From Escallonia rubra (taxonomy: Eukaryota; Streptophyta; Magnoliopsida; Escalloniales; Escalloniaceae): a DNA stretch of 64,000 nt. The stretch lies in the NCBI GenBank assembly GCA_033065855.1, contig JAVXUO010000770.1, forward strand, positions 124,001 to 188,000, written 5' to 3'. Numbering within the stretch: the first letter of the stretch is position 1; every line of letters starts with the position of its first letter. Positions 1-64,000 of this stretch are shown piece after piece. The position numbers and the translations under genes were made by a program. Below the pieces are notes generated by a model, which was not told where the DNA came from, searched no databases, and worked only from the letters and a program-made list of their open reading frames with translations.

Positions 1-751
1 TTAACCAATTTAATTGAATTTCAATCTATTTAACATATGCCAATTGAAGCCTGTCATCTATCAGCACTTTCACTTGCCTATCCACTCACCAAACATGACC
101 AGCTTGGATAGACAATCTCCGAAAGAGGATCTTCTCAGTTCTCATGCACACTTTGGCAGTTCTCTCTCACTTTGTTCTTTTCTTTTCTTTACTTTTGCAC
201 ATTTTCACGTACATCTGCTTTAAAACGTACATACATTTTTCTGGGCGGTGTATGTATATTTAGGTTCTTTTAGCTATATATATGGTCATCATAAAAAAGA
301 AGGGTCCAAGAAGCTACTGCTCATAAGGACATGTGAGCCACGTCCGCTTACCGAAGACTGCAGCGCTTCCTCATATGTCCACACAGCATGGACCCTATGT
401 TTGTGTTGTTCTCAACATGATCAAGACCTGCCTTTTGCTGCTTAATGCTATCTTCGTGCACTTTACACATATATATGCAGAGACAGAGAGAGAGAGAGAG
501 AGCAACAGGCTAGGCTAGCCAAATACCACTCATTGCCACCTTGGTTTGGGTCATCCTCCCCTCATGATTTGCAGTTGTTATGACACAATGATGGTCTGGG
601 TAAAGGTGAACTTGTTGTTTAAGTACAAGATCTCAATCATGTAAATTGTGCTTGTGGTTAGATCTTTTGTCATGGCCAAAGTGAATGTTATATCATTAGT
701 GTCCTACGCAGCTAAAGGAACATATTACTTTTTTTCTATTTTCGAGACTAA
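1..751. other. Intergenic, no gene seen
   Basis: AT-rich sequence with only short chance open frames. A short (GA)n run lies at about 482-503. I see no coding, RNA-gene or transposon-end signature here. Confidence 0.6.
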
Positions 752-754
752 TTA

Positions 755-1346
755 GGATTGTTTGGTAACATTTTTTTTTTTTCAATTTAAAATTTGGCTT
801 TTTAAATTGTAGAGTAAAAAAAAAGAGGAAAAAACTCTTTTCTTTTTCACTTAATTTTTTTTTTTGAGACCTCCATCACAACCCACCCACCGTCGCCCGA
901 CAGCCACCTCCGGCCACCACTGCCGGCAGGCATCGCCGCCCGACAGCCACCTCTGGCCGCCGGCAACCACCACCGGGCACCACCGCCGACAGCCACCACC
1001 GGGCGATAACCACCTCCAGCCACCACCACCGGCAGCCACTGCCGGCGACAACCACCTGAGGCCTGCCGGCGACCACCGCCGGCCACCACCACCGTCGACC
1101 ACCGCTACGCCCCACCACTGCCACCGCAAACCACAACAAAAAAAAAAGTCAAAATAAAAAGAGTTACCAAACACTTAAAAAAAAAAAAGCTCAAAAAAAA
1201 GGGTTATCAAACACCCACTTGTTTTTGTAAAAAAAAAAAAAATAAGCTGCTCTTTAAAAACTGGAAAAAAAAAAAAAAAAATTCTATCAAACAGACCCAT
1301 TTTTTCCAATTTTTAAAACTGAAAAAAAAAGCATGTCAAACGGCCC
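755..1346. mobile_element. Tourist-like (PIF/Harbinger) non-autonomous element
   Basis: The ends are imperfect inverted repeats: GGATTGTTTGGTAAC on the left, and GGGCCGTTTGACAT when the right end is read on the other strand. They are flanked by TTA (752-754) and CTA (1347-1349), an eroded 3-bp target site of the TTA type used by PIF/Harbinger elements. The interior has A/T homopolymers around a Pro/His-codon-like CCACC-rich core (870-1135). The long frames in that core on both strands follow from the triplet-like composition and are not genes. Motifs resembling the right terminus recur inside at about 1163, 1202 and 1284. Confidence 0.55.
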
Positions 1347-1512
1347 CTAGGACTTGAGGAATTGAGCTACTTTATGTTGTCAAATAGTTTGATTGCTTTT
1401 GCTATATTTCTATGCACTTTTAGCGACTAAGCTTGTTAATGTGATAGACATTGTGGGATTCACATGGTAGCGATTATAACCGTTAAAGTAATTTCTGAAT
1501 TAACATAATTTA

Positions 1513-3330
1513 GGCTCTGTTTGACAATAAATATATAATTTTTTTTTTCAATTTCCAAAAAAAAAAACTAAATAGCAGTTAATTTTTTTTTTTTTTACCA
1601 AAAACAAGTTGATGTTTAATAACCCAGTTTTTTTTGTTAACTACACACGGCACCCCTGAGATTTACCCTAAATTACACACGAACCCCCTATCTTTGTAAA
1701 TTACACTCCGCTCCTCAAATTTAGATTTCTTTGACGGTATTAACGGCTAGTCATAAAAAGACGTTTCAGCCCTCGTATATAAGTACACAGTGTCTCTTGG
1801 GTTACAGACTTCGAGAGAGGGGAGAGACGGAAGTTGGTACAGAGGGAAAAACGGGATCAAAATCGATCCCGTTTCTTCAAGACTGCGAAATCGAACCCAA
1901 CGGCGACGATGACGGTGAGAGAAAGTGAGTTTGTTTCAGGTGGGTCTTTAGTACTCATGAATTGGATTGGCCAAAGCAGATCGCGAAAAAGGACGCCAAA
2001 GCAGATCAGCAGAATTCGAACCGACGGTGAGCAGTGGGTGGTCTTTGCATGCAAGTGTTGAGCAGTGGGTGGTCGTGGGTTTGTCGGTAAGGTTTTGGGT
2101 GGTTGTGGGTTTTTCAGTAAAGATCTATGGCGGTTGGTGGTCGTGGGTTTGCCGGGATCTGGATGATTTAGTTCGCTGGAATGGTGTCGCTGGCAGTGGC
2201 CATTGGTGGATTGGTGGTGGTCGGTAGCCAAAAGTGTGCCACTATGGTTGTGGATGGCCTGCGATTGTGATGTGGCCGGCGGTGGGTCATGGTAATGGGG
2301 ATAGCGGTCGCAGGGCCACTGTTTGCGGGGTCGCCAGACGTTGTTGGTCGGTGGTGGATCGTGGTGATGGGGGAGCGGTGGCAGGGACAGTTGTCGACGT
2401 GGTAGCTGGACGGTTTTGCCGGCAATGTTGTACTTTTTTGAAAATGAAGTTAGCCAGAACTAGTTTGTATTGTGGTCTTTATGTTATAATGTATTGGGAA
2501 TGCAGAATCGGGACATGCATACCATCCACCTTAGTCCAATGGAGTATCAATGCGTCTTTGTTTCCTTTTAGTTTTGCAAATAACATTGCCTTGCCCTTTT
2601 TTTTATTCAGGTTATTACCCTGGATATGGGTCTTCTTTTTGCGGGAACAAAATATCGTGGAGAGTTTAAGGAGAGACTGAAAAAGCTGATGGAGGAAATC
2701 TTACAATGTGATGCATGTGCACCTTATCTCTCTCTTTCTCGACATGGGCCTACAGAAGAGAAAGATAATGAAAAAGAAAAAGAAAAACACTAAAGGGCAA
2801 GAAGGTTTTATTCAAGAAAGGGAAGGTAGTTTGGGGATGAAAAATCCAAAAAGTAAGGTGTTAGAGAATCTTTAGACGGAGTTAGGGTCCCCGTCAATTT
2901 TGTGGGGCTCCGTGAAATGCGGGTACAAATCTGGGAGAGTGGAGTGTAATTTTCAAAGATAGGGAGGTCCGTGTGTAGTTTAGGGTAAACCTCTTAGTGC
3001 CGTGTGTAATTAACCCTTTTTTTCTTTTGAGTTTTTTTTTTATTACCCAGTTTTAATTTGAGTTTTTTTTTGTGGTGGTTTGCGGTGGCGGTGGCCGGTG
3101 GCTGGTGGCAGTTTGCGGCCGACGGTGGTCGCCGAAGGTGGCTGTCGGCGGTGGGAGGGTGGTGGTGGTCTCAAAACAAAGAACCGAAACTCATTTTTTG
3201 AGATTTCAAAAACAACCTTGGTTTAAAAACTGGTTTTTTAAACTGAAGAAAAAAAAACGAAAAATGGTTACCAAACGCGTTTATTTTTTCCAATTTCCAA
3301 AACTGGAAAAAAGCCCTGTCAAACGGGGCC
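1513..3330. mobile_element. Tourist-like element split by a nested MULE
   Basis: The left end GGCTCTGTTTGACA and the right end (GGCCCCGTTTGACA on the opposite strand) form a 14-bp inverted repeat with two mismatches. Both sides carry a perfect TTA target-site duplication (1510-1512 and 3331-3333), the signature of Tourist/PIF-Harbinger elements. Without the nested insertion at 1636-3014 the element would be about 440 bp. Its 3' half (3060-3330) has the same GGTGG-rich core and poly-A/T blocks as the element at 755-1346, so the two probably belong to one family. Confidence 0.7.
1636..3014. mobile_element. Mutator-like non-autonomous element nested in the Tourist element
   Basis: There are inverted repeats of roughly 80 bp at the ends: GTTAACTACACACGGCAC on the left and GTTAATTACACACGGCAC on the opposite strand at the right. 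Homology continues inward through matching segments that read as 'accctaaactacacac' and 'ctatcttt..aattacactcc'. Long inverted repeats without a transposase fit a MULE-type element. Both flanks are T-runs, so a 9-bp target-site duplication cannot be read reliably. The interior is GGT/GTGG-rich; I recognise no captured gene. Confidence 0.6.
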
Positions 3331-3333
3331 TTA

Positions 3334-4150
3334 GAGCTCTATTTTTGTAAGGTCTTGAATTTTTATGCCGTGCTTGTAGACTTGGTCGTTTGGTGCAACT
3401 TGATATATCCCCATAATCTGGACCTTGCACATTAGCAAAAGTGAGACTTAGGTAAATGTAGCAACACCCATAATCTATGCTCATTATAGCGCCGTTTTCC
3501 TTTGCAACGCTCGTCAAGAGATCGATATCATCCTACTCGTTATTTGTTGAGTCATTTAAGAACTTCATTTATCATTAAAATAAAGGTAACTTACATAAAC
3601 TAACTTGTCCTATATTCTTCTAAGCCCATAATGTGCAGCGGGTAGCCTCGCTCACCTTGCACGGGCCATCCTACGATTCTTAGTAGATTCTAATGAATCG
3701 CTATCGGTGTCCGCATCAGTAGATGATAACCATTTTGGTAAATGGAATGGTCAAGGTAGCAAGGGACTAGTATGATTTGCTATTGACCAAGCCAGGGCTC
3801 CAACCATTCAGGGAAGGGGCTGTGAGCTATATACGAGTCATCTTGAAGTGTCGTGTTCCATCCGGTGCGAACACCGTCCATAACTAGTATGGTGGGGAAA
3901 ATGAAAACTACACACATGGCCGATTAAGGCCGAGAAAGCTAACCTATCCTTACAAGCACTATGGTATCATCTACCATAGGTGGTTGTTTTTCTCTCCTTT
4001 TAGTGGCTTTCAAGTTTTAGTTGCTCCCTTGGGTTGTAACTTGTCCCAAAAAAAAAAAAGCGAAAAGAGAAGCTTGAGATACTTCAAGTTTGACACCAAG
4101 TTTTTCTATGCAATCGTAATCCTTGATCACTTCATCACATGCATATATAA
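3334..4150. other. Intergenic, unassigned repeat-like sequence
   Basis: No credible gene. The end of this stretch (about 3960-4060) reads like a retroelement 3' end: a sequence ending in TTGTAACTTGTCCC followed by a 12-bp A run. No coding domain is visible, so I leave it unassigned. Confidence 0.4.
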
Positions 4151-4199
4151 GGGGTCCTTTGGTGAACTTAACTTTGGGTGGGTTTAAAACCCCTGTAGT

Positions 4200-4990
4200 T
4201 TTTAGATTTAAAAATGTTTTCAGCTTTTGAAAAAATAAAAGCTAAACCCTCCTTCAATTTGTTTTTTAGCGTCTATTTTATTATTTTTTGTCCTTCAATA
4301 TTACTACCACCACCAAGTTCACAACAACACCCTAATCAATTTTCCCTCTCCCTGCTACCACCGTGAACCGATTAATCGATGGATCAAAATCACACTCCGC
4401 AATGTCATGGCCCCTACCATCAAATCCCATAGATTTGCTGTTGTTGGTGGTGGCGGCAGCAACTGTAGTAGCGAGCAGAGGAATTGATGGTGTTGGCATA
4501 AACATGTGGGTGGCGACAGTGGTAGCGCAACGATGTGCTTAAATCAGGTTCATTGTCGACATGGTGGTGGAAGTGGGTCATTGGTGGTGGTGATGGATGA
4601 TGGCAATGGAAGATATGGCGGTGATGGTGGATTATTTGGTGGCGTAGTTGTGGTGACGGTGGTTGTGATAGTAAAAATGAAAGAAACTATCTCTTTCTCT
4701 CTCTCTCTCTCACACACACACATGCCTTTGCTTGGTTTTGATAGCGAGGATGAATGTTTGGACAAGTGATGAAAGAGAATATGTGTTGTACTAGCCATAA
4801 AGTATAGCAGAGGAATGAAAGAATGAGTGTTTAGAGCGGAATTTACGTCTGTGAAAATTATGGTTGGTAGCAACGGCTAGGACTATGATGGTTGGGCAGG
4901 TGTTGGTGGGTTTGGTGGTTATGACAGTGGTGGCGGATTCGGGAGGAGTGGTGGTGCTGACCGGTGTTAGTGGTGAAGATAAAATGAAGT
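4200..4990. other. GGTGG-rich low-complexity repeat arm
   Basis: Low-complexity GGTGGTGGTGAT-type sequence resembling the cores of the Tourist-like elements at 755 and 1513. The same kind of sequence resumes at about 7126-7390, beyond the hAT element at 4999-7117, so one older repeat was probably split by that hAT. A (CT)n(CA)n run sits near 4695-4722. Open frames here are compositional. Confidence 0.4.
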
Positions 4991-5184
4991 GATGAAATTA
5001 CGGTGCAACTTGGGTTAGGCAATTCATGCCAGCCTTGGGGTGGTCTAACTTTTACAGAGACCATGGTAGAAGTGTGCACAAACTTTTGGGCCCGTAAAAA
5101 ATATGAGGTGGGCACGGCCAAAGATTTTTATATACCCACCCAGCCCGTCTAACTTTTATCTAACATTTTTTAGATTATGTATAT

Positions 5185-5275
5185 GAACCAACGAGGAGTT
5201 GGTTCAGTGGATCCCAAGGTCTCAATCCAGGCATACCATCTGGGTTCGAGTCCCCTACCCGTCGCTTCTTGTTGG
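5185..5275 (+). mobile_element. tRNA-derived SINE head
   Basis: The sequence carries an internal RNA polymerase III promoter of tRNA type: an A-box-like TTGGTTCAGTGG near 5199-5210 and a B box GGTTCGAGTCC at 5243-5253, about 35-40 bp apart. It does not fold as a normal tRNA (no convincing acceptor stem or anticodon arm), so a SINE head fits better than a tRNA gene. The 3' limit is uncertain. Confidence 0.6.
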
Positions 5276-6530
5276 GGGGAAACATACGTCCTAAATACAC
5301 CTGGGGGGGGGGGGGGGTGAATAGGTGCTTATAGATTTAAGTAAGAATTAAAAAAAATTAACTCACAAGATAACGGTTGTCAAAGATCAACACAAAGATT
5401 TATACTGGTTCAACCCCACTTGCCTACGTCCAGTCCTTGAGCACTCCACATAAGGGAGACCTACTGGAGCCTTCCATTAAACAACTAGCTTCGGGTGCTA
5501 GCTCAAACCTCATTACATTTTCGAAACCTCTTCAAGGTTTCCAACAATTACAAGTGAAATGAAGATTACAACTTAAGTACAATTCACACTATTCAAAGAG
5601 TAGATATTACAATAAAATCAATTGGGCTAAGCTTTCTTAGGTGAAAAGATCTTAATCTTAAAGAATTTAACCAAGAAACTTGCTTTGACAAGATCTCAAG
5701 CAAAGAACTCACTCAAAGGATTGTGTAGAGATGTATAAATATGTTGAGAGAGCTTTTAGATTAGAGAGATTTTCAGAGATCAGAAAAATTAGTTATAAAC
5801 TCTCTAAAGGTCCATTTTATACTTAAGAGGATATGACTTGAAGAGCATTTAAATGGATAAGACGAAGAATATTTTAAAAAGGAATATTCAAATGAATTTT
5901 TAAAATCGTTTGGAGAAATTTCATTCAAGAAGGATTAAAGTTACCTCTTAAGAATTCGGTCGAATGAATACTAGATTCATTCGGATGAAATTGAAGAGTG
6001 GAAGAAACTTTGAGTTATTAAAAAATTCAATCAAATAAAAACTACCTCTTTCGAATGAAGTTTATATTCTTCGAATGAATATCTTCGAATGAAAGCCAAT
6101 ATCTTTGAATAAAAACCAATAACTTCGAATGAGAGCCAATACCTTGGAATGAAAGCTAATAACTTCGAATGAAAACCAATAACTTCGAATGAAAAACAAT
6201 AACTTCTTTAGACAAAAGATAGATGTTTTTGATGGAATTAGTCGAATGAAAACTCTTTTTAAGATCAAAGATGAAATCTGAAGGATGGAATCGAATGAAA
6301 AATATTTCATTCGAATAAAAGACATAATGCTTATCAGTTTTGGCTCTTTACAAATTTCTATTAGATCTTTAAGAAAGCTTAGCTTAAGATTTTACAAAAA
6401 ATAGAAATGAATATAATCTAAGTCCAAAGTCTTCGTCCAAAGATATGTCTACGCTATGATTTATCATGAAGTCATATTTAATAACAGTTAGATTAATCAT
6501 TGGAATCATCAAATTAAGAATCTAGTCCCG
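5276..6530. repeat. Plant dispersed repeat, LTR-like, unassigned
   Basis: Starts with a run of about 17 G followed by TGAATAGGTG. The segment reading TTTATACTGGTTCAACCCC and then CCTACGTCCAGTCC (5398-5440) resembles a repeat that I recall from many plant genomes, usually near LTR elements. No coding domain is present. The second half is dominated by TTCGAATGAA-type motifs (see the tandem array at 6084). Confidence 0.4.
6084..6203. repeat. 20-bp tandem repeat, six units
   Basis: Six head-to-tail 20-bp units of the form TTCGAATGAAARCCAATAAC, with one to four substitutions each, at 6084, 6104, 6124, 6144, 6164 and 6184. More TTCGAATGAA/TTCATTCGAA motifs lie outside the array at about 5958-6080 and 6290-6320. 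The 87-residue reverse-strand frame across the array is a by-product of the repeat. Confidence 0.85.
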
Positions 6531-7502
6531 CCATTTTATGTACCAAAAAAAAGTATACAATTTATGTACACAAGATTTGTGTATTCTTTCTTTACTCTTA
6601 ATATCCTCTAAGCATATGGGTTTGGAGATCCTTGAGGACTTTTTTTTTCTTTTTCTGCCTCGTCTCTTATTATAGGAGTAAACTTCTAAAGATTGTTTCG
6701 AAACTCTAGTTTTTTTCTTTTTCTTTTATTTTGTCATAAACATAGTTTCAAATGCTAATATTTAAATATGTTTTGAGTCTCACCCCATTATATTTTTCTT
6801 CATTATACTAATTAATAGACTTTGATGATAATTGATATGCTTAAAAGTTAAATAAACAAAAACTCTGGACTAATTACTACACTTGGATGAATTTGATATG
6901 CTTAAAAATTAAGTAAACAAAAACTAATTTGTAACCATGGACAATCGCGGGCAGTCCTTGTGCACCCCATGCCCACCAAAATTTTCGTGGACTGGGCGTT
7001 GACATATATTATTCAACTTGTAGATGGGCTGGGCTCGACATGGGCATGCGGTTTTGAGAGTAGACTGGGCACGATTTAGCCCTTGGGCCAGTCAAACTTG
7101 CCCAAGTTGCAGCCCTAGGTGAAATTGTGATTATTTGCTTGGTGGTGATGGTGGTTAGTGGCTTTGGTGCGTGGAGGTGTTAGCGGGTTTGGTGTTCGGT
7201 CGGTGGCGATAGATGTTGGTGACTAATGAAAGAAAGAAGTTAATTAAAATATTTCCTAGAAAAGTTGAAAGATGGATCTCAAAAGAAAAATAAAACTTGA
7301 AACCCCAAAAACACCCCCATATTGAGAATTAGTTTTTAAAATTGAAAGAGAGAAAAAGGGAATTGTCTGCCAAGCATTGATTATTTTTTTTTATTAATAA
7401 TTTTGAACAAGAAACTAAAAATAAACTGTTTCAAATGCCACCTTTATGTACAACAAAGTGAGATAATGTGCAAGTGTGTACACGAATGATACATCCTTCC
7501 AC

Positions 7503-8200
7503 CTCCCAGTATGGCTGTATATGAACAGTGTTCGAGCTGAACAATGATGTTTCAAGCTCGATTCGTCTAGGCTTGTTCAAACTTGGTTCGTGCTCATTAC
7601 AAGTCAAATCTCCATTTTTGGACTCGGCTCGAGTTCGTTACCACAACAATTGGGATCAGGTTGGCCTGTTTGTTAACTAAGTTGTGGCTTATGAAGTCGT
7701 TCAAAAATGTCTAGAAAATCAAAATAGAGAGAAGCTAAATAACAAATACCCACCATCGTACTTGAAATGATAGACATATTGGGGACCCTGACAAGGATCT
7801 GCAATTCAAAGTCTCCGAGCCAAATATGCTCCTCATTCCTCCGACTTTAATTTATGTATGCATGTGTGTGTGCGTGAGAGAGAGAGAGAGAGAGAGAGTT
7901 TGTGTTTGTGTGCGAGAGAGAGTTTGACGAGATACTGAGTCACATAAATTTGACGAGAGATACAAACCATATTTTCTCGAATACAATTGTGAACATTTTT
8001 AAATATTCATGCTCGACTCCTTTAGTAAAGGAGCTCTAAGAAATTGTTCATGTTCTATTCATAAACTATACAAACGAACATCTAAGAACTTTTTAAGGAA
8101 CAAACCACGAGCTATTCATGAACATGTTGTTTCATTTATAGCCCCACCTCCCTTAAACATCGTCCATGTTAAAAAATGTGGCTTTACCATTTTAGCATAA
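7503..8200. repeat. Degraded hAT-like element (GTTCGAGCTC-rich)
   Basis: The left part (CTGTATATGAACAGTGTTCG near 7506) and the many AGCTCGA/TTCGTGCTC motifs resemble the ends of the intact hAT at 53660-54514. The right end and target-site duplication are not recognisable. A (GA)n run at about 7876-7898 interrupts it. Open frames are not credible genes. Confidence 0.35.
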
Positions 8201-9253
8201 AGATGCTGCTAATTCCGGTGAGCCTAAAATGTGACACAACATCAGATCAAATCAAAACACTATAAATAGCCGAGATCTTCAAACTGCAAATAAGGCAAAT
8301 GTTACGTGCTTTCAGTACAAAAATTAACACCTCCATCTGACATTGTACCCGCATATACATAACTGTGAATGTATTTCGGACCCAAGCAAATATATCGATA
8401 CTCCCTCTTGGTCTCGGCCCAACAGTATAAAAGAGAGTTGATTTCCTTTTTGAACTGGCTTCCCATTAGACAAATAGGCTTTCAGATCACTGCAACATAT
8501 GAACCATTTGATGCTTCTATTGAGATGACAAAATTCAAACACTTCAATTTTTTTATCTTTCATCTCCAATGGTAGAAAGTAGAAACTACACAACACAAAT
8601 AGCAAAGTCACCGCATTGAGATGTTATACGTCGTGCATCATAAGTCATGCTGGTTCTCAAACTTACAAAACCGTCATAAATAGATCTTAGATACTGTAGT
8701 ATTCTCAACATTCCAAAAACAAACATTTGGAATGCGTTTTTTTCTTTCATCCGGTAATAATTGTTTTGTTCTTAAAAAGTGGTGCACGTTAATGATCCAT
8801 TTTTTCAAAACTAACCTTGCTACTTTCAATGTACGTGACATTTAGTCTTTCGATCAAAGGGCAAAAGTTGAAATTATGCATTGCCCTTTACTGCTGTCAA
8901 AGAGCATGAACTTCTTGTTGATAAAAAAAACTAGTATTTCATAAAGAAACTATAAAAGTATTTGAGAACAGAGGAAATACGGTTATTATGCACAATGTAC
9001 AATACTTCAATGTAGTGCTACAAATAACAATTCTGCTATTAACCACATATATGCTTTTCCCATCCCAAATATTGCACCCGCAACAAAATTCATCTTGTTT
9101 CCTTGGACGGTAAGGAGTATTTTCGGGACAATTTTAAGTGTTAATTGATACTGAATTTCCTTCCCGGATGATCTCAAGGGCGCACCCCTCCACATCGGCC
9201 GGGCCGGTACATTCAGAGGAGTAGTTCTTATTTATTTTGCTAGGTTTTATAAG
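8201..9253. other. Intergenic with two unrecognised reverse-strand frames
   Basis: Two reverse-strand ATG frames, at 8324-8563 (79 residues) and 9007-9195 (62 residues, with a hydrophobic C-terminal half), look less repetitive than the surroundings. I do not recognise either product, and neither has a visible promoter or partner exon. They may be remnants of an old gene fragment. Confidence 0.3.
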
Positions 9254-9261
9254 CCTTTACC

Positions 9262-10381
9262 TAAGGGTGGCAAGGTGGGTGGGTGGGTTGGGTTTGGGTG
9301 CAAGTTAAATGGGTTGGGTATAAATGGGTAAGTGACCCATTTGACCCATTTATTAATGGATTAATTGGATCATCTCATTAAATGGGTTGGTTTCACCCAT
9401 TAATCTTAAAGTGACCCATTAATCTTAAAGTGCTCCAGCACCAAAGTCCGGCGATGGGTCTCCCCTAGCGAGTTCTGCAGCGCCGTCAGTTCCTCCGTCC
9501 GCTACTCCGGTGAGCCCTCACGCATGCCCTTCGAAGTCGCAACCACCATGACTCCATCGTCAAACCGCCACAATAACAAGGACAGGAAGTCGCAACCACC
9601 ATGATTCCATAGTCACCATACCTGCAACCACCACCATCACCGTCCCCAGCTACATTGCTACCACCATTACGCAGCAAACAACCACCACCACTCAAACGAT
9701 GACATCCACCATATGGCAACATCGCCATGTCGTCGCCCCGCCAATTCAGCCAACAATCAATAGAAATCAACCAGAAAATAATAGATCTATTAAGAAAAGG
9801 AGCAGATCTGAGCCGGCATAGTGGGACGGTCGAGACAGTAGCGATGGCAGGCGATGGGGCGGGAAAATCTGAGCACCATCGTGACGGGAAAATCTGAGCA
9901 CCGTCTTGACGGACGGCAGCAACAGCAGATCGAGCACCATGGTGAGACGGCAATGATTGAGACGACGGTGGCGGTGATGACAGGTAGAGACGACGGCGCT
10001 GATGGGAGGTGATAACGTGGAGGCGGCTTGGCCTTGTCGACGGCGGTTGCGGTGACGGCAGGTGGAGACGGCGGCGTTGGCAGGAGGTGATGACGTGGTG
10101 GCGACTTGGCCTTGTGTCCGACTGTGGTGGTGTAAAAATTGCTTGTGTCCAGTGACGGCAGGTGGAGATGTTTTGGCGTGTGACATTGAGAATATCTTTT
10201 AATTTTCAAACCACTAATGGGTTGATGGGCACCCAATTAAAACCCATATAAACCAGTGGGTTATTGGGTTGAGGAATTACTAACCCATTTATACCCAATT
10301 ATTTAATGGGTGGATCTGGGTGAATTTTAAACAGGCGGATTTGGGCGGGTAAATGGGTTTGGGTTACCATTGCCACCTCTA
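9262..10381. mobile_element. hAT-type non-autonomous element upstream of the NSR-like gene
   Basis: The termini TAAGGGTGGCAA and, on the other strand, TAGAGGTGGCAA form a short hAT-type inverted repeat. They are flanked by a perfect 8-bp target-site duplication CCTTTACC at 9254-9261 and 10382-10389. The subterminal arms are rich in AATGGGT/ACCCATT. The interior (9430-10190) is CCACC/GGTGG-rich and gives several long but spurious frames on the reverse strand. The right end lies about 200-230 bp before the telo-box 5'UTR of the NSR-like gene, so it may form part of that gene's promoter. Confidence 0.85.
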
Positions 10382-10559
10382 CCTTTACCATTATGGGGGG
10401 CGGTGAATTGGGCCAGACTGTAGCCCTCCAACCCACATCTTCTAGTGGGCCTAGATGCCCCTAACACAAGTTGGGTTCAGGTGCAGGTATGACTTGGACA
10501 AATTGGGCCATTCGCAGTGCAAAAAAGATACATACCGGATCTTCACTGATCTTTCTAAA

Positions 10560-10638
10560 CCAGCTGAAAATCAAAACACAGTTGCAAAGCGCAAAGCCGA
10601 GCGAGCCTAGGGTTTTACTGCACAACCTTCTCGCTCAG
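10560..10638 (+). promoter_or_regulatory. 5' leader exon of the NSR-like gene, with telo-box
   Basis: CTAGGGTTTT at 10607-10616 is a telo-box, a motif common in 5' leaders and promoters of plant RNA-processing and ribosome genes. The leader ends in GCTCAG|GTATTT, a good splice donor. The transcription start is inferred; no clear TATA box is seen. Confidence 0.5.
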
Positions 10639-10748
10639 GTATTTTACCAAAATCTCTGCCAATTTTGCTCCCTCTGTCTCTCTGACACACGCAGTGTCAC
10701 GCACATTGACTGTGCATGTGATTTGATTGGTTGGCTTTTTTGTTGCAG
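10639..10748 (+). other. 5'UTR intron of the NSR-like gene
   Basis: 110-bp intron bounded by GTATTT and a pyrimidine-rich TTTTTTGTTGCAG acceptor, ending five bases before the start codon. It is GT..AG with a T-rich tract, as is usual in plants. Confidence 0.6.
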
Positions 10749-10753
10749 TGGAG

Positions 10754-13700
10754 ATGGGGGACGGGTACTGGAACAGACAGCCGCCCGTGCATCCTTCCGC
10801 CGGCATGCTCAAGCGGCCGCGCGCGGAATACGGTAAATTACTCGATGGCTTAACACGTGTGTTGTCTTGTGTGTTTACTTAGTATGAAGTATTGTTACTT
10901 GTCATATGGAGATTTCAACTCTAATGATGTTTAGTTGTTGGTATGTAAAGTGATGAATTTTCTGTTGGCTGGAAACTTTACGTGTAGCGATATTGACCCT
11001 GTAAAACGAGATCAAACAATGCTTCTGTGGTCGCACACATTGCTTGAATAGTTTGGGCGAGTGATGCTGAACTATGTTTATATAAGCAAAAGAAAAAGAA
11101 ACTAAGACAAGAAAGAACATAAAATTTTTTGGTTATTACTTGTGGTGCTACATTCCGCTTACAGGCAAAAGCGTTTCTTCTTTGATCTGAGAGCTGATAT
11201 GAATCCCATAAAATCATTTCAATGAGCTGTGTCTAAGTGGGGCATATATGTGAGTCTATGTGATTGTACATGAGAGGGATCAATTACATCAGTTCTGGAA
11301 AGCAGGGCAAAAAATTGTTGTGAACATAATTGCTTTCTAAACAATTCATTGCGACCCTTATTATTATAATGGGACATTATTTCTTTATGACACTGTTTTA
11401 CCATCTTTTGTTTTGTGTTTAGCATGTGCCCTTAGGGCACCCCCCCTTTTAACTTGGTAGCGAAAAAGTTATGAGGTAAGGTTACTCAATGTCGATATCA
11501 TGATTAAATGTAGTTTGTGATAGGTGTTTGATATTCAATCAGTTTGATTACCAACCTTATATTCAATCAGCTATCCACAGTTAATACATTTGCACTGGTT
11601 CTATGGAGCCTCGTGAGTGGGCTGATTAGAAATTTCGGTGAAAGTTCACTCCTGAACACAGAACCATACACGTGAGGATTCTAATGCAAACCAAACTGAA
11701 TTTTGTGCAAACAAAAGTGTGCCACAAGAAGATTCACACACACAGAGTATTGTTTTCTCTCTAGTGTTTATCCTGCTATCGGCTTTTATGTACTCTCGTC
11801 AGATGGTTTCTTTAGTTTAGTTATGCTTCTGTGGAGAATTTTTTTTGTACCTTTTTGCGCTCTGAGATATAATAGCAATAGTGCTTCCTTTTGTCAAAGA
11901 AATTGTGATCTTTAATATTTGATGGACCAAAATGCCCTTCTTGGTTAAATTTCCAATCTTCTTCTCTTTCTCTTCTCCCTCTGATGCTCTTCCCGGCCAA
12001 AACCACTTCCCTGTTCATGCCACCCTAATAGAGCTAATTAGCATCATGTGGAGTCAATTTGACATTGGATCTCTGATGTGGTGTATATGACGAATTGATA
12101 GTTATGGATTTACCAAAAATTACCATTCGATGGTGGTTTTTAGCACTGCTTAGACTAGGAAATCACACTTATGATTCATTAGTGTGATTTCAACCATCAT
12201 TATGCTGTGAAGTCTAGAACACTAATTACCGAGTCCACCATAACAACAATCACCATCGTACCCACTACCATCACTAAATTCCCACCAATGTCATCACCAC
12301 GAGGCACCAACCAAACCCGCCTCCTGTGTGACAAACCACCAAACCCCCCGCTCTAGTCGCCAATGGCCCTGACCTTGAGCAACCTCCAGATCGAAACTCA
12401 AAGTAAGAAGAGATCAACGCTCTTTTATCTCTCTCTTTTTTTTTTAGACCCTAGATGCCGTGGTGGTCGCTACAGCAGCGGTGGTGGAAGTTGGTCGTGG
12501 TTAGGTGAGGGGTCATTCGCTAGTTGCTTTTCCTGGAGAAAGAGAGGGGGGCCAAATCTTAGATTTATCAGATCTGGTAACTTTGACTCTGACCACAGAG
12601 GAAAGGGAGGCCTAATTTGAATAGGTTAGTGGATCCTCAATGGAGTTTGAGGATTCTCTGAACTTGGTTCTGGAATCGAGTCTGGGTGTGCGTAGGCTTT
12701 GGATGGTGAGGAGAGAAGCATAGGGTGAGGAATACATTGCAATCTTTGACAAGGAGGCGTATTATTGTCCAACAATATTTTGTTGCTTTTGCAACCGCCT
12801 CTACTGCTTTTCAATAGGGGCTGCTTAGCAAAATTTTGAGTTGATTCCCTTCTTGTTCTGGTGCATTTGGAATTTAGAGAAACAAGAGAGCTGGAGCTGC
12901 CTTTAGCCAGGATTCAGACCTTATATTTGTTTTCTTTGTTTGGATGCGATGAGAAACCACTATTGATCCCGGTGATGCCTGCCGGGAATATTTGGAACAG
13001 CTGTAAACGTTGTGTAGCTAGCTTTTTATGCATACTTTTGTGTACATAGGGGGTTTACCCCCCTTGGTGTTCCATAGATCCATCCATTGATTCCTCCCTG
13101 ATTGTGAACAAAAAACAAACAAAAAAAACTGAGGCGCTAGCATGCCAAATCGCTTAGAGTTCGAAGGCTTCATGCAAAGGTTGAGAGACATCATAGGAAG
13201 TGTGAGACATCAGCGTACTAGGTGGTGTATAGGAAATTTAACTCGTTGAGGATGTTGTGCTCAAAGAATAAGATGGAGCTAAATGATGGCTCTATTAATA
13301 AGATATCAGTCATTTTGGGGAAGTGGTGAGAGGTCCTTGGAGAATCACTAGGAAAAGGCACTTAAAATGAAGCCATGCAGTGTCCTTTTCAACCTGGCAA
13401 CACTAAAGTGGTTGTAGCACTCTGCATATAAGCTAAATTAGATCATAGCAACTGCCTTACAAATTTATCACTGTCCTGAATTCTAGAAATAGTATAGTGG
13501 TTGTCTTGACATCTTAAAACTCCTGTACTCTTGTTCCTTTCTGGTAATCCTGTGTTCGCGCGCACGCACGTGTTCGAGCGGGTACAAATACCATTTGTGT
13601 TAAGAAAATGAGTTTCGATAGAGATGGAGAAATTATATTGACAAGATGTAGAATTGGAGAAACTAAAGAGACATCACGAGAATTACATTGCCCTTTTGAT

Positions 13701-16700
13701 TTTAGTAGTAAGATGTTTTTTGTAGAACTAAAAGATTTCAGGCGATGGGAACCTTATAACATAGGGCTATTAGGTGTCAGGAGATGCATGGGCAATATAC
13801 GTGACTTTTGATTTGCTGGCTAGTTGGTGAAACATTTTCTTATTAGTGAAAAAATGCCTAATAACTGGGTAAATAACGTATTTTGTCCATTTTTATAGGA
13901 ATAAGGGAGGTACTCAAAGTTGCACCTAAGTGTTGGGTAATAAGCTTTGTGAAGCTCTTGGTGGGGGTAATGGAACATGGAGATAGAAATGATGACGAAA
14001 ACATCCGCGGAATAATATGGTTTCATTTCTTAAATGTCCAAAATGGAAGCTTTCTTCTTGACGAGGCAACATATGGTCTTGTAGATAAGGACAAAGCATA
14101 TTGTAGGTACTGTTCTAGACAAGAAAGGGTGTGTATGAAATATGTTGATGTGAGTAGGTAGATGTATGATTGGTTTATATGACCAGTGAAATTTGCTTAT
14201 GATAGGATATGACAGAGTCGATCGTAAATTCCTGTCTGCGGAATTCGTATGAGTGGGGACAGAAATCAAGTAATTTTTTTGAGGATATTATGATCATTTC
14301 TAAAGTTATGGTCCTCTTTCTAAAATGACGTCACTTAGACCGACTTGTGAAGATTCACAAGTTTTTCTTTAACAAGAATATCATCTGAAATGGAAGCTAC
14401 TATGCACCGGAAGAATCTAGTATGTAATGAAGGGATTATAGGCAGGGTGCCTCTTGATTTTTTCTTGAAGTTCATTTGTGGATGGAGTTGCAGGTTTGCT
14501 CTTTCTTGTGTCTCTTGACAGAGCCTTATAACTGGATCTTCTTATGGCATAACTACATTCTCTTATCAGTTCATTTGTTGTAAGTCTGTTTATTTCAGAT
14601 AAATGATTATGATTATTTTACAAGTCCGAAGATTTTCCCTTATTCTATCTGCATACACAATTCCTTACATATATATTAAGGTGGCTGTTTATTTATTTGT
14701 GCAAATGATTTTTTGATATATTAGTAAATCTAATTTACTAACTTTACAAGAGATTTTCTGCTCTTTGAAAGAGATTTAAAAGCACAATCTCATTTAATGC
14801 CTGTTGAATGCAGCTGGTTCAGCCTTCCTAGGTTTTAAAACTTACTGTGCGCACACTTTTTCATTAAAAGCACAAACTCATAGCTGTCCTGTAAGGAAAT
14901 GATAAACATTCTGTTACACTCTGCGGGGGCCATAGCTGTGGATGTTGGGCAACTATGAAACGATGAAAATGTAAATTGAATGTGCACAAGGAAATGAGGG
15001 TGTAAGAAGATTTCAGCATATTCAAGATGCCCCATTGATGTATAGTGAAGAATATGAATGGGTAGCTACACTACTAGTTTCAAGTGCAAGCTTAGTTGGG
15101 TTGATTCGAATGTCAAATGAATAGTATAGACAAGTCAAACACGTCAAACGCATGTTGTACCTTAAAATATGATGACTTATGGGTTTAATTAATCCTGACA
15201 TGACCTATTTGTCAATCTAGTCACGAAGGTTGAGTGTATAGCATGTGTAATAAATGGATCATTCTTGGGATCTTGGCAGCCTAAATTCATTATAAGATGT
15301 TCATACTTCACACGCTATGATAGTGGCCCCCGCATTATATGTGGCTTGTTCAAATAATAAAAATGAATATGAAATAAGCTCTTGATTTATGACTTGCAAT
15401 ATGGATATTGTGAATTGAGTCGTGCTTTCTGAGGCACGTTTTATGATACTTTTTCGGAATAGATTCCCATCTTCTTTGTAGTTGTCTTTCGTGTACCAAT
15501 GTTGTAGTTTATTGTTGTTGTGGAAGGAACTCTGGAGTTTGGTTAATCTTTGATATATATATATATATATTTTGATAAGTAAATTTATTGACAAAAACCG
15601 CCATAACGGGAGGCGGAACTTACGAAGGAGCTTTGCATGCACTAATCACCTATCTATAAACAGCAAGAAGCTGTCCATAAACTCTAAAAAGGCATCATCG
15701 GACCTAGAAGAGCCGTCTTCCTCCCAGCAAAAGAGAGTAGACAAAAAAAAAGCCTTAAGAGAAGACAAAGGCTGTTCAACTCCCTCAAACGCTCGCGTAT
15801 TTCGCTCTCTCTCCAAATGTACCAAAATAAGCAAACGGGAATTAAACCCTAAGTTTTCCAGCCTTCCGCTTCCTTCTATACAATGACCAGCTACGAAGCA
15901 TATCATCCACTTCAGGCGGCATGACCCACAAGATGTTCAAAAGGCAGAAGACCATGTCCCAAATAGCCTTAGCTACTTGGCAATGCAGAAGAAGATGATT
16001 CACGGACGCCCCATCAGCTTTAAACATATAGTTTCAATTGTTTTAGTATTATCTTCATCGTTTGGGTTTAGGCTACATTAAGAACTTAGAATGGTATAAC
16101 TTGGAACAGTGTAACTCTAGGGATAAAGTTACTTTGACTCTGTTGCATTACTTTGATTAAACAATTTGTGATTGCTTTAACCATCTGAAGAACAGGAGTG
16201 AAGAAAGCCATGCGTTTCTATGGCCAATCGAAGTAACGAGTGATCACCTATAAACTTAAAAATAAAGCTGAAACTTAAAACTAGATCATTATTACATAGG
16301 TTGCCCTAAAAAATTGCCCTTTGAGTATTCTAGGAGGACTGGCCTTTTATAGTGCTTTCTTGCTTGGCTTTTTCCTATCTTGAGCTGTCCTCGATGTTCC
16401 CATGTTTGAGATCACTTGCACTAGCTGTCCCCTAAACAAGAGTTTCTACTTAATGGAAGAAAGGAAATGAACTGGATGAGAGGTTCCCACTTCACTGGTC
16501 TACGGTACTAATCCAATTTATACGATTCATGTATACACATGGTTTCTTATTTTTGTGATAAGGTGCAACTAGTTTATGCTACCTTGTAGAACCCTCTTTT
16601 TGCGGGCTAGGCACCAGATATGAGCCATGTACAAGACGTAGGCTTAGTTGGTTTGCATGATGCTTGAACCTGCATTTATATTATGCCTTCAAATGTCATG

Positions 16701-18212
16701 TTTTACAGCCTTTCAGATGTTTGAGCAGTAAGCGCTATTTTCTCTTTTAAATTTGACAAGCAAACTCATGGACTAGAATAAGTCAATATTGCCTTATTTT
16801 GTGGAGTTAGTACTGTTTCGAAGCTTGTTGTGTATAACCGAAATCATCTCTTTCCATAATTGCAGATCTCCCCCCTGCTGGACTGCCTTCTGGTCATGAG
16901 ATGCACAATTATATGGGAGGAGATGATGATCGTAGTGGGCCTCGTGGTGTGAAGGATACACAGACCATTGGATCAGCATATGACCGTTATCTTCAGAATT
17001 CGGTTCCATTCTAGACGACCTTTCTATACATTGAGCTTCTACTTCTATATAAAAACCTCTTGTATGACTGTTGAATCATTATGCTGGTTGTGTTCTGATC
17101 TCTTTATTTTGCTTCTATAGCAACATCCGTCGTTTCCTACCACCGATAGTTACAGCAGGGCTGGCTTAGGAAGGGCTGGAATGCCTCCTTACTCGCTGGC
17201 TGATCCTGTTTCAATGGCTCATCCTGGGGGTGTTGGTTCAGATCTAGCTCCAAATGGTCGAGACATGGAATTTGGTCGTCGGCTCCCAGTGGATGATATG
17301 GTCAGGCCTGGCCGTGAAACAGTGCCTCTCCCTCCAGATGCTTCCAAAACTCTATACATTGAGGGACTTCCACCCAACAGCACAAGGAGAGAAGTATCTC
17401 GTATCCTCAAATACCCTTATTCTGGGAAGGGATTATAGCGATATTTAAAACTACATATATATTTTTCTGTGATTTTAATTTTTCTAGTATGCAGGGTATA
17501 TTGTTTGTCAACTTGTTCACGTTCCTTTACTTCATGTTTAGATATTTTCCGCCCATTTGTAGGCTATAAAGAAGTACGACTTGTGAGCAAGGAATCAAAA
17601 CATGTAAGTCTATTCAAAGTAACGCATCGTTGTCATGCGTGGCTAAAATTTTGTTCATCACATTGTTACTGGCTTCTCTACGTATGAAAGCAAGGTCGTT
17701 TTTATCTATTTTGCAGCGTGGTGGAGATCCTCTCATCCTTTGTTTCGTCGATTTCATTAATCCAGCATGTGCAGCAACTGCTTTGAGTGCCTTACAAGGT
17801 AATAATCCCTTCTAATACTCATGTATCTGTTCATGCTTTTGTCTCCTGTATGCAAGAGGCTAGGATGTTTTTAGGTTATCTTCTCACGAGATATTTGCTC
17901 TGCAACACTTCACACGACTTCCTCCGCTTGTGGCATGCAGGTCTATTTTTTTTAAGGCAACCATGTTGCGTTGCTTTTTAGTAAAGAAAGAGAGGGAGGG
18001 GGGGCGGTCGTGGTTAGGAGGTGTGATTAGGGGTCAATAGCTTTCCAGCACAACGGCGTGTGATCTGATTACACGGACTCTAATCCTAAGTTTGTTGAAC
18101 TGAAACAGGTTATAAGATGGACGAGCATGATCCCGATTCTGCCTACTTAAGGCTGCAGTTTTCAAAGTACCCAGGTCCAAGGTCTGGCTCTGGATCTCGT
18201 GGTAGGCGATAA
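10754..18212 (+). CDS. NSR: Nuclear speckle RNA-binding protein (NSR-like), RRM family, six coding exons
   Basis: Spliced exons: 10754-10832, 16866-17002, 17121-17400, 17542-17603, 17717-17798, 18109-18212. All introns are GT..AG and the phases agree. The total is 744 nt, 247 residues. The N-terminus MGDGYWNRQPP..MLKRPRAEY and the segment TIGSAYDRYL (within residues 50-72) are as I recall them in Arabidopsis NSRa/NSRb. A single RRM spans about residues 149-232: RNP2-like LYIEGL, then EVSHIFRPFVGYKEVRLVSK, RNP1-like LCFVDF, and NPACAATALSALQGYKMDE. An arginine/glycine tail (GSGSRGRR) ends the protein. In Arabidopsis, NSR proteins sit in nuclear speckles, bind pre-mRNA and alter alternative splicing, including in auxin responses. 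The start is the first ATG after the 5'UTR intron. The exon 2 donor (GTTCCA) is weak. Intron 1 is about 6 kb and filled with retroelement debris. Confidence 0.88.
12300..13132 (+). mobile_element. Non-LTR retroelement 3' region in intron 1 (candidate)
   Basis: A sequence unlike its flanks ends in an A-rich tail at about 13110-13132 (AACAAAAAACAAAC followed by an A run), which suggests a retroposed 3' end. No reverse-transcriptase motif is visible. A short frame from 12363 (MALTLSNLQIETQ...) is not enough to call an ORF1. It is sense-oriented within the NSR-like intron. Confidence 0.35.
13133..15550. other. Intron 1 interior, no gene recognised
   Basis: AT-rich intronic sequence. Short frames at 13608-13811 and 13883-14161 are unrecognised and have no support from splice context. 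Nothing else is distinctive. Confidence 0.4.
15572..16027 (-). pseudogene. LINE ORF2 C-terminal fragment (zf-RVT region)
   Basis: On the reverse strand, 16027-15842 reads ..FKADGASVNHLLLHCQVAKA IWDMVF, the zinc-binding zf-RVT region found downstream of plant LINE reverse transcriptases. A second frame (15906-15646) continues with HLERERNTRAFEGVEQPLSS and the usual LINE C-terminal serine/phenylalanine-rich tail. A frameshift separates the two. The 5' side is truncated, and the 3' end abuts a (TA)n run at 15553-15570. It lies antisense to the NSR-like gene within intron 1. Confidence 0.75.
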
Positions 18213-18560
18213 ACAGGCTTAAAGTGTGGACTCGTGGGTTGAATATCCTCCTTCCTGCGCTTATGTTTGATCTAGCGAACCTGGAACATGCAGTCTATTG
18301 CTTTAGTTGGGCGCCTACTAATAGTTAGTTATGTGCAGAGTGTCCGATGGAGGAATTCGACTTCAGAATTTTCATAATGCAATCCAACAGATATAGTTTT
18401 TGTTAACTGGACATGCATGTTTTTCTGTTCTGCGGGTTGATTATTTGTTGTATGATGATTATCAGTCGGTCACCTCTCTTTTTATCTCATCTGGTTTGGT
18501 ATGTGAGGGGTGGTGATGTGCTATGAACGTTGAAGTTACGCTAAGCTGAGCGTCTGTCGC
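18213..18560 (+). other. 3'UTR and downstream of the NSR-like gene
   Basis: Follows the TAA at 18210-18212. No canonical AATAAA is evident; T-rich near-upstream elements are present. The polyadenylation site is not determined. Confidence 0.35.
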
Positions 18561-20104
18561 CCCACTTGATTTTTGCTTTATTTGATCTTTTAAGGCCTAC
18601 ACCTGACTGCCAGTACTCAATCGCAAGATTGGAACCTCAGAGCATGTTATCAACTATACCTAGATGGTGACAGAAATTTTAGATGATGGGTGCTTAGGAT
18701 AGGCAAATACCGGGGCAAAATACTACATTCTGCTTATCGGAAATTATGATTTACTTCGGTTGTTAAAAGCCAAACTTGTCCACCGAAGCGTACTGTAGTT
18801 TGCCACATGAAAACTTTTAGCGGCGAAGGTAGATTGTGAGGGCTTAAAAATAGGGTGCAGTTATTGATTGCCAACAAATGGTAATATGGGCTGGCCGCTA
18901 AAAATTCAATCTCTGTGTCTGCGTGTTACATGACCCAAACTTGTTAAACATTCTTTTTTCGTTGTAACATGTATCATTACGACTATTATAACCAATGTAT
19001 ATATATATATATATATATATATTGTTTTGGCCGGGCAGGTATGCATGTAGACATTGGATTGTACCAGATACAAGAGAAATTATATAAACTGATAATGGAA
19101 GTTCTTGTGGAGGACCAAGCTTGTCTTCAATATTCTGTTGGTAATAAAAATACAAACAGATAAAAAGCTGGATCCTTCGTCATCTTTCTAAGCCCCACCC
19201 CCAGCCCAGGGGAAGAGTATAGCCTACTCTAATCCTGGTAACCCTATTGGGTCTTCGGGCAACATGGCCGGCCACTTGAAGCTTTTACATATCCTCTCAC
19301 TGATACACAGTCATTGACTCAGGTTGCACGAATATCCTCCTCTCATAAAAGACGCTCACCTACTCCCCATTTTTAAGCTTTTATGGATTCGATCACATTT
19401 ATAAATAAACCGGTGTTGATGATTGGCATTTTTTTAACTCTCAGAAAAAAGGGTAGATCGATGACTGGATCAATATGCTTGTCATGCATGCATATGTTTA
19501 ATATTCTGTTCCCCTGTCGAATCTGGATCTTTGCATGGCACCGTTGACGCTGCGCCAAATTTATCAAATGGCCTCGTATATTTGGACACAAATTGCACTT
19601 GTTGATGCTTAGAAGCGAGTTATCCTTTGCATGATTCGAATCATGTGCAACTCGCGGGCTGAACAATTTCGTACTCTTTCTTGACACAGAATATAATGCA
19701 TGATCTACAGTATAAAATTACTCGATTTCTTATCCACACCACGTAGCTTCTTTATGAGGGTGGTGGGGGGTCTATTTCCCTCACATTTATGGCCCGTGTT
19801 TAGCGGTATGAAACGTGGGTTGGAAATGGCTTACCAGCCAGTAGATGACAAAGGTAATGTTTTGACTAGGACAAAAAATGGGTGCAGTGATGCATCGATG
19901 ATTTGATCAAGTGGTTAACAAAAGAAGACTTGTACGCACATAGACTCTTGAGACACATGAACATTAGTCAAGGAATCATTATCTATTACTCTTCCTGTCT
20001 ACTTGACTTAGAAAACCGGAGTGGAGTTCTGATTACAACACCACACCTTTTAATCAATATACTAACTGGAGAACGCGGCATCTCTATGACCCTTCTCTCT
20101 CTCT

Positions 20105-20145
<41 letters not shown>

Positions 20146-20600
20146 GAGAGATAGAGCGATGGACAGAGAGGGAGATCGAGATGTAGTCAACAATCTACAC
20201 ACTTGAGAGAATTGGTCCATAACACAGCTGTAAATATACACCAACTATTCATAAGCTACACTTACACGTACTGATGTCACTGATGAGGGCACTTTAAGTT
20301 TACATAGTTCTCACAACTAGATTATTAATCGAGTCATACGTATTAAATAAGCACTATTAAGCCCAGAAAAAGTACCATGTAGGACGGGACCGTGCTTATA
20401 GCAGCTAGCCAATGCTAATTAGGCTAACCCTATATGGACTTCACGAGGTCATGTTGCCGAAACTAATATCTTTTTTCTTTTAATAATTACATAAGAACGT
20501 TTCAAGGAAAGACTATGCTGCCTTTATTAAACTTAAAAAATGTTTATTGTATTTTTTGACTATCGGGTTATAAGAATAGTCTATAACACTACTATATAGT
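18561..20600. other. Gene-poor intergenic with microsatellites
   Basis: No credible gene. (TA)n lies at about 18996-19022, and a compound (CT)n(GT)n(GA)n at about 20094-20152. The small frames over these runs are artefacts. Confidence 0.6.
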
Positions 20601-21000
20601 GATCATCAGATGTTGGTAAAAAATCCGTGTATAGTCGACGTGAGACTTTAACACCAGCCTCACGTAAAGTGTGAAATCGAATATTATGTGATCCTAAGCC
20701 TCGATCTGAGTAAAGCGGATTGTGGATCTGAAAGAAGAGGCATCGACCTGAAGACTACGCATAAGCAGAACCTAATTCTGATACCATGTTTTAGAAATTG
20801 ACGTTAACCCAAAAACATGTTTAAAAGGAAGAAACCACAAAGTATATAAGAGTTGAACCAAACCTCCATGTAAAGTCGATCGCCTGCTTCAACAACTAAG
20901 ATTACATGCCATTTGAGGTTTTTTTTGGCTATTTCATTCAACTTGATAAGTAGACTGCGTAAACCTTCTTGCAAGCTTTGATACACATTCTAGGGTAACA
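20600..21000 (-). mobile_element. LTR/TRIM retroelement remnant (candidate)
   Basis: On the reverse strand, TGGTATCAGAAT (plus-strand 20775-20786) closely matches the initiator-tRNA-Met primer-binding site of plant LTR elements. It directly follows a sequence ending in CA, as an LTR would. The plus-strand text GACGTGAGACTTTAACACC (about 20638-20656) resembles a sequence I recall from small plant LTR elements. The second LTR is not found, so limits are approximate. Confidence 0.35.
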
Positions 21001-23950
21001 TGATAAAGTATCTATCTACATTTTACAGCCAATCAATCGTTCACAATGAACAAAGAGTCTCATTAGACATGCACAACATTGTAGATCTTAGTTTTTTAAA
21101 GTGACTTGGTCCATAACTTTCCTTGTTTGTCGGCTGAAAACTGTCATACAAACCTCGAGAAAAAGCTTCAATCATACCACCCATTTTCTTAAATTTTTGG
21201 AATCTTACATATTTGCTTTTGCCCTTTCTCCTTTAACAACTTGTTTTCTTTACAAGTCCTTACCTACCGGGTTGTCCGTCTTTGAATGTAAATCACAAGG
21301 CTAAAAATGTGATAGAAAAAACATTTTGCTGCCGCTCTGGCCGTGGAGAGAGATTACAATTTATTATCTGTGTTCGAGTTCCTGTTCGTCAATAATATTT
21401 GTGACAAACTTACGTACTCGCCCTACACGTGCTCCACATGCGAATTTTCGGTGCGTTCTGACCCCGACATAGGAACGAGAATCGGGAATCCTAATACATA
21501 TGGCGATCTTGTAAGATTCCGAAACGCAATATTCTCTGCCTACTAGATCATAACCTTACAGTCTAGAATATGTTATAACAAAAGGAAAAAAAAAACAAAA
21601 CCTATGCGCTAAGAAGAAGTACGTGCTTATATCATTATTAGTTTGACAAATCACGTACACACACAGTACAACCCTTAAATTCGTAGAATGCTAGCAGCCG
21701 GTGGCCGCTAATCACATAGAGACACCACTTTTTAGGGCTGCATGCATATGCATGGACTATATGTGCAGTCGCTGACGAAGTTTCAAGGGTGGTCCTCCTT
21801 GTCCTTGGTGAGATGAGATGAGAGCTTCACGTGGTTTTCAATTTGATCACAGCTGTATTGCATGCAATAGACAGAAGATTGGTGGATGAAGACTGAATAT
21901 AGTCATGGTGGGAGATCTAGTTGTACATTATTCAAAAGCTAAAGCGTTGATGAATTGACCCTCAATGATATGTGACATTGCCCATATGTAAATGTCGTAC
22001 GAAAATGTCATTTTTTTTGGCATTAACATGATTTGTGCAAATTTCATTTTCCGTCGGCTATAAACCATGTGTAAATATCTGTATTTTACATAATCTCCGC
22101 GAGTTTCTTTTTTTTCACTCGCTAAAGGGTAGAAGAAAAAAAAATTAAGAGTTAATTAATAATAGAATTTTTTATGTTCTCGAGATGAAGTACGAGTATT
22201 TTCATTGGAGCTGCAAATACGTTGCTCAAGTATGCAAAAGTTATCGTTTCACGTTCGAGTGAATATATATATCTACATGCATGCGGGAAAATATTCGAAA
22301 AAATGGAAGAGATTTATTAACGCAGTTAATATTTTATACCAATAGTCAATGCATTTTTGATGGTTATGCATTTCTATATATCACTTTTAATTTCCATTAG
22401 TGTCATACAGTTAAGAATGACTTTAGATGCAATGGAATAATCAGCTTATAAATGAATTTTTTTTTCCGCTTGTCTCCGCTTACCTACCGAGCTTTTCTCA
22501 CTAGTCCTTACATTAATATAAATCTTAGTCATCACGGACCAAATATCATAATGACTGGGTCCTTCTGGATTGGCTTTCCGTCTTTGGCCGGAAAAGAAAA
22601 AAAAAATTCCGCTCATTATTTAAAATCATACGTGTACTCTTTTGTGTGTGTGGTGTTATCTCTTTGAAGGAAGCTTCTTTAGAAAGGATGCGAGTAAATC
22701 TCTCACGTACGTCGGCTGCAACCAAGGTAATAGGAATAACTTGCAATCCTACTACTCTTAATTGTCACTAAATATTGTTAGTAGCATTTTTGCTAGATTG
22801 GGACCATAGGAACCGCGCTTATTGGCGGCCTCTTAGTTTGTAAGCGTGCTATATATTGCCTGATACTTTACTGTCAAGTGACCAAATATGGTGATCTGTG
22901 TAACTTTTCAATATATCCCTCACCATATTTTTCTTTTTTTTTTGGGAATCTACTATGAGAAGTTTTTACCGCGTCATTGTGAAGGTGACAGAGAACATAT
23001 ATACAAGAGGCAACCTAGTGAGCGAAACAGGTTTTGTGTCCATTTAAGTGGAGCTAGCTATACCACACACGATAACTCGAATCGGATGCTATGGTGCGAT
23101 GTCATTATCGCTTGGCATTGATGACATGGCACGAACTCATTATTCTCGAGCTTCTCGATTTTTCTCTGTATGCTCCTGAAGAATGACTACCGGGGCTACG
23201 AGGTTTATGGCTTAGATCAGAGGTACCGGACCACATAACTTTTGGAAGAACATATAAGTTAGAATCCCATCCCATGGGGCCTGTTGCTGTAAAGATTCTA
23301 CCGAGTTAGAATTAATGGTCATTGCATTTGCTTAGAGATGCAATCTAGTGACGCTAAAACTCTCTGTTAAAATTAAAATTCTCAATTGTCTGCACAAGTG
23401 CGACTAACTTTTATCTGGCGAGGACTGTTGATCGTTAAATGACTGAGTTGTAACCTCTTACGACAATCCTGTTTGCAGCGAAAGGTCGTCCATTTTTGTT
23501 TGAAAAATGACGAAACAATTTACGATAGCAGAAAGTAACTTGAGGGACAAAAACTTGATTCTACTGTCTAAGTGTAAATCAGGCCGCCTGGTACCTGCCC
23601 CAGAAAATCATGGAGAGTTAGGCATTCACAGACAATTTCAAAGCTAACACCTACAATGCGAAGGTTCCATATTATACGTGGGACAAGAAAAATAGGCCCT
23701 TCTGTTTGAAATATTGCATAAAAAAGACCAAGAAACAGTGAGCAAAACCTTACTTTATTCCCTCTCTTAGCTTGCAGCCCCTATCAAACAAGTGCAAAAA
23801 ACTAAACAATACCAACCAAAGTCAAATAGATCAAAACAACCCATTCAAACATATGTTTGCCATCTTAGTCTAACTTTTTAGTACAACGTTGAATAGTATT
23901 CCAGTAATATTTTGCCGTACTTTTTTACTTCTTTTTCGAGGGTTAAAAGG
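21001..23950. other. Intergenic upstream of extensin 1
   Basis: About 3 kb without a recognisable gene or transposon end. Short frames only. The promoter of the first extensin gene probably occupies the last several hundred bases. Confidence 0.5.
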
Positions 23951-23963
23951 TGGAGGCCTTACC

Positions 23964-23971
23964 TATATAAA
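23964..23971 (+). promoter_or_regulatory. TATA box of extensin 1
   Basis: TATATAAA lies 61 bp upstream of the start codon at 24025, in the context ACCTATATAAAGGGG. This implies transcription starting near 23995-24000. Confidence 0.75.
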
Positions 23972-24024
23972 GGGGAGATTGGGCAGCTTAAGTTCATTAC
24001 CAAAATCTCATTTTGGTAACAAAA

Positions 24025-24879
24025 ATGGGAAGTAAAGGGATGGGGTCTACAATGGCCTCTCTTGTTACCACTCTTCTAGTGGTGCTGGTGTCTCTAAGCT
24101 TTCCATCACAAACCATTGCAAACTACGAATACTCATCCCCACCACCTCCTAAGAAGTCTCCTCCGCCACCGCCACCTCCTTACAAGTACAAATCTCCTCC
24201 TCCACCACCACCAATGTACAAGTACAAATCTCCACCACCACCGGTGTACAAGTACAAATCTCCTCCACCACCACCACCACCAGTGTACAAGTACAAATCC
24301 CCCCCACCACCAGTGTACAAGTACAAATCTCCACCACCACCGGTGTACAAGTACAAATCTCCTCCTCCACCAGTGTACAAGTACAAATCTCCTCCTCCAC
24401 CACCACCAGTGTACAAGTACAAATCTCCTCCTCCACCAGTGTACAAGTACAAATCTCCTCCTCCACCACCACCAGTGTACAAGTACAAATCTCCACCGCC
24501 ACCAGTGTACAAGTACAAATCTCCTCCTCCACCACCACCAGTGTACAAGTATAAATCTCCACCACCACCAGTGTACAAGTACAAATCTCCTCCTCCACCA
24601 CCACCAGTGTACAAGTACAAATCTCCTCCTCCACCACCACCAGTGTACAAGTACAAATCTCCACCACCACCAGTTTACAAATATAAGTCTCCACCACCAC
24701 CTCCGAAGAAGCCGTATGTATACAAGTCCCCTCCCCCACCACCTCCGGTCTACAAGTCTCCACCACCACCACCACCGAAGAAACCTTACAAGTATACCTC
24801 TCCACCACCGCCGGTATACAAGTCACCTCCACCCCCACATTATATCTACACGTCTCCTCCTCCTCCTCACCACTACTAA
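24025..24879 (+). CDS. Extensin (hydroxyproline-rich cell-wall glycoprotein), [10 protein letters not shown] type
   Basis: 284-residue structural protein. Residues 1-32 form a signal peptide ([17 protein letters not shown], cleavage predicted after TIA). The rest is repeats of Ser-Pro4 to Ser-Pro7 alternating with VYKYK, ending in SPPPPHHY. In extensins the Pro residues of SP4 are hydroxylated and arabinosylated, and Tyr-X-Tyr (here YKY) forms isodityrosine cross-links, building a wall network. I chose the ATG at 24025; the longer open frame upstream begins at a TTG. There is no intron in the coding part, but one in the 3'UTR. The antisense frames (24149-24838 and 24180-24656) are shadows of the triplet-like repeat. 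It is a paralogue of the gene at 32296: the signal peptides are nearly identical. Confidence 0.95.
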
Positions 24880-24880
24880 G

Positions 24881-25177
24881 GTAATCATAGCTAGAAATAA
24901 TGTCATTTGAGACGGTAAAATAATCTAAACAGACATACAGATAAACCGGAAACCTGTTTTACTTATGGGCAGAACTGCAAAAAAAAGTGTAGTAAAGTGC
25001 ATTGACCAGCAACATTTTTACTTATGGGCAGAGTTAGAGCATCAAATAATGTGTTCTTCGTACCAAAGATGTGTTATTTAAGAATGGATAAATGTTATCT
25101 TTCTCCAGTCTGGACCATAATACTCCATGCATGTGTTAAGTTCAGGTAAACTAACGGGCCGCGTTCTATTCTTGCAG
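24881..25177 (+). other. 3'UTR intron of extensin 1
   Basis: The stop codon TAA is followed by G|GTAATC at 24880/24881. A T-rich tract with TTCTTGCAG ends the intron at 25177, and a purine-rich exon (GAAAGGAGAG) follows. Introns in the 3'UTR are known in several dicot extensin genes, including tobacco. The paralogue at 32296 has one in the same place. Confidence 0.75.
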
Positions 25178-25410
25178 GAAAGGAGAGTATCTCAATGAAG
25201 GAAAAGCGGATAGGAAGAAGAATAACGGAGAGCCGAATGAAGGATGTGGCCACTGCTATAGTCAACGTTTTGTTTTTGACATTTATTTGTACTTTTCGTT
25301 TGCATATGTTACATGCACCAAAGCCGTGCTGTTAGATGTTTTCATTTCGACCTCTTGCATGTTCAGAGGCCATTTATATATCTAATAAAAGTTGAATAAA
25401 TTTGTCATTC
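25178..25410 (+). terminator. 3'UTR last exon and poly(A) signals of extensin 1
   Basis: AATAAA at 25384-25389 and a second AATAAA a few bases later, in a T-rich context, mark the likely polyadenylation region. Confidence 0.6.
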
Positions 25411-25960
25411 CTGTTGAAATAATATCTTCTATCTTCCTTCGTCACATAACAATGATTACTTTATCTCAACACGCGTTTTAAGTGTTACAGTTAAAATTTT
25501 TCCTTCATTCTTATTGTAACTTTTGAGAAGTACGCTTTGAGGCTTGTCATTAAAGCCTTTTTGGGTCTAGCAAAATAACATGCTTTGATTTGTCTCGAGC
25601 CTAGTATATCCCAAAATCCATTGCTTGGTGATTTTTTTCTTGTTTTTTGATATTGTGCGAGTGCTTGATGCTATGTCCCGTAAGCCAATAGTACAAGCAT
25701 GGAAGAATTTAAATGCAGATTACACTTGAAGCAACAGTTCTTGATCACTTATGGCGAGGTCAAGATGTTATATACTAAGGTTTGATGATATTTTTTGAGT
25801 CACAAATGAGGTTTTTAACTAGAATTTAAAGTTCTTAATCAATGGGATGGAGTTACACCAGTTCTCTTTCAAAATGACGTAATACGAAATGATCCACAAT
25901 TAGGGTTTGTACTCTTCATTCGTCAAATTGTATTAGGTAGCATTGTCTTGATTTTCTTAG
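25411..25960. other. Intergenic
   Basis: AT-rich with no recognised feature. Confidence 0.5.
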
Positions 25961-26260
25961 CTAGCCTTTGAAGATGAGCAATTTAGCATTGAGTGCGACG
26001 TTGTGACAATTTTTCAGGGGTGCCTCCTTCATCCAAACTAAATAATTCAACAAGTAATAAACATATCCAGCTAACCTATGTGCCACCTTGTTTTCATCTC
26101 GTTGAACCAAGAAAATCTCTACGCTTTAGAACGAACTAGCTACAAAAAGTCAAAAGTTTGTTGGCTCGACTTGCTCACAAAGGTCCTGAGCATACCGCCA
26201 TACATTATTGCCGTTATATTGAAACTTCTCTGTGAAGTTGATAAGAGCAGAGAGCCCAAA
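25961..26260 (-). pseudogene. LINE RNase H-like (RVT_3) fragment
   Basis: Read on the reverse strand, the sequence gives EIFLVQRDENKVAHRLAGY and then LVWMKEAP before a stop at 25963-25961. This is the C-terminal RNase H-like (RVT_3) pattern seen at the end of plant LINE ORF2, where NxVAHxLA precedes a W-x-E-x-x-P tail. Upstream of it the frame is broken by stops. The fragment ends where the duplicated block starts at about 26332. Confidence 0.6.
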
Positions 26261-27791
26261 CTTGCCGTGTATATTGTCGCAGAACATGAAGCACTGCTTC
26301 CTCCCCCTTCGCGCCACAAACAACGCCATTTTCGACTATCGGCAGTACCAGTTTCCGTCTTCCCCTAAACCTATGCCGGGCGCTCTACTGCCCACTCTGC
26401 ACAAGTGGCCTTAATAATGCTCATAGCATCTGAGCGTTCTCCATTTTCGTCTCTTATACTCAAAACGCCGCTAAAGTTTTCCACGAGACCTCTGCTCACT
26501 TGTACGGTTAGCTAAAAAAAGAAAAAGAAAGGCATTCTTTCATTTAAAAAAATTCAAACTTTTGAAAGTATCAAGTTTTGAGCGTGGTGGCAATTTACTT
26601 TCATTTGAGACCCGGCCTTTGCCCCTTCCATTGAGTGAAAAATTCAAACTTTTTTGAAGGTTTTCAAGTTCTGACTTCTGAGCATGGTGGCAATTTACTA
26701 TGCATTGGGCTCGTTCTTTATCTATCTTCCAACAACTATAAATAGACATAATTAGCAAAACATATATAACCATTACAGAAACCATTATGTTAAGCTCTAG
26801 TGCTCCGTTTAAGGAATTTTTATTTATGAGATATCTCTCGGGCCTCTGATTGACTTCAAAGTTGATGCGAAATAGTTGATTAATAGCTTGTTGGGTGATA
26901 AGTGGATTAATAAGAAAAACGAAAACCCAGGAAATCCTTGCCCTCGCAGGCTCGATCACACCATGAGAGTTTCTCTCCAAAAAAGTAAATCTAAGGGCAT
27001 GGCTTCTGCAGGAATATCAATTCTTTTTGTCAGTTGGGGTTGTTCGTTTACCATTATTACTTTTTACTTTTGTTTTATATTTTTATTTTCATCATTTTTC
27101 CCTATCTAATTAAGATATATGGTCATGTAATGTTATCACTTTGACAATTTCTTTTTATCTACTTTACTCCAACAATGGATGAGAGGCGCGCGGCCGTAGA
27201 AAGGGTTTTCATATTTTCGGATTGTTTGAGTTAGATTTTTTCAGAACAAAAACAGAAAATGATGAACGCATGTGCATTAATTATTTTTTTTGTAATAATT
27301 ATAGTAAAAACAAAAAATAAAAAAAATAAACGAACAATGCTAGTTTCTTATTCAGTAAATGTACAACAAAGGACAAAGTAATTAGAGTGTTATCTTTCTT
27401 CTTCATTCAGCCAATGAGCAAACATAATTGTCTATCTAGTTGCCGACAGTAGATCATTCAAACGACACATGTAATACTGGTTAAAGTACAAAAATGGAGT
27501 TTTCAGCGGGTCTTTTTGGCGATCAAGTAGGGTTAAGATTATACTAACGGTATGGGCTAAATAATGTAAATCATTTTTCTTTTCGATCTGCAAACTTGTA
27601 CGGGCTAATGGAATTGTCTACCTAACTGCATGTCAAAAGTAAACCGTTCCAACCACACATGCAAAATTGGTTAAATTTATTAACAGAGATAATGGTCGTT
27701 GCGGATTAAAAAGTAAGTAACTTTTCTTTCTGATATGTAGACATATTTTGCGTAATAACAACTTATATACGACAAAAGATATATCTTTAAG

Positions 27792-28920
27792 GGGAAAGTA
27801 GGGAATGACCCCCTCTACTTTACACGTTGTGCGTTTTGCCCCCCTCTACTTCAAACTTAAGTACTAAACCGCCCCACAGTTTAAGAAAATAGGCACGGTT
27901 GACGGAAACTGTTAAACTAAACAGCGCGTGGTCAACACACGCGCTGACTAATTTTTTTAAATGACAATTTTGCCCCTTCTCCTGACTCTTCAATTTCAAT
28001 TTCTTCCTCTTCACCTTTTACCACGGCACCACCGGAATGGCGCCGGCGTCAAAGTAGCCTTCAACTACCACCAATTACCGCGCCGCCGCAACAGCCCTGG
28101 CTCAATCCTCCCTCAAATCCATCTTCCTTAGCTGCGACCCCAATCCTCCCTCAACACCCGCATCGTGAGCCACAGCCACGAGCCTCTGCCTCGACAAGCC
28201 ACCGCGATCCTAATCGCACCACCGTCATACCTCAACACCACCTGCTCACCATCCCAACAACACATACCATGACGACCCACTGCCGCGATCCACTGCCACC
28301 ACGACCCTCATCGTACCTTCGTCACACCTCAACACTATCCAATCAGCCCACCTCCGCCTTCAATTGACCCACACCACCAGACGACCCACCATGGGCAACC
28401 CACCACTAGCGTCAACTCCAACCCAACACCAAAACCATAGCCATATATACCCACCCCCCGCACCACCACGGCCGGTCAAGCCATACAAACCACCACCATA
28501 AACAAACGACGGGGCGGGTTTGTAGCGTTGGGGAAGGAGGATGGTAGGTGCGGCGGTGAGGTGAAGGGATGGTGGGTGCAGCGATGGGGAAGGGGGAGGG
28601 TGAGGGCGGCGGCGGGTAAGGGGGAAGGTGAAGACAATCCACAATTTGGGAATGAGAAATTTAAAATTTTAAACCCTAATTTAAGAAGGACTAATGTTAC
28701 AAACCCTAATTTTTTAAACTAATTTGAGGTTAGAAGAATGATATTAAAATTAAATAGGATAAGGAAATAAGGATATTTTGATCATTTCACGCTATTCATA
28801 ACGGATCCGTCTAAAGTGCCCAATTTCCATAAGTGTGGGGGGGTTTAGTGATTAATTTTGAAGTGGAGGGAAAAAAATCACACATCGTGTAAAGTAGAGG
28901 TGATCATTCCCTACTTTCCC
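27792..28920. mobile_element. MULE-type non-autonomous element present only in copy A
   Basis: Inverted repeats of about 80 bp: GGGAAAGTAGGGAATGACC at the left and GGGAAAGTAGGGAATGATC on the opposite strand at the right, continuing through CTCTACTTTACACG and CACTTCAAA-type matches to CACTAAACC. Copy B has the uninterrupted site (ATCTTTAATTGTGC). Copy A has ATCTTTAA before the element and GTTTTTAATTGTGC after it, compatible with an eroded 8-9-bp target-site duplication. The interior is rich in CCACC/GGTGG and I recognise no captured gene. Confidence 0.8.
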
Positions 28921-29498
28921 AAGTTTTTAATTGTGCACAGACGAGGTCAGGATTCGCTAAGGTGGGGTCCGCAATATTTGTACTCGAGTCTGGAATCCCA
29001 ATCAATTTGTGGGGTTATATTTGAACGTGACATATGAAGACTTGTAAAATGATAAGGCGTAGTTGAAGATTAGATGCATAATATATAGAAGCTGGAAATG
29101 CATTATTGGATGTTTGAAAAGTCTGCCTGTAGAAAATGGGGCAGGTTTTCACCTACTCACATAAGAATAATCACAAAATTAGATATGATTATCATCCTTC
29201 ACAGCTTGAAAAGACACTTCAAATAGAATTTTGTCTATATTTCAAGTCCATTTCTTGTGGTGGTTTGATTTACTTGTTCACTAGGGTCCTTTAGTTTTCA
29301 AACGCACGAAAGAATATTCCTATAAAATGCTAGGAGAAAGAATAAAATGCCAAAAAAATAAAAATAAATAAAAGGCACGCTAGTTCCCCCTATAAGAGAG
29401 TACCAGTGCCAGGATCTCCAGAACTGTATCTTTTTTAAGGTTCATATGTAAACGATATATATGTTCAAGTTGCTCATGCTTCTACCATATACAAATTA

Positions 29499-29500
29499 AG

Positions 29501-29554
<54 letters not shown>
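29499..29554. repeat. (TA)n(GA)n microsatellite
   Basis: About eight TA units followed by about 20 GA units. Copy B of the segmental duplication lacks this expansion at the equivalent place (about 39131-39150). Confidence 0.85.
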
Positions 29555-29557
<3 letters not shown>

Positions 29558-31766
29558 AAACATTTTATTATCTCATAAAGAGAATCAGTTACAAGAACCA
29601 AAAAAATTCTTTGAACAGAACATGTCTTGCCTAAAGAATTTAGACTGCTTTCGAGAACTCCATTGAAAAGTGTCTAAGGATTTTGAAACCGTCCCGGCTC
29701 TTTTATCTAATCTTATATGACGATAAAATAACATCAGGTTATAACTCAAATTGATGAATCCAAAATATGACGTTGACAATAACACTATCGATATACCCAT
29801 GGAGGATTTATAAAAAGTTATTTTAATAAGCGTTTTTCGATAATATCATTTGTATATAGTTAGTTCTCTTACAAATATCCTGGATGTCTACTTGAATCAC
29901 AATGAGTCTTGTTATTTGATTACCAACTTCGACAACAATAACTTGAGACTCCCGCAAGATAAATCATTCCAAACTCTCCCGAATTACTTGTCCCTCAACG
30001 AAATTGTTTGAAACTTACATGATAAGCATGATTTGTTGTGTAATTTTGATTTGCTCCTTTAATTAACATTTTCATTCTCTCTCTTTGTTCTCCTCCTTCT
30101 TCATCTACCCAGCAAAAATCATAAGGGAAGGGAAATACAACACGCTTTCTCTCCTCGGTATGAATGAACCAAGAAAAGAACAGTTTAGGCCCTTTTCAAG
30201 AGAAAAGGGTGCCTAGATTTCTTCTCGTAAATATATATGTCTTAAAGTATAAACCATGAAAAAGAAAGCCTTTAGGTCTCATTTGACAAGTGTTTGGGCA
30301 CGAAAGATAAGAGTTTGGTACCTCTTTGACAAGACCAAAACCTATATTTTTTTTTCCTGAGATTACTTTACAGGTCATTTGGATGTAAGAAAGCTATTGT
30401 CGGTAAGAAGAGAGAGAGAGAGCTTAGAGAACACAGGTTTTGGCCTTAAGCAGTTCCATGTTTTTCATCTTGGCCAATGACTACAGGCGGCATCAAGAAA
30501 GCAAAAGTAAAAGCGTTATCGATCATTGCATCGGATCAATCTATCTGATTTTTGTGCTCCACCTGTTATACCTTTGTTGGAAATAACTTATCACTATCGT
30601 CCAGCTAAGCTAAACGACGGGTTGTTTAAATACTTAAACTTTTTGATTTCTTTGAAAAGTAATCTCGCTACTCGCGTGAGCAAAGAAGTAGACTTCAATT
30701 GTAATATATTAAATTCTCCAGATTAATCTATAAAAAAAAGAAAAAAGAACAGTACGTACCTGCTTTCAAGAAAGAAAAAAAATTAAATAAAAAAAATAAA
30801 AAAAAAACACTCATGAAACAGGCCTTAATTTTGAGTATGATCAAAATTTAGTTAATAGCTAGGCCCCTCTCTACCTTCTTAGTCAACAATATTCCAAAAG
30901 AGACTTGCCGGTGATTCCCAAAAAGTTGACTACGTTTAAATACGCCATGCAGTAGGTAGCCTCTACGTACGGCCCCTTTTGTGAACAACTAGAGAAGGAA
31001 ATTGAACGACAAACAGGAAATTGTCGGCTGACGGTGGATTTTAGGACATGGAAACACCCATGCACTTGCAAACCTCTTCATTCCTCGATCTGGATGCAAG
31101 TATTTGGCGGTCGCAATGGTACCTATTCGTGTTCTTCGAGGAACAAGAATTAAATTATGAACCAAAAAGAGTTAGGAAATACGTACAGTTAATAACCTAA
31201 ATTTTATTACATTTTCTATTTGAACGAGTGAGATTTTACTAGAATTGTAGATGAATACCGTGAAAAGACATAACCTTCTATTGGAATGTGATTAGACCTG
31301 TAATGGAAGAAGAGACGACGCTTTAAGGATGGGATCGATCAATTATAAAAAGTCATGCACTCATATTCTGGAAATAGAGAAACAAAGAATCCCGCGGCAC
31401 GTGTGTCCCCTCTGTTCCGGTCATGGAATGGGTGAAATAGATCTAGAAATGAAATTTTGCTCAACAATGAAATCTTGTCGGAACTGTCCATATCCGGTTC
31501 ATCCTTCGGAACCATATCACATTCCAGAATCCAGTCAAAGCACTTGCCCTTTCATGGTAGAATTATTTTCATAAGTTGTAGTTTTGTAAGCTAGTTCATC
31601 TGATAAACTTTCTTGATATCGAACTAAGAGACAATTTTCTAATTGGGGGTGGAGATGTGGAGTGAGAAAGGGAAAGTGCTACCGGGGGCGTGTCGTCCAA
31701 ACCCACCGAGCGGTTGTCCACCTTATTTTTTATGCGACTCCGTCACTGACTACAAAGGCATCCTAA

Positions 31767-31910
31767 TAATTTTGTAGGGCATGCCAAAATTATTTGTAAT
31801 CATTTAAATTCAAAACCAAAAAGGGTGGAATAACGTAACTGATAATTTTGTGGGGCATGTCAAAATTATTTGTAATAATTTAAATTAAAAAAAAAAAAAA
31901 AGGGTGGATT
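31767..31910. repeat. 75-bp tandem duplication
   Basis: Two copies starting ATAATTTTGT-GGGCATG at 31767 and 31842. Each runs through CAAAATTATTTGTAAT and ends in AAAGGGTGGA, with a few substitutions. It lies between copy A and the promoter of extensin 2. Confidence 0.8.
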
Positions 31911-32137
31911 AAACGTATGTTAAACATCATAAATATAATTATATTCAAATCCGGATATACAAGTAACAGTGCCCATATCATTTCCCAAATGGTTAAAAGT
32001 AACCTCAAATACTTGGGAGTCAAATTTCTCATTCCAAATTTTATTTTTCTTTTCCCACTTGACCTATTTATACACCTCGTTAGGTTTTAAATACACATAA
32101 AGTATCTTCTTGAAAATGACACCTAATTCGATAGACA

Positions 32138-32157
32138 TGTGCGCGCGCGCGCACGTG
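32138..32157. promoter_or_regulatory. Alternating purine-pyrimidine tract ending in a G-box, upstream of extensin 2
   Basis: ACATGTGCGCGCGCGCACGTG-type tract, about 80-100 bp upstream of the TATA box. It alternates purine and pyrimidine throughout, a Z-DNA-prone pattern, is nearly palindromic, and contains CACGTG (32152-32157), the plant G-box bound by bZIP and bHLH factors. The function is inferred. Confidence 0.5.
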
Positions 32158-32237
32158 GGGCCTATTACAAAGTTGCTCCCTAGCTACCCATAGTGACATT
32201 TTACCGCGGTTAGTTCAAAAGGTAAAATTGCATGCTG

Positions 32238-32245
32238 TATAAATA
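32238..32245 (+). promoter_or_regulatory. TATA box of extensin 2
   Basis: TATAAATA within GCTGTATAAATAGAGG, 58 bp upstream of the ATG at 32296. Position and context match extensin 1. Confidence 0.75.
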
Positions 32246-32295
32246 GAGGAGAGTGCTGCTTGAGAACATAAGCAAAAGCCTTTTTGTTAGTAAAG

Positions 32296-33708
32296 ATGGG
32301 AAGAAAAGGGATGAGGCCTGCAATGGCCTCTCTTATTGCCACTCTTCTAGTGGTAATTGTGTCGCTCAGCTTGCCATTACTGACCACCGCAAACTATGAA
32401 CATTCATCCCCTCCTCCACTTCCAAAGAAGACGCCCCCGCCATTGCCTCCTTACAAATATAAATCACCACCACCCCCTCCACCAGTGTACTCACCACCAC
32501 CTCCTTACAAGTACAAATCCCCACCTCCACCACCATATGTGTACAAGTACAAGTCCCCACCACCTCCTCCACCAGTTTACAAGTCTCCTCCACCCCCACC
32601 ACCCCATATGAAACCTTACAAGTACCACTCTCCTCCTCCACCACCTCCAGTACATAAGCCTCCTTACAAATATAAATCACCACCACCCCCTCCACCAGTG
32701 TACTCACCACCACCTCCTTACAAGTACAAATCCCCACCACCACCACCATATGTGTACAAGTACAAGTCCCCACCACCTCCTCCACCAGTTTACAAGTCTC
32801 CTCCACCCCCACCACCCCATAAGAAACCTTACAAGTACCACTCTCCTCCTCCACCACCTCCAGTACATAAGCCTCCTTACAAATATAAATCACCACCACC
32901 CCCTCCACCAGTGTACTCACCACCACCTCCTTACAAGTACAAATCCCCACCACCACCACCATATGTGTACAAGTACAAGTCCCCACCACCTCCTCCACCA
33001 GTTTACAAGTCTCCTCCACCCCCACCACCCCATAAGAAACCTTACAAGTACCACTCTCCTCCTCCACCACCTCCAGTCCATAAGCCTCCACCACTTCCCC
33101 CAGTCCATAAGCCTCCTCCAGTCCATAAACCTCCACCGCTTCCCCCAGTTCATAAGCCTCCACCACTTCCCCCATACCATAAGCCTCCATCAGTCCATAA
33201 ACCTCCACCGCTTCCCCCAGTTCATAAGCCTCCACCGCTTCCTCCTGTCCATAAGCCTCCACCACTTCCCCCATACCATAAGCCTCCACCACTTCCCCCA
33301 TACCATAAGCCTCCTCCAGTCCATAAACCTCCACCGCTTCCCCCAGTTCATAAGCCTCCACCGCTTCCTCCTGTCCATAAGCCTCCACCACTTCCCCCGT
33401 ACCATAAGCCTCCACCACTTCCCCCATACCATAAGCCTCCTGCAGTCCATAAACCTCCACCGCTTCCCCCAGTTCATAAGCCTCCACCGCTTCCTCCTGT
33501 CCATAAGCCTCCACCACTTCCCCCATACCATAAGCCTCCACCACTTCCCCCAGTCCATAAGCCTCCTCCGCTTCCTCCATACCATAAGCCTCCACCACTT
33601 CCCCCAGTCCATAAGCCTCCACCGCTTCCTCCAGTCCATAAGCCTCCACCACCTTCACCCAAGAAACCCTACATATATAAGTCCCCTCCCCCGCCTTACC
33701 ACTACTAA
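32296..33708 (+). CDS. Chimeric extensin / proline-rich protein with HKPPPLPP tail
   Basis: 470 residues. Residues 1-32 are a signal peptide (MASLIATLLVVIVSLSL, cleavage after TTA). Residues about 33-260 are classical extensin modules: [29 protein letters not shown], in three 71-residue (213-bp) tandem copies. Residues about 261-450 switch to VHKPPPLPP and YHKPPPLPP units without the Ser-Pro4 motif, closer to PRP/hybrid proline-rich proteins. The end, KKPYIYKSPPPPYHY, returns to extensin type. Extensin modules are expected to be O-glycosylated and cross-linked through YKY; the His-Lys-rich part would be positively charged and could bind pectin (inference). I chose the ATG at 32296; the longer frame starts at TTG. 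The 430-codon antisense frame is a shadow of the repeats. Confidence 0.93.
   Translation: MGRKGMRPAMASLIATLLVVIVSLSLPLLTTANYEHSSPPPLPKKTPPPLPPYKYKSPPPPPPVYSPPPPYKYKSPPPPPYVYKYKSPPPPPPVYKSPPPPPPHMKPYKYHSPPPPPPVHKPPYKYKSPPPPPPVYSPPPPYKYKSPPPPPYVYKYKSPPPPPPVYKSPPPPPPHKKPYKYHSPPPPPPVHKPPYKYKSPPPPPPVYSPPPPYKYKSPPPPPYVYKYKSPPPPPPVYKSPPPPPPHKKPYKYHSPPPPPPVHKPPPLPPVHKPPPVHKPPPLPPVHKPPPLPPYHKPPSVHKPPPLPPVHKPPPLPPVHKPPPLPPYHKPPPLPPYHKPPPVHKPPPLPPVHKPPPLPPVHKPPPLPPYHKPPPLPPYHKPPAVHKPPPLPPVHKPPPLPPVHKPPPLPPYHKPPPLPPVHKPPPLPPYHKPPPLPPVHKPPPLPPVHKPPPPSPKKPYIYKSPPPPYHY
32451..33077. repeat. 213-bp tandem repeats inside extensin 2
   Basis: TTACAAATATAAATCACC recurs at 32451, 32664 and 32877, a constant period of 213 bp (71 codons). 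The copies are nearly identical, so expansion or homogenisation was recent, and copy number may vary between alleles. Confidence 0.9.
33078..33650. repeat. 27-bp HKPPPLPP coding repeats
   Basis: Around 20 units coding xHKPPPLPP, with V or Y at the first position. They are grouped in higher-order blocks that begin with an irregular PPxVHKPPPLPP unit at about 33118, 33190, 33313 and 33442. Confidence 0.85.
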
Positions 33709-33729
33709 GAACGCTTTAAATGTCTTGAG

Positions 33730-33904
33730 GTAAATCAATCCATGAAAATGGTACTCTACACGTACTATCTTGCTACCTAATAGATGAAACCTTTTGTAAT
33801 CTGCATTTTGTCATAATTTTGTTAACTGCAAAACCTTAAAAATATGATACAACACAAGATATTTCTACCTGATCACTGAAGAAAAGATATAATCATTCTT
33901 GCAG
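33730..33904 (+). other. 3'UTR intron of extensin 2
   Basis: Donor GAG|GTAAAT at 33729/33730 and acceptor CATTCTTGCAG ending at 33904, followed by a purine-rich exon. It matches the position of the 3'UTR intron in extensin 1 (22 against 2 bases after the stop). Confidence 0.7.
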
Positions 33905-34165
33905 GAGTATCACAATAAGGAGGAAGGTGAATCACGCAGCCTTCTGAAGAGACGAAACAGTTAAAAGCAGCCGGAGGACGAAGAAGAACAAGAAACGACA
34001 ATAAAAGAGAGGATAAGCTTTCACTGTTCATGTTTTTTCGGAAAGTTGAAGTGCATGCACTTTCCGTACGTATTTGCTTGTAGTATATTTGAAACCTTTT
34101 GCAATGTTTGGACCCCTTGCCAAGTGCCCATGAATGTTGTGCAATAAAACACAGTTTCTTCAATT
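33905..34165 (+). terminator. 3'UTR last exon and poly(A) signal of extensin 2
   Basis: AATAAA at 34143-34148. An earlier ACAATAAAAGAG at about 33999 is an alternative signal. Confidence 0.55.
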
Positions 34166-35270
34166 TCCGTACGTGACATGTTTCCTTCTCTATATTCTCT
34201 CTCTTTTTTTCTTATTCTCAACTGGTGTGCATGTACATGAATGGCCACAGTTTAAGCAAATTTTCTTCAAGTTTTGATCCCCACGATATGTCAGTTTATC
34301 CGGATTAGTCGTTATTTGATCTAACAAAGTATATCTGTAACCTTATCCGACAGTTAGTGATTGATTCACATGGGATAGTAGTACACCTTAATTACACCTT
34401 AGTTATGACTTATGATGCAAGATATTAAAAAAAAATGATAAAATCTATCTTCAAGAAGTTGGCTCGAACTGTGCTAATAAAGTAGGGCTAGTTCCTACTC
34501 TCACACTACCAATCAATCGTTGTTGTGGAGCTAATAGAAGACCTACCTACATTACAAACCCTACGGGCAAAGGTGGTAAATCAGGATTTATATAAAAAAG
34601 TTTTTCTTTCAAGTCTTTTTTTTTTTTTTTTTCACATTAGGTTTATACACGTCTGTATGAATGTGCTAACACGTACCTCTTCAAACTTTAATATTTTGAA
34701 ATGCTTGAGTGACAATGAAGCCTTACGAACATGTCCATTATGTCAGAAAAAATAAGTGCAACTTTCAGGAAAAATCATCACACTGTGCCAAGCAAGAAAT
34801 GTTATGAATTTCTCAATGTAATTCTACTTTGACTAATTTCTTGTATATTCAAATATATGCCCTCAAACTATGTACCACATAGTATTTGGTAAAATTGATA
34901 TCACCATATTTGAGGGCATGCAGAAAAATATGTCACAATATTTGGGGAGTAAGTTTTTAGGACAACTATTAAAGTAATTAAGACCTATTTTTTAATCTTA
35001 AAATTTCCGATTTCCTTACACTGTAATATTTAGATGGCTGTCAAGATCAGGTAGGTGTCAAGAAAAGGGCTACAGAAGTTGCCTTTTTCCCCAATAAACA
35101 AAACAGAGTAGAAAAGGACGTGTGTGTTTTTATAGTCAGCTAAATATGTAAAGAGTCAGCTCATTATACACTCCGACAAAAATCTTTATTGCTTTATGCA
35201 TTTAATCCGTTTTATGTTATGCAACCATTTTCCATCGTTTGAACATTTTGCCCACGGAAATCATATGCAC
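34166..35270. other. Intergenic
   Basis: AT-rich with no gene recognised. It contains a small hairpin at 34857-34919. Confidence 0.5.
34857..34919. repeat. 63-bp inverted repeat
   Basis: ATGCCCTCAAACTATG at the left and CATATTTGAGGGCAT at the right are nearly complementary, giving a stem of about 15 bp around a 30-bp loop. No target-site duplication is clear. It could be a small MITE remnant. Confidence 0.5.
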
Positions 35271-35278
35271 GTGTACAT

Positions 35279-36448
35279 TTGTTCTTTCTCTCTCTAGAAA
35301 AATTCATCTGCCTTCTCTCTAAAAAGTCTTCCACAGAAAATCCACCGTGGCCGCCTCACCTCGCGTCGGTGCGAGTGGGGCAGCGGCCGGAATCCGGCCT
35401 AAATATAGATATACTCTCAGTCTCTTTTTTGGTGTGGTTACGCTGTGGAACGGCGACCTTAGTGACCGGCGGCAAATCGAGGGTGGGCGACGGTGAAAGC
35501 GACAGTGCGATGGCCGACGCCATCTCCCCAACCACGATCGGGGATGGCGATGCCGTTATATGCTCCGATTTCTTCAATTCAGATCGATGTGATTTTTGGG
35601 TTTTTTCTTGATCCTCTGGATCTGACGGGTTTAAATCGTAGTGTTTGTCTTGGGTTGATCAGTTTTCTTTGCTTTATTGAAAATGCATCCTTGCTAAGGC
35701 TAAATCTTTCATCGCCGGTGGTGGCTTGAATTCCACCAGCGGCGACTGGTATTTTTTGCCGAGTGAGGGTTTAAAGCTGGTTGGGGGGTTATCCATTGTG
35801 GTTACTGGGTAGTGTGTCTAGGGTTATGGAGTGGTGTCCTTGGGGGTGGGGGGGATAGGGCCTCGGGGGGCTTGGGGGTTTGGGCGTGTGTGTGCGTTTG
35901 GGGGGGTGGGGGCCCTGGGAAGGGGGGGGGGGGGTAATCAGGGTAATCTACTCTAGGGATTTTTAGGGTTTGGGGGGAGAGGGGGGAAGATGGATATAGT
36001 CCGGCTTACCCTAGTTTATTGTTGGTTGCTGCCCGGCTTTACAATGGCCGTGTTGAAATGCTAGTGGAATATTGTGAACCATGCAGGGCTGGATGCCTCT
36101 TGTTTTCCGCTGTGATTCCTTTGATTGTCGAGGATTCTTTCGATTATCCGTCCGATTTCGGTTGACTTCCTCGGTGTAATTTTGTGTTTCTAGTTTTACA
36201 TTGTTTTGTCTTTATTTTTAATAGGTGTTGTCTGTAACCTTTAGACTTCCGCATATTACTTAAAGTTAGGTTAAAGTGTATGATATGTTCTGCTTTAGTT
36301 TAATTGTAATTTGTATCGAGTCTATAGATTTGTTCTTAGTTTTCGACCTTTGTGGTCTTGTATACATTGTGTCACGGGAATGTCGTGACCTAGACATGCC
36401 GTTGGACGACTTTGTAACATTTAATTTTCAATACTATTCTCTTATTAC

Positions 36449-36495
<47 letters not shown>
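35279..36495 (+). mobile_element. Retroelement-like sequence ending in a (TA)n tail (candidate)
   Basis: A GC-rich head (35335-35570) resembling a 5'UTR/ORF start, then a G-rich middle and an AT-rich 3' region that runs straight into (TA)22 at 36452-36495. This suggests a non-LTR element whose 3' tail is a microsatellite. No reverse transcriptase is present and no target-site duplication is seen, so the call is tentative. Confidence 0.3.
35842..35934 (+). repeat. G-tract cluster (G-quadruplex-prone)
   Basis: At least eight runs of three or more G within about 93 bp, ending in a run of 14 G. Loop lengths of 1-5 bases between several runs satisfy the usual G4 rule. G-richness continues to about 35990. 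Confidence 0.8.
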
Positions 36496-36498
<3 letters not shown>

Positions 36499-36499
36499 A

Positions 36500-37066
36500 A
36501 GACGTAGTCAACATCAGATTTAGCTACGACCAAAACAAAGAGAAGAAAAGGGGATTTGAATAGTGGAATTCCACCATTATTTTTTCTTTTTGAGAGAAGT
36601 TAAGAATATATACCAGATCATGAAGAAGTAGATAAACAAGTAACTAACAGACTGATTGGATGACAACCCCATAAATCAAACATAAGTAAGATACCCTAGA
36701 ACTACAAGGAACCAAAATACCCCAAGAGAATTAGCAGGGCCAAAAGGAAAAAAATTGGCTGCTATCCTGGTTGGAGGAATCTTCCTCCTACCCCCTATAT
36801 AGCGACAATCAAACGTCTTTAAATATTTTTAGAGGCTTTTATTTAGTGACGCTAAAAAAATACTGCTAATAATTGTCGCTGAAAGTGTTAGAAGAAAAGT
36901 CACTGAAAAGATTTAGCGACTATTAATTGTTACTATACGTGGGGTTGAAGAAAGATTCCTACAACCTGGTTAGGAGCCAAACTTTGTTCGGGCCAAAAAC
37001 GACACAAGGAAGGGGAACCACAAGCTGTACACCATCAAACTGTTCCTGTTGATCAATTCCACGATA
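36500..37066. other. Possible CACTA-type subterminal remnant
   Basis: TAGCGAC / GTCGCT-type motifs recur in both orientations (about 36800, 36847, 36877, 36900, 36918), a pattern often seen in subterminal parts of plant CACTA elements. The CACTA ends themselves are not visible. The rest of this stretch shows nothing recognisable. Confidence 0.3.
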
Positions 37067-37126
37067 GGAGCGGAGAACAAAAGACGCTAAAGCTGAGGAG
37101 AGGGACAAGACTGCTAATTTCCCTAG
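37067..37126. repeat. 60-bp direct repeat flanking copy B (left)
   Basis: AGGAGCGGAGAACAAAAGAC.. runs through GCTAAAGCTGAGGAGA to AATTTCCCT and matches 41256-41316 with a few substitutions. The two bracket copy B. Confidence 0.75.
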
Positions 37127-37136
37127 TGGTATGTTT

Positions 37137-40100
37137 TCGACTATCAGTAGTACCAGTTTCCATCTTCCCCTAAAGCTACGCGGGGCGGGCTACTGCCCAC
37201 TCTGCACATGTGGCCTTACTTATGCTCATAGCATCGAGCATTCTCCATATTTGTCTCTTATACTTAAAATGCCGCTAAAGTTTTCCACGAGAACTCTGTT
37301 CATTTGTATGGTTAATTAGCTCAAGAAAACTAAGGCATTCTTTCATTTGAGACCTTGTGTGAAAAAAAAATTCAAACTTTTGAAAGTTTCAAGTTTTGAG
37401 CGTGGTGGCAATTTACTTTCATTTGAGACCCGGCCTTTGCCCCTTCCATTGAGTGAAAAATTCAAACTTTTTTGAAGGTTTTCAAGTTCTGACTTCTGAG
37501 CATGGTGGCAATTTACTATGCATTGGGCTCGTTCTTTATCTATCTTCCAACAACTATAAATAGACATAATTAGCAAAACATATATAACCATTACAGAAAC
37601 CATTATGTTAAGCTCTAGTGCTCCGTTTAAGGAATTTTTATTTATGAGATATCTCTCGGGCCTCTGATTGACTTCAAAGTTGATGCGAAATAGTTGATTA
37701 ATAGCTTGTTGGGTGATAAGTGGATAAATAAGAAAAACGAAAACCCAGGAAATCCTTGCCCTCGCAGGCTCGATCACACCATGAGAGTTTCTCTCCAAAA
37801 AAGTAAATCTAAGGGCATGGCTTCTGCAGGAATATCAATTCTTTTTGTCAGTTGGGGTTGTTCGTTTACCATTATTACTTTTTACTTTTGTTTTATATTT
37901 TTATTTTCATCATTTTTCGTATCTAATTAAGATATATGGTCATGTAATGTTCTCTATCACTTTGACAATTTCTTTTTATCTACTTTACTCCAACAATGGA
38001 TGAGAGGCGCGCGGCCAAAGAAACGGTTTTCATATTTTCGGATTGTTTGAGTTAGATTTTTTCAGAACAAAAACAGAAAATGATGAACGCATGTGCAGTA
38101 ATATTTTTTTAGTAATAATTATAGTAAAAACAAAAAATAAACGAACAATGCTAGTTTCTTATTCAGTAAATGTACAACAAAGGACAAAGTAATTAGAGTG
38201 TTATCTTTCTTCTTCATTCAGCCAATGAGCAAACAGAATTGTCTATTTAGTTGCCGACAGTAGATCGTTCAAACGACACATGTAATATTGGTTAAAGTAC
38301 AAATATGGAGTTTTCAACTGTTTTTTTTGGCGATCAAGTAGGGTTAAGATTACACTAATGGTACGGGCTAAAAAGTAAATCATTTTTCTTTTCGATCTGC
38401 AAACTTGTACGGGCTAATGGAATTGTCTACCTAACTGTCAAAACTAAACCGTTCAAACCACACATGTAAAATTGGTTAAATTTATTAACAGAGATAATGG
38501 TCGTTGCGGATTAAAAAGTAAGTAACTTTTCTTTCTGATATGTAGACACATTTTGTGTACGTAACAACTTATATACGACAAAACATAAATCTTTAATTGT
38601 GCATAGACGAGGTCGGGATTCGCTACGGTGGGGTCCGCAATATTTGTGCTCGAGTCTGGAATCCCAATCAATTTGTGGGGTTATTTGAACGTGACATATG
38701 AAGACCTGTAAAATGATAAACCGTTGTTGAAGATTAGATGCATAATATATAGATGCTGGAAATGCATTATTGGATGTTTGAAAAGTCTGCCTGTAGAAGA
38801 TGGGGCAGGTTTTCACCTACTCACACATAAGAACAATCACAAAGTTAGATATGATTATTATCCTTCACAGCTTGAAAAGACACTTCAAATAGAATTTTGT
38901 CTATTCTTCAAATCCATTAATTTCTTGTGGTGGTTTGATTTACTTGTTAACTAGGGTCTTTATTTTCACACGCACAAAAGAATATTCCTATAAAATGCCA
39001 AAAAAAACAAAATATCAAACTTGTCCCCCCTATAAGAGAGTACTTGTGTCGGGATCTCCAAAACTGTATCTTTTAAGGTTCACATGTAAACGATATGTTC
39101 AAATTGCTCACGCTTCTACCATGTACAACTTGATATATATTTTTTTGGTTAAATAGTACAAAAAAATTATTATCTCATAAAGAGAATCAGTTACAAGAAC
39201 CAAAAAAAATCTTTGAACTTAACATGTCTTGCTTGAAGAATTTACGAGAACTCCCTTGAAAATTGTCTAAAGGTTTTGAAGTCGTCCTGACTCTTTTATC
39301 TAATCTTATATGACGAGAAAATAACATCAGATTATAACTCAACCTGGTGAATCCAAAATATAAAACTTGACCATAACACTATCTATATACCATGGAAGAT
39401 CTATAAAAAGCTATTTTAATAAGCATAATATCGTTTGTATATAGTTTTTCTTACAATTATCCTGGAGGTCTACTTGAATCACAATGAGTCCTGCTATTTG
39501 ATTACCAACTTCGACAACAGTACCTTGAGACTCCCGCATGATAAAGCATTCCAAACTCTCTCGAAAAACTTGTCCCTCAACGAAATAGTTTGAAACTTAC
39601 ATGATAAGTATGATTTGTTGTGTAACTTTGATTTGGTGCCTTTAATTCACATTTTCATTCACTCTCTTTGTTCTCCTTCTTCTTCACCTACCCACCAAAA
39701 ATCGTAAGGGAAATACATCACGCTTTCTCTCCGCAGTATATGAATGAACCATGAAAAGAACAGTTCAGGCCCTTTTCAAGAGAAAAGGGTGCCTAGATTT
39801 CTTCTCGTAACTATAAATATATGTCTTAAAGTATAAACCATGAAAAAGAAAGCCTTTAGGTCTCATTTGACAAGTGTTTGGGCACAAAAGATAGAGTTTG
39901 GTACCTCTTTGACAAGACCAAAACCTATATTTTTTTTTTCCTGAGATTACTTTACAGGTCATTTGGATGTAAGAAAGCTCTTGTCAGTAAGAAGAAAGAG
40001 AGCTTAGAGAACACAGGTTTGGCCTTAAGCAGTTCCATGTTTTTCATCTCCGCCAATGATTACAGGCGGCGGCATCGAGAAAGCAAAAGTAAAAGCGCGA

Positions 40101-41219
40101 TATATCATTACATCGAATCGACCAATCTGATTTTTATGCTCCACCTGTTATAATTTATCACTATCATGTCTTGGATAAAAAGGTTGTCTAAACACTTTAA
40201 CTTTTTAATTTCTTCGAAAAGTAATCTCGCTGCTATTCGCTTGAGTAAAGAAACATACTTCTGTTTTAATATATTGAATTCTCCAGGTTATTCTATTACA
40301 AAAAGAAAAAGAACAGTTCTTTCAACAAAAAAAAAAAAAAAAACATAAAAGAAAAACACTCATCAAACAGGCCTTGATTTTGAATATGATCAAAAATTAG
40401 TTAATAGGCCTCTCTCTCTACCTTCTTAGTCAACAATATTCTAAAAGAGACTTGCCAGTGATTCCCTCTACCTTCTTAGACAACAATATTCTACAGAAGG
40501 AAATTGAACGAAAAACAGGAAAATGTCGGCTGACGGTGGATTTTAGGACATGGAAACACCATGCAATTGCAAACCTCTTCATTTCAATCAAATTTTTTTT
40601 TTTTTGCAAACCTCTTCATTCCTCGATCTGGATGCAAGTCTTTGGCGGTCGCAATGGGTTACGCGTAGCTAGTTGAGCTTCAAAATGTTATTCACTTTGA
40701 TTAGTGAATCACACAAGCTAGAGGAACACGTATTAAATTATGAACCAAAAGAGTCGAGAAATTCATACGGTCGATAACCTAATTGTTACTACATTTTTTT
40801 GTTTGGGTTCTTACCAGAATTATAGATGGATACTGTGAAAAGACATAACCTTCTATTGGAATTTGATTAGACATGTAATGGAAGCAGAGACGACGCTTTA
40901 AGGATAGGATAGATCAATTATAACAAGTCACGCACTCATATTCCTAAAAAATAAGAACAAAGAATCCCGCGGTACGTGTATCCCTTCTGTTCCGGTCATG
41001 GAATTGATGAAATAGATCTAGAAATGAATTTACGATCAACAATGAAATCTTATCGGAACTGTCCATATCTGGTTCATCCTTGGGAAACATATCACATCCC
41101 AGAATTCCAGTCAAAGCACTTGTCCTTTGCTAGTAGAATTCTTTTCTTAAGTTGTAGATGTAAGCTAATTCATCTGATAAACTTTCTTGACATCGAACTA
41201 AGAGACCATTTTCTAATTG
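37137..41219. repeat. Segmental duplication, copy B
   Basis: Paralogue of 26332-31648 (copy A), in the same orientation and collinear. It lacks the MULE present in copy A and the (GA)n expansion, and has small indels throughout. Frames open in both copies (for example 37343-37798 on the reverse strand) start at non-ATG codons and are unrecognised. With the two extensins upstream of each copy, the arrangement is extensin-block-extensin-block. Confidence 0.9.
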
Positions 41220-41255
41220 CATGGGTGTTTCCATGTCCTAAATCCCCATGGCAAG

Positions 41256-41316
41256 AGCGGAGAATAAAAGACGCTAAAGCTGAGGAGAAGGACAACACTG
41301 CCAATTTCCCTTGGGT
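41256..41316. repeat. 60-bp direct repeat flanking copy B (right)
   Basis: Second copy of the repeat at 37067-37126, in the same orientation, just beyond the end of copy B. Confidence 0.75.
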
Positions 41317-41319
41317 GAT

Positions 41320-41860
41320 ATGCAACGAATGCAAGATCTTGAAGTTATACTTTAATCTACATAAAAGGCCAATAAAAGATGCACTCCTTCTTTCTTTAGA
41401 CTCCATCTGCAGCATAAAATTAGAGTGAGGAAGAATAACAATGACATGTGCATAGTGGAGTCTACGCATCAATACACAGTGCTAGATCAAATGCATTATT
41501 AGCTCATCAGCTGTGTCAAGAACATCAGTAAATGCCCCAATCGGAACCCAGCGAGTATTTAAGGAAACCATTCGAAGCCCAAATTTTCTCTCATGAGATG
41601 AGCTAGCCACCGATATAGCATAATATCTCGGAGAGGAAGGAATTACACAATCACATGTGTGAGAGAAGTGGATATGGTGAAGAGGAGGGTATATAAATGA
41701 ACAAAACTGTCAAGTTTCTTTTCCGAAAAGGAAAGACATGCCTTTGCAATTACTAAAACAACGAATAAAACTACGTGAGTGGCTTTGATATTAGAAAGAA
41801 GAATTCAAATGATCTGACCTACCGAAAATTATTCACCTTTGAGTATTGAGGCATTCTTAC
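41320..41860. other. Intergenic
   Basis: No gene or transposon end recognised. Confidence 0.5.
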
Positions 41861-41873
41861 CAATCAAGATGAA

Positions 41874-43085
41874 CTAGAGAATAACAATAATGGTTACGAC
41901 ACTTAACAAATCAGAACAAGACTGAAAGATTTTTTTAGCTAACCATTGGGAAAACCAATGACTGGCCAACAAGATAGGAAAAACATATAGGTGATGATCG
42001 AGAGCCCATAAAGAGAGCCCAAATCGATTGGAGACAAGAACACTCGAGAAAGAGGTGTTCATGGGATTCAGTATAAAGTAAACACAACGGACAACAATCT
42101 AGAATAGGACAATGGGGTTTAATCAGTTCAAAGTCGAGGGATAGCCGACCATAAAGAAATTGCCATAAAAACATTTTAAGTTTCTCAAGGATTGAAACCT
42201 TCCAAAGTTTTTTCCAAGAAGTAGGATTCATGAAGAGGATACTACCAAAGGTTGTAGATAGCCGATTAGTCAAGGACCAATAGACTGAAGCAACTGAGAA
42301 AAGATTAGCCTTACAAAAGGCTAAAAGATGCCATCCTCTGGACCAGCTATTGCTGAGAGACGATGCCAGTAGGATACGTCTCCAAAAGAATTATGAAATC
42401 CCAATGAGAGGTATTGGAAAGAAAAAAGTCTGAGACCGACCAATGCTCATTTGTACTCTTATGATAAGGCTGAGGGATACATGTATGAGATAAGGTAATT
42501 ACCAGTCCATCCAAACTGAAATCGAACGACCATCCCTGATATGCCACTGAATACCCTGCTTAAGAATACGCTGTCCAACCAAAATACTACCCCATGTCCA
42601 TGAGGAAGTTTGAGTTGAAAGGTCTTGAAAAAAGTTACGTCAAGCAAAGTATCTTCCTTTGAAAACTTGGCTTAATAGACTGTGAGGATTTAACTAAATT
42701 CTTCAGGCTTGTTTGGCTAGTAGAGCTTGATCGAATAGAGCAAATCCCGAAAATCTTAAACCTCCCACTCTTCTAGGAAGACATATATAAGGTAGGCCAA
42801 GCTATCCAGGAGTAAGATGTGGCACGTTCATTAAAAAAAAAAAAATCAGTGAATGGACTTACTAGAAGCTTCACCCGACAACCAAAAGTGGGCTAAAGTT
42901 TGATCTAATTGCTTACAAGCCGAAATGGGAAACTTATAAACTGACATATAATTTACAAGGAGACAAGAGAGGACAGAATTCCACCATATTATGTTATCGA
43001 ACTCTGGAATCAACCGAACCCTTCTTATCTTGCAACAAAATCCACAAACTAAACTCACAAAATTCGCGCCAAGACTTTTCAATAG
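41874..43085 (-). pseudogene. Decayed LINE ORF2 (reverse-transcriptase C-terminal part and zf-RVT)
   Basis: Read on the reverse strand from 43082, PISACKQLDQTLAHFWLSGE is the plant LINE segment just after the RT domain. Then come SWTWGSILVGQ-like remnants and, at 42273-41935, WKKLWKVSILEKLKMFLWQF..CPLCLLYTESHEHLFLECSCLQSIW, a zf-RVT zinc-binding domain with the expected CPLC..ES..HLF..C spacing. The frames are broken by several shifts and stops. 5'-truncated: no endonuclease or RT catalytic core is visible. Confidence 0.8.
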
Positions 43086-43560
43086 AGTACTCCTTTCGTC
43101 TCACATGAATTAATTATATTTTCTTTTTTGGTCGTCCCACAAAAGTTGCTCACTTTTCAGATAAAAAAAGATTATGTAGGTACTTTTACATATTTACCCT
43201 TTTTACACATTTTTTTAATTTTATTTTTCTCTCCACATTTAACTCTTTGTCAACTCATTTTTTCTCTCCTGACCCACTTTCTTACATTTTTTATTTTATT
43301 TCTCTTTCCACATTTAACACCCCACTAATCCATTTTCATTCTCTTGGCTCACTTTCTTCCCCTCCTCTCACTAAAGGATATAATGAGAGACACACAGTAT
43401 ATGACTTAAATCCTTAATTTGCGTGCACAAAGAAGTCGATCAATTTATGTGGGACGGAAATAGTAATATTTATGATCATCAAATATGGTTTTCATTCTTA
43501 TAGGTGAAGGTAAAATGCCAATAAAAATATGGGTTGCAGTTAAAATTCATTTTAAATAAA
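43086..43560. other. Intergenic, pyrimidine-rich
   Basis: T/C-rich sequence with no gene. The text near 43095-43145 and 43430-43460 (GTCTCACATGAATTAATTA; TTTATGTGGGACGGA) may be the arms of a small inverted-repeat element, but I cannot define its ends. Confidence 0.3.
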
Positions 43561-43569
43561 TAAATATAA

Positions 43570-44793
43570 GGGTTAAATATACTTTAGTACTTCAAAACTA
43601 CCCCGAAATATCACCTGAGGGTTCAAATGTGGTCCAAATGTTTAATGTTTTTTACACAAAGGGTCCGTAGTTTCAAATTCGCAATAAGTAAGGACTTTTG
43701 TCCAAATTCTTACTATCTAGCCAAAACTGTCAGGGACAATTTTGTCAAGCCAGCTTTGTTTTATTAAAAACCCTCGATTAATTTAATCCCACATCTTATT
43801 GAAAATTATAACCACATATTCTACAACATATTAAGATGTGTGAGGGGGAGAAGGGGGGGAAGGGGGAAGGAAAACAGAGGTGCCGGTCACCGGCGGCGTG
43901 TGTGCCTATCATGGTTGATGCCGATCGGTCGTTGGAAAAGGTGCCATTACGACGGCAGATCTGGTGGCTGACTTGAACAACCCTATTCTTTTTTGTTATT
44001 CTGTGATGGTAAGCTGTGGGGGTAGCGACGCGGTGGTGTGGATCTGGTTCCTCGCCAGCCGTCACAGGTCCTCTGTGATAGATTATTGACGATGATGCGA
44101 CTACTCGTTGCAGAGTGATTGTGGCCTTTGGCGGCCGATTGGCTGATGAGAGTTAGACGACGGAGTGGCATTATCGTTCGTAGGTCCTGGTGACTGTCGA
44201 TGGTGGTGGATGGCGAGCGGCGGTTGCACCAATTAGTGCTTGAGACATCGGCATTACTTCTGCCTCCTCATTTTTTCATTTTTTGGTTTGACTTTTTGTC
44301 GACGGTGACGTCAATTGACGGCAGCGACACCGCGATATGATGGTGGTTGGCAGTGGTGATGCCGATCTGGTATAGGCCTGACCTGTGGTGATGGAAATGC
44401 TGAGATGATGCAGTAGCCGGTAGGTGAAGCCCTAGTGATTTGGGTGAATTTAGTGCGGTTGCAGGTTGTTGTGATTTTTGGTGTCTTTGCAGTATGGGAT
44501 TAGGGTTACGATCACGATTTGGGGTTTTTGCAGTACGGGTTAGGATTACAAGATTGGAGTTTGATTTTGGGTAGTTGAAAGGTTTGGGCCGTTAAGTAGG
44601 TAATTCTAAACGAGGATTTTGAAAAAACAAATATGACTTGACAAAACTACCCTTGACGGTTTTGGTTAGATCGTTAGGAATTAGGACATAAGTCCGTACT
44701 TATTTTTAATTTGAAACTACAGACTCTTTTGTGTAGAAAATAAATATTTGGACCTTCAGGTTAGATTTCGGGATACTAAAGTGTATTTAACGC
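43570..44793. mobile_element. MULE-type non-autonomous element with 9-bp target-site duplication
   Basis: Inverted repeats of about 130 bp: GGGTTAAATATACTTTAGTA at the left and GCGTTAAATACACTTTAGTA on the opposite strand at the right. They continue through GTAGTTTCAAATT and AAGTAAGGACTT(T/A)TGTCC. The perfect 9-bp target-site duplication TAAATATAA lies at 43561-43569 and 44794-44802. Long inverted repeats plus a 9-bp duplication are diagnostic of Mutator-like elements. The 1-kb interior is GC-rich with GGTGG motifs; I recognise no captured gene. Confidence 0.92.
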
Positions 44794-44802
44794 TAAATAT
44801 AA

Positions 44803-45490
44803 ATTTTGGAGATTGATATCCGCGCTTCACAAAAGATCATCAAAAGGGGACGCCAAAGCTTTTTAGTGACAAAACATAGTCTAACTGAGTGCATTTCTCA
44901 GTTCTCTCAAGTTTTTTTGGTGGAGTTGTCTCTTTTTTTTCATTTTTTTTATTGTTTACCTAGTTTATCATAAATATATGTGTGTGTGTCGCTAAAACAA
45001 TTTAAAGCTATAACAAGTTCTCAAAAAACCTTAAATAGTGAAGGAGAATGTGTAATATTCTAAATAACCCACCCACCTAGCTATTTGAATTATCACAAGC
45101 TACCACGTTCAATTTCCAACTAACGCCCGAGAAGAATCATTTTTCCCTTCTTCCTTCCTTCGTCCTTCTTCTTCCAACTTTATGCAAAAAAATCATTCTT
45201 CTTCTTCCTTACTTGATGCAAAATTTCCATATCCACAGCCACGTTCACGCCAAGTAAGAGAAAATGAGTAAAGACGAAAAGAGCAGAGAAAGGGAAGGAA
45301 ATTAAGATGCAGAAAATGATTTCTAAGTGAAAGAACTTTAGTCAACATCACATCACATCACATGGTTTTCATGTGTAAGTCTACCTTCCATCTTTCTCCG
45401 TTTCCGGTGGTCAATACATAAACCAACGGAAACACAATGATTTTGCTGTTTTCGTGCTGATAGGACGTGAGTTTTCAATATAACGATATA
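44803..45490. other. Intergenic
   Basis: No gene recognised. A (GT)4 run sits near 44980. Confidence 0.5.
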
Positions 45491-45499
45491 TAATTAATG

Positions 45500-46030
45500 A
45501 TAGTTAAATATTAATATTTATATCAATAATTCTTAACAACATTTTATTTAACGTCATTAAATTAAAATCATTAAAGACATTTAACGATCATTAGTTATTG
45601 TAGCATAAAAAGTTTTATTTCTCTTTCTACGATCCTAGTATATACTTTTCCAAACATTATACATGTCTTACTTTGTGACTTTTTCGTTATCTTTCTTTAC
45701 ACCATTTGCACTAACTTATCCTAAATTTCTGCATGTTGGTCTGGTTAGGTCGGTGTGCCCTCTCACATCAAAATAATTTTACAGTTCATCAATATATGAT
45801 AATAGTTCGCCGTATTTGGACAAAGTTGTGTTTTTCTATTAGCCCAAGTTGTGGAAGAAGGTTCGTTGCACCTAGACACGCCATTTATTTTTCGTGCTCC
45901 ATCGCAGTGAATTTTTTTTAGTAAAATAACAGAGAGAAAATCACGTTGAAAATCTGAGTTGTTTTCCTTTTTTGTTTACATTGATTCAAAAATTTTGCTC
46001 ATATATGATTGTGAAGTACAACGCAAGATC
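45500..46030. repeat. Repeat unit copy Z (diverged)
   Basis: Clearly related to 46430-46960, for example TTTCTGCATGTTGGTCTGGT against TTCCCTGCATGTTGGTCCGG, but with many substitutions. It is the oldest of the tandem copies. Confidence 0.75.
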
Positions 46031-46266
46031 CACATATCTAGAAACCGAAACTTTTTTATAATCAATATTTAATTAAAGATGTAGCCTAATCCTATTTCGA
46101 AAGTAAATAAAAATCTGGCGATATTAATATGGACTGGTAATTAGTACTTTACTTGATATACTGTAAATCGCCTGCGTCGTAAAGCCATACTCTTTATAAA
46201 AAATGAAAAGCATGTATGTTAATACCTGAACTATAGAGAGGATGGACTCTTCTTCTTCTTCTTTTC

Positions 46267-47183
46267 TCTTGACTTTGATCTCTTCCCCCCATTTCTCTGT
46301 ATCTTTTGTTCTTTATTTTTTGGCTTTGAACAAAAACTCTTCTAAACTTTTCAAAGCATATCCTCGGACAATTAATACTATATGGTTTCCCTGCTATCTA
46401 ATCATTGGAAAATAGTTCTTCATGTAACGACAATTACTTACTTTCAGCAGTAATTTTTATCAGTATTTTCTTTCGCGTCATTAATTAAATATAAGTCATT
46501 AAAAATATTTAATGATCTTTAATTATTACAGTACGATAAAAGAAGTCGTAGCTATCTTGCGACAATCCCGTACTAGTAGGAGCTATTCCAAACATTAAAC
46601 GTGCCTTACTTACGTGATTTTTTTTGGTTGTCATTCATTACACCATTGTCTTTAACTTAGCCGGCCCTAAATTCCCTGCATGTTGGTCCGGTTAGGTTGG
46701 TGTGGCCTTTCACATCAAAATAATTTTGGAGTTCAGATAAATGATAATAGTTCATCATATCTGGACAAAATTTTGTTGTTCTATTAGCCCAAGTCGTGGA
46801 AGAAGATTCGTTGTACCTAGACACATATTTTTTTTTTTGGGTACTCCATCCCATTGAAAAACTTCTTGGTAAAAAAAATGGAGAGAAAATTGCACTGAAA
46901 ATCTGAGTTGATTTCCCTTTTGTTTACATTGATTGATTCAAAAAGATTTCTCATAAATGATTGTGAAGAAAGACCATTTTTGCATACAAAGTAAGTGACA
47001 TTTTGTATATCTAGGAATTAAACTATCTTGATTATTATTATATAGTTAAGTTGAAACTGAAAGAATATAACTTCTCTTCCCTACTTAGCATGCCTATCAT
47101 TATGGTATTTGACATTCAATCAATTAAATAAGTTTTACTTTCATCTCTTTTCAAGTCAACACGTTCCACTTATATATATATAT
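46267..47183. repeat. Repeat unit copy X
   Basis: Nearly identical to 47766-48693, from TTGATCTCTTCCCCCCAT to TCAACACGTTCCACTTA, ending in (TA)n at 47170-47183. The small frames in it (46657-46854 on the reverse strand) recur in copy Y simply because the DNA is repeated. Confidence 0.85.
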
Positions 47184-47765
47184 GGGAAAAATGAATATAA
47201 GGCTAGCCTCATGCAATTTGCGTGAGGCTAGCAACTAAAACGACGTAGTTTTGATAAAGTTTTGTTAAAACAAATGTAGTCAAATTTTCATTTCTTGTTT
47301 TCTCTTTCCCTTTTCGTTGTTTTTCTCCTTGTTTCCTTCACCCTGTCGCAGGCCATAGCAAGCCACCACCACCATCACACCCATCATCTCTGCCGTAGAC
47401 TACCAACCTTCCATTGCTGGCAACCGTCAACAGCCATTCTTGCCGCAAAAAGGTCTTCGCCAACTCACTACCTTCATAGTTTCCACCCCCACGAGCTTCA
47501 GGACTGTTGTCAAAATCCAACCACCGTCGCCACCATCACACCCACCTTCTCTTAATGCAGACCAACCACCTTCCATCGCCGCAGAGACCGCCCACCATCA
47601 CTACCACAGAGACTGTCATTCCCCCGCAGAGAAACATAATAGAGAGATAGCACATGCAATGGCTGATTTTCAATATGTGCGTCAAAATCAAGCACTGCGA
47701 CAGAGGTAAAATACACTTCGCGATGGAAAAATTGGTGGTGCTGGCACCACCGTTAAAATACATTT
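47184..47765. other. Insert between repeat copies X and Y
   Basis: Begins directly after (TA)n with GGGAAAAATGAATATAAGG and a 31-bp hairpin (47202-47232). The rest is CCACC-rich low-complexity sequence. A frame from 47295 looks like a signal peptide followed by poly-His, but it starts at TTG and the body is compositional, so I do not call a gene. Confidence 0.45.
47202..47232. repeat. 31-bp hairpin
   Basis: GCTAGCCTCA and TGAGGCTAGC are perfect 10-bp arms around an 11-base centre that itself pairs further (TGCAA with TTGCG, allowing wobble). It lies 18 bases after a (TA)n tract. Confidence 0.8.
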
Positions 47766-48690
47766 CTGACTTCGATCTCTTCCCCCCATATCTTTGTATC
47801 TTTTGTTCTTTATTTTTTGGCTTTGAACAAAAACTCTTATAAACTTTTCAAAGTATATCCTCGGACAATTAATACAATATATGGTTTCCCTGCTATCTAA
47901 TCATTGGAAAACAGTTCTTCATGTAACGACAATTACTTACTTTCAGCAGTAATTTTTATCAATATTTTCTTTTGCATCATTAATTAAATATAAGTCATTA
48001 AAAATATTTAATTATCATAGTACGATAAAAGAAGTCGTAGCTATCTTGCGACAATCCCGTACTAGTAGGAGCTATTCCAAACATTAAACGTGCCTTACTT
48101 ACGTGATTTTTTTTGGTTGTCATTCATTACACCATTGTCTTTAACTTAGCCGGCCCTAAATTCCCTGCATGTTGGTCCGGTTAGGTTGGTGTGGCCTTTC
48201 ACATCAAAATAGTTTTGGAGTTCAGATAAATGATAATAGTTCGTCATGTCTGGACAAAATTTTGTTGTTCTATTAGCCCAAGTCGTGGAAGAAGATTCGT
48301 TGTACCTAGACACAATATATTTTTTTTTTTTGGGTATTCCATCCCATTGAAAAACTTCTTGGTAAAAAAAATGGAGAGAAAATTGCACTGAAAATCTGAG
48401 TTGATTTCCCTTTTGTTTACATTGATTGATTCAAAAAGATTTCTCATAAATGATTGTGAAGAAAGACCATTTTTGCATACAAAGTAAGTGACATTTTGTA
48501 TATCTTGGAATTAAACTATCTTAATTATTATTATTATTATTATTTAGTAAAGTTAAAACTGAAAGAATGTAACTTCTCTTCCCTACTTAGCATGCCTATT
48601 GTAGCATGCCTATCATTATGGTATTTGACATTCAACCAATTAAATAAGTTTTACTTTCATGTCTTTTCAAGTCAACAAGTTCCACTTAAA

Positions 48691-48693
<3 letters not shown>
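47766..48693. repeat. Repeat unit copy Y
   Basis: Paralogue of copy X, in the same orientation, offset about 1.5 kb. It ends in AACAAGTTCCACTTA and then the long (TA)n at 48694-48764. Confidence 0.85.

Positions 48694-48764
<71 letters not shown>
48694..48764. repeat. (TA)n microsatellite bounding element A
   Basis: About 35 uninterrupted TA units. The same position in copy X has a short (TA)n, so the microsatellite predates the insertion of element A. Confidence 0.9.
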
Positions 48765-48767
<3 letters not shown>

Positions 48768-49152
48768 GGAGTTGATCCGTTGAGAGCGCTAGCAAAATAG
48801 GAGAAGTTGCAAACGCGATCTGGCCATCCACGCAAGATCTGTGGACAGTGCATATCTTTTTTTGCGTTTTTTTTAAGTTTGCCCGCTAAATAATGCAGCG
48901 GATGATTTTTTTGACAAAAAAACCCTTTTAAGTCTGTCCGCTACACAATGTAGCGGACAAGTAGGCAGGCACTTCTCTCTCTCTCTCTCTCTCCTTTCTA
49001 TCATTATGACTGTTTCTCTCTCTTCTGTCATCAATTTCTTACTTTTTATGAATCTTCCTCTGTCCTTTCTCTCTCTTTTCTCTCTCATCCTCCTCTCCCC
49101 TCCTCATTTCTTCTTCGTCTCTCTCTCTCTCCTGAGGTATTAGTAGTGTAGA

Positions 49153-49350
49153 GAGAGATCAAAGTGGCGCTGGACATGCCTACACATCGGCGACAAGTGA
49201 AAGCAGTGGTAATCTGAGTTCATGTTCCTCAACCAACTCGAATGTTAATGGTGGTAATTTTGATTTTGACTGGGATTGGAATGTGGGTGTTGAGGGGACT
49301 TGGGGAGCGTGGGGTGAGGAAGAAGACAACACGATTTCTTGGCTGTAGGA
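49153..49350 (+). pseudogene. Coding-like Ser/Asn-rich acidic segment in element A, unassigned
   Basis: One frame reads SATSESSGNLSSCSSTNSNV, then NFDFDWDWNVGVEGTWGAWG, then EEEDNTISWL before a stop. The composition (Ser/Asn/Gly stretch, then acidic and Trp-rich) resembles the C-terminal tail of a transcription factor such as some R2R3-MYBs, but I cannot name it. It lies 90 bp before the EIL fragment and may be a second captured piece. Confidence 0.35.
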
Positions 49351-49443
49351 CAACACAGTCCTTTAGATTCTTTTTTTTTTGTGACTGCACAAGGGCTGAA
49401 GGAGTTTCTCTCTTGACCAGGCCAGCTCCGTTAATAACCCTCT

Positions 49444-49830
49444 TTGAACCAGGTAGCTCAAGAAGATCATATCAGGTTCGCATTGTTTTGCAAACCAGCA
49501 ATCGGCACCTCTGACAATCTCTGGGCGTGGTGGAAGGAAAAAGTCAAATTTGATAGGAATGGCCTTGCTGTAATTGCCAAGTACCAGGCAGACAATTCAG
49601 TCCCTGGGAAATTTGAGGATTGCACTGCAGTGGCCTCCACTCCTCATACCTTGCAAGAGCTCCAGGACACTACTCTTGGCTCACTTTTGTCTGCTCTGAT
49701 GTAGCACCGTGATCCACCACAGAGGCGAAAAGGGAATAGCCCCTCCATGGTGGCCTACTGGAAATGAGGAATGGTGGCTTCAGTTAGGCCTGCCTAAGGA
49801 TCAAGGACCGCTTCCATATAAGAGAAATGA
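49444..49830 (+). pseudogene. Captured EIN3/EIL DNA-binding-domain fragment in element A
   Basis: The first frame (49444-49702) reads [20 protein letters not shown].. then [26 protein letters not shown] follows where the family has Gln (ALMQH). After a frame change near 49728, [22 protein letters not shown] continues the same domain. These blocks are characteristic of ETHYLENE INSENSITIVE3/EIL transcription factors, which act in ethylene signalling. The segment starts and ends inside the domain, lacks the residues between PQRR and EKG (a deletion of about 10 bp), and runs into GAGA-rich element sequence at about 49835. It cannot encode a functional EIL protein. Confidence 0.9.
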
Positions 49831-50256
49831 GAGAGGTAGAGAGAGTCAGAAAAGTAAGAAGAGATTGAGAGAGAAAGAGAAAAAAAATGATGAGAGAAAG
49901 GAGAGAGAAAGAAAAGAATGTCATAACATTAATGAGGGAAAATGAGAGAGAAAGAGAAAAAAGCTAAAAAGATTCGTCCGCTACATAATGTAGCGGATGA
50001 GAGAAAGGACAGAATGTCAGAACATTAATGAGGGAAAGGAGAGAGAAAGAGAAAAAAGCTAAAAAGATTTGTCCGCTACATAATGTAGCGGATGAACTCT
50101 TTTCTGCAAGGTATTTTTGTCAAAAAATCATCCGCTACATTATGTAGCGGACAGACTTAAAAAAACGCAAAAAAAAAGATCTAGATCGAACGTGGACGGC
50201 CAGATCGCGTTTGCAACATCTCCTATTTTGCTAGCGCTCTCAACGGATCAGCTCCA

Positions 50257-50272
50257 TATATATATATATATA
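50257..50272. repeat. (TA)n between elements A and B
   Basis: Short (TA)8 run separating the right end of A from the left end of B. Confidence 0.9.
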
Positions 50273-50599
50273 CATGGGAGCTGATCCGTTGAGAGCGCGG
50301 GCAAAATGGGAGATCTTGCAAACGCGATCTGGCCGTCCACGACCGATTTGTGGACGGTACAGATCTTTTTTTTTTACGTTTTTTTAGCCCGTCCGCTATA
50401 TTATGTAGCGGTCGATTTTTTTGACAAAAATACCCTCCGACTTAAAAACAGCCCATCCGCTACATTATGGAGCGGACATAATTTTCTGACATTTTTTTTC
50501 TCCCTCTCATTAATGCTCTGACTCTCTCTCTCTCTCTCTCTCCCCTTTCTCTCATCCGGTACATTATGTAGCGGACAAGTTTTCAGAATTCTTGGCTCT

Positions 50600-50893
50600 T
50601 TTTACAGATCCAAACAGAGTTTACAAACTTCGAGTCAAGTTGCAACGTCTCAGATTGTGAAAAAGGCTACCCAGTTGCTACTCTCAGTTTCTGTGTTTTC
50701 CTTGCTTTTTGCTCATTCCTCGTGGTGCTCTTTCTTACTTTGTTCATTCAAGTTATACTTGTCTGCATTTCCCTTCCAACTTCTGGCCCATTCGCTGGAC
50801 AAAAGCTACATATTCCTTATCTGTAATGGAATTCTAATGTTCATTGCAAAGACATCTGGCTTGCTTAGTTCTCACAGGAAGCCGAAAATATGA
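50600..50893 (+). pseudogene. Captured plant membrane-protein fragment in element B
   Basis: An open frame without an ATG at its head reads KKATQLLLSVSVFSLLFAHS, a hydrophobic stretch, then FPFQLLAHSLDKSYIFLICN and GILMFIAKTSGL before TGA at 50891-50893. The (D/N)K-YIFL-CNG-L-FIAK-SGL pattern resembles an uncharacterised plant family of small membrane proteins (DUF4408/DUF761-like; recalled, not searched). The fragment probably covers the N-terminal membrane part of such a gene, entered mid-frame. Confidence 0.45.
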
Positions 50894-51019
50894 TGGGAAA
50901 TGGTAATATCGGTGCTCTCCAGTTAATGGAGGAGCGAAATGTGAGTCGATGACGCCGGAATCGCGCTGTGCTATGCGGTGACGACGACCCGTCTCTGGCG
51001 CTGGTTCAAGCAGCTTGAG

Positions 51020-51131
51020 TCCACCCCATAGCAGTCCCGCCGATGTGTGCAATTTTGAAGCTTTAATTTCGAGGGTTTACTGGTTTCCAAGTTCAAATCC
51101 ACCCCATAGCAGTCCCGCCGATGTGTGCAAT
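51020..51131. repeat. 34-bp direct duplication, 78-bp period
   Basis: TCCACCCCATAGCAGTCCCG-CCGATGTGTGCAAT occurs at 51020-51053 and again, unchanged, at 51098-51131, just upstream of the captured nuclease exon. Confidence 0.9.
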
Positions 51132-51173
51132 CTCTGAATCTTTCAGAGTACAAAGCAGTAAATAGCAGCAAAT

Positions 51174-51241
51174 ATGGGTGTAAAAAACCTGTGGGACATC
51201 CTAGAATTCTGCAAGAAAACCCTCCCTCTTCACCATCTTCA
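51174..51241 (+). pseudogene. Captured first exon of a RAD2/GEN-type nuclease gene in element B
   Basis: ATG at 51174 starts MGVKNLWDILEFCKKTLPLH-HL, which matches the conserved N-terminus of plant RAD2-family structure-specific nucleases (GEN-like/SEND1 group: MGVxxLWDxLxxCKKT..LxxLQ). The reading ends at CTTCA|GTAAGT, a good splice donor, followed by intron-like sequence to about 51300. So an exon with its native exon-intron border was taken, showing genomic DNA rather than cDNA was captured. The catalytic part is absent. Confidence 0.7.
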
Positions 51242-51851
51242 GTAAGTTCCAGTCTTTATCCTTATTCTGCAAAACCCACTTGAAATATCATACGGGTTCA
51301 CACTCATGTACTCAAGTGGTGAAAGAGAAGGGAAGGAGAGAGAAAGAGACAGAAGAAACAGTCAGAAATTGATGAGAAATAGGGAGAGATGTCAGCAAAA
51401 TTAATGACAGATTCAAAAAAAAGTGGTGCTACTCGTCTGCTACATAATGTAGCGGACGTAACGGACTCTGTCATTTCTGTCAGAACATTAATGACAGAAA
51501 GGGAGAACATTAATGACAGAAAGAGAGAACATTAATGACAGAAAGAGAAAAAAGGTCTGAAAACTTGTCCACTACATAATGTAGCGGACGTAACGGACTG
51601 TCATTTATGTCAGAACATTTATGACAAAAAAGAGATAAAATGTCTGAAAACTTGTCCGCTACGTAATGTAGCGGACAGACTCTTTTTAAGTTGGAGGGTA
51701 TTATTGTCAAAAAATAGTCTGCTACATAATGTAGTGGACGGACTTAAAAAAAACACAAAAAAAAGATCTGGACCGTCCACAGATCACGCGTGGACGGCCA
51801 GATCGCGCTAGCAACTTAACTCAGTTTGCTAGCGCTCTCAACGGATCAGCT

Positions 51852-51853
<2 letters not shown>

Positions 51854-51899
<46 letters not shown>
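51854..51899. repeat. (TA)n between elements B and C
   Basis: About 23 uninterrupted TA units between the right end of B and the left end of C. Confidence 0.9.
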
Positions 51900-51901
<2 letters not shown>

Positions 51902-52088
51902 GAGCTGATCCATTGCTAGTGTTAGCAACTTAACCCAAGTTGTTAGCGCGATCTGGCTGTCCACGCGTGAGAATAAACGGCCAGATCGCGCGCCACAACA
52001 GTAATTTTTTTCACCGGACGGTAAATTATCGTCCGCTACATTATGTTGCGGATGGCCAAATCGCGCGCTAGCAATGGATCACGACCCT
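51900..52088. mobile_element. TA-flanked short element C
   Basis: 189 bp. Left end GGGAGCTGATCCATTGCTAG, right end (opposite strand) AGGGTCGTGATCCATTGCTAG. It contains CGCGATCTGGC arms and one palindrome copy (52031), and is bounded by (TA)n on both sides (right run 52089-52099). It shares end motifs with A and B but has diverged. It appears to be a minimal deletion derivative or a sister subfamily with no captured DNA. Confidence 0.75.
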
Positions 52089-52099
52089 ATATATATATA

Positions 52100-52465
52100 C
52101 TACTTATAAAAGTACGAAAAAGTGTAAATCATTTTTTGGACAAAACTATCTTTATAATTTTGCTTTAATATCATGATTGACCTTGATTGTAACCATTCAT
52201 AAATAATGTCATGGCCCCCAAAAATCTCTTCATCTCTCCATGCTAGATGTATGGTTCCTCTCTCAAAGTTAATACCAAATGCTAGAGAGATGGAACTCTT
52301 CAACTTTTAGCCAACCTTAAATTTATTGAAGCTTTTCAACTTTAATTTTAACCAATCATTCAATTTTTTTAGTAGCAAACATAAATGTACATCTATACTC
52401 TCTATAGATTGATTTAATTGATTTAGTTTTGTCATTGAATTGTAAAATTGAATTACACCTAAGTT
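52100..52465. other. Region before the MULE transposase
   Basis: AT-rich with no recognised end of the MULE. The left inverted repeat expected for the element at 52470-56366 is not visible here. Confidence 0.35.
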
Positions 52466-52469
52466 CAAC

Positions 52470-53395
52470 ATCTTTTATGTATCTCACACCTCCAAAATAA
52501 TTGTCGACAACATCAAGCAATTCCCAAGTGTAGCTTATACAAGTTATGTGGACCAATTTGACAAGGAAATGGAGAGGCTTAAAACAACATTGAGGAAGCA
52601 TGGAAGTGGTTGGCCAATAAACCAGTTTCACATTGGTCCAGGTCAAACTTTAGGCCTTAAATATGACATGTTGTGTAATAACCTATGTGAGCGCTTTAAT
52701 GGTAATATAGTAGACATCAAAAGACAAACCAGTAATTCAGTGTCTTGAGGTGATTTGGGACAACATGATGAAGAGAATGATGGTGCAAAGAGAGACAATG
52801 AGGAAGAAGCTTGTTGATGGCCCTTTTACACATAGGATTGCTAAGAAGTTAGATAATATCAAAAAGGCAGTTGGTTGAGCTACTGCACTTGGGCTGGAAG
52901 AGGAACATACCAAGTTAGTATGATAAGAGGGGGTCAGTTGCTACTGTAGGTCATGGGATTTGACAAGCATCTCATGTGTACATGTTGTGGCAGCAATGCA
53001 TTACAAGGGTGTCATGCGAAATGAGTATGTTGCTGATTGTTATAGGAAGAGTACCTTCATGATAGATATGAGCACATGATTTTCCTTATGAATAGTAGTG
53101 ATTTGTGGCCCAAGACAGGATTGTCCCCAATATTACCACATATATCTGACAACCAGCCTGATAGACTATCCATTGCTAGGAGAAGACAAGCAGATAAACC
53201 AAGAGCTAGTGCCACCTATTCTCTAAACCTAAGGAAGGGCCTTTTATGAATCAGGTGTAGCAGGTGCCAAGGTGCTAAGCATAACAGAAGGACTTGCACA
53301 ACATCCCTGGGAAATGAGGAGGGACAAAATGCTCCACCTTGCACTCAGCTAGCACAGCCAGGAAAGGCTGCAACGGATGTAAGTGTTCCTTAACT
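52470..53395 (+). pseudogene. MURA-like transposase of a Mutator-like element, broken
   Basis: Recognisable blocks in shifting frames are MDQFDKEMERLK..WPINQFHIG; YDMLCNNLCERFNGNIVDIK (the DxxxNNxxExFN motif after the catalytic core); MMVQRETMRKKLVDG; a SWIM-like CVHVVAAMHYKGV..EYVADCYRKSTFM; and a zinc knuckle CSRCQGAKHNRRTC (CX2CX4HX4C). At least two frameshifts and several stops interrupt it, and the N-terminal catalytic part is missing or unreadable. The exon ends near ACGGATG|TAAGTG at 53379. Short further pieces (53461-53500, 54650-54760) may be 3' exons separated by the hAT insertion. It is the transposase side of the element whose other gene is the GRF-type gene at 55244-55846. Confidence 0.8.
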
Positions 53396-53659
53396 ATTGT
53401 GATTATTATTATTATTTACTACTATACTTGTTTAATATTATATATTTTTGTGTATGAACAGGATAATTCTATAAGTGCATCTGGACCAAGTATGTAGAGA
53501 ACTCCTCTTTTTACCCCCCCTCCTTATGCCATAATTACCTGCTAGAAGGACCGTAAGTAATCTTGCCTGGCCTGAATTTAATTCATTTGGTTTGGACTAT
53601 TAGTAATATTGTGTGAAAGGATTTTTGTGCACAATAAAAGGAAGTCAGTTGATCACAAT

Positions 53660-54514
53660 TAGGGTTGTAAATGAACAGAGTTGTTCATGAACTACTCGAT
53701 GTTCGGTTCTTTAAAAGCTCGTTCACGTTCGTTTGTATACTTAACGAACCAAACATGAACATATTTTTAGAGCTCGTTTATTATACGAGCCGCGAGCTTG
53801 AACACATGCAATTGTTCATGAATCTGTTCGCGAACAACTCGTATATGTGTTATATATTTACATCAGAATAATGTATTTTATTTGTTCAAATATCAATTAT
53901 AAATCCAAACATGCCAATAATGTATTAGTTTGGACTCAAGAATAGCCCTAAACACAAATAGCCCAAATAGTCCAAAGAGCCCAATACCTTTGTAAATTCC
54001 CTAGCCCAAACCTAAAATCTATCAAACCCTAAATTCATAACACAACAGGCCAAGCACCAAGTGCACCAACACGACTCTCCAGCCATGGCGGCACCAAGTG
54101 CACGGCAGCGCCAAACTGGGGCCAATTTCTCTCATTTCACCTTCATGGATCAAGGACACGCCTTCAAGGATCAAGGAGAAGAAAGATAGATCGTGCAATT
54201 TTGCGTCGTATTACTTCATCGATGGCGCAATTTTACTGATTTTTGGATTTTCATGGAATCTCCACTCAGTTTCTGCTGAGGTATGTCAATCTTTTACAAT
54301 GCAAGAAGGAATTTCTTGTTAGCTTGAGGGATCTGCGAAAATTTAGGGATTTTATATGATTTTTTGCAAGAACACGAGTCGAGCTTTGGAGCTTGAGTTT
54401 GGCTCGTTTAATTAAACGAGTTGAACGAGCCGAGCCCAAGTTTGTAGGACACGAACTCGAACCGAGCTCGAACACACCCACGTTCAGCTCGAACTCGGTT
54501 CGTATACAACCCTA
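53660..54514. mobile_element. hAT-type non-autonomous element inside the MULE
   Basis: The ends are TAGGGTTGTAAATGAAC on the left and TAGGGTTGTATACGAAC on the opposite strand at the right. A perfect 8-bp target-site duplication ATCACAAT lies at 53652-53659 and 54515-54522. The arms are rich in GAGCTCG/CGAACTCG-type motifs. The 855-bp interior has no transposase. It interrupts the 3' part of the MURA-like gene, so it is younger than the MULE insertion. Confidence 0.93.
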
Positions 54515-55243
54515 ATCACAATGTGACTCCAGCCACAGATGATTGTAAGCAAGCAACCAACCTGGTAAAGACTACTTAATTTATTTTTGGATTACCTTAG
54601 AAGTGATGTATGGTGATAGATTTATCTTTGTTTCAATCATGCTAGCTTGAAGATGATATTGAACCTGTCCTAAATACATACTTTCTCAATACAAGGGCTA
54701 CACCCAGAGTTCCACCACATATCCCAAGACTAATGCAAATAAGTGGGGTTAGGATAAAAGAATCAAGGTTGACATGGAATTGTCAGAAAATAGCGTACTA
54801 GCAACACTTCTACTGGAAATAGGAAAAAGAGGTAACGGGCAATTTTTTGTGCAGCTTGTAACATGCTAAATATGGACAATATTTGTGTTGCCTTTTAGTT
54901 GTAATGCTGAAATTTATGATATTAATACAAATGGCAATTTGGACCATATTTTGTGCTATTGACCTGCTGCAGTCCTTTTGGACAATGATAGTTGTTATAG
55001 TACAGATAATTGTAATGTTGCACCCAAAGACTAAAATTGAGAAAGTTACAGTTATTGCAGTAATTTTGTGCAGCCATATTGTTGTTATTATACAGACAAT
55101 TTTAATGTGCAAGCATTTTCATATAACTCACAGTTGGACATACAACTAGTTTAAAGAAACATTTCATTCATTGCAATAACAGGGAAATGAGATTACATTT
55201 GTGTCAATGGCAGTAGAGACTCTCTATTAACACATTGGTGCCC

Positions 55244-55846
55244 CTAATATACAACACAAAACCACACAATAATACCCGATCCCAGTAAAAAAAAAAAAAA
55301 AACACACACACACCAATTTATTGGTGATTTTGCCACTGTCTTTGGCATCTCATACTTTTTTTTTGCCACTCTAATCTTCATCCTCAAATCTTCAACTGCT
55401 TTGGCATATGTCTCATTCTTCTCAGTCAAGTCCTCAATTATCTGTTCTAAACTCTCATTCTTTTTCTTCAAATCTTCAATCACTGTATTCTTCTCAATAA
55501 TCATGCCACAAATTTCAGGATTTTTATTTAAGATCTTCTTTCCAAACACCCTCCCTCTTTCATAGACTTCTGGATCAATCCGTTTAAAGTACCCACAAGA
55601 TATGTCCTACAAACACAACAACATATTATTTTCAAAATTTACACATAATTTGAAAAAGGAAAGTCATAAAATTACCTTATAATTGGCACATCCAACAAAG
55701 CTCCTTCCTGGATTGTCCATCATCCTAACATATTTTATGCAAGAAGGTCCACAATAGCAGCCATGGCATTTTTCTATTCCATTGATTGAATTGCTACTGG
55801 AACTCTTCTTCATAACCTGAAACTCCAAATTTAAAGCCCTAAACAT
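55244..55846 (-). CDS. GRF-type zinc-finger, coiled-coil, membrane-anchored protein
   Basis: Two exons on the reverse strand: 55846-55676 and 55606-55244, joined by a 69-bp GT..AG intron in phase 0. The product is 177 residues with no stop or frameshift. Residues about 27-68 form a zf-GRF domain: CHGCYCG, then NPGRSFVGC, then CGYFKRID, giving the C-x-CG...GR.F..C.......C.YF pattern. Residues about 85-140 are Lys/Glu-rich and likely coiled coil (IEDLKKKNESLEQIIEDL). Residues about 152-176 are hydrophobic (FFFFLLGSGIIVWFC), a tail membrane anchor. zf-GRF domains bind single-stranded nucleic acid in some DNA-repair proteins. The gene converges on the MURA-like transposase within the same MULE, recalling the mudrA/mudrB layout, so it may be an element gene. 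Its role is unknown. Confidence 0.7.
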
Positions 55847-55849
55847 AAT

Positions 55850-56366
55850 TTACATAAAGTCAACACAGTCTAACCCCACATCCCTCAAATCCCCAAATCA
55901 CCCACAAAAAAAAAAAAAAAAAAACCATAGTTATATAAAAACCTAAATCATTTGACCTATGATCTCTGACAATAATCTGCCCTTATCTTCATCTTTCGCT
56001 CGTTGGACCTTCGGATGATTTCTTCTTCACTTAAATGGCAGCTACGGCGTGGGTCTTGTGTGAGGGTGTGCGTGTGTCTGCGTGAGTATGTGTATATAAA
56101 ACCATGTAGCCGTTAGAGGGATATGTGGAGAGAAAAGACGAGGCTATTGGAGGGAAGTGAAGTGGAGAGAAGATTGGGCCATGTGTAGCTGACTGGGATG
56201 ACATGTAAACTTTAAAAGGCAAAAAGACCATTTTGCCCCTTAAAACTAATAGACGTTTGGTCAACATGCATTTTAACTATCATTTGGTGATGGAAGTCAA
56301 GATTTTTTGAATTTTTGGTGTTGGATGCCAATTTTAAAACACTGGGGTGCTGGGTGCAATTGACCC
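55850..56366. mobile_element. Right end of the MULE, with inverted-repeat-like terminus
   Basis: Upstream of the GRF-type gene. On the reverse strand the outer edge starts AGGGGTCAATTGCACCCAGC, then CCCAGTG..., typical of MULE inverted repeats (GGGTCAATT-type). The partner left end is not found in the window, so the element looks left-truncated and this limit is inferred. Confidence 0.45.
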
Positions 56367-57135
56367 CTAACTATGAGGTGTAGCGTAAAATTAATTTGGC
56401 TGGGGAAACAACTAGGGGGGGGGGGGGGGCAAACCCTAGAAGCAAAAATCTTTGACCCAGACTCACCTCTTTTTCGCCAACCCACAATCACTATGCTCCC
56501 ACCGCAGCGTTCTCCGAGCTACAACCACCACACAAATACCCCAATGGAGGGACCAGCCTCATTCATCCTCTGACCCACGACCACCCACACCCAATTGCCT
56601 AGCAACTAGCCAAGCCTGGACAACAATACCTAGCGACCCTCACCACCACGTGGCTCCGACGATTATCATAGAGACCCACCGGATGTAGCTCTGCTACCTA
56701 CGGCGAAAGCCACCTGCCGCCTCAACCACAAATTCCAAATTGAAACCCAAAACTCACACAAACCACACAAAGAAGAAAGACAACTATCCTACCACATCAC
56801 CATCCGCCGGAGGATATCAAGGGTGGTGACGAAGCACCGAATTTTAGAGAGATGAAGAGGTTCAGCAAAGGGGGAATTTTGGGGGGAAAGGAGAGACTCA
56901 CTTTAGCTTATTTTATTTTCTTTTATAGTGCATATTTCTCATACTATTCTTCGTGAGTTCATTAGTAAATATCTCAACACAAGGGTTATTATTATTGTTC
57001 CTAAAAGTGATAGAAGACTCGTAGAAAGGTCAAAGTAACATTATTATTATTACTACTTATTTATTACTACAATTCGATATATAAAGATGATTTTGAGCAG
57101 CAATTATTTCCATATGCAAGGCATAGGGTCAATTC
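56367..57135. other. Intergenic, repeat-like
   Basis: A run of 17 G at about 56414-56430, then CCACC-rich sequence to 56850, with no coding support. Confidence 0.4.
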
Positions 57136-57139
57136 TAGT

Positions 57140-57310
57140 CGGTATTTAAAGATGTAGCCTAAATCTACTTTGAAAGTAAAATAAACATTTGGCCGTATTA
57201 TTATGGACTGTTAATTATTTTAAATTCATATACTATAAATGACCGGACAACGCTGTAAAACCCTATAAATCAAAATTAAAAAGCGTATACACTTTGTTAA
57301 TACTTGAACT
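57140..57310. repeat. Repeat unit copy W (partial)
   Basis: AAAGATGTAGCCTAAATCTA..GAAAGTAAA..TATGGACTG and TTAATACTTGAACTATAGAG match 46075-46240, in the same order and orientation. About 11 kb of mostly mobile DNA now separates them. Confidence 0.65.
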
Positions 57311-57479
57311 ATAGAGCTCAAATGAAAGGATGATAAGCACCCAAGGGAAATGTAGCTCGGTTTGACAAATTCTCATTGGGTTTGGTAATGGGGAGAAAAG
57401 AGGACAGCAAAGTTAAAGGCAATATATCTGTTCCTAACCTATCTTGGCACATGGACACACTGTGGGTCCTGTTTTGCGC

Positions 57480-59900
57480 GACGCGTCGATATTGTCAACG
57501 GTTAATTTTTCAACGCTTCTGACCTGTCAAAACGCACGCCTCTTTTTTATATTTCTTCTTCCGCGAGAAGACATCGGCGCGCCTCAACCTTCGCAGCCCT
57601 TTTTGCTCAGCTAATCGCACATCTTCCCCCTCATCAGTCGGCGTGCCTAAACCTTAGCATGCCTTTTTGCTCAGTCGATCGCACATCTCCCCCCTTGGGG
57701 GTCGGTGTGCCTTCGCCCTTGAGGGTCGGCGCAACTTCCCTTTGGGAGGTCGGCCAACTTCTCCTTCGGGGGTTTGGCCTTGGCCTCCCACCGCTGCTCA
57801 CTTCCATCCTTTTTCTTTAGCCAAGCGCTATGGGAATGCCGCCCGCAGGCCCACTCCACGACGCCTGTTGCCCGTGCCCGGGCACCACCTTCACGACCCC
57901 CGTCGTTCGTGCCCGCGTGCCGCCAGTGCAACTCCTTTCGATGGGGACCAAGCGCTAAATTCGGACACCTCTAGCTGCGGCATGCGCCATTTCCATATCA
58001 CATGCCCCTGGCACCGAGCACAATCCGTCGTGCCCATGTGCTGCGCCGGTTATACAGTCGCCCCTCCCCGGCACTCTGTCATACTACCACTCCCCCGTGC
58101 TGGTCCATTCTTTCACCACACAATGCGCACCTTGTCTTGGTCGTAGAACATGCTTCGACTCACTCTCCAAAGTGTGCAGCATCCCGCGGGGATAGGCGAC
58201 TTCTTCGGGACACTATCTCTGCCAGGGAGCCCTAAGTGCTCCGGCATAAAGACTCCCCTTCCACCATATCAGGTAAGTGACTCCTCATGGACATTACATT
58301 GGCACGCTCTGAGTGCTCCGACAGAAGGACTCACATGCAGGGATAGACGACTCATCCAAGACACTATCTCTGCTAGGGAGCTCTAAATGCTCCGGCATGA
58401 AGACTCCCCTTCCGCAAGGTAGGCGGCGCCAACCAGATGTTACCTCGGCCCGTCAGGTAGGTGACTCCTCCAAGACACTACCTTAGCGCGCTCCGAGTAC
58501 TCCGACACAAAACTCACATACGGGATAGACAACTCATCTGAGACACTATCTCTGCCAGGGAGCTCCAAGTGCTCCGGCATGAAGACTCCTCTTCCACCAA
58601 GTAGACGGCTCTTCCGGGTGACTACCTTGGAGCGCTCCGAGTCCTCGGACACAAAAACTCACCTGCGGGGATAGACGACTCCTTCGGGACACTATCTCCA
58701 CTAGGAAGCTCTAAGTGCTCCGGCATGAAGATTTCCCTTCCATCATGTAGACGACTCCTCCGAGATGCTACCTCGGTCCGTCGAGTAGGCGACTCATCCG
58801 AGACACTACCTTGGCACGCTCTGAGTGCTTCGGCACAAGCACTTACCCGCGGGGATATGCGACTCCTTCGGGACATTATCTCTGCCAGGGAGCTCTAAGT
58901 TCTCCGGCATGAAGACTCCTCTTCCGCCAGTAGACGGCTCATTTGGGATGATACCTCAACCCATCGGGTAGGCGACTCCTTTGGGACACTACCTTGGTGC
59001 GACCCGAGTGCTCTAGTGCAAGGACTCATCCGCGAGATAGGTGACTCTTTCATGACATTTTCTCTACCAAGTTGTCTGCATGAATAGCCTACGTGCTCCG
59101 TCACTAGAGGTTTTCATCGGCACTTGTAGGTACTATGACCCCTGGGTCACTCCGAGACGAGAGCAGGTCTCTGGAGGGTATCACACTTAGTCTGCTTGAC
59201 AGTTGGGTGTCGGGTCTTCCCCATCGCTGCCAGTTCCTCGGCGTCTCTCGACACCCTGTGGGTCTCCGCAAGGGCCTTGGACAGGTGGCTAGATCAAAGA
59301 GGCTCTATGGCCACACATGTGCTGTGCGTGCCAGTCTTTCTAGATAGATAGAATGACGCTGTGCGGGGCAAACCGGGTCAATATGCAATCCGACAGTCCA
59401 TGGAGCACCAGCATGTGGACCCTCAGTGACGTGTTTCTCCCTGGGAGTGCCACATGCTGCTTGATGACATCATCATCTCAATCTCTATAAATAGGGGTCT
59501 TGAGAATTTATTTGAGGATTGGACATTTTCAGAACCTATTCTCACATTCACTTTCTCACTCTAGAATTTAAAAGAGAGAAACATACAAGACCTTAACTTT
59601 GGATCTAAGCATCGGATTATGACTGCCGTCGTGTATTCACCCCGCGCCATCGCCCTCGTAGCACTGTCACTCCTTAGGCTCTGTCTAGAAATCCCTTGGT
59701 CTCTACCCTTACTCTATCCTTGTTGTGTTCTACATCAATATACTTGGCATTTGACTCGGACTGCATTCCTTATGGCATCTCCACGCCGACTGCGAACCCA
59801 CTTCCTCGGCATCAATATCTTTCCCTCTTTTTCTTTTCTACTTCTTGTCTTCCCCCATTTCTCTGTGGCCTTTTATTCTTTTTGTTGTGAATGAAATCCG
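57480..59900 (+). mobile_element. LTR-like sequence of an LTR retrotransposon
   Basis: GC-rich, with a promoter-like block CTATAAATAGGGG at 59484-59496 (TATAAATA 59486-59493) followed about 30 bp later by a TTGAGGATTGGAC transcript-start-like stretch. This is the U3-R organisation of plant LTRs. Upstream is a tandem array (58190-59070) and a duplicated TTTTTGCTCAG..ATCGCACATCT block (57600 and 57663). No gag or pol is visible and the LTR ends are not defined. The 159-codon frame at 57667 starts at TTG and is compositional. Confidence 0.5.
58190..59070. repeat. Tandem array with 150/182-bp alternating spacing
   Basis: The block CACTATCTCTGCCAGGGAGC (or variants) followed by TCCGGCATGAAGACTCC recurs at 58211, 58362, 58544, 58690, 58874 and, degenerate, 59055. 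Spacings are 151, 182, 146, 184 and 181 bp. Each unit also contains GAGTGCTCCGxCAxAA-GACTCAC and CTCCxxxGGGACACTA motifs. Confidence 0.85.
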
Positions 59901-60961
59901 AAATTATCTTGATTGGCTTGTAAATAGAGCTGCACAGCACAAACGACATCAGTGACTCGCCGAAGGGTTTCTGGCGGAGGATCTCCGATGCTAAGTCAGA
60001 AAGTGTGTGAGGAATTTTGAGAGTATTTTCAGAATGTAGAGTTTACCTCTTTCCTTCTTTGGACTTTCTTTATATGGGGCTTCCATTAATGGCTTGGTTA
60101 TCATCTCCTTAAAGGGGAATTACCAGATTTAATGGGAGGTTACCAAAATTAATGGGCGGTTATTGCCCATAACTAGAGAGTGAGAGAGTAAGTAAATGCC
60201 AGATCCCACTTCTCTGAGAATTAAAGGGCGGTTATGGTGCCTTCTGATGGTGACACGTAGGTGGTATTTTTTTTAACCATATCACTTTTATTTGGAAAAA
60301 AAACTCTACTTATCATGCTATTATTGATAAATAATAGCATGACAAATATGTAGTACAAGACAAAGTACACTAAAAGAGAAAAAATATGATACCAAAATTC
60401 CCAAAGCATATCCTCAAACAAGGAGCGGCACAAAGTCTCATTGTAAATACGAGAACGACAAAAGAATAAACGGCTTCAACGTTGAATAACCCCTGCCGAA
60501 GGATTAGCACATCCTCACCACAAATCAAAACACTAACAATAAACAAGAACAAAAATCCGGTCCCCAAAGCAAAAGTAAATCACAATACAACAAATTACGA
60601 AATAAGTCACAAGCAACATTGACAAAAAGCACCAACTAACAAAAGTGAGATCATGAGGGTTAACGTTTACAAGATAACAAAAATTCCCAGAATAAGGTTG
60701 AACGAACCCAAGCTGTGCAACGCGATAACTTCCAACATAACCTGAGAAACCTCATCGCTGACCTACGCATCACAAACGCGTGAACCCAACAACTCGAAAA
60801 CGGCCCTAGAGCCCTTTTGTTCCACAAACACACATCTTAGCCACTACTACAACCCTTAGACACCACCAATGCCAAAACACTTCCATCGCCACCATCATCT
60901 CCACAACACTCCACCGACGAGACGCGTCAACACACTCCCACCGACCCTCTTGGGGGGAAGT
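59901..60961. other. Repeat-like sequence left of the gypsy element
   Basis: 59935-60230 resembles a retroelement leader (GAAGGGTTTCTGGCGGAGGA-type sequence). 60260-60950 is A/C-rich with no gene. The CCACC-rich tail (60840-60950) is similar in style to 63010-63180 across the gypsy element. Confidence 0.35.
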
Positions 60962-62424
60962 TGTCAGGAATTCTCCTGCAGGAAAGCTATGAAGGGGACC
61001 AAGAAGTGCATCAGTTGATGCAACTCCTCATATTAGAGCCTATGGAAACATCTGAGTATTGCCTTGAACAAGGTGTTCTTAGATTCGGAGGTAAATTATA
61101 TGTTGGAAGTAATGGGGGGCTGAGGCAAAAAATCATCCAAACTTTGCATGCCTCAGGCATTGGGGGCCATTCTGGGAACACAGCCACTTTTAAGAGGATA
61201 GCTGCACTCTTTTTCTGGCCTTTGATGAGGAGTGACATAAAGAATGCAATATTGCAGTGTGAAATTTGCCAAAAAAACAAGGCTGAACATGTCCCTTACC
61301 CAGGGCTTCTACAACCATTACCTATTCCCTCACAATTTTGGAGTAGTGTCTCAATGGACTTCATTGAAGGACTTCCAAAATCTGAAAACAAGGAAGTGAT
61401 TATGGTGGTGGTAGATAGGCTTAGCAAAGTCACTCACTTCATTGCACTCAGTCATCCTCACACAGCTCAAAACGTGGCTTGAGCCTACTTTGACCATGTT
61501 TTCAAACTTCATGGTACACCAGACAACACTGTCAGAAATGGAGGGAGCATTTTTTTGAGTCAATTCTGGCGGAAGCTGTTTTAACTCTTGGACACCAAGC
61601 TAAGTCTTAGCACAACTTACCATCCCCAAAGTGATGGCCAAACTGAGAGAGTAAACCAATGCTTAGAGACTTATCTTAGATGCTTATGTGGGGATAGGCT
61701 TAAAGCTTGGTCTAAATGGTTGACCCTTGCTGAATATTGGTTTAATACTTCCTACTACCACAGTGCCCTTAAGATGACTCCATTTCAGGCATTATATGGG
61801 TATAGTCCTAGACCTCTTAACCTGGGCACAAATGAAACCACTCACATAGCCTCAGTTGACTCATACATGGCTGATAGAACCAAGGTTTTAAACCTACTCA
61901 AGCAGAATTTGGTGCTAGCACAAGAAAGAATGAAGTTCTATGCAGACAAGAAGAGGACTGAAAGGGAGTTTGCAGTGGGTGATTTTGTTTACTTGAAATT
62001 GCAGCCATACAGACAGAGCAGCCTAGCTCTTAGAAGGAATTTGAAGCTCTCACCTAGATATTATTGTCCTTTTGAGATTTTGGCTAAGGTGAGCAAGGTG
62101 GCTTACAGGCTTAAATTACCCCTAGAGGCTCAACTCCATCCTGTATTCCATGTATCACTGTTGAAGGGTGCAATGTAAAGAAGTGACTACTGCTCCAACT
62201 CTTCCTCCAGTAAATGATGCTGGTCAGGTAACTCTTGAACCAACTCACATACTAGGATCATAGAATGATTAAAAAGGGGTCTAGCTCTGTACCACAAGTC
62301 CTGGTAGGCTGGACTAACCTGCTAGAGGGAGATACTACATGGGAAGAGTGGGATGTCTTAAAGACCAGATTTCCTGAGTTTGTTGCAGAAGTGGATGAAA
62401 GTTTTTTTGGGGGGGGGGGAGGGA
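60962..62424 (+). pseudogene. Ty3/gypsy chromovirus integrase-chromodomain remnant
   Basis: One frame from 60962 to 62178 with two in-frame stops (61480 and about 61584) encodes, in order: GVLRFGGKLYVGS; an H2C2 zinc-binding region (HASGIGGHSGNTATFKRIA ..CEICQKNKAEH); the integrase core (SMDFIEGLPKS, first Asp present); and SDGQTERVNQCLE (Glu present). Then follow the C-terminal GDFVYLKLQPYRQSS and LHPVFHVSLLK. At the second catalytic Asp block the family SDRD is replaced by VRNG. After a frameshift at about 62178, a chromodomain-like QVLVGWTNLLEGDTTWEEW follows (62265-62390). A polypurine tract (62409-62424) ends the segment. Gag, protease, RT and RNase H are missing. Confidence 0.88.
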
Positions 62425-63000
62425 TGTCAGGAATTCTCCTAAAAGAATTCATGTCAAGAGCAGAATTAAGAAGAAGCCTTATCCAGAAGTTTCTGTTAGT
62501 GCAGCAGCTGAAGAAGAGCCAAATGAACAAGATATTTTGACAGAAAATTTGGAAACAATGAGAGTTGATCACACGCAGGTGGGGAGTGAGGTGTCAACAG
62601 GCGTGTGAGTACTTTTTTATCAATTTTTTAAATGAAGTCTGAAGACCACGCGCTAAGTAATTAACAGAGAGAGAGAGTTAATGATGACATTAACTCTTAA
62701 GCTGCATTAAGGAAGCCAGAGAGTAATGAAGGCAATGCTAAATCCCAGATAGATCTCTACCTTAAGAATTATAGCATTTAATTATTTCTCTTTTACTTTG
62801 TAATTTCTTTTCAGTATTTTTCTTTCGAATTTGTGAGAGTCAGTTGTAACCATCTTTATAAGATGGCAAGGCATGGCACTGAGAGAGATTCATTCTATTA
62901 TGCAATACAATCACATTTTATCTCTCTCCTCACAGAGCCAAGCCAAGTAGCTGCTTCTTGACAGGAGGAAGCAACCCTAGAAAGGAAAAAAACCCTTTCA
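62425..63000 (+). mobile_element. 3' LTR of the gypsy element (right end approximate)
   Basis: Starts TGTCAGGAATTCTCCT directly after the polypurine tract. CTTTATAAGATGG near 62853-62865 is a TATA-like promoter motif, and the inferred end is CCCTTTCA at 63000. The first 16 bp recur at 60962-60977, where they abut integrase sequence. No 5-bp target-site duplication could be matched. Confidence 0.6.
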
Positions 63001-64000
63001 CAAACTCACTCAACTAATGCCACACAATCGGCACCACCACACCCACCAACCCACCATGGAGGCAGCAACCCACAATCAAGAAAGACCCATTACCTAGCAA
63101 TCTTCAACCCAACCAAACCCAGAAACCAGACCGAAAGAAGATCGATGGATCACAAACTGCAAGGGAGAACCACCGCATAGATCCCGAGCACAAAATACCC
63201 CAATGCTTAAAAACACAACCAAGAAATTGCACACACTAAACCGAGGGAAACTACTATACCACGCCACCAGTTCCAGGGGAAACCGGCAGCAGCGACAGGA
63301 GATGGTAAACGAACGCCTCGAGCTAGAGAAAGAGACAGCGGCTTGGGGAGAGAAGATTTGGTCTCTGTTGAATTTTGGTCTTTAGTTCTCTATCTTCTAT
63401 TAGAGAAACCATCAGCACCAAATTCACAAGGACATCAGTGTTTAGAAAGCCTAACAGAGGAGACAAGGGTGGAAGAATCCATATGTCGAGAACTTCCACG
63501 ATTTCGTCGTACTAAATCCCATTAATGAACAGAGAAATTCTTGAAGAGAAGAAAATGCAGATTAACCTTAAAAAGTAATACATTTTTGTTTCTGCATTTA
63601 TACTAAAATCACAAGACACTATATGAAGAGGTGTCGACAATAAGTATATTCATAAATAACCACCAAACATGAAATGAGATAAACACTATAATAACATATC
63701 CTCTTGATTAATTGATCTGATGCTTCAGAGGGGTTGGGAAATGTATATAGCACATACCAAAAAGAGAGGCAAACAGCATTTCCAGCTCCCTGTCCTCTTT
63801 AACCCACGAACAAAAAATGAAGCATCACCCTCATCACGCCAAACATATTCAACAAGAATGCTCAACGAGGTATTTCTCCGGACTCCCCGGGAAAATTTTT
63901 ACGGTCGTAAGTGAAATTTACAGCAGATGACCTACTACCACTACTCTTTCCTACAGATGTATAGGAGCGCCTAAATCTCTCTTTCCCTCAAAACACCTAA
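63001..64000. other. Right edge of window, no gene recognised
   Basis: CCACC/CAACCC-rich sequence to about 63180, then mixed sequence. Frames of 60-64 codons are unrecognised. Confidence 0.4.

Follow-up and report, generated by a model that had tools for sequence, protein, structure and literature searches.

Pack-MULEs, reportedly described by Jiang in 2004, carry host gene fragments between terminal inverted repeats (TIRs) and classically have 9-bp target-site duplications (TSDs). Arrays of (TA)n-targeted MULEs have already been published as SaTar, Ac-mMITE and MuTAnT, and an array of this kind is in itself not new. SaTars, found in guayule, rice, sorghum and citrus, are non-autonomous MULEs of ~0.4-1.9 kb located in (TA)n and other microsatellites, and like the Escallonia rubra family described here they form end-to-end stacks, are never nested, and have longer, transposase-bearing relatives (PMC5907723). 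They differ from it in that the label non-Pack-MULE is given to three of the five families in rice, the longer relatives (AgS-MULE1 and four of rice) are called defective, and neither 'capture' nor 'gene fragment' appears in that article. MuTAnT and AutoMuTAnT of Medicago also share (TA)n targets, long fold-back TIRs, a variable number of terminal G residues and the presence of both short and long members (PMC4486113), but 90% of the 218 MuTAnT copies are 200-300 bp, gene capture is not described in the excerpted text, and 9-nt TSDs were inferred for 14 copies outside perfect (TA)n, whereas none are seen here, the flanks being repeats. The AutoMuTAnT transposase is Jittery-like (PMC4486113), and that of Escallonia, with its FAR1 + MULE + SWIM domains, is probably of that kind; the likeness of SaTar and MuTAnT to the Escallonia family is one of description.

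The Ac-mMITEs of pineapple are very abundant, (TA)n-flanked and Mutator-related, as here, and 46% of their intact copies lie in clusters formed by adjacent insertion, but they are short MITEs for which an autonomous partner was not found, and neither 'capture' nor 'gene fragment' occurs in the text (PMC8449440). Micron (rice) and TAFT (maize) are likewise flanked by (TA)n (PMC5907723, PMC4486113, PMC8449440), and Micron TIRs match an autonomous Mu-like element (PMC5907723). Pack-MULE and Pack-TYPE elements resemble the present family in holding host gene fragments between TIRs, in amplifying after capture and in forming multi-gene chimeras, while the word 'microsatellite' is absent from the main texts of both papers (PMC8903248, PMC13317346). 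Jittery-like MULEs of grapevine and melon also have a FAR1-related transposase with a ULP sequence downstream, which among MULEs occurs in either orientation, but that source makes no mention of microsatellite targeting (PMC2528002). Each habit is therefore known in other plant elements, and it is their combination in one family that is unusual; arrays targeting (TA)n together with gene capture in a single family were not found in the literature searched.

The window, a stretch of 64,000 nucleotides of E. rubra contig JAVXUO010000770.1, contains three such elements, all on the + strand, for which exact bounds could be fixed, in agreement with a sequence-only reading that had placed three elements with common inverted termini back to back and linked by (TA)n. 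Element A (48767-50255, 1489 bp) is a gene-carrying, non-autonomous MULE-type element, as judged from its TIRs and ten copies with the same cargo; element B (50276-51853, 1578 bp) is a chimeric gene-carrying element; and element C (51900-52087, 188 bp) is a MITE-like derivative of the A/B family with a decayed right end (3 mismatches in 16). A (TA)n microsatellite of 71 bp (48694-48764), followed by GT, precedes A, and the A/B linker (50256-50275) consists of 17 bp of TA (50256-50272) and then CAT. The B/C linker is a (TA)n of 46 bp (51854-51899), and 12 bp of (TA)n (52088-52099) lie to the right of C. The left ends of A, B and C all begin exactly with the TIR start GGGAGYTGATCCRTTG, which is one G shorter where A and B end on the right. 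Complementarity between the two TIR arms reaches 92% across 73 nt in element A and 82% across 145 nt in element B, the consensus of 46 arms is ~140 bp long, and the left TIR of B folds back as a single strand (z -4.07). A feature absent from the earlier reading is a palindrome of 21-23 bp, RTCCGCTACATWATGTAGCGGAY, present in 13 copies in A, B and C (48881-52053) at fixed spacings relative to the termini of each element. A literature search with the letters of the terminus and palindrome returned three unrelated papers.

That A and B hold pieces of unrelated host genes, also part of that reading, was borne out by the identification of both donors. In A, positions 49490-49823 (+ strand) are a captured piece of an EIN3 DNA-binding domain (Pfam PF04873, 1.7e-25 and 4.1e-12; PDB 4zds), which matches an intact EIN3 gene of the same genome (L059) at 92%; compared with this donor, it shows an 11-bp deletion and has a stop codon in frame. 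The first cargo piece of A (about 49140-49330) had no match in a Pfam search. All 15 of 15 candidates were scored in the search for EIN3-bearing elements, and ten element copies carry the EIN3 cargo with one common capture scar; its occurrence at up to nine sites indicates capture followed by movement. Among the 15 of 20 flanks compared, only L056 and L058 share one outright, and three further pairs, the window's included, show partial matches of 75-78%. Some of the A copies adjoin other family members. A Pfam search with 122 ORFs taken from 17 of the sampled elements matched 11 families, namely EIN3, four LRR models, SPO22/ZIP4, LEA_3a, SACS, DUF5323 and, weakly, WRKY and TPR, with no transposase among these matches. 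The DUF5323 and WRKY matches are placed at the level of the whole sample. The family thus has the Pack-MULE trait of enclosing fragments of identifiable host genes, for two of which (L059 and L062) intact donors exist.

Element B is, by its alignments, a chimera of the contents of two other elements, X and Y (40 of 58 candidates were scored in this search). Its left part (50276-50908) is element X, matching one copy (L061) at 94% and another (L063) at 91% as far as 50866; the part at 50909-51590 aligns with element Y (L060) at 91%, and the right arm (51528-51853) at 84%, all on the + strand. Captured here, from a gene for an XPG-type nuclease, are the leader, exon 1 and the beginning of intron 1 (51050-51316, + strand; 93.7% to the donor, L062), with exon and intron limits set by eye, and a 34-bp donor stretch (51020-51053, + strand) is repeated before this main piece, at a slip-back joint with CAAT shared. 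The donor matches XPG_N (4.4e-9) on two joined exons; in Pfam searches there was no match for the first exon alone, and none for the cargo that B has from X. Neighbouring elements may fuse, and this was perhaps the origin of B, but template switching in gap repair inside one element, not the fusion of array neighbours, is an explanation whose chance falls just short of even. The slip-back joint at 51053 with its CAAT is a signature of copying and is also present in Y, and the joint between X and Y shows no shared base relative to L061 and L060, with other X copies matching up to 5 bases further. The arms of B speak for fusion instead, in that they differ in kind (81% alike), the left having GCGGG, as in L063, and the right GCTAG, as in Y; this argument is weak, however, because GCTAG also stands at the corresponding end of L061, a copy of X. 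For SaTars, fusions within arrays are reported (PMC5907723), and for Pack-TYPE elements they are proposed as a route (PMC8903248).

The family had been called unassigned, a label that no longer holds, since a MULE transposase of FAR1 type is encoded by longer relatives that share the termini, and the existence of such relatives had been left for a search to decide. Both PF10551 and PF03101 are found in three elements with the same TIRs (L010, L013 and L015), the domains being FAR1 + MULE in L010 and L015, FAR1 + MULE + SWIM in L013, and FAR1 + SWIM in a fourth, L017. The full set is that of FAR1/FHY3 relatives, and the best named match is a carrot FAR1-RELATED SEQUENCE 5-like protein (46%). 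In 9/13 placements the transposase starts 1027-1163 bp inside the TIR end of the same orientation, the other four, which count against the link, lying 653, 2152, 2250 and 2437 bp from a terminus. Of 3843 candidates, 93 transposase copies were scored, and 56 of these have an open frame of at least 770 aa; upstream of 10 of the 56, a TA-type repeat adjoined by a clear TIR (at most 2 mismatches in 14) was seen in 8, a partial TIR in 1, and 1 was masked. Longer relatives also carry PMD and Ulp1-like genes, and L009, with 8.6 kb between its ends, gave no transposase match. A decayed MURA-like fragment in the window (about 52526-53430), MuDR-type by eye, was considered as a parent and rejected; it lies beyond an unrelated repeat, and nothing in the window is matched by transposase pieces of the family itself. 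It has a SWIM match, its other parts having none. Helitron or LTR origins were rejected in view of the long TIRs and the MULE transposase.

Genome-wide, there are 544 exact copies of a 22-base terminus (273 + 271), against 0 + 0 for the reversed control, and the terminus is therefore not a product of chance; in a first search with the TIR, 40 of 3370 candidates were scored. Flanks were tabulated for 55 exact ends in 40 regions drawn from the first 100 of the 544 places, these being the first 45 ends and ten from five widely spaced pairs (C408, C469, C826, C853 and C869), a sample that, being picked by exact terminus, favours young copies. By inspection, all 55 ends adjoin a simple repeat, so that a TSD of the 8-11 bp MULE or 9-bp Pack-MULE type is unreadable. 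Under a strict (TA)n test (a TA run of at least 10), 50/55 ends passed compared with 176/8000 random positions (2.2%), and TATATA lies directly outside the terminus at 45/55; at some ends (e.g., L009 and L022) the flank is (TG)n or (CA)n instead. A serial array had been noted at this one locus, and the 40 loci yielded 14 further back-to-back junctions, every gap of which is repeat DNA of 12-120 bp. These arrays are microsatellite-linked and not nested, and no internal TIR-like site was found in 23 sampled elements or in A-C.

It is unlikely, in our view, that (TA)n is not chosen at all, the repeats either arising by growth at the ends of elements that had inserted at any site, or being filler from excision or circle formation, with integration by recombination (a circle model for microsatellite-linked elements is offered in the SaTar paper, PMC5907723). 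The flanks of the array offer some support for it. A paralogue of the left flank (46270-47183, + strand; ~93% to 47767-48704) ends in 13 bp of (TA)n without an array, compared with 71 bp beside A, and empty sites in published work are also shorter than filled ones (PMC5907723, PMC4486113). The paralogue is half of an empty site at best, because the DNA after it differs from the right flank of the array; that flank being a repeat, the comparison is confined to the left half, and a complete empty site for the array was not found. The repeat in question, module D (52100-52525, + strand), is an unrelated dispersed repeat whose left end adjoins the last (TA)n. Five of the six other copies examined are without a neighbour from the family, and their TA runs at the corresponding end are just short ones (TATA, for example), which likewise fits later growth, while in one (L069) a family member is joined by (TA)n. 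Module D was not mentioned in the earlier reading. What argues for a choice of target is that unique DNA adjoins not one of the 55 exact ends, although repeat-poor ends would be expected now and then if repeats grew at random sites, and that the (TG)n and (CA)n flanks are better explained as old target repeats than as new TA filler. That A, B and C, which lie within 3.3 kb in one orientation and have common termini, are a single composite, mobile as one unit and with (TA)n in its interior, is extremely improbable, as A-type elements are found at other sites, the two parts of B are in different other elements, and sampled elements of at most 2.3 kb contain no internal TA, TG or CA run of at least 12 bp; the three are separate elements, as first proposed.

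A, B and C are thus very probably non-autonomous members of a large family of MULE-superfamily DNA transposons of the FAR1 branch (probably Jittery-like), with transposase supplied by longer relatives with the same termini. Of the original proposal of one gene-capturing family that targets (TA)n, the common termini, (TA)n ends, capture and arrays were all recovered at other copies, and its unassigned status fell; its further idea, that earlier copies in this array provided the (TA)n into which later ones inserted, is conjectural, as is any order of insertion. In the mechanism we favour, the transposase would insert elements into short TA runs, which would lengthen after insertion or during repair. 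Each insertion would leave (TA)n on both sides, so that newcomers could enter beside old elements without breaking them, and host DNA would be acquired when repair synthesis switches templates. More tentatively, and less likely than not, (TA)n targeting and capture may act together, gene-carrying elements parked side by side forming a store in which neighbours could fuse, be mobilised again and combine exons of unrelated genes, as B may from X and Y. On this view, palindromes phased near each end would be putative sites of transposase binding and would serve to mark the outer termini.

Descriptions of gene capture and of insertion into harmless repeats usually concern different elements, and here both occur in one family at high copy number. 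As donors are identifiable and many transposase frames are still open, three questions become testable in a single genome: what guides the choice of TA repeats, by what route MULEs take up host DNA, and whether elements in stacks fuse and thereby shuffle exons.

The array at 48767-52087 consists of elements A, B and C in head-to-tail order, with a 20 bp linker between A and B (17 bp of TA, then CAT), 46 bp of TA between B and C, and outer TA repeats of 71 bp to the left of A and 12 bp to the right of C. Module D (52100-52525), a dispersed repeat different from the family, has a fixed left end, CTACTTATAAAAG, with short TA runs in front of it in the majority of copies read (L064-L069), and in one of the six other copies of D read (L069) it is (TA)n-joined to a family member. 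A search with D gave 57 match rows, which come from the 40 candidates scored out of 237. To the right of D, at 52526-53430, is a decayed MuDR-type transposase remnant (SWIM domain from Pfam, the remainder by eye), which was rejected as the family's own transposase. Large local duplications (26329-31645 and 37134-41219; also 45515-48704; 76-94%) are present and include the array's left flank, in part, in three copies. Between two flank copies a stretch at 47184-47766 begins directly at (TA)6 with GGGAAAAATG and may be a further insertion at a TA site. Also seen by eye in the window were two extensin-like proline-rich genes with tandem internal repeats (24013-24879 and 32284-33708, the latter with a 213-bp unit present three times) and open frames resembling an LTR retrotransposon integrase (60961-62178).

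The 22-base terminus occurs exactly 273 times in forward and 271 times in reverse orientation in the 566-Mb assembly, where its reversed control is absent. Flanks were sampled in 40 regions, which hold 55 of 100 listed exact ends: the top 45 of the list and ten from widely spaced pairs. The sequence-only reading of a (TA)n-bounded family holds for these other genome copies: a TA run of 10 bp or longer lies inside the adjoining 24 bp at 50 of the 55 ends, compared with 176 of 8000 random positions of the same loci, and TATATA stands within two bases of GGAG at 45. The remaining five ends are in (TG)n, (CA)nTATAT or degenerate TA repeats, and none of the 55 is in unique DNA; a looser match that is so placed (L048:64) is probably due to chance. 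With up to three terminus mismatches allowed, the sample yielded 23 complete elements, ranging in size from 222 bp to 8.6 kb, as well as 14 junctions at which members stand back to back, always separated by microsatellite sequence (perfect or imperfect) of 12-120 bp. No second family terminus was found inside any of these 23 elements, or inside A, B or C.

Twenty elements of 0.6-2.3 kb, A and B among them, together contain 125 copies of a 21-23 bp palindrome that never occurs in shuffled controls; its copies span 48881-52053 in the window and are found elsewhere in L009-L048. The palindrome is phased with respect to both element ends, its distances from the nearer end being clustered, with 36 occurrences at 110-120 bp, 25 at 160-175, 16 at 175-205, 10 at 220-235, 9 at 250-265, 15 at 270-295 and 5 at 300-320, and 18 of the 20 elements have it about 115 bp from both ends. 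These palindromes may be binding sites for a dimeric transposase.

Element A carries an EIN3 DNA-binding fragment, 92% identical, with an 11-bp gap, to an EIN3 gene that is present intact in this genome (L059), the likely donor. The product of L059 is 98% identical to an Escallonia herrerae protein, so the plant probably belongs to Escallonia, a campanulid genus. Ten of ten element copies share the 11-bp deletion and a stop codon absent from the donor (TAG in nine, TAA in one), so a single capture preceded the spread. The ten copies, each with at least one terminus beside a microsatellite, occupy up to nine sites: in 15 of 20 flanks compared, L056 and L058 have one flank in common (97%), and three further flank pairs show partial matches (75-78%) that may stem from neighbouring family members.

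Element B is chimeric: up to a joint at 50908/50909 it matches element X, and beyond that joint element Y. Y carries the leader and first exon of an XPG-type gene together with the start of intron 1 (donor L062), so the copied template was apparently genomic DNA and not cDNA. Both Y and B contain a 34-bp stretch of the donor in two copies, with CAAT at the joint. Fusion of neighbouring elements, weakly favoured by B's arm types, is a candidate origin and not a proven one; it takes up the model published for Pack-TYPE elements (PMC8903248) and the fusions reported for SaTar elements (PMC5907723).

The 17 non-autonomous elements sampled have 122 ORFs, which match 11 Pfam families, none of them a transposase; most of the ORFs have no Pfam match. 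Cargo was traced to 5 of the 17 elements: SPO22/ZIP4 in L046 (with TPR under its cut-off), LRR in L047, LEA_3a in L021, SACS in L041 and EIN3 in L043, an element of A's kind. DUF5323 and a weak WRKY were also matched. The SPO22/ZIP4 meiosis domain of L046 lies in a 290-aa open frame (L046:1539-2408) that could be expressed from the TIR.

Non-autonomous copies, as the sequence-only reading took A, B and C to be, do have longer relatives with the same termini and a transposase. L010 encodes PMD, FAR1 and MULE domains, with a C48 match slightly under the cut-off. In the C156 pair of termini (L012 and L013), about 12.4 kb apart, one strand encodes PMD and C48, and the other FAR1, MULE and SWIM. 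Between terminus and transposase, this pair also carries an open frame (L013:4451-5116) that fuses chalcone-synthase with carboxylesterase fragments. In 9 of 13 placements, the distance from a same-orientation terminus inward to the transposase start is 1027-1163 bp; in the others it is 653, 2152, 2250 and 2437 bp. A protein search of the genome gave 3843 candidates, of which 93 were scored; each of these 93 copies matches at no less than 88%, and the frame stays open for at least 770 aa in 56 of them. For ten of these 56 the upstream sequence was read: in eight, a family terminus stands clearly at a repeat of TA type, whereas L070 has a partial terminus only and L073 is masked. The closest named outside protein is a carrot FAR1-RELATED SEQUENCE 5-like protein (46%); an unnamed protein scores slightly higher, at 48%. 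In grapevine and melon, Jittery-like MULEs are known to carry ULP genes (PMC2528002).

The family unites common termini, repeat-bounded sites, non-nested stacking, capture from identified donors, post-capture spread and chimeric cargo. TA sites would be chosen by the transposase or its partners, and the TA repeat may then grow, since an array-less flank copy has 13 bp of TA versus 71 bp beside the array. Host DNA would be captured through repair copying, and neighbouring elements may fuse. TA-targeting families (SaTar, PMC5907723; MuTAnT; Ac-mMITE, PMC8449440) and gene-capturing Pack elements (PMC8903248) are already published. The words "capture" and "gene fragment" are absent from the SaTar and Ac-mMITE texts, whereas this family carries gene fragments, and "microsatellite" is absent from the main text of the two Pack papers (PMC8903248, PMC13317346), whereas the ends here adjoin microsatellites. 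In the open-access literature searched, which leaves out most subscription work, including the Micron and TAFT originals, TA targeting and capture were found in separate families; a published family with both may exist beyond it. Both halves would be familiar to a specialist; their union in one family, with this many open transposase frames, perhaps would not.
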